From: Geoalkalibacter ferrihydriticus DSM 17813
GTDB lineage: Bacteria; Desulfobacterota; Desulfuromonadia; Desulfuromonadales; Geoalkalibacteraceae
Reading direction: 5' to 3'
Assembly: GCF_000820505.1 (NCBI RefSeq)
Contig: NZ_JWJD01000001.1
Span: forward strand, 131,094-195,093
DNA: 64,000 bases
Position 1 is the stretch's first letter; every line of letters starts with the position of its first letter. The notes under the pieces were generated by a model. It saw only the letters and a list, made by a program, of their open reading frames with translations, made no database searches and was not told the origin of the DNA. Shown piece by piece: positions 1 to 64,000 of the stretch. Made by a program: the position numbers and the translations under genes.

Positions 1-1
1 T

Positions 2-829
2 GATGATGGCAACCACATGGTGATTGATGGACTGCAGCGTTTAACAACAATTAATAGATTTTTCAATGATGAGTTTGCACTAGAGGGGCTTACAAAGTTT
101 AAGGAACTTGAGGGGTTGAAGTTTTCTGAAATAGGCCAATTTCAAACAGAGCTAGAGACAACTACAATTCGATGCATCGTTCTGAGAAAAGATAATCCGA
201 AGAGTCTGATTCGTGAAATTTTTTCTAGGCTAAACCAGGGGGCTGTTGAACTGTCTGATCAAGAAATTAGGCATGCTATCTACCCAGGATCACTGGATAT
301 GCTACTTGCTGAACTTGCCTCTGCACCCGCCATTTCTAGATTTGGTATGGCCGAGAATAACGAGAATGAAAAAGATGGGCTTGAGCCAGAAGAACAAGTT
401 TTGCGGTTTTTTGCATTTTCTGATGACAAAAACTTGGAGAAATTCACAAGTAATCTAAAAGGGTTTCTCGATGACTATATGGAGGCCAACTCAGAGCTGG
501 ATGATGAAAAAATTTCTGAGCATAGAGAGCGATTCAATAAAGCCTTGAGTATTTGTGAAGGGGTATTTGGAGAGGATGCATTTGTTAACCCAACTGTAGC
601 AAAGAAGCGTAAGGGCTTGGTGCATTATGATCTTGTGATGACAACAGTCGGTGAGCTTTCAGAAGATATTGCCAATCAAAAAGCTACTGCAATTCGTGAA
701 GCATATGCCACTCTTTGTGAAAGTGAGGAGTTCAAAAGAACTTTAGCAGGTGGATTGCAGGACAAGTCCAGAATAGTAAGGCGTAGAAATAAATGGAGTG
801 AATTACTAAAGGCTGTAGTCGATGCTTAG
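2..829 (+). CDS. DUF262 family protein, 5'-truncated by the window edge
   Basis: The frame is open from base 2, so the gene starts before the window. The visible 275 residues begin inside the hallmark DUF262 motif, read here as DGLQRLTT (canonical DGQQRLTT), which lies in a ParB/Srx-like nucleotide-binding fold. DUF262 proteins are common in restriction and phage-defence settings and may act as DNA-modification-dependent nucleases or NTPases. The visible part lacks the DUF1524 HNH domain found in many relatives. The stop overlaps the next gene by 8 bp, so the two are probably translated together. Base use is AT-rich compared with the rest of the window, which suggests transfer. Family call is firm; activity is unknown. 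Confidence 0.8.
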   Translation, partial: DDGNHMVIDGLQRLTTINRFFNDEFALEGLTKFKELEGLKFSEIGQFQTELETTTIRCIVLRKDNPKSLIREIFSRLNQGAVELSDQEIRHAIYPGSLDMLLAELASAPAISRFGMAENNENEKDGLEPEEQVLRFFAFSDDKNLEKFTSNLKGFLDDYMEANSELDDEKISEHRERFNKALSICEGVFGEDAFVNPTVAKKRKGLVHYDLVMTTVGELSEDIANQKATAIREAYATLCESEEFKRTLAGGLQDKSRIVRRRNKWSELLKAVVDA

Positions 830-1415
830 CATTACTTTATACGAGAAATATGAAGAGCTATTTTTTAAATTGAAAGCAATCATTGGAATTTCTCAAGAAA
901 GAGTAATTAATGACGTTCCGGATGACCTATTTTCAAATAACGTAAACTTCTTTGTTAAATCATATTTGATAAACGTGTGCACCTACCTAGAAGCATACCT
1001 ACAAGATGTTGCATTCGATCATGCTAATAAAATTAACAATCGTGTGAAGAGTGCCTGTGTTCCGTATAACTTTTTGTATTGGAAAGTTTCAAAAGAAGTT
1101 AAAGAAAAGGACCTGAAATTTTCGGATGCTGAATTTAATATTGTTAAAAAGGAAATTTCAGAAGATATCTCAGGTAATCCCTACAAGACGATTAAGCTAT
1201 TTCGACTTTTAGGAGTCGATTTGTCGATTGAAAAACAGTTTCAATATAACAAGGATCTTGTAAATTCTGTTGTTGTTAAAAGAAACAATATTATTCATCA
1301 TAATGACAGTGCCAATGATATTTCATTTACGGATATCCTGTCATACATCGACGTGGTTTTGGTTTATATGAAATCAATAGAGCAGGCATTGGCAAATCAA
1401 TCAGAAACCACATAA
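822..1415 (+). CDS. HEPN-domain protein (MAE_28990/MAE_18760-like)
   Basis: This 197-residue helical protein carries the HEPN ribonuclease signature R-x4-H as RNNIIH near residue 154, followed by a helical tail. HEPN proteins of the MAE_28990 group are predicted RNases in toxin-antitoxin and defence systems, often beside DUF262 genes, which matches the 8-bp overlap with the DUF262 gene upstream. The likely role is the RNA-cleaving effector of a two-gene module whose DUF262 partner senses or controls it; that is inference. The stop codon lies inside an attC-like site (1409-1470), as expected for an integron gene cassette. Codon use is AT-rich. Confidence 0.75.
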   Translation: MLSITLYEKYEELFFKLKAIIGISQERVINDVPDDLFSNNVNFFVKSYLINVCTYLEAYLQDVAFDHANKINNRVKSACVPYNFLYWKVSKEVKEKDLKFSDAEFNIVKKEISEDISGNPYKTIKLFRLLGVDLSIEKQFQYNKDLVNSVVVKRNNIIHHNDSANDISFTDILSYIDVVLVYMKSIEQALANQSETT

Positions 1416-1470
1416 CAAACGCATGCAGTCGGCCACGGTAGATCAGCGCCGCTGATGCGAGCGTTAAGGC
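1409..1470 (+). other. attC-like integron recombination site
   Basis: The segment has the layout of an attC site. The left end CATAACAAACGCAT overlaps the stop codon of the HEPN gene. The right end GATGCGAGCGTTAAGG contains a GTTA-type R' core. CGCAT and ATGCG pair as L''/L'. Inside them, CAGTCGGC and GCCGCTG pair with one unpaired T, and one unpaired G follows CGCAT, like the extrahelical bases that set the strand used by integron integrases. Length (about 60 bp) fits the family. The last base of the R' core departs from GTTRRRY. No integrase gene is in the window. Confidence 0.6.
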
Positions 1471-1555
1471 AAAGAAAGGAGGAAAATAGACCCATTTCAC
1501 AACCTGATTGCAGTGAAATTTGTACCTAGCCCTTATCATCTTTTGGAGGAATTAA

Positions 1556-2215
1556 ATGCTTCGACTGATTCTGCTTTGTCTGCTTTCCTTGTCTCTGACT
1601 GCCTGCGGAACCATGAACAATGCATTGGCTAACAAAACAAAAAGTCACGAATATTATAGAATTTTTGACATCAAAACAACTGCGTCGAAAAATGAAATTG
1701 CAACTGCAGCCAGTAATGGGTTAGGCAAAAATGTTGGCAACGCAAATGAAGCAAGGCCTATCCCGACCTCAAACGCCCTCCCGGCCACTCCTGGCCGATT
1801 TCAAGTTACGGAGCCTTTTAAGGGAACTGCTTTGGCAGCTTTTGCCTCCCAAGGTGGTTCTTTGGGGTTGAAAATGGCAACATGTGATGGTGCAAGCTGG
1901 ACGGCAAATGCTACCAAGAATGTTGACGGCAGCTTTAACCTTAACTTGACTGCCTGTTTGTTCCCTTATGCCGAAGGTTATCATCTTGATCTTTATGGCC
2001 ACTTTATTAAACAAGAAGGTGGCATCATGCAATTGAGTAGATCAATGGCGAATGCAATGGTTGGAACTCCAGAGGAATGGGTAGAGAAAACCTTCCTTGA
2101 CGTTATCAGGGAAATTAATAATAAAACCAATTCAACAGTAACCTTCCTTGAGGGGTACCCCGAGATTCAAGGTACACCTTGGCTAGACTCGGGCGAGAAA
2201 TTTACACAAAAGTAA
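1556..2215 (+). CDS. Predicted lipoprotein of unknown function
   Basis: The 219-residue product starts with a short hydrophobic signal peptide ending in a lipobox, LTAC, so Cys17 should be lipidated and the protein held in a membrane facing the periplasm. The start has a good ribosome site (GGAGG) 7 bases upstream. I recognise no domain in the mature part, which has several Asn/Thr-rich stretches. The gene stands alone between the attC-like site and a hairpin terminator, as expected of a single-gene cassette. AT-rich like its left neighbours and unlike the core genes further right. Confidence 0.65.
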   Translation: MLRLILLCLLSLSLTACGTMNNALANKTKSHEYYRIFDIKTTASKNEIATAASNGLGKNVGNANEARPIPTSNALPATPGRFQVTEPFKGTALAAFASQGGSLGLKMATCDGASWTANATKNVDGSFNLNLTACLFPYAEGYHLDLYGHFIKQEGGIMQLSRSMANAMVGTPEEWVEKTFLDVIREINNKTNSTVTFLEGYPEIQGTPWLDSGEKFTQK

Positions 2216-2228
2216 TTGCTGCAAAGAT

Positions 2229-2250
2229 GGGCAGGCCAAATGGCCTGCCC
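2229..2250 (+). terminator. Hairpin terminator after the lipoprotein gene
   Basis: A 9-10 bp GC-rich perfect inverted repeat (GGGCAGGCC / GGCCTGCCC) with a tiny AAAT loop lies 13 bp after the lipoprotein stop. There is no long T run, so termination strength is uncertain. Confidence 0.55.
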
Positions 2251-2369
2251 AAAATCAATAATTGCCCTAACACGAGAGTCAGCGGACAGAAGGCGCGGCC
2301 CTGCTTCCCTTTTATTTTTTTGCAGTTTTCAACCAAATATTGCTGCCGCAGACCCCAAACCGTTATGAT

Positions 2370-2669
2370 TTAATTCGAATCAGTAAATACTTCTGATGTC
2401 TCGGTAGAAATTTTCATAGAACCAAGAGCCATTAGTTCAAGAGTAACCGTTCCTTCTTGATAGCTGTAACCAAGAAGAGTGAGCTGCTTATTCATTTTAA
2501 ACTTGTAAATGCGCAGAAATAACAGATCCCCTTTCTTCTGATCTCCCAAAAGAGGATCTTTAATAAGCTCTTTAACAGCTTTATCCAAATCCATCTTCTG
2601 GTCCGGATGGAGCTTCTTGACAGCTTTTTTAAAGGCCGGAGTTTGAAGGACCTGGGTAATTTTAACCAA
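2370..2669 (-). CDS. RelE/ParE-type toxin-like protein
   Basis: The open frame runs further upstream, but the credible start is the TTG at 2669, which overlaps the end of the antitoxin gene by 8 bp in the usual antitoxin-toxin arrangement. This gives 99 residues with the order helix, helix (a Lys-rich stretch LDKAVKELIKDPL), then strands around LLFLRIYKF and LTLLGYSY, as in RelE/ParE-like mRNA interferases or gyrase inhibitors. I cannot assign a catalytic set. Toxicity is inferred from arrangement and fold pattern only. The TTG start may keep toxin synthesis low relative to antitoxin. Confidence 0.65.
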   Translation of the reverse strand: MVKITQVLQTPAFKKAVKKLHPDQKMDLDKAVKELIKDPLLGDQKKGDLLFLRIYKFKMNKQLTLLGYSYQEGTVTLELMALGSMKISTETSEVFTDSN

Positions 2670-2883
2670 AGCTATATTCCTCAAGCTTGCCAGCTTCTTT
2701 TTCTGCTTTTGCAATGATAGCCTGCCGAACAAACTCATATGGCAGATCGGGGTTGTCTTCCATAATTTCACCGATTTTAGCCCAATGCTCAATTTGCTTT
2801 GGCGTTGTACGGTGAAAGGCTTTTGCCATAATGGCGGCCTTATCAACTAACTCTTGGTCAAGACGTACACTAGCTGTAGACAT
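2662..2883 (-). CDS. ParD-like antitoxin
   Basis: This is a 73-residue protein with a GGAGG ribosome site. The N-terminal half reads as a ribbon-helix-helix DNA-binding unit (SVRLDQELVDKAAIMAKAF), and the next part (RTTPKQIEHWAKIGEIMEDN) matches the TA_ParD-like family. It should neutralise the toxin encoded just downstream and repress its own promoter. It is the first gene of a two-gene minus-strand operon inside an otherwise plus-strand accessory stretch. TA modules of this kind are frequent passengers of chromosomal integron arrays. Confidence 0.75.
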   Translation of the reverse strand: MSTASVRLDQELVDKAAIMAKAFHRTTPKQIEHWAKIGEIMEDNPDLPYEFVRQAIIAKAEKEAGKLEEYSFG

Positions 2884-3016
2884 AATAAACCTCCTCTGTG
2901 CTCATCTTGCAGCAATTGTAGCGCATTGCATCAATCGTCGCAAGTCGATCATGAAAGCTTGTGCGGGGTCGGACCTGCCCAAATATTTGAAACCACTGAG
3001 AAAAGCATCGATTTGA

Positions 3017-3159
3017 TCGGATGATGAGCCTCGATTTTTGGTCATAGGTCTTATCGGCCCAAAACACTGGTCCGCGGTCATCACTTATAGAAACGGAAAA
3101 TTCGACTCATTTCTGTGAGGCGTTCTCGCATAAGAGAGGTAGAGTTGTATGAAAGCTAA
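3017..3159 (+). pseudogene. brnT: brnT toxin gene remnant, frameshifted and 5'-deleted
   Basis: Translation from 3017 gives a segment with FLVIGLIGPKHWSAVITYRN, which matches the C-terminal half of BrnT ribonuclease toxins. The frame then breaks in the short A run at 3097-3100. Reading resumes one base back at 3100 as IRLISVRRSRIREVELYES and a stop at 3157-3159, the normal BrnT ending. An in-frame TGA at 3014 ends the match upstream, and I could not find the N-terminal half. The stop overlaps the brnA start as in intact modules. The gene is almost certainly dead. Confidence 0.65.
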
Positions 3160-3259
3160 AGATTTTGATAAGAAATTTGACCAAGGAAAAAAAGACATCA
3201 TTGATGATCTTGATTTGTCCACGGCGCCTAATGGTGACACCGCAAGCGGCGCACAATAG
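3149..3259 (+). pseudogene. brnA: brnA antitoxin gene, truncated after about 24 codons
   Basis: A 36-codon frame starts at the ATG overlapping the brnT stop. Its first 24 residues (MKAKDFDKKFDQGKKDI and DDLDLS) match the N-terminus of BrnA/CopG-type antitoxins. The sequence then diverges (TAPNGDTASGAQ) and stops, losing the ribbon-helix-helix domain that gives BrnA its DNA binding. The break is just upstream of an isolated GCGTTAAGC motif, which could be a cassette-type junction. With brnT this marks an eroded toxin-antitoxin module. Confidence 0.6.
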
Positions 3260-3318
3260 CAGAGCGTTAAGCCGCTTAGCTCCGAATCGGGCGCCGATGT
3301 CTGATTGGAGGTAGAATT

Positions 3319-3717
3319 ATGAACACCGAAGGGACGAAAACCGAGATCCGGTTGGAACTACCGCGCGACATGTATGAAGCCGAATCGAAGGCCGCAAGCG
3401 AGGATTACGCGCTCGGCGAACCCGAATCTCTGCCGCCCGATCCGGAAGCAATGGAAGCCGGTTTTATCGAGCCCGTCACAGTGGTTGTCGCCCTCACCGT
3501 TGCTGTGCTCGCAGAGCGGCTTCTCCATTTTGCGCTGGCCAAGCGGGGCCAGGGCGTGTTGGTGGACGCGCGCGATAAACCGCCCAATGTGTCCGTCCTG
3601 AAAGGTGTGCCGCAAGGCTTTATCGTGATCATTCACCCCGATGGCACCACGGAGAGCGTCCGCGCCGATAGCCCCGGAAACGACCTCACGAACCTGCTGG
3701 GCAAGGCGTTTAAATAG
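3319..3717 (+). CDS. Small protein with one hydrophobic segment and a beta-rich tail (possible effector-associated component)
   Basis: The 132-residue product has a strong GGAGG site upstream. Residues 1-50 are acidic and polar. Residues 51-75 form a hydrophobic segment (IEPVTVVVALTVAVLAERLL) that could span or sit on a membrane. The C-terminal 55 residues look like short strands (GFIVIIHPDGTTESV). The layout recalls effector-associated constant components found beside proteases in bacterial conflict systems, but I see no diagnostic motif and give this as a guess. It lies 11 bp before the HExxH gene and is surely cotranscribed. Both genes are GC-rich, in contrast to the AT-rich genes to the left. 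Confidence 0.6.
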   Translation: MNTEGTKTEIRLELPRDMYEAESKAASEDYALGEPESLPPDPEAMEAGFIEPVTVVVALTVAVLAERLLHFALAKRGQGVLVDARDKPPNVSVLKGVPQGFIVIIHPDGTTESVRADSPGNDLTNLLGKAFK

Positions 3718-3728
3718 GACGATCCACA

Positions 3729-5030
3729 ATGAAAACCGAATTCAATTGGTTCACGGGCGTTGCCTGCATCGCCGCACCGTGCCCGGTTGCGCTTCTTGGG
3801 GACAGCGGTCTTCAGCCCTTTTTCCAAAGGCCTAACGACCCCGCGTGGGGCATTGCGCTTCCGCGCCAGTTGTATCACGAGTCTTTGCACTATTGGCAGC
3901 TTGCATCGTCGCGCCACCTCCAAATGATTGTCGTGGCTGAGTGGGAACGGCTCCTGAGGTTTGAAAAAGACGGCGCGGTGCTGCCCCGGTCGGAGCTGCG
4001 AAAGTCATTCGGCCGCGCCGCGGCGGACGAGCCCTTTTCCGTGCGTGATCTGATCGAGTGTCTTGCGCGGTTCTGGGATGTCCATACGCGGAGCCCGACG
4101 CGACTCATCCGTGAGGAGGGCAGCGACCTCGGGGGGAGGCTTCGGGAAATCGACGCGATCCGACCCCAGGGCAGCTATGCCAGCTTGGAGTTCGATACTG
4201 TGATGCTGACAGGGCCGGATTGCAAGGTCTACGCAAAGCCCTATCGCTGGATGCTGGAGCGTGCCCGTGCGGCGCCCGCCGTCCACGCGTTGCCAGGGCC
4301 CGTGGAGGAATCCGCAAGTTGGTCAGTTAATCTTCTGCTACCGGTCGCGAGCTTTCTTGCCCTCAACACCGACGCACCGGTCGCCGCGTTCGTGGCGGGG
4401 TTCGAGCGCGGCCTGTCAGAGGATGTCCTGGGCGAAGCGTCGGCGCGGCGCAATCCGCTCAAGGCTATCAACCTCGACTGGCTCGACTTCTGGAGTGTGC
4501 TTGCCAACGGACTGTCCAAGACGCTAAAGCGCATCGACTTGCCGACCTGGCTGGCTCCTTGGGTTGGCTTTGGTGTCCTGGAGAACAAGGCATTCCTGGA
4601 CCATCCCGTCTATCGCCACTTGTGTGCGCGCATGATGTCTTTGGACGAGGCGCTCGATAGCCTGAGGAAGAATCAGCGGATGCGGTTCCTCTTCAACTCG
4701 CCGCCCGACGCCGCTCAAGACATCGATGGAGCGATGGCACTTCGAGAAGCCTTGGTGACACAGCCCGATCGATGGCCGGTGTTTTCCCTTCCCGGGCAAC
4801 CGACTTTCCGAAGCCTGCTTGGCGGCATGTTTGCCCCCCCGCTCGTCCGATTTGACGACAGGGACCTCGTAGCAACGGTGAGTGCGTTTCCCGACTGGCC
4901 CTGGTCGATCGACGCCGCCGCCCTGAGCGCCGCGGTGGACGAAACGAAGGCACGCTTCGCTGCCCTGGAAGCGGCCGAAACTGCCGTTCGCCTCGGCCTC
5001 CCACCAAACGCCTTTGCGCGTGATCCGTAA
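3729..5030 (+). CDS. HExxH-containing protein, putative zinc metallopeptidase of unknown family
   Basis: The 433-residue product has a clear HExxH motif, LYHESLHYWQL, with His50, Glu51 and His54, in a predicted helix. This is the zinc-binding and catalytic signature of zincin-type peptidases. I cannot pin down the third ligand. No signal peptide is evident, so the protein is probably cytoplasmic. The remainder is Trp-, Leu- and Arg-rich and not recognised. It forms a two-gene unit with the small protein upstream (11-bp gap). Work on the peptide bond is inferred from the motif alone; HExxH also occurs by chance, though its position in a hydrophobic helix supports function. Confidence 0.6.
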   Translation: MKTEFNWFTGVACIAAPCPVALLGDSGLQPFFQRPNDPAWGIALPRQLYHESLHYWQLASSRHLQMIVVAEWERLLRFEKDGAVLPRSELRKSFGRAAADEPFSVRDLIECLARFWDVHTRSPTRLIREEGSDLGGRLREIDAIRPQGSYASLEFDTVMLTGPDCKVYAKPYRWMLERARAAPAVHALPGPVEESASWSVNLLLPVASFLALNTDAPVAAFVAGFERGLSEDVLGEASARRNPLKAINLDWLDFWSVLANGLSKTLKRIDLPTWLAPWVGFGVLENKAFLDHPVYRHLCARMMSLDEALDSLRKNQRMRFLFNSPPDAAQDIDGAMALREALVTQPDRWPVFSLPGQPTFRSLLGGMFAPPLVRFDDRDLVATVSAFPDWPWSIDAAALSAAVDETKARFAALEAAETAVRLGLPPNAFARDP

Positions 5031-5416
5031 CGCTGGGGCCTCACAAGCGGATGGGCCCGACAAAGCGCTTTGTCTGCCTCCTTCGGGGAGCGAAGTCCGC
5101 GCCAGCCGCCTTCGCAGGACGCGCTTTGCAGGTTGTCCGCAGGTCGATCGGTACCTTGAATGTCGTGAAAGAGCAGGGCGGCAGACCTCCTCTGGCCAGT
5201 GTGCGCGCTATCTACTTGCGGGCTGGTAGGAGCGGTTGCAAAGTCTTGACATGGACGATTTAGGTAACGATGAACGGCGCGAGAGCAATGTTGGTACCGC
5301 TTTGCGGCGAGGTTTCCTGGCTTGCTGACCGAGGGAGAAAAATCTTGTTGGCGCGGCCGGCTTGCGCATAGAGAATACCGCTGAGCACTGCAATGAAACT
5401 TCATGGAGTCGGAACA
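5031..5416 (+). other. Non-coding stretch at the right edge of the accessory island
   Basis: No credible gene is visible. Open frames here lack ribosome sites and resemble no family. The composition stays GC-rich. I found no tRNA, clear attachment site or terminator. Confidence 0.5.
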
Positions 5417-5632
5417 ATGGAAATCGACCTTGACCTGCTCAAATCCCTGATCACCAAACACACCGACGAGATCGAACAGATCGTCGCCGGAACCGGCTAT
5501 CTGCCCAGAACCGTCATCGGCGTCGGCACCTTTTTGCTCGACAATGACGGCGACGTCGATCTGCTTACCGCCAAGCAGCGGGTGACTTTTGATAAATTTC
5601 TCAAGCCGCTTCTGGAAAAGCATTCCGGCTGA
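5417..5632 (+). CDS. Conserved-looking small hypothetical protein
   Basis: The preferred start is the ATG at 5417 (preceded by GGAGTCGG), giving 71 residues beginning MEIDLDLLKSLI; an ATG at 5393 in the same frame would add eight residues. The protein is soluble and mostly helical with a central GYLPRTVIGVGTFLLDNDGDV stretch. I do not recognise a family. It faces the minus-strand GIY-YIG gene. The clean codon pattern and ribosome site support a real gene. Confidence 0.55.
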   Translation: MEIDLDLLKSLITKHTDEIEQIVAGTGYLPRTVIGVGTFLLDNDGDVDLLTAKQRVTFDKFLKPLLEKHSG

Positions 5633-5668
5633 ATGCGCACCGCCGATTGATCTTCCGTGTAAAGCTCA

Positions 5669-5935
5669 TCAGAATTGCGGAGCTGGAAATTTTGCCGCCG
5701 CGATCAATTGCCGTTTCGCCGTCAGCGGCAGACGCTTGATCTGCGCCTCGCGGCGGCCGGCGCTGCCGCGGTCGTGACCGCTCTCCAGATAAACCAATCG
5801 CAGGGGCGTGCGCCCGCGAAAATACTTGGCGCCGGTGCCGGCCAGGTGTTGGGCCATGCGGCGCTCGGGGTCGGTGCTGATCCCGGTGTAGAGCGAATTG
5901 TCCGAGCAAAGAATAATGTAGACTTGCCAGTTCAT
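5669..5935 (-). CDS. GIY-YIG nuclease superfamily protein (YhbQ/UPF0213-like)
   Basis: The product (88 residues from the ATG at 5935; a second ATG at 5947 adds four) matches stand-alone GIY-YIG domain proteins. VYIILCSDNSLYTGIS carries the two-part signature, with YTG in place of YIG. Arg and His in DPERRMAQH, and Glu in the later LESGHDRGSAGRREAQIK segment, correspond to the conserved catalytic and metal positions. Such small proteins are linked to DNA repair or DNA binding, but their exact role is not settled. It is a single gene. Confidence 0.85.
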   Translation of the reverse strand: MNWQVYIILCSDNSLYTGISTDPERRMAQHLAGTGAKYFRGRTPLRLVYLESGHDRGSAGRREAQIKRLPLTAKRQLIAAAKFPAPQF

Positions 5936-6116
5936 GACATATTCCACGGGGCGATAATTGGCTCCGGCGGCGGTTCCCGGTCACTTGATGCAGCCGATGA
6001 GCCTTTCCCCGCCCGTGAATCTATCATACAATGTGTCGCTGGTGGGAGGGGCAAGCTCAGCGGTCGCCGAATCGAGATCTTTATTGTTTTGGCGGCATCA
6101 TCAATAGGAGTGACTC

Positions 6117-6362
6117 TTGACCCGGGAAAAAGATTTCAGGCAAGTGGAAGAGGGGATTGATGTTCCCTACGCGAAGATCAACCCGGAAACCCTGCGCAAC
6201 CTGATCCAGGAATTCGTCAGCAGAGACGGTGCGGACTGGGGCGATGCCGGATGCAGTCTGGAGGACAAGGTCGATGAGGTCCTCCGGCAGCTCAAAACCG
6301 GCAAGGCAAGGGTCGTGTTTGATTTGAAGACCGAAACGGCGAATATCATCGTTCGGCCTTAG
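6117..6362 (+). CDS. YheU family protein (UPF0270)
   Basis: This 81-residue protein matches the YheU family, with the ordered blocks INPETLRNLIQEFV, RDGADWGD and VDEVLRQLKTGKARVVFD. Family members are about 70-80 residues, widespread in Proteobacteria and of unknown function. The start is a TTG with a GGAG site 6 bases upstream; no in-frame ATG would keep the family core. It appears monocistronic, followed by about 200 bp without a convincing gene before the exporter. Confidence 0.8.
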   Translation: MTREKDFRQVEEGIDVPYAKINPETLRNLIQEFVSRDGADWGDAGCSLEDKVDEVLRQLKTGKARVVFDLKTETANIIVRP

Positions 6363-6561
6363 TGGTTGTGGATACGTGTGTTTTCTCCGGCGGGCAGGTG
6401 CGGATTGGATGCGTATCTCCGCCGCAATGCCCAGACCCTTATGGAGGTTGCGAATCATTTGCATGGTAATGACCGTTTTCGGTTCAAAAAATTTCATCTT
6501 CTGTGAATCCGGATCCACTTCTATCGCATGGATTCGAAATGACGACAAGGCTTGAGCGAGC

Positions 6562-7356
6562 ATGATTTATTGGATTCTATACCTGGCGACGGGAGCCTTC
6601 GCCGGCGTTTTGGCCGGCCTGCTCGGCGTCGGCGGAGGCATTGTCATCGTGCCGCTGCTGACCTTTGTTTTCACGGCGCAGGGGCTCGTGGAAGGCTATA
6701 TTCTGCACATTGCGCTGGGAACCTCCCTGGCCAGCATCATGTTCACCTCCATTTCCAGCTTTCGTGCGCATCATGCGCGCGGCGCGGTGGATTGGGCGGT
6801 CGTGCGAACCATTTCTCTGGGAATCCTGACGGGCACTTTTTTGGGCAGTTGGGTGGCGGCGCAGTTCAGCAGCCGTTTTCTGGCCGGTTTCTTCGTTCTG
6901 TTCACTTACACAGTTGCTACCCAGATGCTTTTCAATGCGCGCCCCAAGCCATCGCGCACTCTGCCCGGTCGGGGAGGAATGTTCGGAGTGGGCAATATCA
7001 TCGGCGGGATTTCGAGCTGGGTGGGGATCGGCGGGGGGAGTCTCTCAGTGCCTTTTCTCGCCTGGTGCAACGTGCCCATACATCGCGCGGTGGGAACTTC
7101 GGCGGCTATCGGTTTTCCCATCGCCGTGGCCGGTGCCGCCGGTTATATTCTCAATGGTCTTTGGGTTGACGGTCTGCCTGCTGAAACCCTTGGATTTGTT
7201 CATCTGCCGGCTTTGCTCGGTATTGCCCTGGCCAGCGTTTGCACTGCGCCCCTTGGAGCGCGTCTCGCACACAGTCTGCCGGTAGGGCGCTTGAAGAAAA
7301 TCTTTGCCATCTTTTTGATTATTATGGGAACACGCTTGCTGCTGACCCTGATGTAG
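6562..7356 (+). CDS. Sulfite exporter TauE/SafE family permease
   Basis: The 264-residue protein has about eight hydrophobic segments. It contains two TauE-type repeats, each with a Gly-rich motif: GVLAGLLGVGGGIVIVPLL in the first half and ISSWVGIGGGSLSVPFL in the second. These permeases move sulfite, sulfonates or other organosulfur anions across the inner membrane; the substrate here is unknown. It ends 22 bp before the end of selD, which runs the other way. The gene is complete and of usual length. Confidence 0.9.
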   Translation: MIYWILYLATGAFAGVLAGLLGVGGGIVIVPLLTFVFTAQGLVEGYILHIALGTSLASIMFTSISSFRAHHARGAVDWAVVRTISLGILTGTFLGSWVAAQFSSRFLAGFFVLFTYTVATQMLFNARPKPSRTLPGRGGMFGVGNIIGGISSWVGIGGGSLSVPFLAWCNVPIHRAVGTSAAIGFPIAVAGAAGYILNGLWVDGLPAETLGFVHLPALLGIALASVCTAPLGARLAHSLPVGRLKKIFAIFLIIMGTRLLLTLM

Positions 7357-7378
7357 GGCGGTGGAGCGTGCCGGGGGG

Positions 7379-8419
7379 TCAGTCCACCTGCAGCCGCCCG
7401 CTGGGATCGGCGGCAATGCGGCCGATGAGAAAGGCGGCGCAGCCGGCGGATAAGAGTTTGTCGCGCAGGGCGGCGGATTTGTCGGCGGCGACGCTGATAA
7501 GCAGACCGCCGGAGGTTTGCGGGTCGGCGAGCAGATCGAGAATTGGCGTGGATATCCGGGCGGCGTCGAGAACCTGTGGCAGGTAGTGACTGCGGTTGCG
7601 GTAACTGCCCTCGGGTATCAGGCCCATGGCGGCCATCTCCAGGGCACGGGGATAGGCGGGCAGGGCATCGCCTTGCAGGATTACGCATACCTGACTGGCC
7701 ATGGCCAGTTCGAGGGCGTGACCAAGCAGGCCGAAGCCGGTGATGTCGGTGCAGGCGTTGACACCAACCTCGAGCATGATCTCGGCGGCGCGCCGGTTGA
7801 GGGTTGCCATGCCGGTGATGGCTTCGCTCAGATCCGCTTCGCTTAAAATCTCGCCTTTGAGAGCAGTGGTGAGAATTCCGGTCCCCAGGGGTTTGGTCAA
7901 AAATAGAAGATCTCCGGCGCGCGCCCCGACCGTAGTGACCATTTTGCGCGGATCAACCAAGCCGGTGACGGAAAGACCGTACTTGGGTTCATCATCCTCG
8001 ACCGAATGGCCGCCGGCGATGACCGCTCCGGCCTCGGCGACCTTGTCGGCCCCGCCTTGCAGAACCGCGATGAGAGTCTCAACCCCCAGTTGACAGAGAG
8101 GAAAGCCGATGAGGTTGAGGGCGGTGATGGGCCGGCCGCCCATGGCATAGATGTCGGAAAGCGCATTGGCCGCGGCAATCTGGCCGTAGACGAAGGGATC
8201 GTCCACCACGGGGGTGAAGAAATCCACTGATTGCACCAGTGCCAGTTCGTCCGAGATGCGGTAGATACCGGCATCGGCGAAGGGAATGGCGGCCGACAGT
8301 AGATTCGGGTCGGTGGATTGTGGCAGTTGACGCAGAACCTGCGCCAGGGTTTCGGGCCCGATTTTGGCCGCTCAACCCGCTGAGCGTGATAAGCTCGTCA
8401 ACCGAACTTTGTGGTTCAT
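7379..8419 (-). CDS. selD: Selenide, water dikinase containing selenocysteine (Sec16, UGA at 8372-8374)
   Basis: SelD makes selenophosphate from selenide and ATP for selenocysteine insertion. A plain reading starts only at 8236, but the frame continues upstream through one TGA to an ATG at 8419 with a GGAG site. The joined N-terminus reads SRSAG-U-AAKIGPETL, the normal SelD active-site loop with selenocysteine in the place of Cys17 of E. coli. The total length of 346 residues matches the family. Downstream motifs include VDFFTPVVDDPF, NALSDIYAMGG, DITGFGLLGH and ADPQTSGGLL. It sits downstream of selB, separated by a hairpin, so it may also have its own promoter. Translation depends on the SelB and SelA encoded next door. 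Confidence 0.93.
8330..8345 (-). promoter_or_regulatory. SECIS-like hairpin in selD mRNA
   Basis: In the mRNA sense the segment reads GGCGCAGGUUCUGCGU. A CGCA/UGCG stem closes a GGUUC loop centred about 34 nt after the UGA codon. The apical part resembles the E. coli fdhF element (GCAGGUCUGC), in which SelB contacts the loop G and U. The distance is longer than in fdhF but within the range accepted for bacterial SECIS. This was folded by eye only. Confidence 0.5.
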
Positions 8420-8513
8420 GTTTTTCTTTCTCCGTTGGGGTAACCCTCTGTGGTTGCCCGCCGTTACGGCCTTGGCCTGGTGGTCCGGTCTTGTTCTTCG
8501 GCGCGGCAAATCA

Positions 8514-8544
8514 GTCCGGGGCAGGCGCAAGGCGTGCCCCGGAC
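8514..8544 (-). terminator. Hairpin between selB and selD
   Basis: A perfect 10-bp inverted repeat (GTCCGGGGCA / TGCCCCGGAC) with an 11-nt loop begins 3 bp after the selB stop. On the minus strand it is followed by TGATTTG, a weak T tract, so it may attenuate rather than stop transcription into selD. Confidence 0.5.
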
Positions 8545-8547
8545 ATT

Positions 8548-10473
8548 TTATTGGTTCGGCAGCTTCCATGCCACGCGCTCATCGCCGACGCGGCGCGTAT
8601 ATTTAAGAGCGTCAAAATGTTCGAGCAGCGCCTGTACCTGTTTGCGCGCACTGCCGAACAGATCGCGAAACTGCGCCAGGGTCAGGGTCTGGTGGCCGGC
8701 AAAATGCTCTTGCAGGAGGCGCAGTGCCTGAGAATAGGTGTCGATATGGAGAAAGCTCTCCTCGTTGAGCTTGACCAGTTTCCCCTCGGCAAACAGAAAA
8801 GAAAAATAGAGATCCGCCTCGGCGGCGGAAATGCCGAGACGATCCATCATTTCCTTGCGGTTTTTCGCCAGGGCTCCTTCCTCGCGGTAGGTTTCCTCAA
8901 GCTTTTTCAACATCTCGGCCTGGTGCGGAGAGGGGCGCGGCTCCCAATCGGGCAGACGCAACCACTCGGCTTTCTGCACCAACTGACCGTCATCAATCAC
9001 CATTTGTAAAAGTTTTTGAAAGGCTTTGGGGGAAACCTTGTCGGGCAGCGCCCCTTTGAGGGTCGCATGAGGAATGCCCGGCTGCAGAGGGTTTGCCTCG
9101 TGAAAGCGGGTTAGTTCGTCAATGAGGCGATGGCGCCAGGAAGCAATGGCGTCACTGGTTGCCCACTGATCGACCAGTTGCCAGGCGAGTCCTTCCTCTT
9201 CGAGGGTTCGCAGATTCTGTTCCACCCGGTCGCGGCCGAGGCCGGAAAGAATTTCCAGATTTTTTACCGTAGAGGTCTGCTGTTCGGCCAGCTTCTGCAA
9301 GAGAAAGGACTTTTCGCCGCTTTCAAGTTCCTTGAGTCCCGCCATGATGTCGGCGCGGAAGCGCCGGTGTTTGACTGGCCGAGGATCAAGCACCCGGCCG
9401 CCGCCAATGGTGGTCATGGGGCTGTACGAACGAACGATGAAGCGGTCTTCGCGATGGGCGACCAGAGGGCGGTCAAGGTGAATCTGGGCGATGACGCTTT
9501 CACCCGGTTGCAAAACATCGCGGTCGAGCAGCGCCACCAATCCGACGACACGGGCGGTGCCCAGATAGAGGTGCACCGGATCACGAAAACGCAGGGGCCG
9601 TGGTGCACCGGCCAACAGGCTGAGACGTGCGTCGATGCAGGTGGTTTGCTCAAAAACCTTGGGCGTGGCGACCACCGCGCCGCGACGGATGAGTTCGCGG
9701 TTGAGTCCCGCAAGGTTGAGAGCGACCCGTTGCCCAGCGCTGGCTTCGTTCACCTGTTTGCCATGAACCTGCACTTCGCGGATCCGCACTCCCTGGCCGG
9801 GGGGCAGTACATCCACCATGTCGCCGGGGCGTACCTTGCCGGACAGCAGGGTGCCGGTAATCACGGTACCGAAGCCGGGCAGGGTGAAGTGACGGTCGAT
9901 GGGCAGCCGCATGGGGCCGTCGCTGTCTTTTTCCGGTAGGGTGCGAACCAGACTTTCAATCAGGGCGACGAGTTCATCAAGCCCCGTTTTGGATATCGCA
10001 GAAACCCGGGCCACCGGGGCTTGGTCCAGAAAAGTTCCGGCGATTTCTTCACGCACTTCCTCTTCAACGATATCGATCCAGTCCTCTTCCGCCAGATCGC
10101 ATTTGGTCAGCACCACGATTCCCTTGGGTATCTGCAGCAGATCGAGGATTTGCAGGTGCTCGCGGGTCTGGGGCATGACCCCTTCGTTCACGTCGACGAC
10201 CAGCAAAACCAGGTCGATGCCGCCGATACCGGCCAGCATGTTGCTGATGAAGCGCTCGTGGCCCGGTACATCCACGACGCCGGCAATCAGGCCGCTGGGC
10301 AGACGAAAAGGGGCAAAGCCCAGGTCGATGGAGATGCCGCGGGCTTTTTCTTCCTTGAGGCGGTCGGTTTCAACACCGGTCAGAGCGCCGATCAGGGCGG
10401 TTTTTCCGTGGTCGACATGGCCGGCGGTGCCGATGATGACATGGCGCTCGGATGGGGATGCGGATTTACTCAT
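8548..10473 (-). CDS. selB: Selenocysteine-specific elongation factor SelB
   Basis: The 641-residue protein delivers selenocysteyl-tRNA to ribosomes paused at UGA. Its N-terminal GTPase domain shows G1 GHVDHGKT (about residue 18), G3 DVPGHE and G4 TKCD. EF-Tu-like domains 2 and 3 follow to about residue 350. The C-terminal 250 residues correspond to the winged-helix repeats that bind the SECIS hairpin. Its start overlaps the selA stop by 8 bp, so selA and selB are translationally coupled. The gene is complete and typical in length. Confidence 0.96.
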   Translation of the reverse strand: MSKSASPSERHVIIGTAGHVDHGKTALIGALTGVETDRLKEEKARGISIDLGFAPFRLPSGLIAGVVDVPGHERFISNMLAGIGGIDLVLLVVDVNEGVMPQTREHLQILDLLQIPKGIVVLTKCDLAEEDWIDIVEEEVREEIAGTFLDQAPVARVSAISKTGLDELVALIESLVRTLPEKDSDGPMRLPIDRHFTLPGFGTVITGTLLSGKVRPGDMVDVLPPGQGVRIREVQVHGKQVNEASAGQRVALNLAGLNRELIRRGAVVATPKVFEQTTCIDARLSLLAGAPRPLRFRDPVHLYLGTARVVGLVALLDRDVLQPGESVIAQIHLDRPLVAHREDRFIVRSYSPMTTIGGGRVLDPRPVKHRRFRADIMAGLKELESGEKSFLLQKLAEQQTSTVKNLEILSGLGRDRVEQNLRTLEEEGLAWQLVDQWATSDAIASWRHRLIDELTRFHEANPLQPGIPHATLKGALPDKVSPKAFQKLLQMVIDDGQLVQKAEWLRLPDWEPRPSPHQAEMLKKLEETYREEGALAKNRKEMMDRLGISAAEADLYFSFLFAEGKLVKLNEESFLHIDTYSQALRLLQEHFAGHQTLTLAQFRDLFGSARKQVQALLEHFDALKYTRRVGDERVAWKLPNQ

Positions 10474-11884
10474 CAGATAAGTTCATAGCCTTCTTCAGGG
10501 ATTGCAGGAGCAGATCTTCTTCCTCGGGGCTCAGGGTGCGCAGATTGAGAAGCAACTGATCTTCGTGAATGCGGCCGATGACCGGCGGGATCTGGCGACG
10601 CAGGCGCGCGGCCAACTGGTCGACGGAGCCGTCGCGTGGTGACAGGGCTAACGCAAAACCCGGCAATTCGGTCAGGGGCAGGGCGCCGCCGCCGACCGTC
10701 GCTGTCGCCGCAACGACCGCGAGGGTTGCTGCATCGCCAAGCTGCCGTGCACAACGCGCGGCGAGACTCTCCGTGCGGATGCGCAGCTCTTCGGCGGTGG
10801 CGGCGAGCATGGCGAGGACCGGGATTTCGCGCAAGGCGGCGTCGCGGTCGAGGTACAAACGCAGGGTGGCCTCCAATGCCGCCAGGGTCAATTTGTCCAT
10901 GCGCAGCGCCCGAGCCATGGGATGCTTGCGGATTTTTTCGATCAATTCACGACGACCCAGAAGAATGCCCGCCTGCGGCCCCCCCAGAAGTTTGTCACCG
11001 CTGAAGGTGACCACATCGATGCCGGCCGCTACGGCTTCAGCTACCGTGGGCTCACGCGGCAAGCCGTACTCGGAGAGATCGAAGAGCATGCCGCTGCCGA
11101 GATCTTCCATGACGGTTATGCCGTGGCGGCGGCCCAATTGGGCAAGTTCGGCGCCGGAAACCTCGGCACTGAAACCGACGATGCGGTAATTGCTGGTGTG
11201 GACTTTGAGCAGCAGACCGGTATTTTCGCCGATGGCACCCTCGTAGTCGCGCAAATGGGTCTTGTTGGTTGCGCCCACCTCGACCAGGTGCACACCGCTG
11301 GCCGCCATGACTTCGGGGATACGAAAGGCGCCTCCAATCTCGACCAGTTCGCCGCGCGAGACGATACCCTCCTTGCCCTGTGCCAGGGCTGCCAGAGCAA
11401 GATAGACCGCGCCGGCATTGTTGTTGACGACCGCGGCCGCCTCGGCGCCGGTCAGGCGGCAAAGCAATTCTTCCACATGCGTGTGGCGGTGGCCGCGCCG
11501 ACCGTCGCTCAGATCGAGTTCGAGATTGGAATATCGGCGGGCCGTCTGGTCGATGGCCGACAGGGCCGAGGGGGCCAGGGGTGCGCGACCCAGGTTGGTG
11601 TGGAGCAGGGTGCCGGTGGCGTTGATAACCTGGCGCAGATTCGGGGCCAAGCGCGCCAGGGCACGCTGCGCGGCCGCGCGCGCGATATGTTCCTCGTCCA
11701 TGACCTCGGGGGGGATTTGCGACGAATCGTTAAGAATGCGGCGGCGCACTTCCGCAACTGCTTCCTGGGCGGCTTCCTTGAGCAGGATCGCCGGGCAGCG
11801 CCCAGCCAGGGTCGCCAGGGCGGGCTGCTGAAGAAGACGATCTATGGCCGGCAGGGCACGAAGGGCGTTGTTGTGATCAGACAT
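10466..11884 (-). CDS. selA: L-seryl-tRNA(Sec) selenium transferase
   Basis: SelA is a PLP enzyme that converts Ser-tRNA(Sec) to Sec-tRNA(Sec) with selenophosphate. I start at the ATG at 11884 (MSDHNNALRALPAI), giving 472 residues; the open frame runs 33 codons further without a family match. Visible motifs are VINATGTLLHTNLGRAPL near residue 80 and the PLP lysine segment VTFSGDKLLGGPQAGI near 290. It is the first gene of the selA-selB(-selD) group. No selC (tRNA-Sec) was found between these genes. Confidence 0.96.
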   Translation of the reverse strand: MSDHNNALRALPAIDRLLQQPALATLAGRCPAILLKEAAQEAVAEVRRRILNDSSQIPPEVMDEEHIARAAAQRALARLAPNLRQVINATGTLLHTNLGRAPLAPSALSAIDQTARRYSNLELDLSDGRRGHRHTHVEELLCRLTGAEAAAVVNNNAGAVYLALAALAQGKEGIVSRGELVEIGGAFRIPEVMAASGVHLVEVGATNKTHLRDYEGAIGENTGLLLKVHTSNYRIVGFSAEVSGAELAQLGRRHGITVMEDLGSGMLFDLSEYGLPREPTVAEAVAAGIDVVTFSGDKLLGGPQAGILLGRRELIEKIRKHPMARALRMDKLTLAALEATLRLYLDRDAALREIPVLAMLAATAEELRIRTESLAARCARQLGDAATLAVVAATATVGGGALPLTELPGFALALSPRDGSVDQLAARLRRQIPPVIGRIHEDQLLLNLRTLSPEEEDLLLQSLKKAMNLSDE

Positions 11885-11987
11885 GAATAGTCGCCTTGGC
11901 TGGTCGGAATCCTGGCCATGAGAGGCGTGGTTACCCCTGCATGCAGGCTCACACCAATACCATAAAAAACCGCAATGGGACAAGAAC

Positions 11988-12017
11988 TCCCCACGCGCTC
12001 AGGCAAGGCGTGGGGGA
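11988..12017 (-). terminator. Hairpin downstream of the CheB/CheR-kinase gene
   Basis: An inverted repeat (CCCCACGC / GCGTGGGG) with an 11-nt loop lies 10 bp past the stop of the large kinase. It is followed on the minus strand by GTTCTTG. It probably separates that gene from selA. Confidence 0.45.
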
Positions 12018-12027
12018 GAAACGAAAT

Positions 12028-15000
12028 TCAGGAGCCATCGGACGCAACGCCGAGGGTCTTTTCGATGGTTTGCAGAAACTCCCCAACCTGAATGGGTTTG
12101 GTGATGCGCCCGTCCATGCCGGCGCGCAGGAAGCGGCGCCGGTCATCTTCTCCGGCATGGGCGGTCAGGGCAATGACCGGGGTGCGCCGCCCCAATTCTG
12201 CTTCTTTCTGGCGCAGAATACGGGTCACCTGCATGCCGTCGAGCTGCGGCATTTGAATATCCATGAGCACCAAGTCAAACGAATCGTTTTCAAGCCGCTC
12301 CATGGCTTCGGCCCCATCGGTGGCGGTGATGACCTCCCAGCCCTTTCGTTTGAGGACGGTGGAGACCAGGTGCCGAATCATCGCTTCGTCTTCGGCCAGG
12401 AGAATCCGCGCCGGGCTGTCTTGGTGACTGGGACGTTCAGGTTGCCGCGAAAATTGCCTTTTTCGAATGAGGGTCCCCGCCTCGGGTTCCAGGACCGGAC
12501 GGGCTGGAATGGTAAAGAGGAATTTGCTGCCTTTGTCAGGTTCGCTCTCGACCCAGATCTCTCCTCCCATCTGGCGCACGATTCGGTGGCAGATGGCCAA
12601 TCCAAGACCGGTGCCGCCAAAGCGGCGGGTTGCGGAGCTGTCGATCTGGCTGAAGCTTTGGAAGAGCAGGGATTGTTTTTCGGGGGGAATGCCGATCCCG
12701 GTATCATCAACGGAAAAAAACAACATGGCGCTGCCGGGGTCGACTTTTTCATCTTTTTTAAGGCAGATATGCAGATCGATGCGGCCCTTATCGGTGAATT
12801 TAACCGCATTGGACAGCAGGTTAGTCACCACTTGGCGCAGGCGTAGCGAGTCACCGATGATGTGTCGCGGCACGGCGGGATCAGCGTGAAAGTGGATAGG
12901 GAGCTTTTTCTTGGCGGCCTCCATGGCAAATCCGGCCAGGGTGGTCTCAACACCATCGATCAGGTCGAAAGGGGTTTCTTCGAGAATCAAGCGTCGCGCC
13001 TCGATACATGAAAAATCCAGCAGATCCTCAATTAGGCGCAGCAGCGTCTCCGATGAAGACTGAGCCATGTGCAGAAACTGCTCCTGGTAGGGGCTGAGCT
13101 GTGTCTCGCCGAGTAATTCCTGAGCGCTCTTGATGATCGTAAGAGGTGTGCGTACCTCGTGGCTTACATTCGCGAGAAAATCGCTTTTGGCCCGACTTGC
13201 ATTTTCGGCGGCTTGCCGTGCCTCATTGAGTGCTTTTTCCGTTTCCTTGCGTTCGGTGATGTCAATACCGCTGCCCCAGATGGTCCAGCCGGGGATAGCG
13301 CAGGTACAGGCGCCGTTGGACCAGAGGATGGTTTTGCGCATGCCTCTTTTGTCCCGGATCGCCAATTCGAGTTCGGCCGCGGTACCTTCACCCGAGCAGA
13401 TCTCCTGCAGCCAGCGGCGGCGGTTGTCGGCATCGGCGAACAACCGCTCGGGAGCCATGGGATTGCCGACCACCTCCTCGGCCAGATAACCTGTGACCCG
13501 CTCACATTCGCGGTTCCAGAAAACAATTTGCCCACATTCATCGGCGGCAAAGACCATGGCCGGCAGGTTGTCGACGACCACCTTGAGCCGCCTCTCGCTG
13601 TCTTCAAGGGCCAGTTTCTGCTTGCGTGCTTCCGTGATGTCGTTCCAGGCTACGACGGCCCCCGAAATGTCTCCCGACCGATCGCGGATGGGCGCGGCAT
13701 GCACTGCTGCCACGATCGGCTCGGCGTCAGTGCAGCGCAACAGCCATTCGGAACCCGTGGTCACTTCGCCTTTGCGGATGGCCCTGACCAGCGGCAATTC
13801 CTCTGTCCGGGTCAGATGTTCGCCATTAAGATGAAACATCCCCCACAGTTTTGGGTATTCACGCACCGTCGCGGAACGCACCTGTTCCAAAGTCAGGCCG
13901 CACAGATCGAGACCGCAGCGGCTGATCATGAGTAGCTTGCCGTCGCGGTCGGCAACTCCCAGCCCCATGGGGATGTGATCGATAATTGCCTGCAGAATCC
14001 TGCGCGACTCCTCGGCTTCGCGGGCGCGGGCTTCGGCAATTTTGCGCTGGCGTTCTCGGTCTTCTTCCGCCTCTTTGCGCAGACTGATGTCGATAAAGGA
14101 AATGACCACCCCTTCGATGACATCCTGTAGCGAACGATAGGGAAAGATACGCAGCAGAAAACAGCGACCCTCCTCGGTGCACATCTCCTGCTCCTGTTCG
14201 TTGAGCTTTTGCAATACGGCGCGGGCTCCGGCGAGAATCGGCGTGGTGTCGAGCTTGCCCGCAATATGGTGAAAAGGTCGACCGAGGTCTGATTCTATAA
14301 GGTTGAAGATTTCAGCGGCCGCAGGCGTGAACCGTCGGACTCGAGCCTCCTTGTCAAGAAAAACCGTGGCGATCTGGGCGCTCGTGATCAGATTGGAGAG
14401 ATCGCTGCTGGTGCGGGCCAGTTCTTCATTCTTGCATTGGACTTCGGCGTTGACGGTGATCAACTCTTCGTTGAGGGCTTGCAGCTCTTCCCGCGAAGTC
14501 TCCAGTTCCTCGTTGGCGGAGTGAAGCTCTTCGTTGATGGACATCAACTCTTCGTGAGAGGATTCGTAATCGCTCACCGAGCTGCTAAGTTGCTCCGTTT
14601 TGCTTTTGAGCTCCTCTTCCAGGTATTGGATGAGGTGATCCCTGTCATGCACGCCTGGCGTGGGCGCGGCGGCATCTTCAACAGCTATTTCCGCGTTCGG
14701 CTCAACGGGATGTTCCTGAATCACGACCAGCAGCAGGTCATTTTCGACTCCGGTGCTGAAGGGGTCGGCGATAATGTCGAGGTGGCGAGGGCGCCCCCCG
14801 CAGTTCAGGCGCAGGCCCTGGTAAGTCGTCTTTTTTTTATCCTTAAACGCTTTGAAGATGAGGGAGCGCAATGCCGGCTGCAGTTCTTCCCGGGCCATGC
14901 GGATCAAGTTGAAATTGGCGGTGCCGACGGGCGGCACGAGAAAATCTCCCGTACCGCTGGGGAAGTGGACGACATCAAGGTCGCGGTTGACCACCACCGC

Positions 15001-16572
15001 CGCGGGGGCATACTCGCGCAGCAGTTTTTTTTCGGCCAGCGCACCGAGGGAGATTTGGGAACCCCGGGAATCAGAAGTTTTGAGCGACGAAAGAGCCGCC
15101 ACTGCGCAAGTCATTGGGGCAAGGCGCCGGTCGCGGGGAGCCTGATTCTCGCCCCGCTGAAAGAGGCGCCATTTCTTGTCGATGGCAGAGAAATAGCCGG
15201 CTGTTTCGCCCAGATGCTCAGAGGCCCCCAGCAACAGGTATCCGCCGGGACGCAGCACCTGCTGAAAGCTGACCAGCACTTTCTGCTGGGTTTGGGGCTC
15301 AAGGTAAATCAGCAGGTTTCGGCAGGAAATGAAATCAAGTCTAGAAAAAGGTGGATCTTTGAGCAGATTGTGATGGGCGAAAAGGATTTTTTTGCGCAGG
15401 GTTTCTTTGACGCGATAGCCGTCTGGTTCAAGTTCGAAAAAACGCTCCAGACGCTCCGGAGCAACATCCCGGGCGATGCCGAAAGAATAAAATCCGCACC
15501 GCGCAAAAGAAATGGCCTCGGGGTCGAGATCGGTAGCGAAAATCTGGATTTCGGCATTGGAGTTGAGTTGCTCGAGGGTTTCGCTGAACAGGATGGCCAG
15601 GGAGTAAGCTTCTTCTCCCGTTGAGCAGCCCGCGACCCAGGCACGTAAGGGTTGAGACCCGTCATGAGCGGCGAGCAGAGCAGGGAGGACTTTTTGCTGC
15701 AACAGCACTTGCGCCTGCTCGTCCCGGAAAAAACGGGTGACGCCGATGAGCAGATCACGAAACAGGGCATCGATTTCCTCTTCGGAATCGCGCAGCAGTT
15801 TCAGGTATTCTCCAAGGTTTCGTCGTCCACGGATAACGAGCCGGCGGCGGATGCGGCGCAGCAGCGTTTTGGGCTTGTAGCAGGTGAAGTCCTGAGCATG
15901 CCGGCGCTGCAACAAGGCAAGAACCCCCTTCAATGCCTTGGTGTCGGCAGTCGCCGGAGTTTCTTCTTGTGGCTGTCCACCGAGAAAGGGAATGATCTGA
16001 GTGAGTTTTTCTGCCAGGTCCGCTGGGGGCAGACTCCAGTCAGCCTGCTTACAATGTTCGAGGCCTTCAACCGCCTGTGCAAGCACCAGTCCGCCCTGCG
16101 CCTTGAGTGCCCGGATCCCGAGAGTGCCGTCCTTGGAGGTGCCGGCAAGCATTACGGCGGCTGCCCGCTCGCCCTGCTCCTCGGCCAACGACCGCAGGAA
16201 ATGGCCGATGGGTGCCAGGGGGGTGTGTCCAACGGGAGGCGGGTCGAGGCGTAGTCGCCCATTCTCGACGCGCAAGAAACGATCCGGGGGCAGAACATAA
16301 ACCCGGTTGGGTTTGAGTGCCAGGCCCTCGCGCGCCGTGGTCACTTTCATCGCGGTATGGCGGCCGAGAACCAGTGCGAGGCGGCGATCTTGTCCGTCGG
16401 GGAGGGTGGCGAGAACCACCAGGGCTGCTCCGGTATTGCCCGAAAGCGAGTGAAGAAAGGTCTTGAGGGCTTCGAGGCTTTCCGGCGAAGCACCAACAGC
16501 AATAATGGGGCAGGGCGAAGATCTGCCAGCGTCGCCCCTATCCTCTCGATGGACCGAATTGCGTGATGCCAT
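12028..16572 (-). CDS. CheB-CheR-PAS-histidine kinase-receiver hybrid
   Basis: This is a very large (1514 residues) soluble signalling protein. In order: a CheB-like methylesterase domain (about 20-200); a CheR methyltransferase domain (about 225-480, RDLLIGVTRFFRD and WVAGCSTGEEAYSLA); a long Glu-rich coiled coil (about 640-725); three PAS modules; a HisKA dimerisation helix (NVSHEVRTPL); a HATPase; and a C-terminal receiver (LVLMDIQMPQLDG). I chose the ATG at 16572, which has a GAGG site, over a TTG 15 bases upstream. In the CheB part the usual QHL segment reads ATL, so the catalytic His seems absent. Such CheB/CheR kinases form a known family, but their targets are rarely known. No chemoreceptor gene is nearby. 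Confidence 0.9.
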   Translation of the reverse strand: MASRNSVHREDRGDAGRSSPCPIIAVGASPESLEALKTFLHSLSGNTGAALVVLATLPDGQDRRLALVLGRHTAMKVTTAREGLALKPNRVYVLPPDRFLRVENGRLRLDPPPVGHTPLAPIGHFLRSLAEEQGERAAAVMLAGTSKDGTLGIRALKAQGGLVLAQAVEGLEHCKQADWSLPPADLAEKLTQIIPFLGGQPQEETPATADTKALKGVLALLQRRHAQDFTCYKPKTLLRRIRRRLVIRGRRNLGEYLKLLRDSEEEIDALFRDLLIGVTRFFRDEQAQVLLQQKVLPALLAAHDGSQPLRAWVAGCSTGEEAYSLAILFSETLEQLNSNAEIQIFATDLDPEAISFARCGFYSFGIARDVAPERLERFFELEPDGYRVKETLRKKILFAHHNLLKDPPFSRLDFISCRNLLIYLEPQTQQKVLVSFQQVLRPGGYLLLGASEHLGETAGYFSAIDKKWRLFQRGENQAPRDRRLAPMTCAVAALSSLKTSDSRGSQISLGALAEKKLLREYAPAAVVVNRDLDVVHFPSGTGDFLVPPVGTANFNLIRMAREELQPALRSLIFKAFKDKKKTTYQGLRLNCGGRPRHLDIIADPFSTGVENDLLLVVIQEHPVEPNAEIAVEDAAAPTPGVHDRDHLIQYLEEELKSKTEQLSSSVSDYESSHEELMSINEELHSANEELETSREELQALNEELITVNAEVQCKNEELARTSSDLSNLITSAQIATVFLDKEARVRRFTPAAAEIFNLIESDLGRPFHHIAGKLDTTPILAGARAVLQKLNEQEQEMCTEEGRCFLLRIFPYRSLQDVIEGVVISFIDISLRKEAEEDRERQRKIAEARAREAEESRRILQAIIDHIPMGLGVADRDGKLLMISRCGLDLCGLTLEQVRSATVREYPKLWGMFHLNGEHLTRTEELPLVRAIRKGEVTTGSEWLLRCTDAEPIVAAVHAAPIRDRSGDISGAVVAWNDITEARKQKLALEDSERRLKVVVDNLPAMVFAADECGQIVFWNRECERVTGYLAEEVVGNPMAPERLFADADNRRRWLQEICSGEGTAAELELAIRDKRGMRKTILWSNGACTCAIPGWTIWGSGIDITERKETEKALNEARQAAENASRAKSDFLANVSHEVRTPLTIIKSAQELLGETQLSPYQEQFLHMAQSSSETLLRLIEDLLDFSCIEARRLILEETPFDLIDGVETTLAGFAMEAAKKKLPIHFHADPAVPRHIIGDSLRLRQVVTNLLSNAVKFTDKGRIDLHICLKKDEKVDPGSAMLFFSVDDTGIGIPPEKQSLLFQSFSQIDSSATRRFGGTGLGLAICHRIVRQMGGEIWVESEPDKGSKFLFTIPARPVLEPEAGTLIRKRQFSRQPERPSHQDSPARILLAEDEAMIRHLVSTVLKRKGWEVITATDGAEAMERLENDSFDLVLMDIQMPQLDGMQVTRILRQKEAELGRRTPVIALTAHAGEDDRRRFLRAGMDGRITKPIQVGEFLQTIEKTLGVASDGS

Positions 16573-16701
16573 GTCATCTGCCCTCAATAATAAATTAAAT
16601 TCATGTGCACGGTGATTGTATTTTTTATTTCCCTGAACAGCAATAGTATTTGTGAGACCTAATCAGTTGATCGACAATATCGAAGCACTGCGCGGCGCGA
16701 A

Positions 16702-18645
16702 TTATTCTCTGCCCAATCCTTGTCCCGCCGTCATGATTTGGCCTGTCAGGCACGTCTCGTAGCCGCCCAAATCCTGGATTTTTTTCTGAAAAGCCTCAGT
16801 GCGCAAGAGTTCCAGAAGGGTGAGAATACGGGGGTCATTGAGCAGAGAGTCGGGGATCACCAGATCATAGCGCTCCGGTGCCAATGGCACGAAATCCAGG
16901 CCCAGGGCGCGGGCCGCGGAGAGAATGCCGAGGCCGCAATCGGATGCGCCGGAGAGCACGTTGACCGCCACCGCCATATGTGTGTGTTCCTCGCGCTGAT
17001 AGCCGCGAATCTGCTGGGGCGCAATGCCGGCCTGGCGCAGATGGTGATCGAGCAGGATGCGCGTACCGGCGCCGCGCTGACGATTGACGAAGCTGACATC
17101 AGCGCGGGCGAGATCCGCCAGGCTCGAGATGCCCTTGGGATTGCCGGGCGCGACGATGAATCCCTGATGCCGAATCGCCAGGTTGACCACGGTCACCGCC
17201 AGATCGGGCAGGTAGCGTTGTAAAAAGGGAAAATTGAAGTCCTGTGTCTGCGGATCAAAGAGATGACAGCCGCTGATCATCGCCGCGTCATTTTTCAGGG
17301 CGGTCAACCCGCCGAGGCTACCCACGTTGGTCGAGACCAGACGATAGGGCTCTGTGAGGCCCATCATTTCGTTGGTCAGCAGATCAAGGGTGTTGTCGTG
17401 GCTGCCGACATGCAATAGAACCCGCTCGAGGCTCGATTCCGGCACCAGCAACTCGGCCTCCATTTCGGCACCCTGCTCGATGCCTTCGCCGGCTGCGGGA
17501 ATGCGGGCCAGGGCCTGGGCACGGATAAGAGTGGAGAGCAGGCCCGCGCCGCGGCCGAACGGAGTTGCGATAGCTTGGGCGCCGCAGGTGCCCACCGCCA
17601 GGCGCAGGATTTCCTCGATGCCCAGGCGAGAGGGGGTCTTGCGGCTCAGACGCACGGTTTTTCGCGGCCGTTGCGGGGGTTGCCGGCGACCCAGCCAGGC
17701 CACCAGGGGCGCCAGGATTTCTTCAAAGCAGACGATGGCGCTGCCTGGAAAACCCGGCGCTCCGATTAACAGTTTGCCTCGGGCAACGGCGAGCAGGGTC
17801 GGCTTGCCGGGACTGATTGCCAGACCGTGGGCGAGAACCTGTCCCAGTTCATCGAAAACGCGACGCGTAAAATCCTTGCTGCCGGCGGAGGATCCGGCGC
17901 CGACGACGACCACATGGGCATCACTCTCGAGGCCGGCAATAACCGCAGCGCGCAATTTGTCCGGGTCGTCGGCTACCGGCGACACCCGGCGCGGTTGGGC
18001 GCCCCATTGACGGGCCAGGGCACAGAAAATCTGGGAATTGCTTTCAATGACCTGGCCTGGCGCCGGGGTCGGTCGGGTGGTAAAATCGAGAACCTCATCA
18101 CCGGTGGGAATGAAGGTCATGCGAATCTCTTCCCAGGTTTCCAGTTCCCACACGCCGGCGGTAAGCAGGGCACCGATGTCGTAAGGAGACAGGAGGTGGT
18201 TCTGCGGCAGTAACAGTTCGGTGGCGACGATGTCCTCGCCGATGCGGCGCACGTGCATCCAGGGATAGGCTGCGGCATCGATCTCAATTTCGCCGCCCGG
18301 CAGCTGGATTATGTCTTCAATCTTAATGACCGCGTTGGTCTCGTCAGGCAGGGGTTGGCCGGTGTTGATGGGAAAGCAGGTGCGCCCCGGCGTCAATTTC
18401 AGGGGGGTCTCTTCGCGAGCGCCGAAAGTCTCCTCCGCGCGGACCGCATACCCATCCATGGCGGCACTGTGATAGGGGGGCGAGGAGACGCGGGCGTAAA
18501 CCGGTGCCGCCGTCACCCGACCGGCGGCCTCGTGCGTTTGAATTGTCACGGCGGCGACCAGCCTGTCACGCTCAAGGGCGGTGCGCCCTCGCTCCAGGGC
18601 GTCAGCGACGGTCAGAGTCTGAAGGTAGATGTTGCGTTGGGACAT
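16702..18645 (-). CDS. moeA: MoeA fused to a C-terminal periplasmic-binding-like domain
   Basis: Residues 1-400 are a MoeA molybdopterin molybdenumtransferase, with PYHSAAMDGYAVRAE, FIPTGDEVLDF and GAGSSAGSKDFT as family marks. It inserts Mo (or W) into adenylated molybdopterin. Residues from about 410 to the end resemble the PBP-like domain (VGSHDNTLDLL, NRQRGAGTRILLDHHL) often fused to MoeA or to molybdate regulators, which may sense or bind the oxyanion. At 647 residues it is longer than plain MoeA for this reason. It lies 52 bp downstream of a second moeA, so the two probably form an operon. The start ATG at 18645 gives the expected N-terminus. Confidence 0.9.
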   Translation of the reverse strand: MSQRNIYLQTLTVADALERGRTALERDRLVAAVTIQTHEAAGRVTAAPVYARVSSPPYHSAAMDGYAVRAEETFGAREETPLKLTPGRTCFPINTGQPLPDETNAVIKIEDIIQLPGGEIEIDAAAYPWMHVRRIGEDIVATELLLPQNHLLSPYDIGALLTAGVWELETWEEIRMTFIPTGDEVLDFTTRPTPAPGQVIESNSQIFCALARQWGAQPRRVSPVADDPDKLRAAVIAGLESDAHVVVVGAGSSAGSKDFTRRVFDELGQVLAHGLAISPGKPTLLAVARGKLLIGAPGFPGSAIVCFEEILAPLVAWLGRRQPPQRPRKTVRLSRKTPSRLGIEEILRLAVGTCGAQAIATPFGRGAGLLSTLIRAQALARIPAAGEGIEQGAEMEAELLVPESSLERVLLHVGSHDNTLDLLTNEMMGLTEPYRLVSTNVGSLGGLTALKNDAAMISGCHLFDPQTQDFNFPFLQRYLPDLAVTVVNLAIRHQGFIVAPGNPKGISSLADLARADVSFVNRQRGAGTRILLDHHLRQAGIAPQQIRGYQREEHTHMAVAVNVLSGASDCGLGILSAARALGLDFVPLAPERYDLVIPDSLLNDPRILTLLELLRTEAFQKKIQDLGGYETCLTGQIMTAGQGLGRE

Positions 18646-18697
18646 GTTATGTGGGCTCCCTGTAACCGCAAGAAAATGTGGGTAAATGAGGAGAAAA

Positions 18698-19936
18698 TCA
18701 AATCAGCCAGACATCCACCGGGCGGCCTTCGAGTAAACCTTCAGTTTCCGCAGAGATGACCAGCAGAGCATCGCTGTGCAACAGGGTGCGCAACAGGCCC
18801 GACTTGCCCATGACGGGATGGGCGAGCAGGCCGTCCGCCGTTTCTTCCAGGCGCACCCGCAGATAATCTTCGCGGCCTTGGCTGGAGGGGACATTACGGG
18901 TGAGAAGGGCGCGCCGCAGTGACCTGCGGCTCTCGTCAAAAGCACGGCCGTCACCGGCCAGATGCCGCACCAGGGGTTGGCCCAGTACCAGCATCACGAT
19001 CTGCGCCGAGCCGACTTGTCCGGGCAGCCCGAGGATGGGTTTAGCGCCGACCCGAGCGAGGATCGTCGGCTTACCGGGCGCCATGGCGACGCCGTGAGCC
19101 AGAATCTGTGCCCCCGGCAGTTGCGCGATGGCGTCCAGGGTGTGATCACGGGTTCCCTTGGAGCTGCCACCGGACAAAAGGAGAGCATCGCTGTTTTTCA
19201 GTCCGCGCTCCAGAGCGTCGCGCAAAGCCTCAAGATCATCGCGAACGATTCCAAGCGGTTCGACGACACCCCCGGCTTGCATCACCATGGCGGCAACAGC
19301 GTGCGAGTTGACGTCACGCATTTCACCGGGCCGCGGTTGTGCCTCCACCGGTACAATTTCATCGCCGGTCGATAAGATGGCGACGCGTGGTCGCCGATGC
19401 ACGCGGATTTGCGTCAGGCCCAGGGCTGCCAGCAGCCCCATTTCGGGAACGCGCAAGCGCGTGCCTCGTTTCAGCAGGGGAGAGCCCTTGCGCGCGTCCT
19501 CGCCGCGAAACATGAGGTTCTCTCCGGGAGCCAGGCTGCGCCGCACTTCGATGGTGCCGTCGCCGATATCATGCGTATATTCGACCATGACCACGCTGTC
19601 GGCGCCGGGCGGCAGAAAACCGCCGGTGGGAATCCAGGCGCATTCACCGGGTTGCAGGCTAAAGTTCGGAAAAACATTGACCTCAATGCAATGGCGGCAT
19701 TCAAGGTAGGCCGGATTGCCTTCGCCGGCGCCGAAGGTATCGGCCGCGGCCAGGGCATAGCCGTCCATGCAGGAGCGGTCTCCGGCCGGCAAATCCTCGC
19801 AGGCGGTGAGGTCGGCGGCAAGAATCCGATCGAGGGATTCGGAAAAAGCGATGGATTCATCAGGTGTGGCGTTGAATTGTTGCAAAAGCTTGGTGAATTC
19901 GGCACGGGTCAAGGTCGAAAGAAAACGACTACTCAT
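18698..19936 (-). CDS. moeA: MoeA, molybdopterin molybdenumtransferase
   Basis: This 412-residue protein starts at the ATG at 19936, with a GGAG site; the open frame extends 49 codons upstream but that part is hydrophobic noise. Family marks are DRSCMDGYALAAADTFG, WIPTGGFLPPGADSVVMVE, AILSTGDEIVP and LLSGGSSKGTRDHT. It catalyses the final metal insertion step of Mo-cofactor synthesis. Two MoeA copies in one operon, one with a binding-protein domain, suggest separate handling of Mo and W or division of labour; that is inference. Confidence 0.93.
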   Translation of the reverse strand: MSSRFLSTLTRAEFTKLLQQFNATPDESIAFSESLDRILAADLTACEDLPAGDRSCMDGYALAAADTFGAGEGNPAYLECRHCIEVNVFPNFSLQPGECAWIPTGGFLPPGADSVVMVEYTHDIGDGTIEVRRSLAPGENLMFRGEDARKGSPLLKRGTRLRVPEMGLLAALGLTQIRVHRRPRVAILSTGDEIVPVEAQPRPGEMRDVNSHAVAAMVMQAGGVVEPLGIVRDDLEALRDALERGLKNSDALLLSGGSSKGTRDHTLDAIAQLPGAQILAHGVAMAPGKPTILARVGAKPILGLPGQVGSAQIVMLVLGQPLVRHLAGDGRAFDESRRSLRRALLTRNVPSSQGREDYLRVRLEETADGLLAHPVMGKSGLLRTLLHSDALLVISAETEGLLEGRPVDVWLI

Positions 19937-20171
19937 GAAAAACTCCGATAATATTCTGATAAGAATGTAATTATACAGAAAAAGTCGGAAAGATGAAAAA
20001 TTTTTGTCCTTGAGATAAAAAAAGAACAACCAAGGGGCGGGGTGCAAGCGCAAGGCAGCAAGCAACACCTCAGGATAAGTCAAAAAGATGTGCCATATCG
20101 CTGAGACTGTGCCGCGGTTGGCGCAGGCGAACGTAAAGCAAATTTGCTTGGCAGGAGATATTCAGGAACCG

Positions 20172-20357
20172 CTATTCGAGAGCGTGCCTGCCGCCAGTCT
20201 TTTCCTCCGAAAATGTATCCTGTTCAATGATGACGTTGTTGAGAGTAATTTGAGCACGATAGGGCCGATCGGGGTCGAGGCCGAGGGATTTGAACAGGCG
20301 GCTGACCTCACGTGGATTGCGGCCTAGGATTTGGTCGAGGGTAAAATCGAGGCGCAT
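20172..20357 (-). CDS. Small hypothetical protein
   Basis: The 61-residue product starts at the ATG at 20357, which has a GGAG site 10 bases away (MRLDFTLDQILGRNPREV). It reads as an N-terminal helix pair followed by a strand (YRAQITLNNVIIEQDTF). I recognise no family. It lies downstream of another small unknown on the same strand (80-bp gap). The clean ribosome site supports it. Confidence 0.5.
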   Translation of the reverse strand: MRLDFTLDQILGRNPREVSRLFKSLGLDPDRPYRAQITLNNVIIEQDTFSEEKTGGRHALE

Positions 20358-20437
20358 AAGACAGGTCTCCTTGGTCGAGCGGAAAAAGTGGCGTGGAGCA
20401 TCATATGTCTTAATGCAAATGGTGGGCCATAAAAAGT

Positions 20438-20815
20438 TCAGAGTTCGCTCCATCCTTCAAAATTGCGTAACAGTTCGCACAAGACCTCGACTCGTTCGTG
20501 ATCAAGGTTGAAGGTCAGCCCGCAAAAAGATTTGTAACAGTCAATGCGCGCCGCCAACTCCTCACCCCAGGCCGGGTCATAAAAACTCACCATGGCTGCC
20601 AGAAGCTGCTCTTCCCCTCCGCTCTCCCGGGCGAATACCTCTTCAACCTGGTCACGCAGGGGGCGCAGTTGATCCTTGTCGCGCGCCTCTTGCGTGGTTG
20701 CCGGTCCGAAAAGATGCCCACCGAGAAAATCGACTCCGCGTTTCCAGGCTGCGAGAAAGTTCTGGGTTTTGTCGGCGGATTGTTCAAGTACATTGAGAAC
20801 ATTGTCCTTGTTCAT
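20438..20815 (-). CDS. Hypothetical helical protein
   Basis: The 125-residue product is acidic and almost fully helical, with no signal peptide or motif I know. It may form a two-gene unit with the small gene at 20172-20357. The start is an ATG at 20815. Function unknown. Confidence 0.6.
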   Translation of the reverse strand: MNKDNVLNVLEQSADKTQNFLAAWKRGVDFLGGHLFGPATTQEARDKDQLRPLRDQVEEVFARESGGEEQLLAAMVSFYDPAWGEELAARIDCYKSFCGLTFNLDHERVEVLCELLRNFEGWSEL

Positions 20816-20975
20816 ATCTGAACTCTCACTGGTTTACGATCTCCACCGTTCTATTTTAACGTATTCGTGCCAAAGCGCAGGAAGTTTATGGGAAAAAGGC
20901 GATGCGCGGGGGACAACTGCCTGTTATCCTTCTGAGACGGAAAACATTTTGTGTTGAAAATTTCCTGGGGGAGTG

Positions 20976-22292
20976 ATGAGAAAAAAGTCCATCGTGGTTG
21001 TGGGCGCGGGCATGGCTGGCTTGAGTGCCGGGTATGCTTTGCGCAATCAGGGTTTTGAGGTCAGAGTGCTGGAGGCGGGCAGCCGCGTCGGCGGTCGCGC
21101 CAGTAGCGATTTCGTCGAAGATTGCGTGCTCGATCGGGGTGCGCAGTTTCTCTCGGATGGTTATGTCAATGTTTGCCGGCTGATCGATGAGTTAGACTTG
21201 CGCGACGAATTACGCCCAGCCAGCCCGTGGACTGCGGTGGTTCACGACGGCAAGGGGCGGGCGGTGAGTTCCGATCGTCCATGGAGCGTGAACACCAGCG
21301 GCCTTTTGGGGATGTCCGACGCCTTGGTTCTCGCCAACGGATCGCGGCAGATGTTCAAGGCAACCAGTGCCTTGCCCCTTGATGATTTCTCCCGCTGGGC
21401 GGATTTTGATGACGAGGTGGCCGATCAGTGGCTTATTCGCCAGTTTAATCCTCAGATTCTCGATTACATTTTTGAGCCCATGCTGCAAGGGTTCTATTTT
21501 CAGGAGCCGGAAGATCTGTCGCGTGCCCTGGCCATGCTGTTGTGGAATTTCGGCGGGCGCGGCAAGCAGCCCCGCGTTCTTCTTGGGGGCATGGAGGACT
21601 TTGCCGAGGCCTTGGCAAAAACGCTTGAGGTTCATTTGCGCTCTGCCGTTGAAGAGATTGAGGTCGAGGCCGATCAGGTCGTGGTTCGCACGGCCGAGGC
21701 CTGCTTTTCCGCCGACTATGTCGTGCTTGCTGTACCGGCACCCGTAGCGCAGGCACTTTATGCGCCCGTCGATGAGGTTGAGCGCAGGTTGTTGCTGACG
21801 CCTTATTCTTCGGCTGTGGCCCTGTCCCTGCTGATACCCGACGGTCTGCCCAAGAGCCCGATGCCGAGTGACGTTCACGCCATCATGATTCCGCGCCGCG
21901 AGCGTCGCATCCTTGGCAGCGTCATCTTGGCGTCGCGAAAATGTCCCATTCATGTCGATCGTGGAGAAATGCTTACCGTGATGCTCAGCGGCGCTGCGTC
22001 ACAGCGCCTGCTCGATGCACCCTTAAGCGATATTCTTGCCGAGGTCGTTCCTGAACTCGAATCCTACTATCCTGGTCTCAAGGCACGCCTCGATATGGTG
22101 CGCGCCTACCGTTGGCGCGAGGCTTGCGCGGGAACTTCCGTCGGACGTTGTCGCGATCTGCAGGCCTATCGCGCCCAAGGTTCGCGCGGCCGGGTTTTAA
22201 TGGCCGGAGATTACATGGGCGCACCGAACGTGGAGGGTGCCGTTGAAAGCGGTTTATGGGCGGCGCGAACAATTGCGGCCAAGGGTGATTGA
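20976..22292 (+). CDS. FAD-dependent oxidoreductase, protoporphyrinogen oxidase/amine oxidase-like
   Basis: The 438-residue protein opens with an FAD-binding Rossmann motif, IVVVGAGMAGLSAGYALRN, followed by VLEAGSRVGGRASS, the GG-doublet of the amine oxidase/PPOX superfamily. The C-terminus has the second FAD segment, VLMAGDYMGAPNVEGAVESG. This fits HemG/HemY-like or related flavin oxidases; the substrate is not certain. The start is the ATG at 20976 behind GGGGGAG; a GTG three bases earlier is also possible. The next gene, an exported superoxide dismutase, follows in the same direction after about 108 bp. Confidence 0.85.
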   Translation: MRKKSIVVVGAGMAGLSAGYALRNQGFEVRVLEAGSRVGGRASSDFVEDCVLDRGAQFLSDGYVNVCRLIDELDLRDELRPASPWTAVVHDGKGRAVSSDRPWSVNTSGLLGMSDALVLANGSRQMFKATSALPLDDFSRWADFDDEVADQWLIRQFNPQILDYIFEPMLQGFYFQEPEDLSRALAMLLWNFGGRGKQPRVLLGGMEDFAEALAKTLEVHLRSAVEEIEVEADQVVVRTAEACFSADYVVLAVPAPVAQALYAPVDEVERRLLLTPYSSAVALSLLIPDGLPKSPMPSDVHAIMIPRRERRILGSVILASRKCPIHVDRGEMLTVMLSGAASQRLLDAPLSDILAEVVPELESYYPGLKARLDMVRAYRWREACAGTSVGRCRDLQAYRAQGSRGRVLMAGDYMGAPNVEGAVESGLWAARTIAAKGD

Positions 22293-22400
22293 TACGCCGC
22301 AGATTTGGTGGGACTTGCTTGTAATTCGCAAAAAATCTGCTTGAATGACCAAGCACGGTGCTTTAATCCGCCATTATTTCTTTCGTCAGGGAGGTTCGTC

Positions 22401-23093
22401 ATGTTCGGTCGTAAATTCGTATTATCGGTCGTTTTTTTGTGTGTGGTGCCGCTTGTCGCCGCGACTGCCTTCGCCAAGCCCTTTTCCCTTGAACCCCTGC
22501 CTTATGCATCTGACGCCCTTGAGCCCTATATCGATAAAATGACCATGGAGATCCACCACGGTCTTCACCACCAGGCCTACATCAACAATCTCAATGCCCA
22601 GGTGAAAAACTTTCCGCAGCTTGAAGGCATGTCCCTGGAAGAGATGATGGGGAAAATCTCGACCTTCAGCGCGGCGGTACGCAACAATGGCGGGGGGCAT
22701 TACAACCACGATTTGTTCTGGAAGGTGATGGCACCGCCGGGGCAGGGTGGCGAACCCTCTTCCGAGTTGGTCAAGGCCATTGATAAGGCCTTCGGCACCA
22801 TGGACGAGATGAAAAAGCAATTCAATCAGGCGGGCGCGACGCGCTTCGGCTCGGGTTGGGCCTGGCTGATCGTTACGGCGGACAAGGAACTGGCGGTCAC
22901 CTCGACGGCGAATCAGGACAACCCGCTCATGGACATCGCCGAAGTCAAGGGAACCCCGATTCTCGCCCTCGATGTCTGGGAACACGCCTATTATCTGAGC
23001 TATCAGAACCGCCGGGGCGCCTACCTTGATTTCTGGTGGAACCTGGTGAACTGGAACGAAGTCAATCGCCGCTATGCGGAAGCTCTTCGCTAG
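22401..23093 (+). CDS. Exported Fe/Mn superoxide dismutase
   Basis: From the ATG at 22401 (GGGAGG upstream) the 230-residue protein begins with a Sec-type signal peptide (LSVVFLCVVPLVAATAFAKP, cleavage near Ala25). The SOD fold follows, with metal ligands in EIHHGLHHQAYINNLN (His), GGGHYNHDLFW (His), and LDVWEHAYYLSYQNRRG (Asp and His). It converts superoxide to peroxide and oxygen, here outside the cytoplasm. Most bacterial Fe/Mn SODs are cytosolic, so the leader is notable. Metal choice cannot be settled by eye. Confidence 0.93.
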   Translation: MFGRKFVLSVVFLCVVPLVAATAFAKPFSLEPLPYASDALEPYIDKMTMEIHHGLHHQAYINNLNAQVKNFPQLEGMSLEEMMGKISTFSAAVRNNGGGHYNHDLFWKVMAPPGQGGEPSSELVKAIDKAFGTMDEMKKQFNQAGATRFGSGWAWLIVTADKELAVTSTANQDNPLMDIAEVKGTPILALDVWEHAYYLSYQNRRGAYLDFWWNLVNWNEVNRRYAEALR

Positions 23094-23174
23094 TGCCTCG
23101 TGCAGTTAGTCCGTTCAGATAATTCTGAGCAATCTTGCCTGCTTGCTGGCAAGGCGCGTCGACGCAGGCCCGAA

Positions 23175-24191
23175 TTAACCGCTCGAGGGATGAGGAAAGC
23201 ACATTGCGTAATCGCTGCACAGACCACAGGCGGGCGCCTTGCACAGGCGCCCGCCTTGCTGTTCGCACACCTGCTTGTAAAGGTAGCGTTTCCAGCGCAT
23301 GCCCTGATGGTTGGCTGCTGCGAGGGACGGCAGATGGCGGGCGATGGCGGCGCTGAGCTGGGGGCGCTCAAAAAGCCCCATGGCGACCCACAGGTGACCG
23401 GGACGGGCGGCGCGCGCCGTGAGGATTCGTACCAGCCAGCGAGCCATTTTGTACTGCGTTCCACTGCTGTTATTGGGGATGTGAGCCATCAGCAGTGCAA
23501 GAATATCGTCAGATTGTTCCGGCGCCAGGTGCGGGGCGGCCGTTACATAATCGCCGAGAAGGCCCGGAGGGATGTCGGGAAATAAGGTGTTGAGAATGTC
23601 CTCAAAATCCTCGTTGCTCAGGCCGAGAGCGGTGGCCGGCTGCTGAGATTCCTCTGTCGCTACGCACAACAGACAGGTGAACAGGTGGCGGTCGTGCGCA
23701 TCGACGTGGGCAGGACAGGGGCTGTCCATCAGGGTGCGGTACAAAGGATCCGCCGCCGTCACACGTGGGCCGTGTGCTTCTTGGGGGGGCAGAATTTTCT
23801 CAATCCGGCGGCTGTCGACCCGAGCGGCATCCACCGCGGCGTGCAATGCTTCCACCGCCAGTTCGGAGCAATAGCCGCGTTCTTGTGGCAGCCCGCCGAG
23901 CAGTTTTTCCACTTCGATGCGGGAAAGCCTCGAGGCTTCATTCGGGGTGCGGTGCAGGGCCAGTTCGGCTGCCGCGGCACAGGCGGCCATGGAGAAACCG
24001 CAGCCGAAAACCTGGTAGCGCAATTCCTCAATACGATCCTCGCGGATGCGCAGGAAAAACCGCGCCGCCAACCGTTTGCCGGCCTCGTCTTCGCCCAGGC
24101 CGACTTCGCCGATGCCGTCGGCGTCGGGCAGGGTGCCGGCGCGTCGGTTGTCGGCCGCCCAGCGGCGGATGGTTTCGGTATAACCGGACAT
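23175..24191 (-). CDS. NifU_N-NifQ fusion protein, molybdenum/Fe-S delivery to NifEN
   Basis: This 338-residue protein has two parts. Residues 1-140 resemble the IscU/NifU_N Fe-S scaffold, with the second and third ligand Cys segments visible (YQVFGCGFSMAACAA and GYCSELAVEAL). The first ligand Cys is missing: the usual ACGD position reads GEDE. Residues from about 165 on resemble NifQ and end in the full NifQ metal motif C-x4-C-x2-C-x5-C (CKAPACGLCSDYAMC). NifQ passes Mo to NifEN for FeMo-cofactor assembly, and this gene follows nifN by 7 bp in the nifE-nifN operon, so a Mo-Fe-S delivery role is well supported. Confidence 0.85.
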   Translation of the reverse strand: MSGYTETIRRWAADNRRAGTLPDADGIGEVGLGEDEAGKRLAARFFLRIREDRIEELRYQVFGCGFSMAACAAAAELALHRTPNEASRLSRIEVEKLLGGLPQERGYCSELAVEALHAAVDAARVDSRRIEKILPPQEAHGPRVTAADPLYRTLMDSPCPAHVDAHDRHLFTCLLCVATEESQQPATALGLSNEDFEDILNTLFPDIPPGLLGDYVTAAPHLAPEQSDDILALLMAHIPNNSSGTQYKMARWLVRILTARAARPGHLWVAMGLFERPQLSAAIARHLPSLAAANHQGMRWKRYLYKQVCEQQGGRLCKAPACGLCSDYAMCFPHPSSG

Positions 24192-24198
24192 GGTTTTT

Positions 24199-25494
24199 TT
24201 ACCCTTTTGCGAAATGTGTTCTCATGTGTTCGGCGGCGTTGGCCGCTTCAAAGAGAAAATAACTTCCGCCCTCGTAGAGCACATCGTTTTTCAGTTGATT
24301 TCCTACCTGCTCCCAATTGGGAAAGCCCCTCAACACAAGCCCCTTTCGATATCTGTCAGCCAACGCTTCGCAATGAAAGTTGCCGAGGATCATGTCGTAT
24401 TCGTCGTGCAGAATTTCGGCGTCTTGCAAATCACCAACCAGAATCCGGGCGGCCTTGATCTCTGTGAGTTGAGGTGAGTCGACGCTGGCCACCGCCAGGG
24501 CAACGCGTCCTCCCGCTTCATGGAGTGCCTGGCAGATGCCGGCGATCTGATCAGGATCACCGGCCACCAGAAAGCGTGTTTGGCCAAGGGCAAAATGGCT
24601 ATCGAGAAGCGCATCCTGGAGGCGCAGACGCCAGCGTACCACGGACGGATGAGGAACCTGCGTCGCGCTCTGCGCGAGCAGCATCGCGACCAGGGCATCG
24701 GTGGCTTCCAGGCCCTGGAGGTGGTCGAAATGAAAGGCCGCGGCGCCGGGATTTTTTTCCAGAAAAGCCGCGCCGCAGGGCTTCATCGAGGCGCCGACGG
24801 TGACCACCAGGCCCGCTTCTGCAAGGTTCTTGATGTCTTCCACCTCGATGCCGCCGCCGCTGAGGGCGCCTTGTTTTTGCCCGAGGTGTCCGTCCAGAGA
24901 GGTGGAAAGATCGGGCAGGGCATGAACTTCAAAGCCGAACAGGGTGATGAAATCCTTGATTTTCTCGACCTCGATGGGCTGCAGGCCGACGTGGGGTAGA
25001 AGCACCAGCTTGCCAGGTTTGATCTCTGTCGTCGGACGAACCAGTTGTCGAATCAGGGCGCGGGTCGCCAAGGCCCAGCCGCTTTCCAGGCCGCCCTCGT
25101 AGTCGGGGGTATTGACATGCACCAGGGGAACATCGATTTTTGCGGCGACGCCCGCAATGTCGTCGCCCTTGGTTTCGGTAAGCCCCGTGGTGTGCAGTCC
25201 GACCAGGCGGGGAGACACCTTGGCCGTGATGTTTTTCACCGCTTCAACGATGTTGTAATCGCCGCCATCGAGAATCGCGGTAATGTCGGTTACAGCGGTG
25301 GTTTGAATGGCGATGGGTTCGCTGAAATGACGTGTCAGAAACACCTTGGTAAAGGATGCGCAACCCAGGGCGCCGTGCATCAGCGGCATGCACCGATTGA
25401 CCCCAAGAAACGCCAGCGCCGCGCCCATGGGTTGGGAGAGCTTAATGGGGTTGATCTGTAGAGGCTTATTGGCTTTACGTGTTACTTCTCCCAT
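24199..25494 (-). CDS. nifN: Nitrogenase iron-molybdenum cofactor biosynthesis protein NifN
   Basis: The 431-residue protein pairs with NifE to form the scaffold on which the FeMo-cofactor precursor matures. The family pattern is clear: INPIKLSQPMGAALAFLGV, MHGALGCASFTKVFLTRHF, and HTTGLTETKGDDIAG, with VNTPDYEGGLESGW in the middle. The start overlaps the nifE stop by 13 bp, showing tight coupling. It is of usual length. It is followed at 7 bp by the NifU-NifQ fusion. Confidence 0.95.
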   Translation of the reverse strand: MGEVTRKANKPLQINPIKLSQPMGAALAFLGVNRCMPLMHGALGCASFTKVFLTRHFSEPIAIQTTAVTDITAILDGGDYNIVEAVKNITAKVSPRLVGLHTTGLTETKGDDIAGVAAKIDVPLVHVNTPDYEGGLESGWALATRALIRQLVRPTTEIKPGKLVLLPHVGLQPIEVEKIKDFITLFGFEVHALPDLSTSLDGHLGQKQGALSGGGIEVEDIKNLAEAGLVVTVGASMKPCGAAFLEKNPGAAAFHFDHLQGLEATDALVAMLLAQSATQVPHPSVVRWRLRLQDALLDSHFALGQTRFLVAGDPDQIAGICQALHEAGGRVALAVASVDSPQLTEIKAARILVGDLQDAEILHDEYDMILGNFHCEALADRYRKGLVLRGFPNWEQVGNQLKNDVLYEGGSYFLFEAANAAEHMRTHFAKG

Positions 25495-26834
25495 GGTGCC
25501 TCCTTTGCGACGATGGTGAAGACCGGATTCTCCAGGGCGTTTTTGACATCCTCTGCGAGGTTGAGCAGACCTTTGTAGCCGCCGTAGCTCTTTTTTTTCT
25601 CCTGGTTGACGTCGATAAAGGCGATGCGTTTCTTGATCGCCGTGTAGAGGCTGCGGCCTCCAGCCAAGAGCAGATGGGCGCCGGTCCGGTCGATGATCTG
25701 TGCCTGTTCGGTGCCTGGGTTGGTCATCAATACCCCATTTTCTCCCAGGTACTGCCGAGCTTTTTCCTTGTCGTCTTCCGTCGCCTTGCGCACCGAGGTG
25801 GCCACGACCTCGACGCCCAGATCCTGCAATGCCGAAGCAATGGACCAGGATTTGTTGCCGCCGGTGTTTAAAATCGCCTTCTTGCCTTGAAAGAGGCGGC
25901 GGTAGGGGGCAAGCTTCTCATCCAGCCAGGCCTCCTCGCGGGTCACCAGGATGCGGGTTCGCTCGCACAGGTCTTTATCGCCCAGGGCCTCGGCAAGGGC
26001 GAGCAATCCGTTGCTGGTGTCGCGCTTTCCGTAGAAGGAGAGGGAAATGAAGGGAATGCCGTATTGCTCCTGCATCTTGCGAGTCAGGGATATCAGCGAC
26101 TTGGCGCAGACGATGACGTTGAGTCGGGCGCGGTGGGCGGTGCGGATATCGGCGATGCGGCCATCGCCGCTCAGGGTGGCGAGCACACGAATGCCGAGTT
26201 CTTCGAGCAGGGGCGTATATTGCCACATATCACCGGTGACGTTGTATTCACCAATCAGGTTGATGTCGAAAGGGGTGGTTTTTTCAGGTTCACGGGTTCC
26301 CACCAGGCTGGCCAGAACGGCTTCGCCGCCAAGGCGGCTGCCGAGATTCTTGCTGCCGACAAAGCCCGGTGCATGCACCGGAACCATGGGAATCCCATAG
26401 GTGTTTTGCGCCTGGCGACACACGGCATCGATGTCATCACCGATCAGGGCGGTCACGCAGGTGGCATAGACGAGGATGGCCTCAGGCGCATAATGCTGCA
26501 TGATGTAGGCAATGGCGTCGCGCAGTTTGTCTTCGCCGCCGAACACCACATCGTTGGTCGAGATGTCCGTGGTGAAACCCATCTGCGTAAAGTCTCGACC
26601 GGAATAGCTGGTGGGCGTGGCGCGGGTCTCCCAGGACGCGCCGAGGCAGGTAATGGGACCATGGACCAGATGCACGGCATCGGCGTAGGGGAAAAGAGAT
26701 ATTTGCGCACCTTCAAAAGCACAACCGCCGGTCGTGGCACCGGGAGTCTGCGTGTTGCAGGCGCTTTTTTTAGTGGGGCTGTGCGCACAGGCGCTTTCAA
26801 CGAGAAGCTCCTTGATTTTCGGCTTTTTTCCCAA
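25482..26834 (-). CDS. nifE: Nitrogenase iron-molybdenum cofactor biosynthesis protein NifE
   Basis: The 450-residue protein carries NifE marks: GGCAFEGAQISLFPYADAV, HGPITCLGASWETR and ILVYATCVTALIGDD, giving the cluster-binding cysteines. The start codon is TTG at 26832-26834 behind an AAGGA site; it is the only start that keeps the full N-terminus, so weak initiation is likely real. It heads the nifE-nifN-nifU/Q operon, with a sigma-54 type promoter about 77 bp upstream. nifH, nifD, nifK and nifB are not in the window. Confidence 0.95.
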   Translation of the reverse strand: MGKKPKIKELLVESACAHSPTKKSACNTQTPGATTGGCAFEGAQISLFPYADAVHLVHGPITCLGASWETRATPTSYSGRDFTQMGFTTDISTNDVVFGGEDKLRDAIAYIMQHYAPEAILVYATCVTALIGDDIDAVCRQAQNTYGIPMVPVHAPGFVGSKNLGSRLGGEAVLASLVGTREPEKTTPFDINLIGEYNVTGDMWQYTPLLEELGIRVLATLSGDGRIADIRTAHRARLNVIVCAKSLISLTRKMQEQYGIPFISLSFYGKRDTSNGLLALAEALGDKDLCERTRILVTREEAWLDEKLAPYRRLFQGKKAILNTGGNKSWSIASALQDLGVEVVATSVRKATEDDKEKARQYLGENGVLMTNPGTEQAQIIDRTGAHLLLAGGRSLYTAIKKRIAFIDVNQEKKKSYGGYKGLLNLAEDVKNALENPVFTIVAKEAPWEK

Positions 26835-26910
26835 AACCTAATCCTTTCTATTGAAGGCTGCCGGACAGCATGGGCTCGAATCCCTGTTGTGACTGCTGAA
26901 TCAGTGTATC

Positions 26911-26926
26911 TGCAAGAGGTTCGCCA
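26911..26926 (-). promoter_or_regulatory. Sigma-54 (RpoN) promoter of the nifE operon
   Basis: The minus strand reads TGGCGAACCTCTTGCA. It has GG and GC exactly 12 bases apart and matches the -24/-12 consensus TGGCAC-N5-TTGCA at all key bases except AC after TGGC. It lies about 77 bp before the nifE start. I saw no NifA-type TGT-N10-ACA site upstream, which is consistent with Geobacter-type control without NifA. Confidence 0.75.
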
Positions 26927-27026
26927 GAACGGATCAAAGGCTTTTTTGAGGAATTTCGAGGGGGGTGGGGTGTAAAGCTGGAGAAAATTCAGGCAGAGAG
27001 CCCATTAATTGGGCATTTGGATGCAG

Positions 27027-27060
27027 CAGGCCCCTGACCGCATAACCGGTCAGGGGCCTG
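27027..27060 (-). terminator. Hairpin terminator after the 27089-27721 gene
   Basis: A perfect 13-bp inverted repeat (CAGGCCCCTGACC / GGTCAGGGGCCTG) with an 8-nt loop begins 28 bp past the stop of the exported protein gene. It isolates that gene from the nif promoter region. There is no strong T run on the minus strand. Confidence 0.6.
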
Positions 27061-27088
27061 AGATTTTATGCAGGATTTGCAGAAAACG

Positions 27089-27721
27089 TCAGCGACTGAC
27101 GCGGATTTCAATGGTGCTCAAAATATTATCGAGAGTCGGGCGGTCAAGAGGATCTTTCAGGTGGTCGTTGGCATAGACCCAGAACCAGTAAGGCCGAGCG
27201 TATCCAACGATGCCCATGAACAGGTGCTCTTCGCCATCTTCAGTGTAATCGATCTTGAAATACTGAGCCTGTTGCGCGCCTTTGACCTGAGTCGCGCGGT
27301 GCTCCTCGGAAACTTTGGTCCATCCTTCGTCCGAGACGCCTTCGGCGGCATAGCGGGCCGAAAGGGCTACCGAGTCGGCAGAGGGATCGGACTGTCTGCG
27401 GCCGATGGGGGAGAAGCTGATCAGCACGTGGGCTTCGCTTTGCTCATTGAAAATCAGCAGATCGTTACTCGCCAGACGCTGGCGCGCTCCCCTCAGGGCT
27501 TCCTCCTGGGAGAGGCTGCGTCCGGCTCTTTCCGCATCTTCCAGCAGGTGTTCGGCAAGATGCTCCACCAGGGTCGGGCTCGCTTCGGTCGAGACAACCC
27601 AGGGTTCGGGGAGTTCGGGCAGCACTACGGCCAAGTCGCTGCGAATTTCATAGACTTTGGCCGAGACGCCGAGGGGCAGGAATAAAAGAATTGCCAGAAC
27701 AAAAATGATACTTTTTCTCAT
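27089..27721 (-). CDS. Exported hypothetical protein
   Basis: The 210-residue product starts at the ATG at 27721, just after GGAGACTCTT. It has a textbook Sec signal peptide (FVLAILLFLPLGVSA-K), so the mature protein is periplasmic or outer-membrane facing. The mature part is a mixed alpha/beta domain with a Trp/Tyr-rich stretch (YARPYWFWVYAND) near the C-terminus. I do not recognise the family; the layout resembles small periplasmic proteins with a conserved strand core. It stands alone upstream of nifE and has its own terminator. Confidence 0.7.
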   Translation of the reverse strand: MRKSIIFVLAILLFLPLGVSAKVYEIRSDLAVVLPELPEPWVVSTEASPTLVEHLAEHLLEDAERAGRSLSQEEALRGARQRLASNDLLIFNEQSEAHVLISFSPIGRRQSDPSADSVALSARYAAEGVSDEGWTKVSEEHRATQVKGAQQAQYFKIDYTEDGEEHLFMGIVGYARPYWFWVYANDHLKDPLDRPTLDNILSTIEIRVSR

Positions 27722-28005
27722 AAGAGTCTCCTCAGGTTGAAGTTTCATGCAAAACAATACCATAAATTTATTTGTCCGCAGGGATAATAGGCTGGAATTA
27801 TGCCCTTAGTTAAAAAAAATCAGAAAAGGGAGATTTTCCCTGGAATCAAAGGGAGTTATCATTAACGTTGGAATCTTGAAATAAACTTTCCTTTAGGTCG
27901 TTTGAATGATTGACCTATAGGACTTCATTGTGAGACATTAAGAAAAATTTTGAATTTTTCAAAATCTGCCCTATCTGACCTGGGTTCCGAACCCCGAGTG
28001 GATTG

Positions 28006-28932
28006 ATGTTTCGACGCCGGCTTTCTTCACTGTTTTTGCTCATTTTCTTATGGGTTTTTCTGTTTTTTCCGGTGACCGGCACCTGCTGGGCGCAAGCCAG
28101 GGTTGCCGTGCTCTATCCTCAGGTTCAAGAACCCTTTCTTTCTGTATTCCAAAGCATTCTCAGAGGTGTTGAGTCTGATCCAGGTCTCAGCGTCCGATCC
28201 TTTTCCCTGCCTGAAAATTTGGATACCAAGGCCCTTGATGCCTGGCTTGAGGCTGAACAGGTTGATTCGGTTATTGTTCTGGGTCGTCAAGGCGCGCGGG
28301 CCGCGCAAGTCCTGAAGGGACCCTCAAAAATTATCGTCGGCGCATTGCCTGCCGCGGTACAAGGCCTTTCCGGCATCAGCCTGTCCCCCGCTCCAGAAGT
28401 CTTGTTCCGGCATCTCAGAGAACTGGCGCCCAAGGTCAGAGATATTCATGTCGTCTATTCCGAGGTCAATGCCTGGTTGATCCCCTGGGCTGAGTCCGCT
28501 GCTGCCGCTCAGGGGCTGGATTTTACCGCTTACCGGGTTCAGGATCTGCGCGAGGCGGTGCATGAATATCGCAACTTGCTGCAAACGTTGCGCGGTCCGT
28601 CACAAGCAATCTGGCTACCTCTGGATAACATCACAGCCGATGATGAGCTGGTACTGCCACTGGTTCTGCAGGGATCGCTCGAAAGAGGACTTGTGGTTTT
28701 TTCAAGCAAGCCCGCACATGCTCAACGTGGGGTTCTTTTTACCGTTTTTCCCGAGCATTTCGCCATGGGACAAAGTCTGGCGCGGATGGCCACTTCAGGT
28801 CAGCAATCCACCGGAATTGTTCCGCTGGCCGATGTGCAGTTGGCCGTTAACCTGCGTACGGCATTTCATCTTGGGTTGCGTTTCACCCCGCGCCAGCAAG
28901 AGAGATTTGATCTGGTTTTCCCAACCCGTTGA
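28006..28932 (+). CDS. Periplasmic substrate-binding protein of the ABC_sub_bind type
   Basis: This 308-residue protein has a signal peptide (LLIFLWVFLFFPVTGTCWA-Q) and then a two-lobed binding fold. RVAVLYPQVQEPFLSVFQSI, SVIVLGRQGARAAQ and IHVVYSEVNAWLI correspond to the uncharacterised ABC substrate-binding family (PF04392). No ABC permease or ATPase is adjacent. Instead, a histidine kinase gene follows 10 bp later and a TonB-dependent receptor after that. The protein therefore may act as a ligand sensor for the kinase rather than in transport; that is inference. The start is the ATG at 28006. Confidence 0.8.
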   Translation: MFRRRLSSLFLLIFLWVFLFFPVTGTCWAQARVAVLYPQVQEPFLSVFQSILRGVESDPGLSVRSFSLPENLDTKALDAWLEAEQVDSVIVLGRQGARAAQVLKGPSKIIVGALPAAVQGLSGISLSPAPEVLFRHLRELAPKVRDIHVVYSEVNAWLIPWAESAAAAQGLDFTAYRVQDLREAVHEYRNLLQTLRGPSQAIWLPLDNITADDELVLPLVLQGSLERGLVVFSSKPAHAQRGVLFTVFPEHFAMGQSLARMATSGQQSTGIVPLADVQLAVNLRTAFHLGLRFTPRQQERFDLVFPTR

Positions 28933-28942
28933 AGATTTGGTA

Positions 28943-30589
28943 ATGATGCGCGCTTTCGCCGAGAAACGAAAATTATTTTCCAGTTTCCGCACACGCCTTC
29001 TGGGGATCGTGACATTGGGAATTCTCTGCCTGGCTTTGACTGCCGCCCTGATGACGGCCTGGGTGAGTGGTAATCGAACCCGTGCGCAGATGGTGGCCCA
29101 GGGGCTTCAGGTGACGGATACTCTTGCCGGACAAAGCGCGCTGGCTCTTCTGTTCGGTAGTCGCGAGAACGCTGAAAAACCTCTGCTGGCCATCATGGGA
29201 TTTCCCCATGTCGATTATGCCGGAATCTTTGATCCGGACGGCCGGGCTCTGCTTATCGTCGGTGCCGATCACGCGTCCCTGCCACCCGTGCGACGCATCG
29301 CAGCGGGCGGGGTCCCCGCCCTGGCCCGCGAAACGCCTTTTTCCTGGCATTTTGTATCGCCGGTTTACGCAGGTTCTTCCAGCGAAATGTTAAATCCCAC
29401 AGAATCTCCCTTCGATTTGGAGGCGCCGCCTAAAGAACTTCTCGGGTTTGCCTACGTGACCATGAACAAGCGAGCCCTGCATACCCTCAATATGGATATT
29501 TTCATCAACAACCTGATTATCGGCTTGTCTTTTGCCGCAGTCATTGTGTTCGGCCTGAATATCGGCATCAAACGCTTATTGCGACCGCTGGATGAATTAT
29601 CGGCGCTCATGCGCGAAGCCGAAGAAAAAAACGGTTATGTGTTTGCCGATCTCAAAGGACCTGAAGAAATCACCCACATGGCCGGCGTGTTCAACCGCAT
29701 GATGACCAGTTTGCAGGAGCGCGACCGGGGACTGCGCCAGCACAAGGCGGTTCTCCAGACCGAGGTGGCGCTGCGCACTCGCGAACTTGTGCAGGCCCGT
29801 GATGCCGCCTTGAGCGCCAATCGCTACAAATCCGAGTTTCTCTCCAGCATCAGTCACGAACTGCGTACCCCTTTGCAGGCGATCATCGGCTACGCCGACG
29901 TGGTCCGTGAAGATCTGGAAATGGAAGGCATGGATGCAAGTGCTCAGGAACTTGAGCGGGTGATTCACAACGCCAACCGCCTGTTGTCGCTGATCAATGA
30001 TATTTTACTGTTGGCCAAGGCCGAAGCGGGTCGCATGGAGGTGCGGTTACAGAGCGTGGATTTGCATGTTTTGGTCAAGGATGCCGTTGAAACGATGCAA
30101 CCCCTGCTGGCAACAAACGATAATCGTCTCTCGCTGGATATCCATGCCGAAGCGGATGTTGAAATCGACCGTGAAAAGCTTCTCCAGTCCCTGCTCAATC
30201 TGCTCAGTAACGCCGCCAAGTTTACCACTTCCGGCACAATAGCGCTTAAGGTGGCGCAGACGCCGCGGTTGTTGAAAATCCTGGTGGCCGATACCGGCAT
30301 CGGTCTGACGTTGGAGCAGCAACGCATGATTTTTGAAGAATTCCGACAAGTCGATGGCAGCTACACCCGCAAGTTTGAGGGCACGGGGCTTGGTCTTACC
30401 ATCACCAAGCGGTTCTGTGAAATGATGGGGGGAACCATCGATGTGCAGAGTGAACCAGGCCGCGGCTCGACCTTTACCATTTATATTCCCCTGCCTGTTT
30501 CTGTCGCCGGGGATGCGCCGGCTCAGGCAGGTGAGGAACAGTTAAGTTTTGATACGACTCTGTTCGAATCGGGAGATGGTTTGCAGTGA
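28943..30589 (+). CDS. Membrane-bound sensor histidine kinase
   Basis: I start at the ATG pair at 28943; the open frame upstream is an out-of-frame shadow of the previous gene. The 548-residue protein has TM1 (about 14-36), a periplasmic domain of about 150 residues, TM2 (about 190-213), HAMP, HisKA (FLSSISHELRTPLQAIIGYADVV) and HATPase (LSNAAKF, GTGLGLTITKRF). There is no receiver domain and no response regulator next to it. It is tightly linked to the upstream binding protein, so a periplasmic ligand passed through that protein is a reasonable signal. Confidence 0.88.
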   Translation: MMRAFAEKRKLFSSFRTRLLGIVTLGILCLALTAALMTAWVSGNRTRAQMVAQGLQVTDTLAGQSALALLFGSRENAEKPLLAIMGFPHVDYAGIFDPDGRALLIVGADHASLPPVRRIAAGGVPALARETPFSWHFVSPVYAGSSSEMLNPTESPFDLEAPPKELLGFAYVTMNKRALHTLNMDIFINNLIIGLSFAAVIVFGLNIGIKRLLRPLDELSALMREAEEKNGYVFADLKGPEEITHMAGVFNRMMTSLQERDRGLRQHKAVLQTEVALRTRELVQARDAALSANRYKSEFLSSISHELRTPLQAIIGYADVVREDLEMEGMDASAQELERVIHNANRLLSLINDILLLAKAEAGRMEVRLQSVDLHVLVKDAVETMQPLLATNDNRLSLDIHAEADVEIDREKLLQSLLNLLSNAAKFTTSGTIALKVAQTPRLLKILVADTGIGLTLEQQRMIFEEFRQVDGSYTRKFEGTGLGLTITKRFCEMMGGTIDVQSEPGRGSTFTIYIPLPVSVAGDAPAQAGEEQLSFDTTLFESGDGLQ

Positions 30590-30683
30590 AGATGGATGCA
30601 GTGACTGGACCTCTGAAAGAGTTAATCCGTCATTTGCAGCAATGAAGGGGAGTGGCGCAGCCAGTGCAAAAGGAGGTAAATTC

Positions 30684-32837
30684 ATGCGTAATGGGTTGAT
30701 GTGCCTGGGGCTGACGGTCCTCCTATCCCTGCCTTGGAGCGGTTCGGCGCAAGCACTGGAGGGGTTGGACCCCGAATCCCCCATGCTTCAGGAGATGCGT
30801 GATTTTTACGGCGACGAAGCCTTTATCACCATTGCCACCGGCAGCCGCAAACCGATCTACAAGGCACCGGCCGTGGCCACGGTGATTACCTCCGCGGAAA
30901 TCAAGGCCATGGGCGCGCGTAATCTCGACGAGGTGCTGGAAACCGTGGCCGGGCTGCATGTGGTGCCGTCCACTCAAGGACGTCTTGACTCGATCTACTC
31001 CATCCGCGGGATTCACACCAGCTTCAATCCTCAAGTGCTGGTGTTGATGAATGGTATTCCTTTCCCTCATTTCTCCGGGGGACGGCCCTTTCATTTCCGT
31101 CTGCCAGTGAACGCCATTGCTCGGGTGGAGGTTATTCGCGGCCCCGGCTCGGCGGTCTATGGCGCCGATGCTTTTGGCGGGGTGATCAATATCATTACCA
31201 AGGATGCCTCCGACATTCAGGGCACTGAGATCGGAGGTCGGGCAGGATCGTTTGATACCCAAGATCTATGGCTTCAACATGGCAGACCGTACGGTGAATG
31301 GGACCTTGCTTTCTCTCTGGAATGGCAAAAAAGCGCCGGCGACCGGGACCGTCGGATTGCAGCGGATCAACAGACCATTATCGATAACCGTTTTAACACG
31401 AACGCTTCACTTGCCCCTGGGGCCCTGAGTACCCGTTATGATGTGCTCGATACGCATTTGAATCTGAGTCGTGATAACTGGCAGTTGCGCTATTGGCTTT
31501 GGCGGCAACAGGATGCCGGGCTGGGGGCGGGCAGTGCCCTGGCGTTAGATCCCGTGGGCGAGGAAAGTCTGACTCAGCATCTCGTGGATTTAACCTATTC
31601 CACAGCTGATCTCGTTGCGGATTGGGACTTCCGTCTTAATGCACATTATCTGCATCGTGACAGCGAAAGCCGGTTTGTGGCGTTTCCGCCGGGCGCTATT
31701 CTCCCCATAGGAAGCGATGGCAATCTGAGTTTTTCCGAAACCGCCAATTCCGTGTTGTTTACCGAGGGAATGATCGGTAAACCCGTGGGTGAGGAAGACG
31801 GCGGCGGCATCGATTTCGCCGCGGTTTACACCGGCATGGCCGATCATCGCTGGCGAATTGGTGCTGGTGTCAAAAGCTTTAGATTCAAGCTTGAAAAAGA
31901 AGAAAAAAATTTTGGTCCTGGCGTTATCGATGGAACCAGACCGGTCGTTGATGGTACGTTAACGAACATAACAAACACCGAATTTGTCTTTTTGCGTGAT
32001 GCTTCACGCACCGTCTGGTATCTGTCGCTGCAGGACGAATGGCAATTTGTGCCCAATTGGGAACTGACCGCTGGTGTTCGTTATGATCATTATTCGGACT
32101 TTGGCGACACGGTAAATCCGCGACTCGCTTTGGTTTGGGCCACTCGCCACGATCTGACCGCGAAAATTCTATATGGCCGAGCGTTTCGCGCTCCTTCATT
32201 CAGTGAACAGTTCTCCATTAACAATCCTGTGGGCTTGGGTAATCCCGATTTGGATCCTGAAACAATCGATACCCTCGAACTTTCCTTTGACTACAGGCCC
32301 ACGTTTGATTTACAGACAAATCTTTCCGTGTTTGCTTATCGCGCCAGGGATTTAATTGAGTTTGCTGCCGATCCCGGAGGAACTACCCGGACGGCGCAGA
32401 ATGCCCGGGATCAAGACGGGTATGGGTTTGAACTGGAAATGGATTGGCGGGCTCTCGATACACTGCGATTGCAGGGGTATTATGCCTGGCAGCGTTCCAA
32501 AGACGTGGAAACGAAGCAAAGGATTGCGGATGCACCTGGGCAAATGGTTTATTTAGCGGCGAAATGGGAATTTCTTCCAGAGTGGGAGATTTGCCCTCAA
32601 TATCGATGGATCGGAAGCCGTAAACGTGCCATAAGCGACCCTCGAGGGGTTATAGACAACTATTCTCTGGTTGATGTGATTATTAGAAAAAATCGTATTT
32701 TTGGACTATTCGACACGGCCTTCGCGGTGCGCAATATTTTTGACGAGGATGCTCGCGAGCCGAGCAGCTCAGTCATTGCCGGTGACTACCCCCTTGAGGG
32801 CCGCCAAGCGTGGGCCGAAATCAGTTACAGGTTCTGA
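30684..32837 (+). CDS. TonB-dependent outer-membrane receptor
   Basis: The 717-residue protein begins at the ATG at 30684 behind AGGAGG, with a signal peptide (LGLTVLLSLPWSGSAQA). The plug domain follows (VATVITSAEIKAMGARNLDEVLE, SIRGIHTSF, VIRGPGSAVYGADAFGGVIN). The rest is a beta barrel ending in the outer-membrane signature ...WAEISYRF with a C-terminal Phe. It imports a scarce ligand with TonB energy. Loops lack clear siderophore or cobalamin marks. It ends 2 bp before the first citrate-synthase-like gene, so the receptor and that pair seem to be one transcription unit. Confidence 0.92.
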   Translation: MRNGLMCLGLTVLLSLPWSGSAQALEGLDPESPMLQEMRDFYGDEAFITIATGSRKPIYKAPAVATVITSAEIKAMGARNLDEVLETVAGLHVVPSTQGRLDSIYSIRGIHTSFNPQVLVLMNGIPFPHFSGGRPFHFRLPVNAIARVEVIRGPGSAVYGADAFGGVINIITKDASDIQGTEIGGRAGSFDTQDLWLQHGRPYGEWDLAFSLEWQKSAGDRDRRIAADQQTIIDNRFNTNASLAPGALSTRYDVLDTHLNLSRDNWQLRYWLWRQQDAGLGAGSALALDPVGEESLTQHLVDLTYSTADLVADWDFRLNAHYLHRDSESRFVAFPPGAILPIGSDGNLSFSETANSVLFTEGMIGKPVGEEDGGGIDFAAVYTGMADHRWRIGAGVKSFRFKLEKEEKNFGPGVIDGTRPVVDGTLTNITNTEFVFLRDASRTVWYLSLQDEWQFVPNWELTAGVRYDHYSDFGDTVNPRLALVWATRHDLTAKILYGRAFRAPSFSEQFSINNPVGLGNPDLDPETIDTLELSFDYRPTFDLQTNLSVFAYRARDLIEFAADPGGTTRTAQNARDQDGYGFELEMDWRALDTLRLQGYYAWQRSKDVETKQRIADAPGQMVYLAAKWEFLPEWEICPQYRWIGSRKRAISDPRGVIDNYSLVDVIIRKNRIFGLFDTAFAVRNIFDEDAREPSSSVIAGDYPLEGRQAWAEISYRF

Positions 32838-32839
32838 AC

Positions 32840-33670
32840 ATGAAATCAAAACATGAGAACATTACCAGTCGTGAGCAAATCTTTGCCCAGCGCCCAGCAA
32901 CAAGGGTTTGGGAGGAACAATCCAGCGAAGAGAATCCTTACCTTGCATCGGCTCTTCGCTGTCATGGTTACGATCTTCATGAGCTAATGGAAAAGCGCAG
33001 CTTCATTGATGTCCTGTTTTTGCTATTTCGCGGGGAACTGCCAACCGGCGATCAATCTCAAATCTTGGAAAAGTTGATGATCGGTCTCATCAATCCCGGT
33101 CCTCGTCATCCGGCAACTCGCGCCGCCATGCATGCCGGGGTCGGAAAAACAAATCCCGCTCACATTCTGCCCATATCTTTGAGCATTATGGGAGGCGCCC
33201 ACCAAGGCGCCGGCTGTATTGAACCAGCCATGCGTTTTTTTCGCCAGGCCGCAAAGCGTGATCCGAAAATCGTTTGTTGCGAATTGCTTCAAAGGGAAAA
33301 ACGGCCAACTGAGGGTGATTGGCATCCCGTCCCGGGTTTTGGTAGCCGGTTTGGCGGTATAGATGAGATGCCAAGGAAACTAGCTGATCAATTGAGCCGA
33401 CTTCCCGGCGCAGGCAAAGCGCTTTTGTGGGGATGTTCCTTCTCGGAAATCCTTCGCCCCTATGAAATAGGCTGGCAGTTTCCAGGTGTGGCAGCAGCGG
33501 TGTTGGCGGATATAGGTTTCCACCCCAGGGCAGGAGCCGGGCTTTTCCAATACTTTCAAGCTCCAGGTTTGCTCGCCCATGGCCTGGAAATGGTCAACAA
33601 ACCCTTGACTGCCCTTCCTTTTCCGTCCGACGAAAACTATTTCATCGAGGTGGATTCCGATGGCCACTGA
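32840..33670 (+). CDS. Citrate synthase-like protein, first of a pair, altered active site
   Basis: The 276-residue protein is about two thirds of citrate synthase length, in the size range of citryl-CoA-lyase-like proteins. It keeps the first active-site His in IMGGAHQGAGC. The second His position (normally GFGHR) reads GFGSRF, and the Asp position (normally NVD) reads WQFPGVAAAVL, so two of three catalytic residues appear changed. It overlaps the next gene, another citrate-synthase homologue, by 11 bp, which suggests a heteromeric enzyme. The start ATG at 32840 lies 2 bp after the TonB receptor stop. The substrate is unknown. Confidence 0.75.
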   Translation: MKSKHENITSREQIFAQRPATRVWEEQSSEENPYLASALRCHGYDLHELMEKRSFIDVLFLLFRGELPTGDQSQILEKLMIGLINPGPRHPATRAAMHAGVGKTNPAHILPISLSIMGGAHQGAGCIEPAMRFFRQAAKRDPKIVCCELLQREKRPTEGDWHPVPGFGSRFGGIDEMPRKLADQLSRLPGAGKALLWGCSFSEILRPYEIGWQFPGVAAAVLADIGFHPRAGAGLFQYFQAPGLLAHGLEMVNKPLTALPFPSDENYFIEVDSDGH

Positions 33671-34487
33671 TACCCGCTATTGGGACGAACGCCGTGGCAA
33701 GATACACTCCCTTAAGGGAGGGTGGGTCATGGGAAAGGGTGTTTTCTCTCATGGCTTTGAGATGAACAAGGACCTCATGGGAAAGGTTTCCTTTTTCCAG
33801 GTTCTGATTCTCAATGCCATCGGGCGACTGGTTGAAAAACCCCTGGCAGATTGGTTCGAAGCCATGCACGTCGGGCTGAGTTGGCCTGATGCACGTATCT
33901 GGTGCAACCAGATTGGCGCTCTAGGAGGCACCATGCGTTCGTCGGTGGTTGCCGCGACGGTTGCAGGAATATTGGCAGCGGATTCTCGTGCCTATGGTCA
34001 AGGAACCATTCTTGAAGGTTTCGCTTTTATCGAACGGGTCTTCAAGGGCGCAAGGAAGGGCAAAAGTGTAAAATACATCGTGGCGGAAGAGTGTGCCCGC
34101 CATGGTGGCAAACCGAAATTTATGGGATATTCCCGACCAATAGCCAAAGGCGATGAACGCTTGGCTGAATTTTTCAATATCCAGAAACGCCTAGGGTTTC
34201 CTGTCGGAGAACATCTTTCCTTGGCTTTGGAGATTGAGAAAGTTTTGCTTGAGGATTTTGATGAGGCCATGAACTTTAACGGCTACATCTGTGCTTTTCT
34301 GGCCGATCAGGGTTTGACGGCGCAGGAGGCCTATCAGGTGTGCGCGGTACTTGTGACCAGTGGCGTTACAGCCTGCTACGTCGATACTTTCGAACGACCT
34401 CCAGAATCTTTTTTGCCGATGCGTTGTGAAGACATTGACTATCAGGGCCCGCCACCGCGGCCGGTGCCATTGCCGGACGAGCGTTAA
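33660..34487 (+). CDS. Citrate synthase-like protein, second of a pair, altered active site
   Basis: The 275-residue protein is homologous in plan to its upstream partner: a segment before AYGQGTILEGF in the first-His region (no His there), GYSRPIAKGDERL in place of GFGHPxYKxGDPR, and NFNGYICAFLADQGL in place of NVD. It therefore lacks the classical His-His-Asp set but keeps the frame of the fold, including the dimer-helix part CYVDTFERPPE near the end. The start overlaps the previous gene by 11 bp. It ends convergent with the ThDP enzyme. Likely acts with its partner; chemistry unknown. Confidence 0.72.
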   Translation: MATDTRYWDERRGKIHSLKGGWVMGKGVFSHGFEMNKDLMGKVSFFQVLILNAIGRLVEKPLADWFEAMHVGLSWPDARIWCNQIGALGGTMRSSVVAATVAGILAADSRAYGQGTILEGFAFIERVFKGARKGKSVKYIVAEECARHGGKPKFMGYSRPIAKGDERLAEFFNIQKRLGFPVGEHLSLALEIEKVLLEDFDEAMNFNGYICAFLADQGLTAQEAYQVCAVLVTSGVTACYVDTFERPPESFLPMRCEDIDYQGPPPRPVPLPDER

Positions 34488-34547
34488 TCCAGTTCAAACG
34501 ACGAACGACTAAGGATTTTTCCCTGGCCGTTTGAGTTTTTGTTTTTT

Positions 34548-36305
34548 TTATCTTTCCAGCGTCTTCATGCGAAAACCCATGGGTTGAACCTCTTCGGGAT
34601 CGATCTGTACGTCGAGAACAGTCGGACCGGATCGGCGGCAAAGTGCATCGAAATCGAGGTTGTCGAAATCCTCCATGGTGTGGATGTTGAGGCCAACAGC
34701 CCCCATGGCGCGGGCCATCTGTGCGAAATCCACCGGCGGCAACTCGAAACCCACGGGTTCGGCCCCTCCTAGACGTTGTCCGTGCTTGATCGTCCCCAGA
34801 GCTTGATCGTTAAGCACGACATAGATAACGGGCAATTTTTCCATCACTGCAACGGTTAGTTCCTGGCCACTCATCAGCCAACTACCGTCTCCAGTAAGGC
34901 AGACCACAGGTTCGGTCGGACAACCAACCGCGGTGCCGACGGCCGCCCCTATGCCCCAACCCATTGCGCCGAAACCCATTGCGATACGGTAAAGCCCTTG
35001 GCTTTTAGGCAGAAGATAGTGCATCGACCAGGCCCAGCAACTGCCCGCATCGATGATGAATCGTGTAGAGGCGGGAAATCTGATCGGCAAATCACGCATT
35101 AGCCGCTGTGGCTTGATAGGGACGGCATCGGAATGAAATTTTTCTGGTTCGTTGAGGGTCAAGTGATGAGGGGCACAGCGGGCATACACGAGGCGAAACC
35201 GCTGACGATGTTCTTTTTGCAGGCGCTCATTGAGGGCGCGAAAGATAGTATCAATGGTGCCGCAGACATGCAGGTGCGCAAGAGGCGCAAGATAGAAGTT
35301 TTCGGCAGTCACATCGATCTGGATCAGTTTTTCCTGAAATGCTTTGCTTTTCCCGAGTTTGCCGAAGGCCAACTCATCCATGCGCGTTCCGACTGCCAGG
35401 ATCAGATCCACCTCTGCGCAATTGATGGTCCGGGCGGCACTTTCGTGGCCTCCGAAGCCGAGCACGCCGTGATACCGGGGGTGGTCATGGTCTGCCCAGC
35501 GCTTGCCCGCGGGCCCGCTGACGATATGGGCATTCGTGGCTTCGGCAAAGTCCGTAATGGGAGACATGGCGCCGCCGCAATCCTCACCGAGCACCAATAC
35601 AATGCGCGAACTTTTTGCAACGGCATCGTAAAGAGCATCGATCGCCTGCTGATTGGTCATGTCGTGACTATTGAACAGGCTTTTGAACAAAGGGGTATAG
35701 GCATCAGCGCGCAGGCGCCGGGGTGAGGCCAATACATCCATGGGAATACTCAGATGGGCAGGCCCGGCGGGTGGACCCTGGGTCGCGAGGATGGCGGAGA
35801 GAAGTTTGCCTTCGAGTTGTCCGCGATGCGACACCAGGCTGCTGAAACGGGTGCATGATTGAAACATGGCCACTGTATTGACCGCCGTGCAGGAGGATTC
35901 CTGCAAAGTTCTTTTGCCGAATTGGGGCAGGGCGGTCTGGGCGGTCAGAACCAGCATCGGAATGTTGTCGGAATAGGCCGAAGCCACCCCGGTGATGAGG
36001 TTGGTCGCACCCGGCCCGGTGGTGGCGCAGCACACCCCGAGTTTGCCTGTTTCACGGGCGTAGCCGTCGGCCATGAACGCCGCCCCCGCCTCATGGCGGG
36101 CGACGATGGTGCGCAACCCGCCGCGCCGAGCGCTGCGCGCCATGGCGTTGTAGAGGGGTTCGATGGCGCCGCCGGGAACTCCGAAAATATATTCGACCCC
36201 GATGCCTTCCAGATACTCAACGACCAGGTCGCCTAACTCGGGTTGTCTTGCAGGTTCTGTCACAGGTGGTGTGTCGACAATTTCTGATACCCTGAAGTCA
36301 CCCAT
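34548..36305 (-). CDS. Thiamine diphosphate-dependent enzyme, acetolactate synthase-like
   Basis: The 585-residue protein shows all three ThDP-enzyme domains. The PYR domain has the catalytic Glu in IVARHEAGAAFMADGYAR; the central domain runs about 210-350; and the PP domain has the cofactor motif GDGSW...VVLND. It resembles the catalytic subunit of acetolactate synthase or related carboligases (glyoxylate carboligase, sulfopyruvate decarboxylase). No regulatory ilvN is adjacent, so a role outside branched-chain amino acid synthesis is likely. A GGAG site precedes the ATG at 36305. It faces the citrate-synthase-like pair, which suggests shared carbon-carbon chemistry. Confidence 0.88.
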   Translation of the reverse strand: MGDFRVSEIVDTPPVTEPARQPELGDLVVEYLEGIGVEYIFGVPGGAIEPLYNAMARSARRGGLRTIVARHEAGAAFMADGYARETGKLGVCCATTGPGATNLITGVASAYSDNIPMLVLTAQTALPQFGKRTLQESSCTAVNTVAMFQSCTRFSSLVSHRGQLEGKLLSAILATQGPPAGPAHLSIPMDVLASPRRLRADAYTPLFKSLFNSHDMTNQQAIDALYDAVAKSSRIVLVLGEDCGGAMSPITDFAEATNAHIVSGPAGKRWADHDHPRYHGVLGFGGHESAARTINCAEVDLILAVGTRMDELAFGKLGKSKAFQEKLIQIDVTAENFYLAPLAHLHVCGTIDTIFRALNERLQKEHRQRFRLVYARCAPHHLTLNEPEKFHSDAVPIKPQRLMRDLPIRFPASTRFIIDAGSCWAWSMHYLLPKSQGLYRIAMGFGAMGWGIGAAVGTAVGCPTEPVVCLTGDGSWLMSGQELTVAVMEKLPVIYVVLNDQALGTIKHGQRLGGAEPVGFELPPVDFAQMARAMGAVGLNIHTMEDFDNLDFDALCRRSGPTVLDVQIDPEEVQPMGFRMKTLER

Positions 36306-36480
36306 AAAATTCTCCTCGATGTAATGACCATCAGCAACGGTAACTGTTCAGCAGGCACCGTGGAGCGCGGCGGCATCGCGTGCGGCAAAAACTCGCCTGC
36401 GGCTCAGACATTTGCCGCAACACTTTCGGACGTTGCAGTTGAACAGTTCCTGAATAATTTCCGACTTGCCGAGCGGGGTC

Positions 36481-38943
36481 CTAGGTTAGTCCGAGAGCAT
36501 CCACCGGCAGGGGGCGGCCGATGTGATGGCCTTGTGCGTAATCAATACCCAATTTGGTCACAAGATCCAGCACCACCTGGTTGTGAACGAATTCGGCGAT
36601 GGTTTTTTTGCCCAGGGTGGCGGCCACTTCACAGATGGAGCGCACCAGAACCTGGTCAATGGGATCGCGGTCGAGATTCCTGATAAAACTGCCGTCGACT
36701 TTAACGTAATCGGCGGGAAACTGCTTGAGGAAACCGAAGGTGCTGAAACCTGTGCCGAAATCATCCAGGGCGAATGCGCACCCCAGATCGTTGAGTTGAG
36801 TCATCATGTGCTGCGCACCGCTGATGTTGCTGATGCTGGCGCTTTCCGTCAGCTCAAACATCAGGCGGCGTGGTTCGACGCCGTGCCGGTGCAATTGCTC
36901 CTCTACCAGGGGCACCAGATCCAAATCGCTGAAAGCTTGCGCCGAGAGATTGACGGCGATGCGCCGCAATCCGGGGTAGTTCTTGAGGTGGTCGACGGCT
37001 TGTCGGATAACCTGGTGGTCGAGCAAGGTCATTTCGCCGGCGCTCTCGAGGGCTGGAATAAATTCACCGGGAGAAACGATGCCGCGCTCGGGCAGATCGA
37101 GGCGCACCAGAGCTTCGTAATGGACAATTTCACCGCTGGCGATATGCATGATGGGCTGAAAATACAGCAGCAGGCGATTATCCTCGATGGCGCGACGAAG
37201 ATGCCGGACCCAGTTGAGCCTGGCACGCAAGGCGTCATTCTCCCGGTCTGCGGGGTCATAAATCTGGATGCGATTGCGGCCCCGCCGTTTTGCCGCATAA
37301 AGAGCGATGTCGGCTTGCTTGAGGTATTCTTCGGCGCTACCGGCGCTGCCGTCAATTTCACTGACGCCGACGCTGCAACTGAGTTCCAGGGATTGCCGCG
37401 CGTCCATTTGCAGCGAATGACCTTGAATGATCTGAGACATCTCGTTGGCCACTTGGCAAGCCTGTGTTAAATCGGCGTCGGGAATGAGAATGGCGAATTC
37501 GTCGCCGCCCAAGCGGCACAAAACGTCGGATCGGCGCAGTCGTGATTTCATCAACTCGGCAATTTCACGCAGGATGGCATCGCCGCGTTGGTGGCCGAAA
37601 TTGTCGTTGATGACTTTGAAATGATCAATGTCCAGATACAGCAAGGCATGGCTGGCTTTGCCCCGGGCGCTGACCGCGGCCATACGACGCAGGGAGCCAT
37701 TGAAGTAGTGGCGATTGTAAAGGCCGGTGACGCGATCATGCATGTTGAGAAAATCGAGTTGTTTCTGGGTTTTCTTGCGCTCGGAAATGTCGTCCAGGCA
37801 GCCGAAAATAGTGCGTCGGCCGCCTGGAGATACCATGGAATTGAGTCTGAACTCGACCCAGAGCACGGCACCCTGTTTGTCGAGCAGGCGCATCTCACCC
37901 TGAAGTTCGTGCAATTTGGCTGACAAAAGCGGTCGCAGACCGTCACCGTCGGGCAGCAGAAAAGAGGCGAGGGGCTTGTTCAGTGACTCGTCCAACGAGA
38001 AACCGGTAAGTTCGGTCCATGCCTGATTGAGAAAGGCAATTTCTCCATCATGATCGAGTTCGACCACGACCGTGCGCAGATTGTCCAGCAGACGCTGATG
38101 GGTTTGTGAAACCTGGTGAAAGGCTTCCGTGCGCTCCTTAACCTCGCGGACACGCGCGGCAAATTGCGCGTTGCTCACCAGATAATCTTCACGCCGCACA
38201 GCCAGTTCACACACGCGGCGCAACTGATCGGCCCTGAATGGCTTGGCGATGAAATCTGCGGCACCCTGATGCATGAGCTTTTCGGCCAGCTCGACACTGC
38301 TGAAGGCGGTCATGACGACCACCGGCTGGGCGTTGTCGAGTTTGAGGATTTCGGCAAGAACCTCTGGCCCGGACATCTCGGGAAGCATGGTATCGAGCAG
38401 CACAAGATCATGACGACGGGCGGTCCAGGCGGCTAGGCCAGAAGGGCCGTCCACAGCGATTTCGACGTCGAAACGGTGACTCAGTACGCGCTGGGCGATT
38501 TGCGCCGTATCGGGCGTGTCCTCCACGACCAGTACCGTTGGATTACGAAAGGCTTCCGTCGGGGTGTTCAGGCAGTTTTGCACCACCTGTGGCAGACGTT
38601 GATAATGTTCCAGGGCAACCAGCGCGTTCACGCCGAATTCGCGGGCGGTGGTTTCTGCAATGCGTTCACACCAGGTTTTGGCAACGACGATGATGGGGAT
38701 ATCACTTTTGCATCTGAAGACACCGCTGCGAATCAGGCGCGCCAACCGCCAGCCGTCGAGGCTGGGTACTTCGATGTCGGTAATCAGCAGATCAACAGGG
38801 GTCGTGCGAAGCATCTGTGAGGCGCTCAGTCCACACTGGCCTTCAGAGATATGCGTATATCCCGCTTCTTCCAGTAACCTGCGCAACATGCAGCGGATTT
38901 CCGCGGCGCTGTTGACCAAAAGGATATGGGAATTTGTGGGCAT
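36481..38943 (-). CDS. Double receiver-PAS-GGDEF-EAL cyclic-di-GMP protein
   Basis: The 820-residue soluble protein has two receiver domains. The first (about 5-125) has LLITDIEVPSLDG; the second (about 140-255) has LVLLDTMLPEMSG. A PAS module follows (about 280-400), then GGDEF (about 415-570; RLGGDEFAIL intact, with an RRSD inhibitory site five residues before it) and EAL (about 580-815; YEALVRLD, with ELTESASI and DDFGTGFS present). Both enzymatic halves look intact, so it could make and degrade cyclic-di-GMP under phosphorylation control. No kinase is adjacent. Confidence 0.93.
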   Translation of the reverse strand: MPTNSHILLVNSAAEIRCMLRRLLEEAGYTHISEGQCGLSASQMLRTTPVDLLITDIEVPSLDGWRLARLIRSGVFRCKSDIPIIVVAKTWCERIAETTAREFGVNALVALEHYQRLPQVVQNCLNTPTEAFRNPTVLVVEDTPDTAQIAQRVLSHRFDVEIAVDGPSGLAAWTARRHDLVLLDTMLPEMSGPEVLAEILKLDNAQPVVVMTAFSSVELAEKLMHQGAADFIAKPFRADQLRRVCELAVRREDYLVSNAQFAARVREVKERTEAFHQVSQTHQRLLDNLRTVVVELDHDGEIAFLNQAWTELTGFSLDESLNKPLASFLLPDGDGLRPLLSAKLHELQGEMRLLDKQGAVLWVEFRLNSMVSPGGRRTIFGCLDDISERKKTQKQLDFLNMHDRVTGLYNRHYFNGSLRRMAAVSARGKASHALLYLDIDHFKVINDNFGHQRGDAILREIAELMKSRLRRSDVLCRLGGDEFAILIPDADLTQACQVANEMSQIIQGHSLQMDARQSLELSCSVGVSEIDGSAGSAEEYLKQADIALYAAKRRGRNRIQIYDPADRENDALRARLNWVRHLRRAIEDNRLLLYFQPIMHIASGEIVHYEALVRLDLPERGIVSPGEFIPALESAGEMTLLDHQVIRQAVDHLKNYPGLRRIAVNLSAQAFSDLDLVPLVEEQLHRHGVEPRRLMFELTESASISNISGAQHMMTQLNDLGCAFALDDFGTGFSTFGFLKQFPADYVKVDGSFIRNLDRDPIDQVLVRSICEVAATLGKKTIAEFVHNQVVLDLVTKLGIDYAQGHHIGRPLPVDALGLT

Positions 38944-39031
38944 TGCAGAACTTCCGGAAAATTTTTCTCAATGATTTCATCATTAAAAGCATGAGGTGAG
39001 ATTAAAAAATAGCTTTTATGAATCAGGCCTG

Positions 39032-39244
39032 TCAACCGCAAAAAAATAAATCCGGAGTTCTTTCGCTCAGGTGCGGTCGAGGCGCCGTAGTCCTGACTTT
39101 TTTGCTGCTTGCAGAGCGGCGCGGACACAGCGTGCAGTTTTCCAGCAGCTGCCGCGCACGGCGTGCGCGCTCGGCCAAAGCACCGTTCTGAAACAGGCGC
39201 AGATAGGCGGGCGTAAAGCCCTGCGTATCTGAGTTCATGGTCAA
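39032..39244 (-). pseudogene. N-terminal remnant of a PflA-like radical SAM protein
   Basis: The 70-codon frame starts by ATGA overlap with the stop of the radical SAM gene before it. Its first 43 residues (TPAYLRLFQNGALAERARRA, then LLENCTLCPRR) match the N-terminus of a widespread radical SAM family related to pyruvate formate-lyase activating enzyme. At that point full members continue with CxVNR and a further 250 residues. Here the match ends and unrelated residues run to a stop. I found no continuation in the other frames. It is a truncated gene rather than a functional small protein. Confidence 0.55.
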
Positions 39245-40131
39245 TAGTAGGCCTCGCCGTAGTCCGGAATTTCCTCAAACCAGCTTGGCTGACGGCGCGC
39301 CTGGAGCAGTGCCATTTCAGCCTGGGCGATGATTTTATCGCGATCCTTGGGATAGCTACCGGCAAGGTTGAGGTTGTTGGAGATGTGATTGGAGCGCAGG
39401 ATGGTGCGGCGCGGCTGCAGTTGCCTCACCAGAGTCAGCGCCTCCTGAATGATTTGCCCGTTGCTCAGGGGGCGAATGGCGGAGAAGTACGTGTCGTTGT
39501 GACGGCGGAACATGGTCAGCAGTGAAAAATATTCGGGAGATAGGGCGTTGATCCAATTGGCAGTGGCCAAGGCGTGCTCTGCGCTGCGTTCCTGTCCGGC
39601 GAGACCGAGAATGGCCGTCACCGATAGTTTTATCCCTGCTGCTTGCGCCTTGCGACATAATGCGAGCATCTCCTGGGCCGAAAAGCCCTTGCGGGCCAGT
39701 TGCAGTGTCGGGTCGTCACCGCTTTCCAGGCCGAAATAGAGAATGCGCACCTTTTTTTCCCTTAACTGCTCAAGATCATCCTGGGTTTTGGTCGTCAGGC
39801 TGTTAGGGGAGGCGTAAATTCCCACCCGGGTCAGATGGGGCAGAGTCGCGGCCAATTCATCGAGGATGGCAACCAGGTCGGCCTGGGGCGCAACCAGCGC
39901 ATCACCGTCGGCAAGAAACACCCGCTGAATATCTTCCCGATGATGCCGGGGGATGGATCTGATCTCCGCAAGGGTTTCGGCGACAGGCCGTACCCGAAAG
40001 CGCTTCATCTTGTACATGCCGCAAAATCCGCAACTGTTCTGAGAACACCCGATGGTGGCCTGCAAAATCAATGAGCGAGCTTCAGACGGTGGGCGAAAAA
40101 CGGGTTCTTCGTAATCGAAATAGTAATACAT
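39241..40131 (-). CDS. Radical SAM protein
   Basis: From the ATG at 40131 (GGAGT upstream) the protein has 296 residues. A 4Fe-4S/SAM motif, CSQNSCGFC (C-x4-C-x2-C in place of the standard C-x3-C-x2-C), lies near residue 28, followed by MYKMKRFRVRPV. LADGDALV and YFGLESGDD correspond to later strands of the radical SAM barrel. It uses SAM cleavage for a radical reaction on an unknown substrate; the family is related to coproporphyrinogen/oxidoreductase-like members. The open frame extends 43 codons upstream without family likeness. It overlaps the truncated radical SAM gene downstream by 4 bp. Confidence 0.85.
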   Translation of the reverse strand: MYYYFDYEEPVFRPPSEARSLILQATIGCSQNSCGFCGMYKMKRFRVRPVAETLAEIRSIPRHHREDIQRVFLADGDALVAPQADLVAILDELAATLPHLTRVGIYASPNSLTTKTQDDLEQLREKKVRILYFGLESGDDPTLQLARKGFSAQEMLALCRKAQAAGIKLSVTAILGLAGQERSAEHALATANWINALSPEYFSLLTMFRRHNDTYFSAIRPLSNGQIIQEALTLVRQLQPRRTILRSNHISNNLNLAGSYPKDRDKIIAQAEMALLQARRQPSWFEEIPDYGEAYY

Positions 40132-40264
40132 GGGACTCCGTGGTTGTTGTCGACAAAAATCGAAAAAAAAATGTACCTGTTCAGCTGCAATGTTGAGTGG
40201 CGCCGCAGGCTGAACGGTTACAAAAAGTATGTCCAGTTCCAGTGTCTTGCGCGCCCTCAAGTTT

Positions 40265-41083
40265 TTATTGGGGCAGGTTGGTCACCGCCTCGCGAATCTC
40301 ACGCAGTTTTGCCTTGATGATCCGAGCGTTGTCCGGACCGATGCGAATCATGAGCTTCTGTCCCGCCGAGAGTGCTTCGAGTTCCGGGTCGACGAAGCGG
40401 TAACGGACCACGTGTTGTGCGACCCGTACAGGCTCGGTGACCTGGGGGGTGGCCAGTAGATGATCAATCACCGCGACCAGTCGATCGTTGAAATATCCCG
40501 TGGGATGACCCAATTGGCGGTACGCCTGCTGAAACAAAGGATAGAGACGCACATAGACGGCCACCGCCCGGCGAGTGTCGACGGCATCCACAAGTCTGAC
40601 GAAGGTGCCGTAGCGGCGCTGATTCTGGGGGCTGATGACCTGCTCACCTTCAGGGCCTTCGACCATGAAAGAGCCGGGGGTGGGTTTGGTGGGCAGAAGC
40701 CGCACCGGTAGATCTTTTTGCGGCAAAGTATCGATTGTAACCGTGATGCGCTGAATGATGTTGTTGAGTACAAAAAGCTCACTCAACTCCTGCCCGGGGA
40801 AAAAACTGGCGAGGTGGTCCTGCATTTCCGCATCGCTTTCATTCAGGGTGGGCAGCGGCCGAATGGGTTCGACGGGCTCCGGGGTGGCCTCCTCCACAAC
40901 CGGCGGAGGCACTTCCGGAACCGGATAACGCATGGCGGGCTCTTCGCGCGTTGGAAGTGGCTGGGTCGGTGTTTCCACCAGGGGTTGCGGCTCAGGATCA
41001 CGATGCCGGGTGCCTTGCCAATAGAAAAACCCGGCAACTCCGACGAGAACCACAACGACCAGTGCGATCAATGTTTTTTGCAT
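40265..41083 (-). CDS. DUF3014 family membrane-anchored protein
   Basis: The 272-residue protein has one N-terminal transmembrane anchor (LIALVVVVLVGVAGFFYW), a Pro/Glu-rich linker (about 30-80) and a C-terminal domain with the DUF3014 pattern. The pattern is LFVLNNIIQRITVTIDTLPQ, then RRYGTFVRLVDAVD and VYVRLYPLFQQAYRQLG. The globular part should face the periplasm. The family is typical of Proteobacteria; its function is not known. It appears to be a single gene. Confidence 0.85.
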   Translation of the reverse strand: MQKTLIALVVVVLVGVAGFFYWQGTRHRDPEPQPLVETPTQPLPTREEPAMRYPVPEVPPPVVEEATPEPVEPIRPLPTLNESDAEMQDHLASFFPGQELSELFVLNNIIQRITVTIDTLPQKDLPVRLLPTKPTPGSFMVEGPEGEQVISPQNQRRYGTFVRLVDAVDTRRAVAVYVRLYPLFQQAYRQLGHPTGYFNDRLVAVIDHLLATPQVTEPVRVAQHVVRYRFVDPELEALSAGQKLMIRIGPDNARIIKAKLREIREAVTNLPQ

Positions 41084-41349
41084 GGCTTTTTCCTTAGGGT
41101 GCTTGGTTGTGGAGTTTTATTTTTGTCCTCCGGATTGTCGTTGCTCAATCGATAAAAGGGGATAGTCTCTCAAAAACCCGGCGGTCGCTGAAAAAATTGA
41201 TATAAGAGTATCGAGAATCCTCTTATTGGCAACTCCTTGCGTGCAAACTCCGGACAGGCAAAATTCTGCCAAGGCTGCAGCGTCTGTCCTTGGCGATGGC
41301 AGCACTGATTTCCGTGCGATTGGAAAAATTCAAGCATGAGGTAAAAGTT

Positions 41350-43227
41350 ATGCCCGGCTCATTGAAGCTTTTGTTTGACCCTGCCAGAGAGCAGGAAGTG
41401 CATGAAAAACTTGCTCCCCTATTTGAAGCCCAGGAGGTTGAAATCCTCCCTTTTCTGCTCAAGGCGCTTCCTGAGTGGGGCGAAGACCAGAGGGTCGTCA
41501 CATATCTCAGCGACGAGGATATGTATGAGCTTGTGCCCCTGGCAGCCGAACGGGGCTGGTGCCTGGGCTTGCTTCCCCATCCGGACATGGAGCATGCCTT
41601 GGCCGGCTATGGCATTGCAAAGAAACTCGAAGATGCGGTTGCCGATATTCTGGCCGAGCCCAAGGAGCGGCGCGTTGACCTGTTGTTCTGCAATGGTCGT
41701 CCGGTATTCCACTCGGTGGTTTCCGGTCAGGTATTCGGTTTACGCCCAGCCGCCGATGTGGAGGGCCTGAGCGTGAGATTTTCCAGCTTTCTCAAACGCC
41801 TGAAGGGTCTTGGCAAGCTGCGCCCACAGCTTTTTCAGATACTGACTCAACAGGAAAAAAACCTCGAAACCGCGGCGCTGGGTGTCGTGGTGGTCGAGCA
41901 TGCGCGCAACTCGGTACTCTCGCGCAGTATCCTACCTGACACCAACATCAATGACGGCAAGCTGCATGCCCTGGTGCTGGCGCCGCGCAGCTTGATGGAG
42001 ATGCTGCGTTTTTTGGTCAACGCCTTGTTTTTGGGCGGTCGCCGAGGGGGGCGGCGGGCTCCTTTTATCGGCCATATTCGCACGGGATGGTTGAAAATAT
42101 CCAGCAATCAGCCTTTGGAGTATGTCCAGGACGGCGCCTGGCTGAGCAGCCAGGAGTTGGTCTTCGAGGTATCCTCCCGAGTGCTGCGCCTGATCCCCGG
42201 CCGCGACCTGGATATTGATGAAGGAGACATCTCGGATAAAGAGGTTTTCCGGATTCAGGCTCTTCCGGTCGGTGAAGCCTGCAAAGAATTGATGGCCAAG
42301 CCGCTGCCAATCATGTCCCATGCGGCAACCGAAGAGTTCCGTGATCTCTATGAACACCTCTGGGCGAACGCGCGAACGACGCCCCATTATCTCACCCTGA
42401 CGGTGCTTGCCGCCCTTTTGGCAACCGTCGGCCTGTTCGCCGATTCTTCGCCGGTTATTATCGGCGCGATGATTCTAGCCCCTACCATGGGTCCCATCAT
42501 TTCTCTTTCCATGGCCGTCGCCCGTCAGGACGCGGCGCTTCTTGGCAGTAGCCTGCGCACCCTGGGGCTTGGGATTGCGCTGGCATTGGGCTTTTCTGCC
42601 GTGGTCGGATGGCTGATGCCGCTGCGCGTGGTAACACCGGAAATCGCGGCGCGCCTGAGCCCGACCTTGCTGGACCTGGGCGTTGCGGTCATTTCGGGGA
42701 TCGCCGGTGCCTATGCCCATGCCCGGGAGGAAGTGGTCAAGAGCCTGGCGGGCGTGGCTATCGCCGTAGCCCTGGTGCCGCCCCTGGCGGTCGCGGGCAT
42801 CGGCATCGGCTGGATGAATTGGGAGGTTCTCTGGGGAGCTCTGCTGCTGTTTCTGACCAATCTCTCCGGTATTGTGTTGATGGGCACTCTAACTTTTCTG
42901 GTGTTGGGCTTCGCTCCCTTTCACCGCGCCAAACGTGGATTACTGTTATCCGTGCTGCTGGTTGGCCTGGTGTGCGTGCCGCTGGCGTTTGGTTTTGTAC
43001 GCATGCAGCAAGAGCAGGCCATCGTGCGCGCTCTGGAAGGCATGGAGGTGCATAATGTGGTCCTCCGTGATGTCGCGGTACGCAGGGGAGAGCCGATTTA
43101 TCTATCCATGCGCCTGCTGTCGGCGACATCCATCGACGATGTGGCACTTGACGAGATAAAAGCGGCGATTGAAGAGCGAATTGGTCGTAGCGCGGTGGTG
43201 GAGGCGGCTGTCGGGGTCAGACGGTGA
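41350..43227 (+). CDS. DAGK-like domain fused to a DUF389 membrane domain (TIGR00341 family)
   Basis: I prefer the ATG at 41350, which has a GAGG site 8 bases away; the frame could start at 41296. The 625-residue protein has an N-terminal soluble part (MPGSLKLLFDPA on) with a segment resembling diacylglycerol-kinase catalytic proteins (residues about 150-310). The DUF389 membrane part follows (about 340-560), with PVIIGAMILAPTMGPIISLSMA and VAIAVALVPPLAVAGIGIG marking its six or so transmembrane helices. Function is unknown; the fusion hints at lipid or nucleotide phosphorylation tied to a membrane channel-like unit. Confidence 0.85.
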   Translation: MPGSLKLLFDPAREQEVHEKLAPLFEAQEVEILPFLLKALPEWGEDQRVVTYLSDEDMYELVPLAAERGWCLGLLPHPDMEHALAGYGIAKKLEDAVADILAEPKERRVDLLFCNGRPVFHSVVSGQVFGLRPAADVEGLSVRFSSFLKRLKGLGKLRPQLFQILTQQEKNLETAALGVVVVEHARNSVLSRSILPDTNINDGKLHALVLAPRSLMEMLRFLVNALFLGGRRGGRRAPFIGHIRTGWLKISSNQPLEYVQDGAWLSSQELVFEVSSRVLRLIPGRDLDIDEGDISDKEVFRIQALPVGEACKELMAKPLPIMSHAATEEFRDLYEHLWANARTTPHYLTLTVLAALLATVGLFADSSPVIIGAMILAPTMGPIISLSMAVARQDAALLGSSLRTLGLGIALALGFSAVVGWLMPLRVVTPEIAARLSPTLLDLGVAVISGIAGAYAHAREEVVKSLAGVAIAVALVPPLAVAGIGIGWMNWEVLWGALLLFLTNLSGIVLMGTLTFLVLGFAPFHRAKRGLLLSVLLVGLVCVPLAFGFVRMQQEQAIVRALEGMEVHNVVLRDVAVRRGEPIYLSMRLLSATSIDDVALDEIKAAIEERIGRSAVVEAAVGVRR

Positions 43228-43237
43228 ACTTTCGGGG

Positions 43238-43278
43238 CGATGGCTGATGCCTGATAAATGTTCAGGCATCAGCCATCG
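43238..43278. terminator. Strong bidirectional terminator
   Basis: A perfect 17-bp inverted repeat (CGATGGCTGATGCCTGA and its complement) with a 7-nt loop lies between two converging genes, followed on the plus strand by GGTTTTCTATTTT. It ends the DUF389 gene and may also serve the sulfhydrylase gene, whose stop lies 7 bp to its right. Confidence 0.85.
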
Positions 43279-43284
43279 GGTTTT

Positions 43285-44649
<1,365 letters not shown>

Positions 44650-44697
44650 TCAAATCCGAAAAAAAGTTCAACATTTTTTTCATCTTCGAGAGAAACC

Positions 44698-46365
44698 ATG
44701 GACATTCTCATGATCGAAGCGGTGACTGCCGAACTTCAAGAAAAGCTGGCAGGCTCGCGCATCGACAAGATATTTCAACCCGAGGCCGATATCCTCATTC
44801 TGCGCCTGTGGAATGGCCGCGAAAACTTGCGTCTGCTGCTTTCTCCCGCGCAGCGCTTTCCTCGTCTGCACCTGAGCGAGCAGAGTTTTCCCAACCCGGC
44901 CGCACCGCCGCGCTTCTGCCAACTGCTGCGTGCGCGACTCAGCCGCCTTCAGCGCATCGCCCTTGTACCCAATGAGCGAATCGTGCATCTGCACTGTAGC
45001 GGACCCGGCGGCGAGGCCTATCTGCTGGCCGTTGAACTCGTGGGGCGGCGCTCCAATCTGGTGCTGGTTGACGGCGACGGTTTCATCGTCGATCTCTGGA
45101 AACGTGAAAAACAAGAGAGCGCAGCCCGCATTCTGCTGCCTGGGCAACCCTATCAACTTCCCGCCCCCCGGCTCCTGACGCCCCTCTCCGAGGTTCACGA
45201 ATTACCGGAAGACCGAGGTGCGCCTGACGAGGTCGCGCGCTGGTTGTTTCGCACGCTGACGCCTATGTCGTCGTTTGTAGCGGCGGAACTTGCCGCCGGC
45301 TTGCAACAGGGTCGCTCATTGAGCAAGCTTGTTGAAGAAATCATTATTCGCCGCGGGGAGCGCGATTATGCCCCGACGGTCGGGCGCCTGGAAGGCGCGC
45401 CTTTTATCTCTGCCTTCCCGGTGCACTTCGTGGAGTTGGAGGATGTGCGCCACTTTACCTCCCCCTCGGAGGCGGCTGAGTATTATTTTCAATTGGCCAT
45501 GGGGGAGGCCGGCGAGTTGGGCGAAAAACGGCAATTGCTGCAACGAGTGGCGCGGCAGTTGGCGCGGATCAATGCACGGATCGAGAAGATTCGCCAGGAA
45601 GAACGGCGACTTGCCGAGGGAGAAGGCTTGCGCGAAAAGGGGGAGTTGTTACTGGCCAACCTTTATCGCATTTCGGCGGGGATGCACCAGATCCAAGTGG
45701 AAGATTATTATCGTGATCCGCCACAACCCCTGACCATTAACCTTGATCCGCGCCTCAGCGCAGCCCAGAATGCCGAACAGTATTTTCGTCGTTATAAAAA
45801 AGGGCGGCGCGGCGCCGGGCATATTGCCCGGCGCCTGCAGGAATCGCAACAGGAGCGCGACTGGCTCGAGTCGGTGCAGCACGCTCTTGAACAGGCGCAG
45901 GAAGCTGTTGATGTGACCGCCGTTCGCCATGAACTCGAAGAGGCGGGCCTGCTTGCCTCGCAGGGGCGTCTCGGCAAACGCCCCGTCACTGATCCGCGCA
46001 GTCGGGTTCGTTCAGCCGTCAGTCCGGGCGGCTATCGCATTTTCTGGGGGCGCAACAATCGCACCAACGATTATGTGACACGCGAGCTGGCCGCCCCGCA
46101 AGATTGGTGGTTCCATGCCCAGGGCATGCCCGGTTGCCACCTGGTGCTCAAAGTGCGTAACCGGGGCGAAGAGATCCCCGACGAGGACATGCTCTTTGCG
46201 GCGGCGCTGGCGGCCGGCTATTCCAAAGGGTCTGCGGCAGGTAAAGTCGAGGTGATGGTGGCGCGTGCCGCCGACGTGCGCAAGCCCAAGGGAGCGCCGG
46301 CGGGGCTGGTGAGTGTGCAGGCGTTCACGACCCTACGGGTTGAACCGAAAAAAATGCTGGAATAG
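44698..46365 (+). CDS. rqcH: NFACT family protein (RqcH-like)
   Basis: The 555-residue protein has an NFACT-N domain (MDILMIEAVTAELQEKL, GSRIDKIFQPEADILILRLW), a central coiled coil (LARINARIEKIRQEERRLAEG) and an NFACT-R domain (GYRIFWGRNNRTNDYVTREL, DWWFHAQGMPGCHLVLK). This order is that of RqcH/FbpA/Rqc2 proteins, which add alanine tails to stalled chains on 50S subunits. Activity in this species is inferred from homology. Spelling of the conserved NFACT-N Asp-Arg pair has not been checked. Confidence 0.87.
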   Translation: MDILMIEAVTAELQEKLAGSRIDKIFQPEADILILRLWNGRENLRLLLSPAQRFPRLHLSEQSFPNPAAPPRFCQLLRARLSRLQRIALVPNERIVHLHCSGPGGEAYLLAVELVGRRSNLVLVDGDGFIVDLWKREKQESAARILLPGQPYQLPAPRLLTPLSEVHELPEDRGAPDEVARWLFRTLTPMSSFVAAELAAGLQQGRSLSKLVEEIIIRRGERDYAPTVGRLEGAPFISAFPVHFVELEDVRHFTSPSEAAEYYFQLAMGEAGELGEKRQLLQRVARQLARINARIEKIRQEERRLAEGEGLREKGELLLANLYRISAGMHQIQVEDYYRDPPQPLTINLDPRLSAAQNAEQYFRRYKKGRRGAGHIARRLQESQQERDWLESVQHALEQAQEAVDVTAVRHELEEAGLLASQGRLGKRPVTDPRSRVRSAVSPGGYRIFWGRNNRTNDYVTRELAAPQDWWFHAQGMPGCHLVLKVRNRGEEIPDEDMLFAAALAAGYSKGSAAGKVEVMVARAADVRKPKGAPAGLVSVQAFTTLRVEPKKMLE

Positions 46366-46465
46366 ATCAAATAACCCTTGCAATTTATTCTGTTGCGAAT
46401 ATATTTGAGTGAGTTAATTTTTTTGTGCAGGTGCCGTAAGCGACCCCAAGGAAGGTAGGTGGCCC

Positions 46466-46885
46466 ATGGCCATGGAGGGAAATCCAGGATATGAAATTCT
46501 GAAGAGTCTGAAAGCCCTGCACGCCGAAACCTTTCCAAAGATTTGCGGCAATTGCGGCGCTGTATTCCAGTCAACCGAGGATTATGTGCGCAAGACCCGC
46601 AGGCTGTTCGGCGGCGGCCGACTCAAGCCCTTGGCGGACAACGATCTGAGCTTTGTCCAGTTGTACCGCAATTGCCGTTGCGGATCGACCCTGGTGGCTC
46701 ACTACTGGGATCGGCGCGACGACAGCGAACCGGGTCGCCGGCGTCGAGAGAAATTCCAACGCGTTCTCGATCAGTTGGTCGCCCGAGGCTGGGACCGCAA
46801 CATTGCGCGCGACGAAGTGCGAAATTTTCTTCTCGGTGAAAAAAGCTCCCTGCTTGAAATTTTCCTTGCCCGCTTGCATAACTGA
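46466..46885 (+). CDS. Zinc-ribbon-like hypothetical protein
   Basis: The 139-residue protein has a Cys-x2-Cys (ICGNCGAVF) near residue 28 and a Cys-x-Cys (NCRCGS) near residue 71, which together could bind one zinc. A basic, helical C-terminal half follows. I recognise no named family. The start has GGAAGGTAGG upstream. It lies 100 bp after the NFACT gene and converges with lpxA. Confidence 0.65.
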   Translation: MAMEGNPGYEILKSLKALHAETFPKICGNCGAVFQSTEDYVRKTRRLFGGGRLKPLADNDLSFVQLYRNCRCGSTLVAHYWDRRDDSEPGRRRREKFQRVLDQLVARGWDRNIARDEVRNFLLGEKSSLLEIFLARLHN

Positions 46886-46916
46886 TTCCTGTTCCGCCTC
46901 AGGGACTCAGATCAAC

Positions 46917-47711
46917 TCATTCCCTGCTTGAGCCACGTCCGTTGCCGATGCCGCGCGCACTGGCGCGGATAAAGGCCAGCATGGCCTGTACATCTTCCGT
47001 CATCGGCACCTCCTGCTCGACCTTCTCCAAGGCCACTTTCAGGCCAACTCCCGAACGAAAAATGATCTTAAAAGCCTCCTTGATCGCTCGGACTCTTTCC
47101 GGAGTGAAACCGTTGCGTTTCAGGCCCACCACATTGATCGCGCGAATCCAGTTGAGGCCGTCGTTTATACAGAAAGGAGGGACGTCCTTGGCTGCTCCCG
47201 AACCGCCGCGCATCATGGCAAATGCACCGATGCGCACGAACTGATGAACCTGGCAGTTGCCCGAGATGATGACTCGGTCGTCGATTTCCACATGGCCCGC
47301 AAGCAGAGCGCCATTGACCAGGATAATGTGATTGCCGAGGATGCAGTTGTGGGCGATATGACTGTTGACCATGAAATAATTATTGTCGCCCACCAGGGTT
47401 CGGGTACCAGGGCGGTTGCCGCGATGCACCGTGACCCCTTCGCGAAACACGTTTCCGTCTCCGATAAGAGTGTAACTTTCCTCACCCTTGTAACCGAGAT
47501 CCTGAGGCTCCTGGCCGATAATGGCACCGGGAAAAATCCGATTGTTTTTACCCAGAGTCGTCCAGCGGGCGATGTGTGCGCCGTGCATGAGGTGCGTGCC
47601 TTCACCGATCACCACATCGGCATCGACAAATGCCTGAGGGCCAATGTCCACTCCGTCGCCCAACTGAGCCTTCGGATCAACATATGCACTGGGATGAATT
47701 CTCACCGCCAT
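46917..47711 (-). CDS. lpxA: UDP-N-acetylglucosamine acyltransferase LpxA
   Basis: The 264-residue left-handed beta-helix protein shows hexapeptide repeats from IHPSAYVDPKAQLGDGVDIG on. The catalytic segment has the active-site His in VNSHIAHNCILGNHIILVNG, and the C-terminal helical bundle ends the chain. LpxA performs the first step of lipid A synthesis. The start is the ATG at 47711, behind AAAGGTG. It stands apart from the usual lpxD-fabZ-lpxA-lpxB cluster, so it may be a second copy. Confidence 0.9.
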   Translation of the reverse strand: MAVRIHPSAYVDPKAQLGDGVDIGPQAFVDADVVIGEGTHLMHGAHIARWTTLGKNNRIFPGAIIGQEPQDLGYKGEESYTLIGDGNVFREGVTVHRGNRPGTRTLVGDNNYFMVNSHIAHNCILGNHIILVNGALLAGHVEIDDRVIISGNCQVHQFVRIGAFAMMRGGSGAAKDVPPFCINDGLNWIRAINVVGLKRNGFTPERVRAIKEAFKIIFRSGVGLKVALEKVEQEVPMTEDVQAMLAFIRASARGIGNGRGSSRE

Positions 47712-47950
47712 GATAAACACCTTTGGGAAGACGTTGAAAAAAGCAACTCGACTATTCAGTTGCGATGGGCCATCGGGCCGCCGACCGCGGCGTTGAGTGT
47801 CGCGTTGGATATTTGAGCCGCAGGTGAGTTGTCACTGCAAGCGATGCCGCCACAGCCGACTGTTCCACAGAGTAAATCGCCATGGATATACCACCAAGCC
47901 CGGACTGCGGCAAGGGCAATGTGCGATATGCAGAAACAGACAGACCGATG

Positions 47951-49630
47951 TCAATGCCGGGGTTGGGGGATGGTAAAACAAAAGCGACTACCGCCTGCAG
48001 CATTGATGGGACTCTCAACCCAGATCCGGCCACCGTGCAAATGCACGATTTCTTTGCAGATGGCTAGCCCCAACCCGGTTCCCTCGCGGGAGCGTGGGGT
48101 GTCGCCGCGGATCTGCTGGTAGCGGCCGAAGAGTTCTTTCTGTTGGTTTTTGGCGATTCCCGGACCTTCATCGGCAACCTCGACCTGCAAAGAAGTCGCG
48201 CCTTCGGGCAAAGCCTCAAGCAGCCGCGCAGTGATGAGAATCCGTCCACCGCGGCGACTGAATTTCGCCGCATTCGTCAACAAGTTGGCAAGAACCCTCT
48301 GCAATTGTTGCTCGTCACCGAGAATGACGGGTAAATTTTCGTCGGGCGAAAAATCCAACTGAAGGTCTTTTTCAAGAAACAGAGCGGCCAGATCCTGAAA
48401 AGTAGCGCGTGCCAGGGTGTCGAATCGAAAAGGGCCGGGGTGAATCTGCATTTTTCCGGCTTCAAGTTTTGAGAGATGCAGGATATCTTCGATCAGCGAC
48501 AGCAGGCGGTCTGAGCCGCCTTGGATATTTTGCAGGGCACCTGCTTGTTCATCGTTGAGCGGCCCGAGCATTCCCTGGGCCAGGACGTCGGAAAAACCGC
48601 GAATGCTGGTCAGGGGGGAGCGCAGGTCATGAACCAGCATGGATATGAAGTCGGCTTTAACTTCATCGATTTCGGCTAATTTACATAGGTAGCGCGCCAC
48701 GATCAAAAAGCGTTCGGCCACCAGTTGCAGCGCCTGGACAATGCCTTCACTGGGGCGGCGAGGAGCGCGATTGAAAAGGCAGATCAGGGCCAAAAGCTCG
48801 CCGTCGCTTTTGACCTCAGCAGCATGAAAAACATGGATTTCGCCCTTCTCCTCATCCTCAGGAGCAGAATCCTGCCCTTCGGGGAAAATCAAGAGCTGTG
48901 TACGCGCCACGCTGTCGGCCTCAAGGCCTGCCCGAGCCAGCATCATCTCCTGTGCCTGGGCGGCAAATCCGCTCGGCATGGGCGCATTGAGACAAAAGGC
49001 CAAAGTCTGTTTCTTGCGACTGTGGCGTAGCAAAAGGCCTGCAGCATCATGACGGCAGATAGCACTGAGAAACTTCAGTAGCTCCTGCGCCAGGGCGCCG
49101 ACATCATGGGCGAGACTGGTTAGCTTGAGGACTTCGTTGGAAATGGTGGACTCGTAAAGCAGCCGATCAAGAATCGCATTGACCTGTGCCTGGATAACCT
49201 CCCGCGGCGGGTTGCCTGTGACGGCGGGAGAAAACCCGGGGGCTTTGGCCAGGGGGCTTTGTTGGGCCAGCTTCTCCAGAGCCTCGGCAATCTGATCTGT
49301 GGGAGATGATTTTTCGAGATAGAGATCCGCTCCTGCATGCTGGCCCCAGAAACGATCATGTTGTTCACTGAGGTGAGTCAGAAGGACGACGGGTATCTCG
49401 GCAGTCGCGGGGTCGTTCTTGAGCAATCGGCATAAATGGTAGCCGTTGAGTTCAGGCATAATGATATCGCTGAGAACCAAGTGGGGAGGATTTTGGTAGA
49501 CTTTGCCGATCGCTTCGATGCCGTTGGCAGCTGCCTGAACCGAAAATCCCCTTTCTTCCAGGGCGTCCTGTAAGACGGCTACCTGGGTCGGACTGTCATC
49601 CACCACCAGCACAGTGAGGTTTTTTTTCAT
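47951..49630 (-). CDS. Receiver-histidine kinase hybrid
   Basis: The 559-residue soluble protein has an N-terminal receiver (LTVLVVDDSPTQVAVLQDAL, phospho-Asp in HLVLSDIIMPELNGYHLC), a GAF-like sensor region (about 150-310), HisKA (SMLVHDLRSPLTSIRGFSDVL) and HATPase (ANLLTNAAKFSRRGGRI, GTGLGLAICKEIVHLHGG). The start is the ATG at 49630. Receiver-first kinases often act as intermediate relays. It stands alone. Confidence 0.9.
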   Translation of the reverse strand: MKKNLTVLVVDDSPTQVAVLQDALEERGFSVQAAANGIEAIGKVYQNPPHLVLSDIIMPELNGYHLCRLLKNDPATAEIPVVLLTHLSEQHDRFWGQHAGADLYLEKSSPTDQIAEALEKLAQQSPLAKAPGFSPAVTGNPPREVIQAQVNAILDRLLYESTISNEVLKLTSLAHDVGALAQELLKFLSAICRHDAAGLLLRHSRKKQTLAFCLNAPMPSGFAAQAQEMMLARAGLEADSVARTQLLIFPEGQDSAPEDEEKGEIHVFHAAEVKSDGELLALICLFNRAPRRPSEGIVQALQLVAERFLIVARYLCKLAEIDEVKADFISMLVHDLRSPLTSIRGFSDVLAQGMLGPLNDEQAGALQNIQGGSDRLLSLIEDILHLSKLEAGKMQIHPGPFRFDTLARATFQDLAALFLEKDLQLDFSPDENLPVILGDEQQLQRVLANLLTNAAKFSRRGGRILITARLLEALPEGATSLQVEVADEGPGIAKNQQKELFGRYQQIRGDTPRSREGTGLGLAICKEIVHLHGGRIWVESPINAAGGSRFCFTIPQPRH

Positions 49631-49873
49631 GGGGTCCCAGTTGATGAAAGGGAATAATAGTTGGTAATTTTTATACAATAGGTTTTTAACCAGGTCAAAG
49701 GATTATTGGTCCAGCCGCTGTTGGCACCTGCCTGCAAATGCATCGCAGGTTAACCCTGTTCTTTGATTGTTGCTCTCTTTTTAGGCACGGGCGTTGTCTG
49801 GATGCCTAACTTTTGAGCCCTGAACCCGTTCGGGGCGCGGTAAGAATTCTCCTTGATAAATTTAAATACTTAA

Positions 49874-50404
<531 letters not shown>

Positions 50405-50498
50405 TCCCGTCGCGACATAGGATTATGCAACAAAGTGTTGAGCTATCCTTCAAAGGGAAGGACTGTTCAGAAACGTTTAACGTTCAAAGGAGATGCGC

Positions 50499-51908
50499 AT
50501 GACCCCAAGAGAAGTTGTCGAATTCGCCAAAGAAAATAATTGCCAGATGGTTGACTACAAATTCCTGGATTTCGTCGGTGTTTGGCAGCACTTCACCACC
50601 CCCGTCAGTGAATTTGGAGAAGACATCTTCGAGGAAGGTCTTGGGTTTGATGGTTCCTCTATTCGTGGCTGGCAGCCGATTCACAACAGCGACATGCTGA
50701 TCATGCCCGATCCCGCCACCGCCAAGGTTGATCCTTTCCCGGAAGTTTCTACTCTGAGCCTGATCTGCAATATCATCGATCCCTTCACCCGCGAGGGGTA
50801 TTCTCGGGATCCGCGTTTCATCGCGCAGAAGGCCGAAGCCTACCTGAAGTCTACCGGTATCGGCGACACCGCCTTTTTTGGTCCCGAGCCCGAGTTTTTC
50901 GTGTTTGACGATGTGCGCTACGCCTCAAGTGCCAATGAGTCCTTCTATTGCCTGGACTCGGTGGAAGGCATCTGGAACACCGGCCGTGAAGAGTTTCCCA
51001 ACCTCGGCTACAAGCCGCGCCACAAGGAAGGTTATTTCCCCTGCGCGCCGACCGATTCCCTCATCGACCTGCGCAACGAGATGGTGCAGGTGCTGCAAGG
51101 CGTGGGCGTTCGCGTTGAAGCCGCTCATCACGAAGTCGCTACCGGTGGCCAGTGTGAAATCGACATGCGCTTCGACTCCCTGGTTTCCATGGCCGATACC
51201 CTTCAGTGGTTCAAGTATATTATTAAGAATGTTGCCGTACGTAATGGAAAAACCGTAACTTTTATGCCAAAGCCTCTGTATGGAGACAACGGTTCGGGCA
51301 TGCATTGTCACCAGTCAATCTGGAAAGACGGCGTCAATCTCTTTTACGGCGACGGCTACGGCGGCCTCTCCAAGGAAGCCCTTTGGTACATCGGCGGTAT
51401 CATGAAGCACGCCAAGGCGCTGTGTGCCTTCACCAACCCGACCACCAACTCTTACAAACGTTTGGTGCCCGGCTTTGAAGCGCCTGTCAACCTGGCCTAC
51501 TCCAACCGCAACCGCTCGGCGTCGCTGCGTATTCCCGCAACGACCAACCCCAAGAGCAAACGCGTCGAGTACCGCACGCCCGATCCCTCGTGCAATGGCT
51601 ACCTGACCTTTGCTGCGCTGCTCATGGCGGGTCTCGACGGTATCGAGAACAAGATCGATCCCGGCGATCCCCTCGACAAGGACATCTACGGCCTCAGCCC
51701 CGAAGAGCTCAAGGACATCCCCGCCGTTGCCACCTCCTTGCAGGATGCCCTCGAGTCCCTGCGCAATGACCACGAATTCCTTCTTAAGGGCGACGTGTTC
51801 ACCGAGGACGTCATCGACATGTGGATTGACTACAAAATGAACGCCGAAGTCAACCCCGTGCGCATGCGTCCCGCGCCTCTGGAGTTCGCTCTGTATTACG
51901 ACTGCTGA
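50499..51908 (+). CDS. glnA: Glutamine synthetase, type I
   Basis: The 469-residue protein converts glutamate and ammonia to glutamine. I start at the ATG at 50499, six bases after GGAG, not at the ATG that abuts the site. Family marks are [42 protein letters not shown] and the adenylylation loop with Tyr in [10 protein letters not shown], so it is a GSI-beta type under GlnE control. A terminator follows 27 bp after the stop. Confidence 0.97.
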
Positions 51909-51935
51909 TCTCTCGGCAATTTCGATCGCAGCACC

Positions 51936-51970
51936 AAAAAGCCCCCCGGTTTCAGCCGGGGGGCTTTTTT
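51936..51970 (+). terminator. Rho-independent terminator of glnA
   Basis: AAAAAGCCCCCCGG, loop TTTCAG, then CCGGGGGGCTTTTTTT: a 14-bp stem with a T run on the plus strand, 27 bp after glnA. Confidence 0.9.
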
Positions 51971-51987
51971 TGGTTAGACCCGGTCAT

Positions 51988-52092
51988 GGGACACGGATCC
52001 AATCTGATAAAGACGGATGATAAATCCGACCAACAGGGTTTTCGGAAAATTCTTTTTGTTGAATCCGGTTTGATCAGATTCGATCCGTGTCC
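51988..52092. repeat. Palindromic element with 24-bp inverted ends
   Basis: The left end GGACACGGATCCAATCTGAT and the right end ATCAGATTCGATCCGTGTCC are near-perfect inverted repeats, with about one mismatch in 20, flanking about 60 bp. Weaker inverted pairs occur inside (CCAACA / TGTTG). It lies between glnA's terminator and the AEC transporter and is not coding. It may be a MITE-like or REP-like unit, or an mRNA hairpin. I saw no second copy in this window. Confidence 0.55.
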
Positions 52093-52103
52093 GATTTCTG
52101 CTC

Positions 52104-52994
52104 CTAGAGTAAATACAGCAAAATCGTCAGCGTCACCGCGCTGATCAAAGTCGTGGTGAGGATGGTGCCGGCGACCAGGTCGGGACGTCCGCCGAAGCGC
52201 AATGCGTAGAGCAGGGGCAACACCGCAGAAGGCGTACTGGTTTGCAGGATGAGGACCGCGCGTGTCAGGCCCTCTATCCCCAGGACGGCAGTCAGGCCCC
52301 AGGCCAGAATAGGAGCGACACCGAGCCGCACCGCTGTGGCCAGCGAGAAAAATCCGACACGGCTTTGCCATTGGGTGCGCGCGAGTTGCATGCCGAGCAT
52401 GACCAACATGAGGGGAATCGCCGCCTGGCCGAGCAGATCGAGAGGGCGCAGAATGAATTCGGGGGGATGCCAGCCGAGCCATTTAAAGAAAAAGGCCAGA
52501 ATGACCGCATGAAAGATGGGGATTTTTGCCATGTTGCCCAGGGCCGTAGGCAGGGAGCTGCGGGATCCCTGGGCAATAACGATGGCCAGAGTTCCCAAAG
52601 GGATGTTAAAAAGGACGAAGGTCAGCACAGAGATTTCCAACGCTGCCTCACCAAAGGCGAAATAGGTCAGGGGCAGACCGAAGTTGCCGACATTCATCAT
52701 GACGGTGGTCAGCAGTAGGGCGCCGCGACTCTCGTCATCAAAGCCGAGCAGTGCGGCCAACCCGCGGGAGAGGGCATAGAGGATCGCCGTGTAAAGCACC
52801 ATGAAGAGAAACAGGTCGCCCGCCAGGCTCAGGTCGAAGTCCCTTTTCATCAGGGCGCTGAATACCAGGGCAGGTGCAAGCAGGTAGAGCGAGGTGATGG
52901 TGAGCGTGCGAAAATCCAGGCGGCTGCTTTTTTCCAGAACAAAGCCGCTGAAAACAATCAGAAAAACAGGTAAGACAACCTGGACGAAAAGCAT
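52104..52994 (-). CDS. AEC family transporter (auxin efflux carrier-like)
   Basis: The 296-residue membrane protein has ten or so hydrophobic segments, with VVMMNVGNFGLPLTYFAFG-like and SAVLPLLYALRFGG repeat signatures of AEC carriers. These move small organic acids, often malate or citrate; the substrate is unknown. The start is the ATG at 52994 (GAGG site); the open frame extends 67 codons further into non-family sequence. It is divergent from the GerMN lipoprotein gene. Confidence 0.87.
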   Translation of the reverse strand: MLFVQVVLPVFLIVFSGFVLEKSSRLDFRTLTITSLYLLAPALVFSALMKRDFDLSLAGDLFLFMVLYTAILYALSRGLAALLGFDDESRGALLLTTVMMNVGNFGLPLTYFAFGEAALEISVLTFVLFNIPLGTLAIVIAQGSRSSLPTALGNMAKIPIFHAVILAFFFKWLGWHPPEFILRPLDLLGQAAIPLMLVMLGMQLARTQWQSRVGFFSLATAVRLGVAPILAWGLTAVLGIEGLTRAVLILQTSTPSAVLPLLYALRFGGRPDLVAGTILTTTLISAVTLTILLYLL

Positions 52995-53115
52995 GGAAAC
53001 CTCGCGCGGAATGAAGCAGGAGAGTAGCATGCAGCCTTGCGCGGCGCAACGCTCTGCAGCGCAGATGACATTTTGGTAGACTGTTACGAAGCCCCACAAA
53101 CATAAGGAGATTCCC

Positions 53116-53973
53116 ATGAAGTTCGGCACGTTCATGATTGCGGTGCTGGTTGTCTTTTTTCTGGCTCTTGGCTGCCAGCGCCAGGAGGCACCCACCGCGC
53201 GGGTCGTGGCCAGCGAAGCTTATCGCGCGCATTTTGGTGAGCCGCCCACGGTTGCCGAAGGCGTGTGCTATGCGCTGGTCGGGTTTTATCCCTTGGCCGA
53301 AGATCCGACGAAGTTAAGGCCTGTGCCGCATTTCACCTTTGCGACCCAGGGACGGCCGCAAATGGTGCTGGGGCAGGTCATGCATGGACCGGAGGCTTTC
53401 GGCATGGAGACCTCACTGCTCAATCCCTTCCCCGAAGAGGCCGTCCTGCGCGAGGTCGCGGTGAGCGACGGGCTGGCGATAGCTCATTTTTCCGCTGAAT
53501 TGATGCAGATGCGATCCGATTTGCAACAGGCCATGCTGGCCTCCATCGGCCAAACTCTGCTGCAATTCGAAGAGATAGAGCGGGTCAGGGTGATGGTGGC
53601 TGGACAGGTGCCGGCCCTTTTGCCCGAAGGCGATATTTCGCTGGCGGGAACCGAGGTTGTGGACCCCGGTCCGCCGATTGTCCTGCAGGCCTTGCTGCAC
53701 GAGGATTCCGACGCGATTCCCGGGGAAATGCTGGTCTTTTTTGATCGCCCCGTTGAGGTCAAGGCATTTCAGATGGAGTATCCGCGGGGCGAGCCTGTTC
53801 GGGGAGACTACTTCACCTCGGTATTCGACATGGCCGTGGTGGTACACCCTGTCGAGCCCGGGCACATTCGCGCCGGCGACGAGGTTTACCTGAGTTGGCA
53901 GATCGTCGACGGCAAGGGGCGCGAGGCACAGGGCGAAGGTTTCTGGCCCCTGGCGCTTCTCTCGCACGATTGA
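53116..53973 (+). CDS. GerMN-domain lipoprotein
   Basis: The 285-residue protein has a lipoprotein signal (FMIAVLVVFFLALGC) with Cys20 as the lipidation site. Residues 85-165 resemble a GerMN domain: GLAIAHFSAELM, then LASIGQTLLQFEEIERVRVMV. A second beta-rich domain fills the C-terminus (DEVYLSWQIVDG). GerMN proteins are periplasmic or surface proteins with roles in envelope assembly. An AAGGAG site precedes the ATG. It is alone between the AEC transporter and the aminotransferase. Confidence 0.8.
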   Translation: MKFGTFMIAVLVVFFLALGCQRQEAPTARVVASEAYRAHFGEPPTVAEGVCYALVGFYPLAEDPTKLRPVPHFTFATQGRPQMVLGQVMHGPEAFGMETSLLNPFPEEAVLREVAVSDGLAIAHFSAELMQMRSDLQQAMLASIGQTLLQFEEIERVRVMVAGQVPALLPEGDISLAGTEVVDPGPPIVLQALLHEDSDAIPGEMLVFFDRPVEVKAFQMEYPRGEPVRGDYFTSVFDMAVVVHPVEPGHIRAGDEVYLSWQIVDGKGREAQGEGFWPLALLSHD

Positions 53974-54013
53974 GGGCCTTGTTTGTATACATTCAAAGGG
54001 ACTTTGATTCCCA

Positions 54014-54042
54014 TTGACAGTCCCCGACCATCCTGATTAAAT
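54014..54042 (+). promoter_or_regulatory. Sigma-70 promoter of the aminotransferase gene
   Basis: TTGACA and TTAAAT are separated by 17 bp, about 75 bp before the ATG at 54117. The -35 is perfect and the -10 has four of six bases. Confidence 0.55.
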
Positions 54043-54116
54043 ACCGACTTTGAGCAGGCCTTTTCCCTGCCACGAAAAGGCTCGAAACGTTGGAAACCTG
54101 TATCTGGGAGGACTTG

Positions 54117-55421
54117 ATGAATCCACTGGCCGCCGAACTCAATGAAATGCTTGTGCAGCACAACTCCAATGTTCTTGAATCCCTTTCGGATCTCGGGAAA
54201 AACCTGTTTTTCCCCAAGGGGATTTTGACCCAGTCGGCCGAAGCGAAGGAAAAAGCGCACAAGTTCAACGCCACCATCGGGATCGCCACGGAAAAGGGCG
54301 GACCCATGTATCTGCCGTGCATTCACGAAAAACTCTCCGCTTTCGAGCCCAAGGATATCTACCCCTATGCGCCACCGGCCGGGCGCCTGGACCTGCGAAA
54401 CCTCTGGCGCGACAAGATGCTGGCAGAAAACCCCAGCCTTCAGGGCAAACACATCAGCCTGCCCATCGTCACCAACGCTTTGACCCATGGTCTTTCCATT
54501 GTCGCAGACTTGTTCATGGATCCGGGCGACCATCTGATTCTTCCCGACATGCTGTGGGGCAACTATAATCTGACCTTTGCCACTCGGCGTGGCGCCATCA
54601 TCAAGAAGTATCCGACCTTTACCGTCGCGGGCGGATTCGATGTCGATGCCTTCAAAGCTGTGCTGAGAAATTCGGCTGAAGAGAAGGGCAAGGCGGTGGT
54701 GTTGCTCAACTTCCCCAACAATCCCAGCGGCTACACGCCGACGGTTGCCGAGGGTGATGCCATCATCGAGGCGATTTTTGAGGTGGCCGAGAGCGGCTGC
54801 AAGATCGTTGCGGTCACCGATGACGCTTATTTCGGTCTGTTTTTCGAGGATTCCATGACCGAGTCGCTGTTTGGCAAACTGGCTAACCGGCACCCGCGCG
54901 TGCTGGCGGTCAAACTCGACGGCGCGACCAAGGAAGAGTATGTCTGGGGTTTTCGCATTGGATTTATCACGTTCGCCGATGGACATGAGTACGAAAACGC
55001 CCCGGTGATTACCGCTCTGGAAAAGAAAACTCTGGGCATCATCCGCGCCACCATTTCCAACTGTCCGCATCCTTCGCAAACCTTCGTGGTCGAGGCGCTC
55101 AAGTCGCCCAAATTCCAGAAGCAGAAGGAAGAAAAATACAAGGTCATGAAGGGCCGCGCGCTTAAGGTCAAAAAGGTGCTCAACAGCGGCAAGTTCGACA
55201 AGGCCTGGGATTACTATCCTTTCAACTCGGGCTATTTCATGTGCCTCAAGCTCAAGAACGTCGATGCCGAAAATTTGCGTGTGCATCTGCTCGACAAATA
55301 CGGCGTGGGCACTATCTCCATCGGCAAGACCGATCTGCGGATCGCCTTCTCGTGTATCGAAGAGAAAGATATTCCGGAATTGTTCGACATCATTTACCAG
55401 GCGGTTCAGGATTTAACCTGA
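54117..55421 (+). CDS. Class I/II aminotransferase
   Basis: The 434-residue PLP enzyme starts at the ATG at 54117 behind GGGAGG. It keeps the aminotransferase core: LLNFPNNPSGYTPT, then AVTDDAYFGLFFE, and the Lys that binds PLP in LDGATKEEYVWGFRIGFI. The C-terminus has DLRIAFSCIEEKDI with the substrate Arg. The exact substrate is not clear; the length and KEEYVWG motif point to an aspartate- or tyrosine-type family. A terminator follows 16 bp after the stop. Confidence 0.85.
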   Translation: MNPLAAELNEMLVQHNSNVLESLSDLGKNLFFPKGILTQSAEAKEKAHKFNATIGIATEKGGPMYLPCIHEKLSAFEPKDIYPYAPPAGRLDLRNLWRDKMLAENPSLQGKHISLPIVTNALTHGLSIVADLFMDPGDHLILPDMLWGNYNLTFATRRGAIIKKYPTFTVAGGFDVDAFKAVLRNSAEEKGKAVVLLNFPNNPSGYTPTVAEGDAIIEAIFEVAESGCKIVAVTDDAYFGLFFEDSMTESLFGKLANRHPRVLAVKLDGATKEEYVWGFRIGFITFADGHEYENAPVITALEKKTLGIIRATISNCPHPSQTFVVEALKSPKFQKQKEEKYKVMKGRALKVKKVLNSGKFDKAWDYYPFNSGYFMCLKLKNVDAENLRVHLLDKYGVGTISIGKTDLRIAFSCIEEKDIPELFDIIYQAVQDLT

Positions 55422-55437
55422 GCCTTGAAACAGTAGG

Positions 55438-55465
55438 GAAAAGGCCCGCTTCGGCGGGCCTTTTC
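55438..55465 (+). terminator. Terminator after the aminotransferase gene
   Basis: GAAAAGGCCCGC, loop TTCG, GCGGGCCTTTTC followed by TTTTT: a 12-bp stem with a T tract. It lies just upstream of the TTG-start CCA-enzyme gene. Confidence 0.88.
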
Positions 55466-55479
55466 TTTTTGGTGGGTCG

Positions 55480-56775
55480 TTGAAAAACCTCAAGTCGTTT
55501 CTTGAAAAAGATTGCAAGATTTTTGAATTTATTGGGTTTCTTCCTGAAGGGCAAGCCTGCTACCTGGTCGGGGGAGCAGTGCGTGATGCTCTGCGCGGGC
55601 GCGCGATTCATGATTATGATTTTGCCTCTCCGGGTGATCCGACATCTCTGGCGCGGGCTTGGGCGCGTCAGTGCAAAGGCCACTGGTTCTGGCTTGATAA
55701 GCCACGCCGTCAAAGTCGGGTGGTCCTTGGACGTGGTGCCCAAGAGCCGACCTTTGATTTTTCGCCTTTTCGCGCAGCCGATCTGGAGGGTGATCTGCGC
55801 GGCCGCGATTTTACGGTCAATGCCCTGGCCATCGACATGACCGCCACAGACGCGCCGGAGCTCATCGATCCCCTGGGGGGCGCGCAGGATCTGGCCCAGG
55901 GAAGGCTCAGGGCTTGCGCGGCGACGAGCTTCGCGGATGATCCTCTGCGGGTGGTGCGGGCGGCGCGCTTTGCGGCGGTTCATGACCTTTACCCCGATCG
56001 CGAAACCTGCTCTCTGGCCCAGGCCGCGTCATCGCAACTGGTCAAGGTGGCCGGTGAGCGCATCAAGGCTGAACTCTTTATCCTCTTTGGCAGTGCGCAA
56101 CTCCTGAAGGGTCTAGAGGTCCTGGCCGATTGTGCAGGCCTGACAAATATATTCGGCGCGGCCACGGAGCGGGAGCAGAGCGTTGCCATTGAAGAAACGA
56201 CTGAATTCTGTGAACGCCTGAGCGCCCTGGACGGCATGCAGGATTGTCTGGCGGACGGCGTGGAAGCGGGGCTGACCCGCGCAGGCCTTCTGCGCCTGGG
56301 AGCATTTTTACGTGCTTATCCCATCGCCTTAGGGCTGATTGGGCTGGGCCAACGTTTGGCTCTGGCGCGGGTCACAACCAATCGCTTACAGGCTCTGGCG
56401 TTGCTCCGGCCCAGCCAAATTTCACCCCTGCCCGGCAACAACAATCCATCACAGCGGCAACTCGCCCTGTGGGCCGCGCGCCTCGGCCGCGACCCCCTTG
56501 ATGCCTTGGTGTTTTTAGCCTGCCAAGTCGATGCGACCGCGCAGCTCAAAAAACTTATTCCCCATGTCGCGAGGGCCTGGCAGTCCCTTAATCTCGACGG
56601 GCGTGTGCCGCCTCTGCTCGGCGGCGACTGGGTGCGACGCGAACTCCACGTCAGCAACGGCAGGACGGTCGGGAAACTTCTGGATGCTCTTACTGAAGCC
56701 GAACTTAACGGCTCCGTCACAAGCCCTGAAAGCGCGCAAGAATTCCTGAAATCCCTGAGCCAAAAAGAAGATTGA
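55480..56775 (+). CDS. tRNA nucleotidyltransferase/poly(A) polymerase family protein
   Basis: The 431-residue protein has the class II nucleotidyltransferase head: YLVGGAVRDALRGRAIHDYDFA with the two catalytic Asp residues, then GRDFTVNALAID and DDPLRVVRAARFAA. These enzymes add CCA to tRNA ends or poly(A) to RNA; the choice cannot be made by eye. The start is TTG with a GGTGGG site, as no in-frame ATG keeps the head motif, so it is a best guess. Its stop codon sits inside the -35 box of the tRNA-Gly gene that follows. Confidence 0.85.
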   Translation: MKNLKSFLEKDCKIFEFIGFLPEGQACYLVGGAVRDALRGRAIHDYDFASPGDPTSLARAWARQCKGHWFWLDKPRRQSRVVLGRGAQEPTFDFSPFRAADLEGDLRGRDFTVNALAIDMTATDAPELIDPLGGAQDLAQGRLRACAATSFADDPLRVVRAARFAAVHDLYPDRETCSLAQAASSQLVKVAGERIKAELFILFGSAQLLKGLEVLADCAGLTNIFGAATEREQSVAIEETTEFCERLSALDGMQDCLADGVEAGLTRAGLLRLGAFLRAYPIALGLIGLGQRLALARVTTNRLQALALLRPSQISPLPGNNNPSQRQLALWAARLGRDPLDALVFLACQVDATAQLKKLIPHVARAWQSLNLDGRVPPLLGGDWVRRELHVSNGRTVGKLLDALTEAELNGSVTSPESAQEFLKSLSQKED

Positions 56776-56800
56776 CAAAGGGTGGGGCGGTTCCTATAAT
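56772..56800 (+). promoter_or_regulatory. Consensus sigma-70 promoter of tRNA-Gly, overlapping the upstream stop codon
   Basis: TTGACA and TATAAT, both perfect, are 17 bp apart and 18 bp before the tRNA. The TGA stop of the nucleotidyltransferase gene lies within the -35 box. Confidence 0.88.
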
Positions 56801-56817
56801 CCACTTCCACATTCTGG

Positions 56818-56892
<75 letters not shown>

Positions 56893-57045
56893 ATTTAAAA
56901 TTTCGAAATTCTTGCGGATTTCGAGAAAATAAACCCTGACTTTCACCGCTGTCTTTAACAAGCGTGGTTGAGATGTCAGGTTTTTTTTTCTCACCTGTCA
57001 GCCATTATGGCTCGCATCAGCAGAATTTATGTTGATATCCTCCCT

Positions 57046-57399
57046 TTATTTTTTCTCTGCGGTCCGAGCACAATCGATACAGATCAAGGTTGCCGGATCA
57101 ACCCGTAGGCGCCCCTCGGCGATCTCTTCTTCGCATTTAACGCAGTAGCCATAGTCTCCTGAGCGCAAACGGCTCAGAGCGGTTCGGATCCGCTGCGTTT
57201 CCAATTCAGCACGGTTAGCCGTAGCTTGAGCCATGGCCTGTTGTTGCATGGCGTCCATACGCGAAAGACGCCCGACCTTGGTTTGATCAAGCTCAACGGG
57301 TGCCCCTTCTTTGCGCTGGGCTTCGCGTTCGCTTTGGATTGTGGCGAGGCGCTCCTCCAGAAGTTTTTCGAATTCGTCCAGAACCAGATCATCGCGCAT
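57046..57399 (-). CDS. DksA/TraR-type zinc-finger protein
   Basis: The 117-residue protein has an N-terminal coiled-coil part and a C-terminal Cys4 zinc finger, YCVKCEEEI ... LICIDCARTAEKK (C-x2-C-x17-C-x2-C), the mark of DksA/TraR proteins that enter the RNA polymerase channel. It is shorter than full DksA (about 150), so a TraR-like or DksA2-like role is likely. The start is the ATG at 57399; the frame extends 31 codons without family likeness. Confidence 0.87.
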   Translation of the reverse strand: MRDDLVLDEFEKLLEERLATIQSEREAQRKEGAPVELDQTKVGRLSRMDAMQQQAMAQATANRAELETQRIRTALSRLRSGDYGYCVKCEEEIAEGRLRVDPATLICIDCARTAEKK

Positions 57400-57498
57400 G
57401 AGAAACTTTCTCCTTGTTTTTAGAGATGAGCGCGGCCCGCGTTGCGCCCACGTGCCGATATCCACGCGCAGGATGCACTCAGAGCCGCGCAAATCTTG

Positions 57499-57822
57499 TC
57501 AAAAAAGCATTCCCCCCAGCCAGTAAAGCAGCATGCCCACCAATACCGTGCCTCCTAGGCTGCGCGTTTTTAATGCGAACAACAGGGTTGGAATCGCCAC
57601 CAGCAGTTCGAGCTTGCTGAAGGAAAGGGTGCGCGTCGCGGTATCGGTAAAAAGGGTCGGCGCGAGCAGGGCGCTAAGAATTGCTGCGGGAATCAGGCTG
57701 AGCCAGTCGATGAGCCACAGTGGCATTTTCCGCTGGGTAAAGTAGAGCAGGGGCAGGGCGCGGGGCAGGTAGGTAACCAGCCCCATGCCGGCGAAGAGAA
57801 ACAGGTAATCCATGAATTTCAT
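57499..57822 (-). CDS. azlD: AzlD family branched-chain amino acid transport subunit
   Basis: The 107-residue protein has four transmembrane segments and matches AzlD: GLVTYLPRALPLL, then LIPAAILSALLAP and GTVLVGMLLYWLGGMLF. It works with AzlC to export or import branched-chain amino acids. A GGAGGG site lies upstream, and its start overlaps azlC's stop by 4 bp. Confidence 0.92.
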   Translation of the reverse strand: MKFMDYLFLFAGMGLVTYLPRALPLLYFTQRKMPLWLIDWLSLIPAAILSALLAPTLFTDTATRTLSFSKLELLVAIPTLLFALKTRSLGGTVLVGMLLYWLGGMLF

Positions 57823-58568
57823 GGTTCCCTCCGCAGTCGCCGCTTAAGAATGTAGCCCATTGTCGCGGCACTTATCGAGGCGCCGACAATGTAGGAGTCA
57901 CCGGGAATCGTCAGGTACCAGACAACGGCCAGCGCGCCGGCGATCACGGCGGTAAGAAGGTAGATGGCACCCTGCAACTGAAGAACCAGTAGGCAGATGA
58001 ACATTGCGGTCAGGGCATAGTCGATACCCAGAGCGCCGGGCGGGACAAATTGCCCGACGAGGGTTCCGCAGATCGTTGCCAGGATCCAGACCGAATTGGC
58101 CAGGTGGTTGACTATCAGGGCCCGCCAGCGATCCCAGGCTCCTGCGCGGAAGCGAGTCAGGTTCACGGCGAAGCTCTCGTCGGTGACGCCGTAGGAATAA
58201 AGGGCCAGGAATCGACGGCTGACGCCCTGCAGATAGACCGCCAGTGCCGAACTCATCAGTACATGGCGCAGGTTAACGAAGAAGGTCGTCAGAATGATGG
58301 CCGGCATCGAGGCTCCAGCGGCGAGCATGGCGACGCAAATGAATTGGGCACTGCCGGCAAAAACCAGAACGGACATCATGGCTACCGCCCACCAGGGAAT
58401 TTCCGCTTTCTGCGCCAGCACGCCTAGTGCCAGGCCGAGGGGAAAGTAGCCCAGGCAGATCGGCCAGGCAGCCGCCACACCTTGGCGAAGCACATTCGTT
58501 TTTTTCTGCTCGTCCATCATAACCCGCACTCGTCGCTGGAAAAGATATTCAAGAGAATTTTTGATCAT
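57819..58568 (-). CDS. azlC: AzlC family branched-chain amino acid transport protein
   Basis: The 249-residue membrane protein has the AzlC pattern ICLGYFPLGLALGVLAQKA, VFAGSAQFICVAMLAAGAS and VNLRHVLMSSALAVYL. The true start may be the ATG pair at 58520, sixteen residues in; neither has a strong ribosome site. It overlaps azlD by 4 bp in a two-gene operon and lies divergent from the LbtU-like porin. Confidence 0.92.
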   Translation of the reverse strand: MIKNSLEYLFQRRVRVMMDEQKKTNVLRQGVAAAWPICLGYFPLGLALGVLAQKAEIPWWAVAMMSVLVFAGSAQFICVAMLAAGASMPAIILTTFFVNLRHVLMSSALAVYLQGVSRRFLALYSYGVTDESFAVNLTRFRAGAWDRWRALIVNHLANSVWILATICGTLVGQFVPPGALGIDYALTAMFICLLVLQLQGAIYLLTAVIAGALAVVWYLTIPGDSYIVGASISAATMGYILKRRLRREP

Positions 58569-58612
58569 AGATAACTCGTTCCCGAGGTCAAGGCAATAGT
58601 TTGAATTTGTAC

Positions 58613-58629
58613 TTGAAAATCGCTTTCAA
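58613..58629 (+). promoter_or_regulatory. Fur-like box of the LbtU-like porin gene
   Basis: The palindrome TTGAAAATCGCTTTCAA lies about 48 bp before the porin start. It resembles the Fur-like box in front of feoA (GATAATCGTTTTCAA), which supports iron control of both. Confidence 0.55.
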
Positions 58630-58676
58630 ATGTCTTATGTTACGCCAAATTAACCCCGAAGAGGAGAAAAGTAACT

Positions 58677-59780
58677 ATGCAGAAAGCAGGATTTTGGCCC
58701 ATTTTGGTCGCGATCATAGTGGCTGTGGCATTGGTGCCGACGATGGCCGTGGCACAGCCGACACATGACGCGACACGCAGTGAGATTGAAAATTTAAAGA
58801 AGCGTATTGCAGCTCTGGAAAAAGATGAGGTGGAGCTGGACGAGCCCTTTAGCTTGTGGGCGCTGGGCAAGCGCATCGATTTCGGTGGTTTGCTGGAGTT
58901 GGAAGGGTCCTGGCATAAGAGCGAGGGCGGTGACGAGAGTAGCGATCTGCAACTGGCAACTATTGAACTCTATGCCGATGTCGCCATCAACGACAATATC
59001 GGCGGACACCTTTCACTGCTGTGGGAGGAGGGTGAAACCGAATCCATGGAGGTCGATCAGGCCGTGATCCTGTTGCGTCATCCCTATCCCGTATGGGGTA
59101 TGCATCCAACATTTGCAGGGGGGAAAATGTATCTGCCTTTCGGAAATTTCGAAAGCGTCTTCATCACCGATCCCCTGACTCTTGAACTTGGCGAAACCAA
59201 TCAGACCGCCGTGGTCCTTGGTGTTGAAGGAGATTTTGCGGTCCTGCGCGTCGGGGTGTTTAACGGCGAGGTCGATACCGTCGGCGACGATGACAGTATC
59301 GACTCCTGGGTGGCATCGTTTGATATTATCCTGGCGGAGGGGTTGTCCATGGGGGTTTCGTACCTCAGCGATCTGGCCGAAAGCGATATCGGGCTGGTGA
59401 CGGATGCCGATTTGTATACCTCAAGTGTTGATGGAATCGCGTTTTATGGGACTTGGGAGATGAACGCTTTCGTACTTCAGGCCGAATATGTCGCAGCGCT
59501 TAGAGGTTTTTCTGCCGATGTCGTTGCCGCAGGCGAGGATCTGACGGGCAAGCGCCCCCAGGCATGGAATGTTGAGCTGGCCTGGCTGCCTGCGGAGCGC
59601 TGGCAGCTGGGGGTCAAGGCAGAAGGCGCCAAGGATTTTCAGGACGATCTCCAGCGTTACGGTGGTGTTGTTTCCCGTGGTCTGTTCCGCAGTACGGTGC
59701 TGGCTCTGGAATATCTCTATGGCGACAGCGATGCCGAGAAGAGCCACAGCGTGATGGCTCAGCTCGCTTTTCAGTTCTGA
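58677..59780 (+). CDS. LbtU-family siderophore porin
   Basis: The 367-residue protein has a signal peptide (ILVAIIVAVALVPTMAVAQ), a short coiled coil (EIENLKKRIAALEKDE, a trimer-type N-terminal helix) and a beta barrel ending in HSVMAQLAFQF with terminal Phe. The family pattern matches LbtU, a TonB-independent siderophore uptake porin described in Legionella. It sits in the iron region with a Fur-like box, which suits that role. The ligand is unknown. Confidence 0.85.
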   Translation: MQKAGFWPILVAIIVAVALVPTMAVAQPTHDATRSEIENLKKRIAALEKDEVELDEPFSLWALGKRIDFGGLLELEGSWHKSEGGDESSDLQLATIELYADVAINDNIGGHLSLLWEEGETESMEVDQAVILLRHPYPVWGMHPTFAGGKMYLPFGNFESVFITDPLTLELGETNQTAVVLGVEGDFAVLRVGVFNGEVDTVGDDDSIDSWVASFDIILAEGLSMGVSYLSDLAESDIGLVTDADLYTSSVDGIAFYGTWEMNAFVLQAEYVAALRGFSADVVAAGEDLTGKRPQAWNVELAWLPAERWQLGVKAEGAKDFQDDLQRYGGVVSRGLFRSTVLALEYLYGDSDAEKSHSVMAQLAFQF

Positions 59781-59806
59781 CCAGCAACGACCCTGCAGAT
59801 AAAAAA

Positions 59807-59826
59807 ACACCGCTTGTGAGCGGTGT
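59807..59826 (+). terminator. First hairpin after the porin gene
   Basis: ACACCGCT, loop TGTG, AGCGGTGT: an 8-bp stem 27 bp past the porin stop, followed by a second, stronger one. Confidence 0.6.
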
Positions 59827-59835
59827 AGATTCCAT

Positions 59836-59869
59836 AAAAAAACCTGCATTTTTCGATGCAGGTTTTTTT
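59836..59869. terminator. Second, symmetric terminator
   Basis: AAAAAAACCTGCAT, loop TTTTCG, ATGCAGGTTTTTTT: a 14-bp stem with A and T runs on either side, so it can end transcription on both strands between the porin and the feo genes. Confidence 0.85.
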
Positions 59870-59993
59870 ATGGTGGGTGATCTAGTTGGTTATTGAGAGG
59901 CTGATTTGTGGTGCCCAGGGGACGGAGGAGATTTTCTTCGTCCCCTGGGAAATGCGCGCACTAATTGAAATGCTTCTGTCAACTCGATTGAAC

Positions 59994-60179
59994 TCAACGC
60001 TTCCGGTCGCTTTTGCATCCGGCATGGGGGAGATCGCGCGAAGAGCCCGCTTGGTTGCAACCTCCCTCACCGGAGCAGCCGCAACCACTGTCGGAGCGAG
60101 TCCGGCTGAACTTGCGGTAGAGATAGAATGCGGCGCCGATAACGATGACGAGGGTAATAATGCTGTCCCAGAGACCCAT
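59994..60179 (-). CDS. FeoB-associated Cys-rich membrane protein
   Basis: The 61-residue protein has one N-terminal transmembrane helix (DSIITLVIVIGAAFYLY) and a Cys-rich tail (SGCGCSGEGGCNQ plus a later Cys). This matches the small FeoB-associated family found behind feoB. It lies 40 bp downstream of feoB on the same strand. It may bind Fe(II) or help FeoB; not proven. Confidence 0.85.
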   Translation of the reverse strand: MGLWDSIITLVIVIGAAFYLYRKFSRTRSDSGCGCSGEGGCNQAGSSRDLPHAGCKSDRKR

Positions 60180-60219
60180 TTCAGATTTCTCCTGAGGGTA
60201 TAAATTCCCAGTCTTTGCC

Positions 60220-62382
60220 TCAGCTCAGAGCACTGCCGATCTGATAGACCAGAACCGCAATGGCAAACCCGAGAGAAGTATTAAACACGGTCGAAAACAG
60301 CGCCCAGCGCCAGGAGGACTCTTTAGCCATGGTTACCACTGTCACAAAACAAGGCGCATAGAGGAGCACGAAGACAATCAACGCAATGGCCGTGTACGGT
60401 GTCCACATCGGGTCGGCCGCGAGCCTGGCTGACAGAGGCGCTGATTCTTCGGGATCGATTTCGCCGAGGGAGTAAGCCGTGCCGAAGCTCGATACGATGA
60501 CTTCCTTGGCGGCAAAGCCCCCGACCAGGGCGATATTGGTGCGCCAGTCGAATCCGGCCCATTGGCTGACCGGTTCGAAAAAGGTGCCGACCTGACCGGC
60601 GAAGCTGTTGCGGACAGCCGCCTGGGCCTGCGCATTTTCAATCTCGATTAACAGTTTCTGCCGCTGCTCTTCCTGCAGAACGGTTTCCATGACGCTCTGG
60701 CGTTGTGCTTCGAAGCGGGCCTCTTCGCTTTCCGGCAGCCCCGGAAAGGTCAAAGCAGCCCACAGGATGATCGAAACGGCCAGAATAATCGTACCGGCTT
60801 TCTTGATATACTGCCAGGCCCGCTCCCAGGTATGGGTCAGGACGCCACGCAGAGTCGGCATGCGGTAGGGAGGCAACTCCATGATAAAGGGTGTCGGATC
60901 GCCCTTGATAATGGTCGAGCGCACCAGCTTGGAAACGAGCAGGGCCATGGCCCAGGCGAACAGGGTGATGGAGAACATGACGAGGGCCTGGTGTTCAGAG
61001 AAGAAGGCCGCCACCAGCAGCAAAAACACCGGCAGCTTGGCGCCACAGGGCATGAAGGGGGCCGTCAGCAGGGTGGCCAGCTTCTCTTTGGGGCTGCGCA
61101 GGGTGCGTGTTGCCATGATGCCGGGGACGGCACAGCCGCCGGCGATGCCCCCGGAAATAATAAATGGCATGGCCGAACAGCCGTGCAGGCCGAAAATCCG
61201 CAAGATTCGGTCGAGCATGTAGGCGACGCGGGCCATGTAGCCTGAGTCTTCGAGAAAGGAAATCATGATAAACATGACGATGATCAGGGGCACGAAACCG
61301 AGAACGCCGCCGACGCCGTCGATGACGCCCGAGACCACCAGCGACTGCACCATGCCATCGGGAATAAGGGCCGTTGCCGTCTCGCCGAGCCAGCCGAAAA
61401 AGCCCTCCAGCCAGCCCATGGGAATTTCACCGACGGTAAAGGTGATGTGGAACATGGTGTAGAGCACGGCGATCATGATCGAGGGGCCGAGAACGCGATT
61501 GGTCAGGACGCTGTCGAGCTTCTGGCTGAAGTCGACGCGTTCTCGCTGAGAGATCTCCCTGGTGACGATATCCTGCTTCATGATCGAGTTGATCAGGCCG
61601 TAGCGGTAGTCGGCGACGATCGCCTCGGGCACCGTGTTCAGCGTCTTGCGGCAATGCTCGCGGGTTTGTGCGACGATCGTCTGCAGCTCGTCGTGGAGCC
61701 CGCCGATCTCTTTTCCGGCCGCGACGATCTCCTCATCGGCTTCCATGTACTTCAGGGCCACCCAGCGAGCCGGATAGCGATTGGTCATGAATCCTGCGGC
61801 CTCGATTTTTTCGCTCATGGTCTTGAGAGCCGGATCGATGTCGGGGCCGTAGGAGACGGCCAGTGGCTCCCAGGTGCCGCCACGCTGTTTGGCGTGGGCG
61901 AGGGCCTTAGCGGTCAGCTCCTGCTTGCCCTGGCCGGTGCGGGCAACGGTTTCGACCACCGGACAGCCGAGTAGCTCACTCAGGCGGCCGGTGTCGATGC
62001 GCAGTCCCTGTTTTTTTGCGTCGTCGATCATGTTAAGTGCCAACATGACGGGAACGCCCAACTCGAAGAGCTGAACTGCCAGGTAGAGGTGGCGTTCGAG
62101 TTTGGTGGCATCGACGATATCGACCACGATGTCGGGTCGCTCATCAACCAGCACCTTGCGCGCCACCAGTTCTTCCGCGGAGTAGGCCGATAGGGAATAG
62201 CACCCCGGCAGGTCGATCACGTTGACCTTGACGTTCTCGAAAGTGAAGTGGCCTTCCTTGCGCTCCACCGTGATGCCGGGGTAGTTGCCGACCCGTTGCC
62301 GCGACCCGGTGAGAGTGTTGAAAAGTGTCGTTTTTCCGGAGTTGGGATTGCCGGCAAAGGCTATTGTCGCTGTGCTGCTCAT
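60220..62382 (-). CDS. feoB: Ferrous iron transporter B
   Basis: The 720-residue protein has an N-terminal G-protein domain (G1 GNPNSGKTTLFN, then NYPGITVERKEG and DLPGCYSLSAYS) and a long membrane part with two Gate motifs (PFIISGGIAGGCAVPGIMATRT and KEVIVSSFGTAYSLG). It imports Fe(II) across the inner membrane under low-oxygen conditions. It lies 3 bp after feoA, with the Cys-rich protein behind it. Confidence 0.97.
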   Translation of the reverse strand: MSSTATIAFAGNPNSGKTTLFNTLTGSRQRVGNYPGITVERKEGHFTFENVKVNVIDLPGCYSLSAYSAEELVARKVLVDERPDIVVDIVDATKLERHLYLAVQLFELGVPVMLALNMIDDAKKQGLRIDTGRLSELLGCPVVETVARTGQGKQELTAKALAHAKQRGGTWEPLAVSYGPDIDPALKTMSEKIEAAGFMTNRYPARWVALKYMEADEEIVAAGKEIGGLHDELQTIVAQTREHCRKTLNTVPEAIVADYRYGLINSIMKQDIVTREISQRERVDFSQKLDSVLTNRVLGPSIMIAVLYTMFHITFTVGEIPMGWLEGFFGWLGETATALIPDGMVQSLVVSGVIDGVGGVLGFVPLIIVMFIMISFLEDSGYMARVAYMLDRILRIFGLHGCSAMPFIISGGIAGGCAVPGIMATRTLRSPKEKLATLLTAPFMPCGAKLPVFLLLVAAFFSEHQALVMFSITLFAWAMALLVSKLVRSTIIKGDPTPFIMELPPYRMPTLRGVLTHTWERAWQYIKKAGTIILAVSIILWAALTFPGLPESEEARFEAQRQSVMETVLQEEQRQKLLIEIENAQAQAAVRNSFAGQVGTFFEPVSQWAGFDWRTNIALVGGFAAKEVIVSSFGTAYSLGEIDPEESAPLSARLAADPMWTPYTAIALIVFVLLYAPCFVTVVTMAKESSWRWALFSTVFNTSLGFAIAVLVYQIGSALS

Positions 62383-62385
62383 GGA

Positions 62386-62622
62386 CTACTCCTCCAGCTT
62401 TTCGATCATGATGACGTCGGCTTCGTTGTTGCGCAGGGTCAGCGTGAAATCGCGCAGTCGCAGAGCCACGGGATCCCTGAGCGGTGCACGGCCGATGACC
62501 TGTACGATGGTGCCGGGAGTCAGTCCCATGTCGCGCAGACGTCGGCCGATTTCTCCACCGGCCGTAACCGAGGTAATCCGCGCCCGTTCATTGACGGCAA
62601 GCCGTCGCAAGGAGTGAGTCAT
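62386..62622 (-). CDS. feoA: Ferrous iron transport protein A
   Basis: The 78-residue SH3-like protein (ARITSVTAGGEIGRRLRDMG, then LTPGTIVQVIGRAPL) is FeoA, the small cytosolic partner of FeoB. It is the first gene of feoA-feoB-Cys-rich protein. A Fur-like box lies about 150 bp upstream. Confidence 0.95.
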   Translation of the reverse strand: MTHSLRRLAVNERARITSVTAGGEIGRRLRDMGLTPGTIVQVIGRAPLRDPVALRLRDFTLTLRNNEADVIMIEKLEE

Positions 62623-62766
62623 GCGAATGTCTCCTTCAGTTTGATAGGAATTTTAATCGCTGGAAAAAAACCGCTGCCGGAAGGTTTGCTCAGACGACAG
62701 CAGAAAGATAAATGAATTTGAAAACAATAGGCATTTTTGCTGAAAGCCTGCCTGAGTGTCAAGGAA

Positions 62767-62785
62767 AAAGATAATCGTTTTCAAG
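62767..62785 (-). promoter_or_regulatory. Fur-like box upstream of feoA
   Basis: AAAGATAATCGTTTTCAAG shares 13 or so of 19 positions with the classical Fur box and resembles the box of the porin gene. The rest of the 392-bp gap between feoA and the antiporter shows no clear gene; a 75-codon minus frame at 62653-62880 lacks support. Confidence 0.6.
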
Positions 62786-63014
62786 TTGTATGTCAGGTGA
62801 AGAAAGTCCGCGACGACAGCAGCTAAAAGGGCAAGGATTGGGATGTGGAACTGACGAAACTTGACCCTGAGAGCACGCAAGATCCTTTCGGCGGCTGTTC
62901 AAGGTTGCTTTTCCCTGGAAAGATGGTTCCTTTGTAAACCAGAGGGTGCAGGTGGGCTCAAACCGCAATGGCATTCCTGGCTATTTCTAATTCCAGTCGA
63001 CGGAACTTATTATT

Positions 63015-64000
63015 ATGTCATATTCAGCGCAGCGGCTGATCTCTTATGGTGAATTCGATGTGTTCAGTATTGATCTGTATGACATCGGTCTTTTGCTGGC
63101 GGGCCTCATCATTTTCATTGCATCACTTCTTCCGGGACTGGTGTCTGAAAAACGGCTGATCACGGTACCCATTTTCTATATGGGGTTAGGAGTCCTGGTT
63201 TTTATCCTGCCCTGGGCTCCACTGTTGCCGGACTTGGTGGATGACGTCGCGTGGCTGAAACGTGTTGCCGAACTCGGCGTGATCCTTTCCCTTACGTCAG
63301 CGGGACTGAAGCTCAACAGCCCTTTCGCGTGGGCAAGCTGGCGAATCAGTTGGCGGCTTTTGGTGTTGACCATGCCGCTGACTGTTGCCGCTTCGGCCTG
63401 GCTTGGCTGGTGGGCGGCCGGTCTACTTCCAGCCTCTGCCATTCTGCTGGGCGCAGTTATTTCGCCGACCGACCCCGTGCTCGCCGGCGATGTTGAAGTC
63501 CGTGCGCCGGACGAGCCGCAAGGGCCAAAAACCAGATTGGTTTTAAACACTGAGGCCGGCATTCACAATGAGCCGGAGCGATCCAAAACCAGGTTGGCAT
63601 TAACCACAGAGGCCGGCATTAACGATAGTTTGGCGTTTCCATTTACCAACCTGGCCATTGCCGTGGCTCTGGTGGGATTGGCGCCATCGGGCTGGGTCGC
63701 CGGCTGGCTGGCCGTTGACGTTTTTTACAAACTCACGGTGGGCGCTGTTATCGGAGCCTCTTGCGGATATTTGATCGCCAAGATTATCTTGTCCAAATTC
63801 ATGACGGCTATGACCGGGGTTCTAGCCCTAAGCCTCACTCTTGTTCCTTACGGATTCGCTGAGCTGGCCTCAAGCTATGGCTTTATCGCTGTTTTTGTTG
63901 CAGCCTGCGTCTTTCGCCACTACGAACGCAACCATCAGTATCAGCAACTGGTGCATGATTTTGCCGAGCAAACCGTGCGTGTGCTGGTGGCTGTCCTCAT
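63015..64000 (+). CDS. Sodium/proton antiporter, CPA1-like, 3'-truncated by the window edge; internal repeat
   Basis: From the ATG at 63015 the frame stays open to the window end (328 codons visible). There are at least eight hydrophobic segments with the CPA1 pattern VISPTDPVLAGDV and TEAGIND..AFPFTNLAI, the ion-binding region. Next to it, residues KTRLVLNTEAGIHN and KTRLALTTEAGIND form an imperfect repeat with 57-bp (19-codon) period. Such antiporters exchange cations for protons; which ion is not clear. The repeat is discussed as a finding. Confidence 0.85.
   Translation, partial: MSYSAQRLISYGEFDVFSIDLYDIGLLLAGLIIFIASLLPGLVSEKRLITVPIFYMGLGVLVFILPWAPLLPDLVDDVAWLKRVAELGVILSLTSAGLKLNSPFAWASWRISWRLLVLTMPLTVAASAWLGWWAAGLLPASAILLGAVISPTDPVLAGDVEVRAPDEPQGPKTRLVLNTEAGIHNEPERSKTRLALTTEAGINDSLAFPFTNLAIAVALVGLAPSGWVAGWLAVDVFYKLTVGAVIGASCGYLIAKIILSKFMTAMTGVLALSLTLVPYGFAELASSYGFIAVFVAACVFRHYERNHQYQQLVHDFAEQTVRVLVAVL

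Follow-up and report, generated by a model that had tools for sequence, protein, structure and literature searches.

Our analysis showed that two overlapping genes of Geoalkalibacter ferrihydriticus DSM 17813 encode paralogous proteins of the citrate-synthase fold, CS1 and CS2, from which most or all of the classical catalytic residues have been lost, and that this pair is conserved in other bacteria together with a ThDP enzyme, a TonB receptor and genes for sensing. The cassette points to an undescribed route for making and sensing a small molecule, and no description of it was recognised in the open-access library searched. Taken as a whole, the reading that the seven genes between 28003 and 38943 form one conserved make-and-sense cassette working by the mechanism proposed below is a tentative one, to which we give somewhat less than an even chance. 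Coordinates refer to the window, that is, the whole 64,000-nt stretch analysed:

28003..28932, + strand: periplasmic binding protein (SBP), PF04392-like, with a signal-peptide-like start; first gene of the cassette
28562..30589 (mechanical ORF start), + strand: sensor histidine kinase (Pfam HisKA-HATPase, weak HAMP)
30549..32837, + strand: TonB-dependent outer-membrane receptor (Pfam Plug and barrel)
32840..33670, + strand: CS1, citryl-CoA-lyase-fold protein, triad mostly lost (H121, S169, P215)
33660..34487, + strand: CS2, CS1 paralogue with the citryl-CoA-lyase fold, triad lost (Y112, S158, N207), R167 kept
34548..36305, - strand: ThDP enzyme of acetolactate-synthase type, probable carboligase (three TPP_enzyme Pfam domains)
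36481..38943, - strand: REC-REC-PAS-GGDEF-EAL regulator (Pfam domains)

Gene layout and fold of the CS pair

CS1 (276 aa when read from the ATG at 32840; a GTG at 32810 opens the mechanical ORF) begins 2 bp after the end of the TonB receptor gene and overlaps CS2 (275 aa from 33660) by 11 bp. The ThDP gene is convergent to CS2, and the GGDEF-EAL regulator gene lies 175 bp upstream of it on the same strand. The true start of the histidine kinase is probably just past the end of the SBP gene. Neither promoter-like sites (10, versus 6.5 ± 2.3 in shuffles) nor terminator-like sites (16, versus 14.2 ± 3.9) were clearly above the shuffled expectation.

An earlier note, made from the DNA alone, had taken the two overlapping genes to encode short citrate-synthase homologues. 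Both reading frames are present on the plus strand and the homology is real, CS1 matching the citryl-CoA lyase 6hxp at E 2.3e-18 in a PDB search and passing the PF00285 Pfam cut-off narrowly (29 vs 27 bits). CS2 alone matched no Pfam family and no citrate synthase in the PDB; it did score E 1.2e-13 against an NCBIfam model for citryl-CoA lyase, under that model's cut-off, and a 58-sequence CS2 profile matched 6hxp at E 1.8e-15. Against the NCBIfam PRK06224 citryl-CoA lyase models, the best scores of both proteins fell under the cut-offs (CS1 76.3 vs 212, CS2 50.9 vs 245 bits). AlphaFold2 models (mean pLDDT 92.3 for CS1 and 89.6 for CS2) had the citryl-CoA lyase module as their best relative among the matches listed, with VIA Z 23.0 for CS1 (242 aligned, rmsd 4.5) and 21.6 for CS2 (261 aligned, rmsd 5.2). 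These models show CS1 and CS2 as full-length paralogues with a citryl-CoA-lyase fold that includes the large-domain fold of citrate synthase, and the two may form a heteromer.

Catalytic residues and conserved loops

The textbook mechanism of citrate synthase depends on a single His/His/Asp triad (H264, H305 and D362 in E. coli), with R314 and R387 as the substrate-carboxylate arginines. We mapped these residues from E. coli GltA by sequence; the placement of H264 and of H305 is uncertain by one column. H264 falls on CS1 H121 and CS2 Y112, H305 on CS1 S169 and CS2 S158 or R159, and D362 on CS1 P215 and CS2 N207. An R314 equivalent is found in CS2 only (R167, present in 72/72 aligned CS2), and the R387 equivalent is absent from both window proteins. 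In the same alignment H305 and D362 are present in GltA, in 6hxp and in the genome's separate citrate synthase, the first His of 6hxp lying one column off. By this mapping the catalytic set is incomplete in the window's CS1 and absent from its CS2, just as the earlier note had said in allowing CS1 only the first active-site His and CS2 none of the three; for CS1 this is right for this genome and variable in relatives. The triad was not restored in either protein when profiles were aligned with the best-matching structures.

Among 80 relatives of CS1 the H121 position is His in 49, Tyr in 17, Phe in 11, Arg in 2 and Val in 1, and a His stands one column past the H305 site in 9/80, while the CS2 equivalent of the first His is Tyr in 84/84 relatives. 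With one column of slack allowed, a complete triad was found in 0/75 CS1 and 0/72 CS2 relatives, and two of its three residues in 6/75 CS1. The named-genome scan used the peptide patterns SWPD[APS]RIW and RPIAKGDE, which lie in two CS2 loops, so that conservation of those loops is partly selection. As a check on this bias we used three pairs (L104, L105 and L107) from a profile search of a phylum sample, found without the patterns; L105 and L107 are only 32–37% identical to the main set, and L104 is close (61–68%). All three lack the triad and keep CS2 R159, D165 and R167 and CS1 R89; the divergent pair L105 has lost CS2 R79 and carries Phe in place of Y112.

Could the pair still yield an ordinary citrate- or methylcitrate-type product through its remaining residues? 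H121 and R167 are kept in this genome, and the six CS1 relatives with two triad residues lean the same way, but H121 is not conserved, the complete triad is found in no aligned relative and in none of the pattern-independent pairs, and the genome carries a separate canonical citrate synthase; we regard this as very improbable. Because of that separate enzyme, an ordinary TCA role for the pair is likewise disfavoured.

In CS1, conservation is higher in the former active-site loops than elsewhere in the protein (entropy 1.16 vs 1.54; 12/265 circular shifts as low, in a null that ignores kinship). Leaving out the two search-pattern loops weakened this signal (27/242 shifts), and CS2 loop conservation on the same basis was not significant (54/247). 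The CS1 loop conservation, together with the retention of CS2 R159, D165 and R167 in the pattern-independent pairs, suggests a working site. Both observations speak against the view that CS1 and CS2 are a non-catalytic hetero-module which binds CoA or a metabolite and serves the ThDP enzyme (or an SDR) as regulator or scaffold, as does the finding that in some genomes the ThDP gene is far away. In its favour are the loss of the triad and, in both proteins, of the R387 equivalent, the near-constant ThDP partner, and a natural CS2-SDR fusion (in L077). There is also a precedent, in that passages of PMC10115795 argue that the citrate-synthase homology domain of human ATP citrate lyase (ACLY) acts allosterically and is non-catalytic, and the same could hold for CS1 and CS2. 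We consider such a module unlikely.

Conserved linkage and spread

CS1 and CS2 are adjacent, on the same strand and in the same order in 80/80 retained loci of named genomes (out of 121 found), most of them from Gammaproteobacteria, Gallionellaceae, Desulfuromonadales, Desulfobulbaceae and Magnetococcales, so the pairing is conserved elsewhere. No relative of CS2 was matched on plasmids in PLSDB at E 1e-5. A role in anti-phage defence was considered and set aside, as PADLOC gave no match at E 0.001 for CS1, CS2 or the ThDP enzyme.

The counts that follow come from phylogenetically non-independent loci and should be taken as such. Linkage families were built by single linkage from the CS loci, and the 20 random windows used as background were then matched pairwise against these families, which makes the comparison somewhat favourable to linkage. 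Even so, the linkage to a TonB receptor and a convergent ThDP enzyme that the earlier note had pointed to is real and well above those windows. The ThDP gene lies near the CS pair in 41/48 full-flank loci, the other seven genomes carry it elsewhere (41–53% identity), and its family occurs in 0/20 random windows. Of the genomes with no complete ThDP gene at the locus, 15 were tested and three gave no match at E 1e-60; five further such loci fall outside this count. In a 247-genome phylum sample, all four genomes with CS2 were among the five whose ThDP match reached E 2e-145, a threshold chosen after a gap was seen; four more genomes, with matches between 1e-110 and 1e-100, were treated as ordinary relatives. 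In one genome, G203, a close ThDP match occurs without the CS pair.

The ThDP enzyme has all three TPP domains, the GDG...ND cofactor motif and the catalytic Glu of the RHE motif. Its best PDB relative is BbmA (8x3x, E 2.1e-87), and it scores under the NCBIfam acetolactate synthase cut-off (TIGR00118; 300.9 vs 538.35 bits). By its sequence it is of the acetolactate-synthase type and a probable carboligase, in a subfamily tied to CS1/CS2.

Beyond the ThDP and TonB linkage, the sensing half of the cassette (SBP, histidine kinase and two-REC GGDEF-EAL protein) is also conserved; the earlier note mentioned neither this half nor the tailoring genes described below. The TonB receptor (Pfam Plug E 8.6e-24, barrel E 1.3e-41) belongs to a family present in 44/48 full-flank loci, absent from four, and found in 0/20 random windows. 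The SBP matches PF04392 weakly (E 3.1e-4; 20.5 vs a cut-off of 25.9 bits), and its ORF family occurs in 27/86 sources and 0/20 random windows; that of the histidine kinase (HisKA E 6.3e-18, HATPase_c E 3e-27) occurs in 31/86. Sensor, kinase or c-di-GMP genes are present in 45/48 full-flank loci (three have none) versus 6/20 random windows. The commonest output is the GGDEF-EAL family (47/85 loci; 1/20 random windows), with LuxR-like regulators in 5/85.

Some relatives' loci add SDR, O-methyltransferase, sulfotransferase, asparagine-synthase-like and AMP-ligase genes; those other than SDR, which was counted anywhere in the locus, occur in few loci. Among families seen in at least four loci, no exporter was recognised except an ABC-transporter-type ATPase (6/86 loci, named by inspection), and no family for transport or catabolism is widespread. 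This last result, the fit of the non-SDR tailoring genes with synthesis, and the GGDEF-EAL output all weigh against a catabolic operon, in which the TonB receptor would import a compound sensed by the SBP and kinase and degraded by the ThDP enzyme and by CS1/CS2 working in the lyase direction. A TonB receptor with periplasmic binding proteins is typical of uptake, the nearest structural relatives of CS1/CS2 among the matches listed are lyases, and the ATPase would fit as well; on the whole we think this quite unlikely.

Proposed mechanism and comparison with known systems

For the make-and-sense cassette we propose the following course, its chemistry drawn from protein families and its signalling from gene linkage. 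The ThDP enzyme would join a 2-oxo acid to an acceptor, giving an alpha-hydroxy-keto(acid). CS1 and CS2, as a putative hetero-oligomer on the citryl-CoA-lyase fold, would take the next step by holding an acyl-CoA or related thioester, and would either condense it with the ThDP product or cyclise that product. The molecule would then be released, in relatives optionally after reduction, methylation, sulfation or amidation. Its uptake would run through the TonB receptor, and the SBP and histidine kinase would sense it and may set c-di-GMP through the GGDEF-EAL protein. In favour of this reading stand the constant pairing, the ThDP co-occurrence, the linkage above background, the CS1 loop conservation, the residues kept in the pattern-independent pairs, and the tailoring genes, with the L077 fusion among them; against it stand the weakened loop signal, the genomes with no ThDP match, G203, the loss of R79 and Y112 in L105, the near-absence of recurrent exporter families, the rarity of the tailoring genes other than SDR, the full-flank loci without a TonB or sensor family, and the ACLY precedent. 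The broadest version, a widespread undescribed signalling or public-good system in which the ThDP carboligase and a triad-less, two-subunit CS-fold enzyme build a new small molecule that is taken up by TonB and read by a periplasmic sensor acting on c-di-GMP, and in which tailoring that differs by clade yields chemical dialects, is possible but on balance doubtful.

A co-inherited, triad-less pair beside a carbon-joining enzyme in several bacterial groups would mean either that the citrate-synthase fold supports another chemistry or that it is put to non-catalytic use. The earlier note had suggested new carbon-carbon chemistry or ligand binding, and either may apply. Should the cassette indeed make and sense a small molecule, environmental bacteria (Desulfuromonadales, cable bacteria, Gallionellaceae and Cellvibrio, for example) would have a means of communication that is testable from the genes.

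Periplasmic binding proteins paired with sensor kinases are known from autoinducer circuits of the LuxP/LuxQ type. Here too, candidate synthesis genes stand beside a periplasmic binding protein, a kinase and a downstream regulator; the candidate chemistry differs, the cassette includes a TonB receptor and a GGDEF-EAL protein, and signalling is putative.

CS1 and CS2 share with 6hxp, the citryl-CoA lyase of Hydrogenobacter thermophilus, and with the citryl-CoA lyase module of ATP citrate lyase a full-length fold match (Z 21–23), and with 6hxp a size of about 270 aa at 22–23% identity. Unlike citryl-CoA lyase, they are two paralogous genes found together, score far under the NCBIfam cut-offs and have a His/Asp set of which CS1 keeps part and CS2 none. 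With citrate synthase and 2-methylcitrate synthase (PF00285; E. coli GltA) they have the fold in common, but they are shorter (276 and 275 vs 427 aa), with D362 and H305 replaced, H264 variable or Tyr and R387 absent. The ThDP enzyme shares its three TPP domains and motifs with acetolactate-synthase-like enzymes, the nearest solved being BbmA (8x3x) and CsmA (8x3z), and differs from acetolactate synthases in falling under the NCBIfam cut-off and in its tie to CS1/CS2. The closest parallel in logic is with the carbazole-type pairs (CqsB3/NzsH with CqsB1), for which sections of PMC7466098 describe a ThDP-made alpha-hydroxy-beta-keto acid that then undergoes thioester condensation, as proposed here for the ThDP enzyme and CS1/CS2; in those pairs, as described there, a KASIII-like protein that works on acyl-ACP takes the second step, and it does not have the citrate-synthase fold.

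Cassette genes and the fold of CS1 and CS2

CS1 and CS2, the two overlapping citrate-synthase-like genes, lie in a cassette of seven genes, and the TonB receptor linkage and convergent ThDP enzyme that the earlier note claimed for them are both found in the window and recur in relatives.

Genes of the window cassette
28003-28932, periplasmic binding protein, upstream of CS1/CS2
ending at 30589, histidine kinase, upstream of CS1/CS2
30549-32837, TonB receptor gene, directly 5' of CS1
32840-33670 (+), CS1, overlapping CS2, directly 3' of the TonB receptor gene
33660-34487 (+), CS2, overlapping CS1, convergent with the ThDP gene
34548-36305 (-), ThDP-enzyme gene, convergent with CS1/CS2
36481-38943 (strand of the ThDP gene), protein with two receiver domains, PAS, GGDEF and EAL, past the ThDP gene

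Elsewhere in the window, 24199-26834 (-) encodes two adjoining proteins of the nitrogenase component 1 type (Oxidored_nitro E 1e-77 and 2e-93), which by inspection resemble NifE/NifN; this pair also adjoins the cassette in loci L016 and L017 of the same genus and was not found within the L018, L019 and L020 stretches. A 1519-aa CheB-CheR-PAS-kinase-receiver fusion protein lies at 12028-16587 (-), and near the cassette are a DUF3014 protein (40265-41083, -) and a DUF389 protein (41290-43227, +).

The proposed citrate-synthase homology of both proteins was borne out by profile matches and by predicted-structure matches to citryl-CoA lyase. CS1 narrowly passes Pfam PF00285 (29 bits, cut-off 27) and in the PDB matches 6hxp, the citryl-CoA lyase of Hydrogenobacter thermophilus (E 2.3e-18). 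Searched as a single sequence, CS2 returned no family from Pfam and no citrate-synthase match from the PDB, and its best E against the NCBIfam citryl-CoA lyase models, 1.2e-13, was below cut-off; neither protein reaches the cut-offs of those models. A CS2 profile built from 58 sequences matches 6hxp (E 1.8e-15), and profile-to-profile alignment of CS1 with CS2 covers 219 columns (E 9.5e-11). The AlphaFold2 models are confident (pLDDT 92.3 for CS1, 89.6 for CS2), and the top structural matches of both are citryl-CoA lyase modules: 6hxp for CS1 (Z 23.0, 242 residues, rmsd 4.5) and 6hxj for CS2 (Z 21.6, 261 residues, rmsd 5.2; 6hxp Z 21.1). Because profiles and models both match citryl-CoA lyase modules, we conclude that CS1 and CS2 are paralogues sharing the citryl-CoA-lyase fold.

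Loss of the catalytic triad

The His/His/Asp triad (H264, H305 and D362 in E. coli GltA numbering) was mapped by sequence alignment with GltA, the genome's own canonical citrate synthase and 6hxp. All three references have H305 and D362; H264 is present in GltA and the own citrate synthase, with the 6hxp His one column away. At these sites CS1 has H121, S169 and P215 and CS2 has Y112, S158 and N207, the first two sites being ambiguous by one column in each protein; the CS2 residue exactly in the H305 column is R159. The claim that CS1 keeps only the first His and CS2 none of the three therefore stands for this genome but not as a family trait, since the lone CS1 His is variable (H in 49 of 80 relatives, otherwise Y17, F11, R2, V1). 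In the same 80 relatives the second CS1 site is S50, A6, Q6, T5, K4, N3, V3 and others (nine have a His in the next column), and the third is T43, P24, V5, S5 and A3. In CS2, Y112 occupies the first site in 84/84, followed by A60, S7, I7, V5 and others at the second and N60, G8, A7 and others at the third.

When triad residues within one column of each site were counted, no complete triad was found in 75 CS1 or 72 CS2 sequences; two residues could be counted in 6/75 CS1, and none in any of the 72 CS2. R387 is missing from both window proteins, and an R314 equivalent is present in CS2 only (72/72 aligned). The triad is also missing from three further pairs obtained by profile search, without peptide patterns (L105 and L107 are divergent). 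All three conserve R159, D165 and R167 of CS2 and R89 of CS1; CS1 H90 is Asp in two of them, and the CS2 of L105 lacks R79 and has Phe in place of Y112.

CS1/CS2 could be a non-catalytic regulatory module, which is the main rival explanation and for which PMC10115795 offers a precedent in a domain of human ATP citrate lyase (ACLY). Conservation in CS1 is higher in the former active-site loops than elsewhere (entropy 1.16 vs 1.54; 12/265 shifts as low, or 27/242 without the H226/229 and H305/R314 loops), most strongly in the NPGPRH loop. For CS2, 1/270 shifts is as low with all loops included, an effect that is gone once pattern-biased loops are left out (54/247).

In the catalytic mechanism that we propose, the ThDP enzyme would make an alpha-hydroxy-keto acid, which a putative CS1/CS2 heteromer would condense or cyclise with a thioester. 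With such a nucleophile on the citrate-synthase fold, deprotonation of acetyl-CoA would not be required, and triad loss would therefore be tolerated. Of this picture the analysis shows the fold, the triad loss, the pairing and the linkage; the heteromer, its substrates and product, and uptake and sensing are inferred.

Conserved pairing and the ThDP partner

The CS pair and its cassette are real and conserved. A scan of named-species genomes found 121 CS2 relatives, and in every one of the best 80 of the 121 (80/80) CS1 comes first and CS2 second, both on one strand, so that the pairing noted in the window is conserved elsewhere. By record titles, these best 80 of 121 include Gammaproteobacteria (Cellvibrio, Colwellia, Teredinibacter, Motiliproteus, Aliikangiella), Gallionellaceae, Desulfuromonadales (Malonomonas), Desulfobulbaceae and kin (Electrothrix) and Magnetococcales; also among them are one Polarisedimenticolaceae MAG with two pairs and one MAG each from Nitrospirae and Chloroflexi, the last perhaps misbinned. 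The seven-gene order is conserved on one stretch in five fetched relatives, with two more interrupted by contig ends. The distribution of the cassette is patchy, since CS1 has a match in 9/58 genomes including its own (that in genome G050 only 44 residues long) and CS2 in 4/247 phylum-sample genomes, own included.

The neighbourhood set comprised 85 loci (the window, four relatives and the best 80 of 121), with TonB receptors in 74, ThDP enzymes in 65, kinase/receiver proteins in 48, GGDEF-EAL proteins in 47, periplasmic binding proteins in 38, YfiR-type proteins in 20, SDRs anywhere in the locus in 20 and O-methyltransferases in 4. Where flanks of at least 7 kb are present on both sides (48 loci), 44 have TonB, 41 ThDP and 45 any sensor/regulator. 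As a background, 20 random stretches of 20 kb drawn from four carrier genomes contained TonB 0, ThDP 0, binding protein 0, GGDEF-EAL 1, kinase 4 and any sensor/regulator 6, in a comparison whose gene families were derived from the CS loci themselves and whose loci are related to each other.

Co-occurrence with the ThDP enzyme, a check suggested in the earlier note, was confirmed: the seven full-flank loci without a nearby copy all belong to genomes encoding one elsewhere (41-53% identical). Twenty loci lack a complete ThDP gene. Searches of 15 of their genomes gave a match elsewhere (E 1e-60 or better) in 12 and none at that level for L026, L032 and L064; among the other five loci (L029, L035, L050, L088, L095), four carry a ThDP fragment close to the end of a contig. 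Short ThDP-like stretches just 5' of CS1 in L067 and L042 (~8,160-8,250), with a longer copy elsewhere in the genome, may be remnants. In the phylum sample, ThDP matches at E 1e-100 occur in 9/247 genomes. Five of these form a distinct group at E 2e-145 or better that includes all four CS2 genomes; the fifth, G203, has such a ThDP without the CS pair. In G203 (L103:8616-11614) this ThDP relative is ~50% identical to a cassette member and by inspection adjoins HD-GYP-like and ABC-transporter-like genes.

The window's ThDP enzyme carries the full set of three TPP domains together with the RHE-motif Glu and the cofactor motif. Its nearest solved structures are BbmA and CsmA, with acetolactate synthases behind, and it does not reach the acetolactate synthase model cut-off. 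Because the ThDP of nine loci, mostly from Desulfobulbaceae and kin (L065, L066, L068, L076, L083, L084, L091, L097, L100), shares only 31-35% identity with that of the window, the partner of the same CS pair may comprise two subfamilies.

Tailoring genes, sensors and known systems

SDR reductases lie in or beside the cassette in the 20 loci that have them, several kb off in L093 and L098, and a Cellvibrio MAG carries a natural CS2-SDR fusion (L077:9947-11536). Other loci have O-methyltransferases (L052, L063, L084, L100; Pfam check for L052 only), sulfotransferases (L069, L080, L104), an asparagine-synthase-like gene immediately 3' of CS2 (L075, L102), an AMP-ligase gene (L101) or a weakly PapA/condensation-like gene between TonB and CS1 (L076). 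Sensors are of the binding-protein and kinase, YfiR(DUF4154)-kinase-receiver, PAS-kinase-receiver, phosphonate-type binding protein and Ser/Thr-kinase-GAF-kinase types. In Magnetococcales (L093, L098, L099) a reduced cassette, ThDP-CS1-CS2, is followed by a 1,727-1,771-aa protein (in L098 a Ser/Thr kinase-AAA-GAF-histidine kinase) and a LuxR-like response regulator. Core genes that stay constant while tailoring genes and sensors vary are the pattern expected of a pathway for a small molecule and its reader, with putative uptake and sensing of the product. Literature searches limited to one open-access library found no description of the cassette, and the CS pair is a variant of a known fold in a new gene context.
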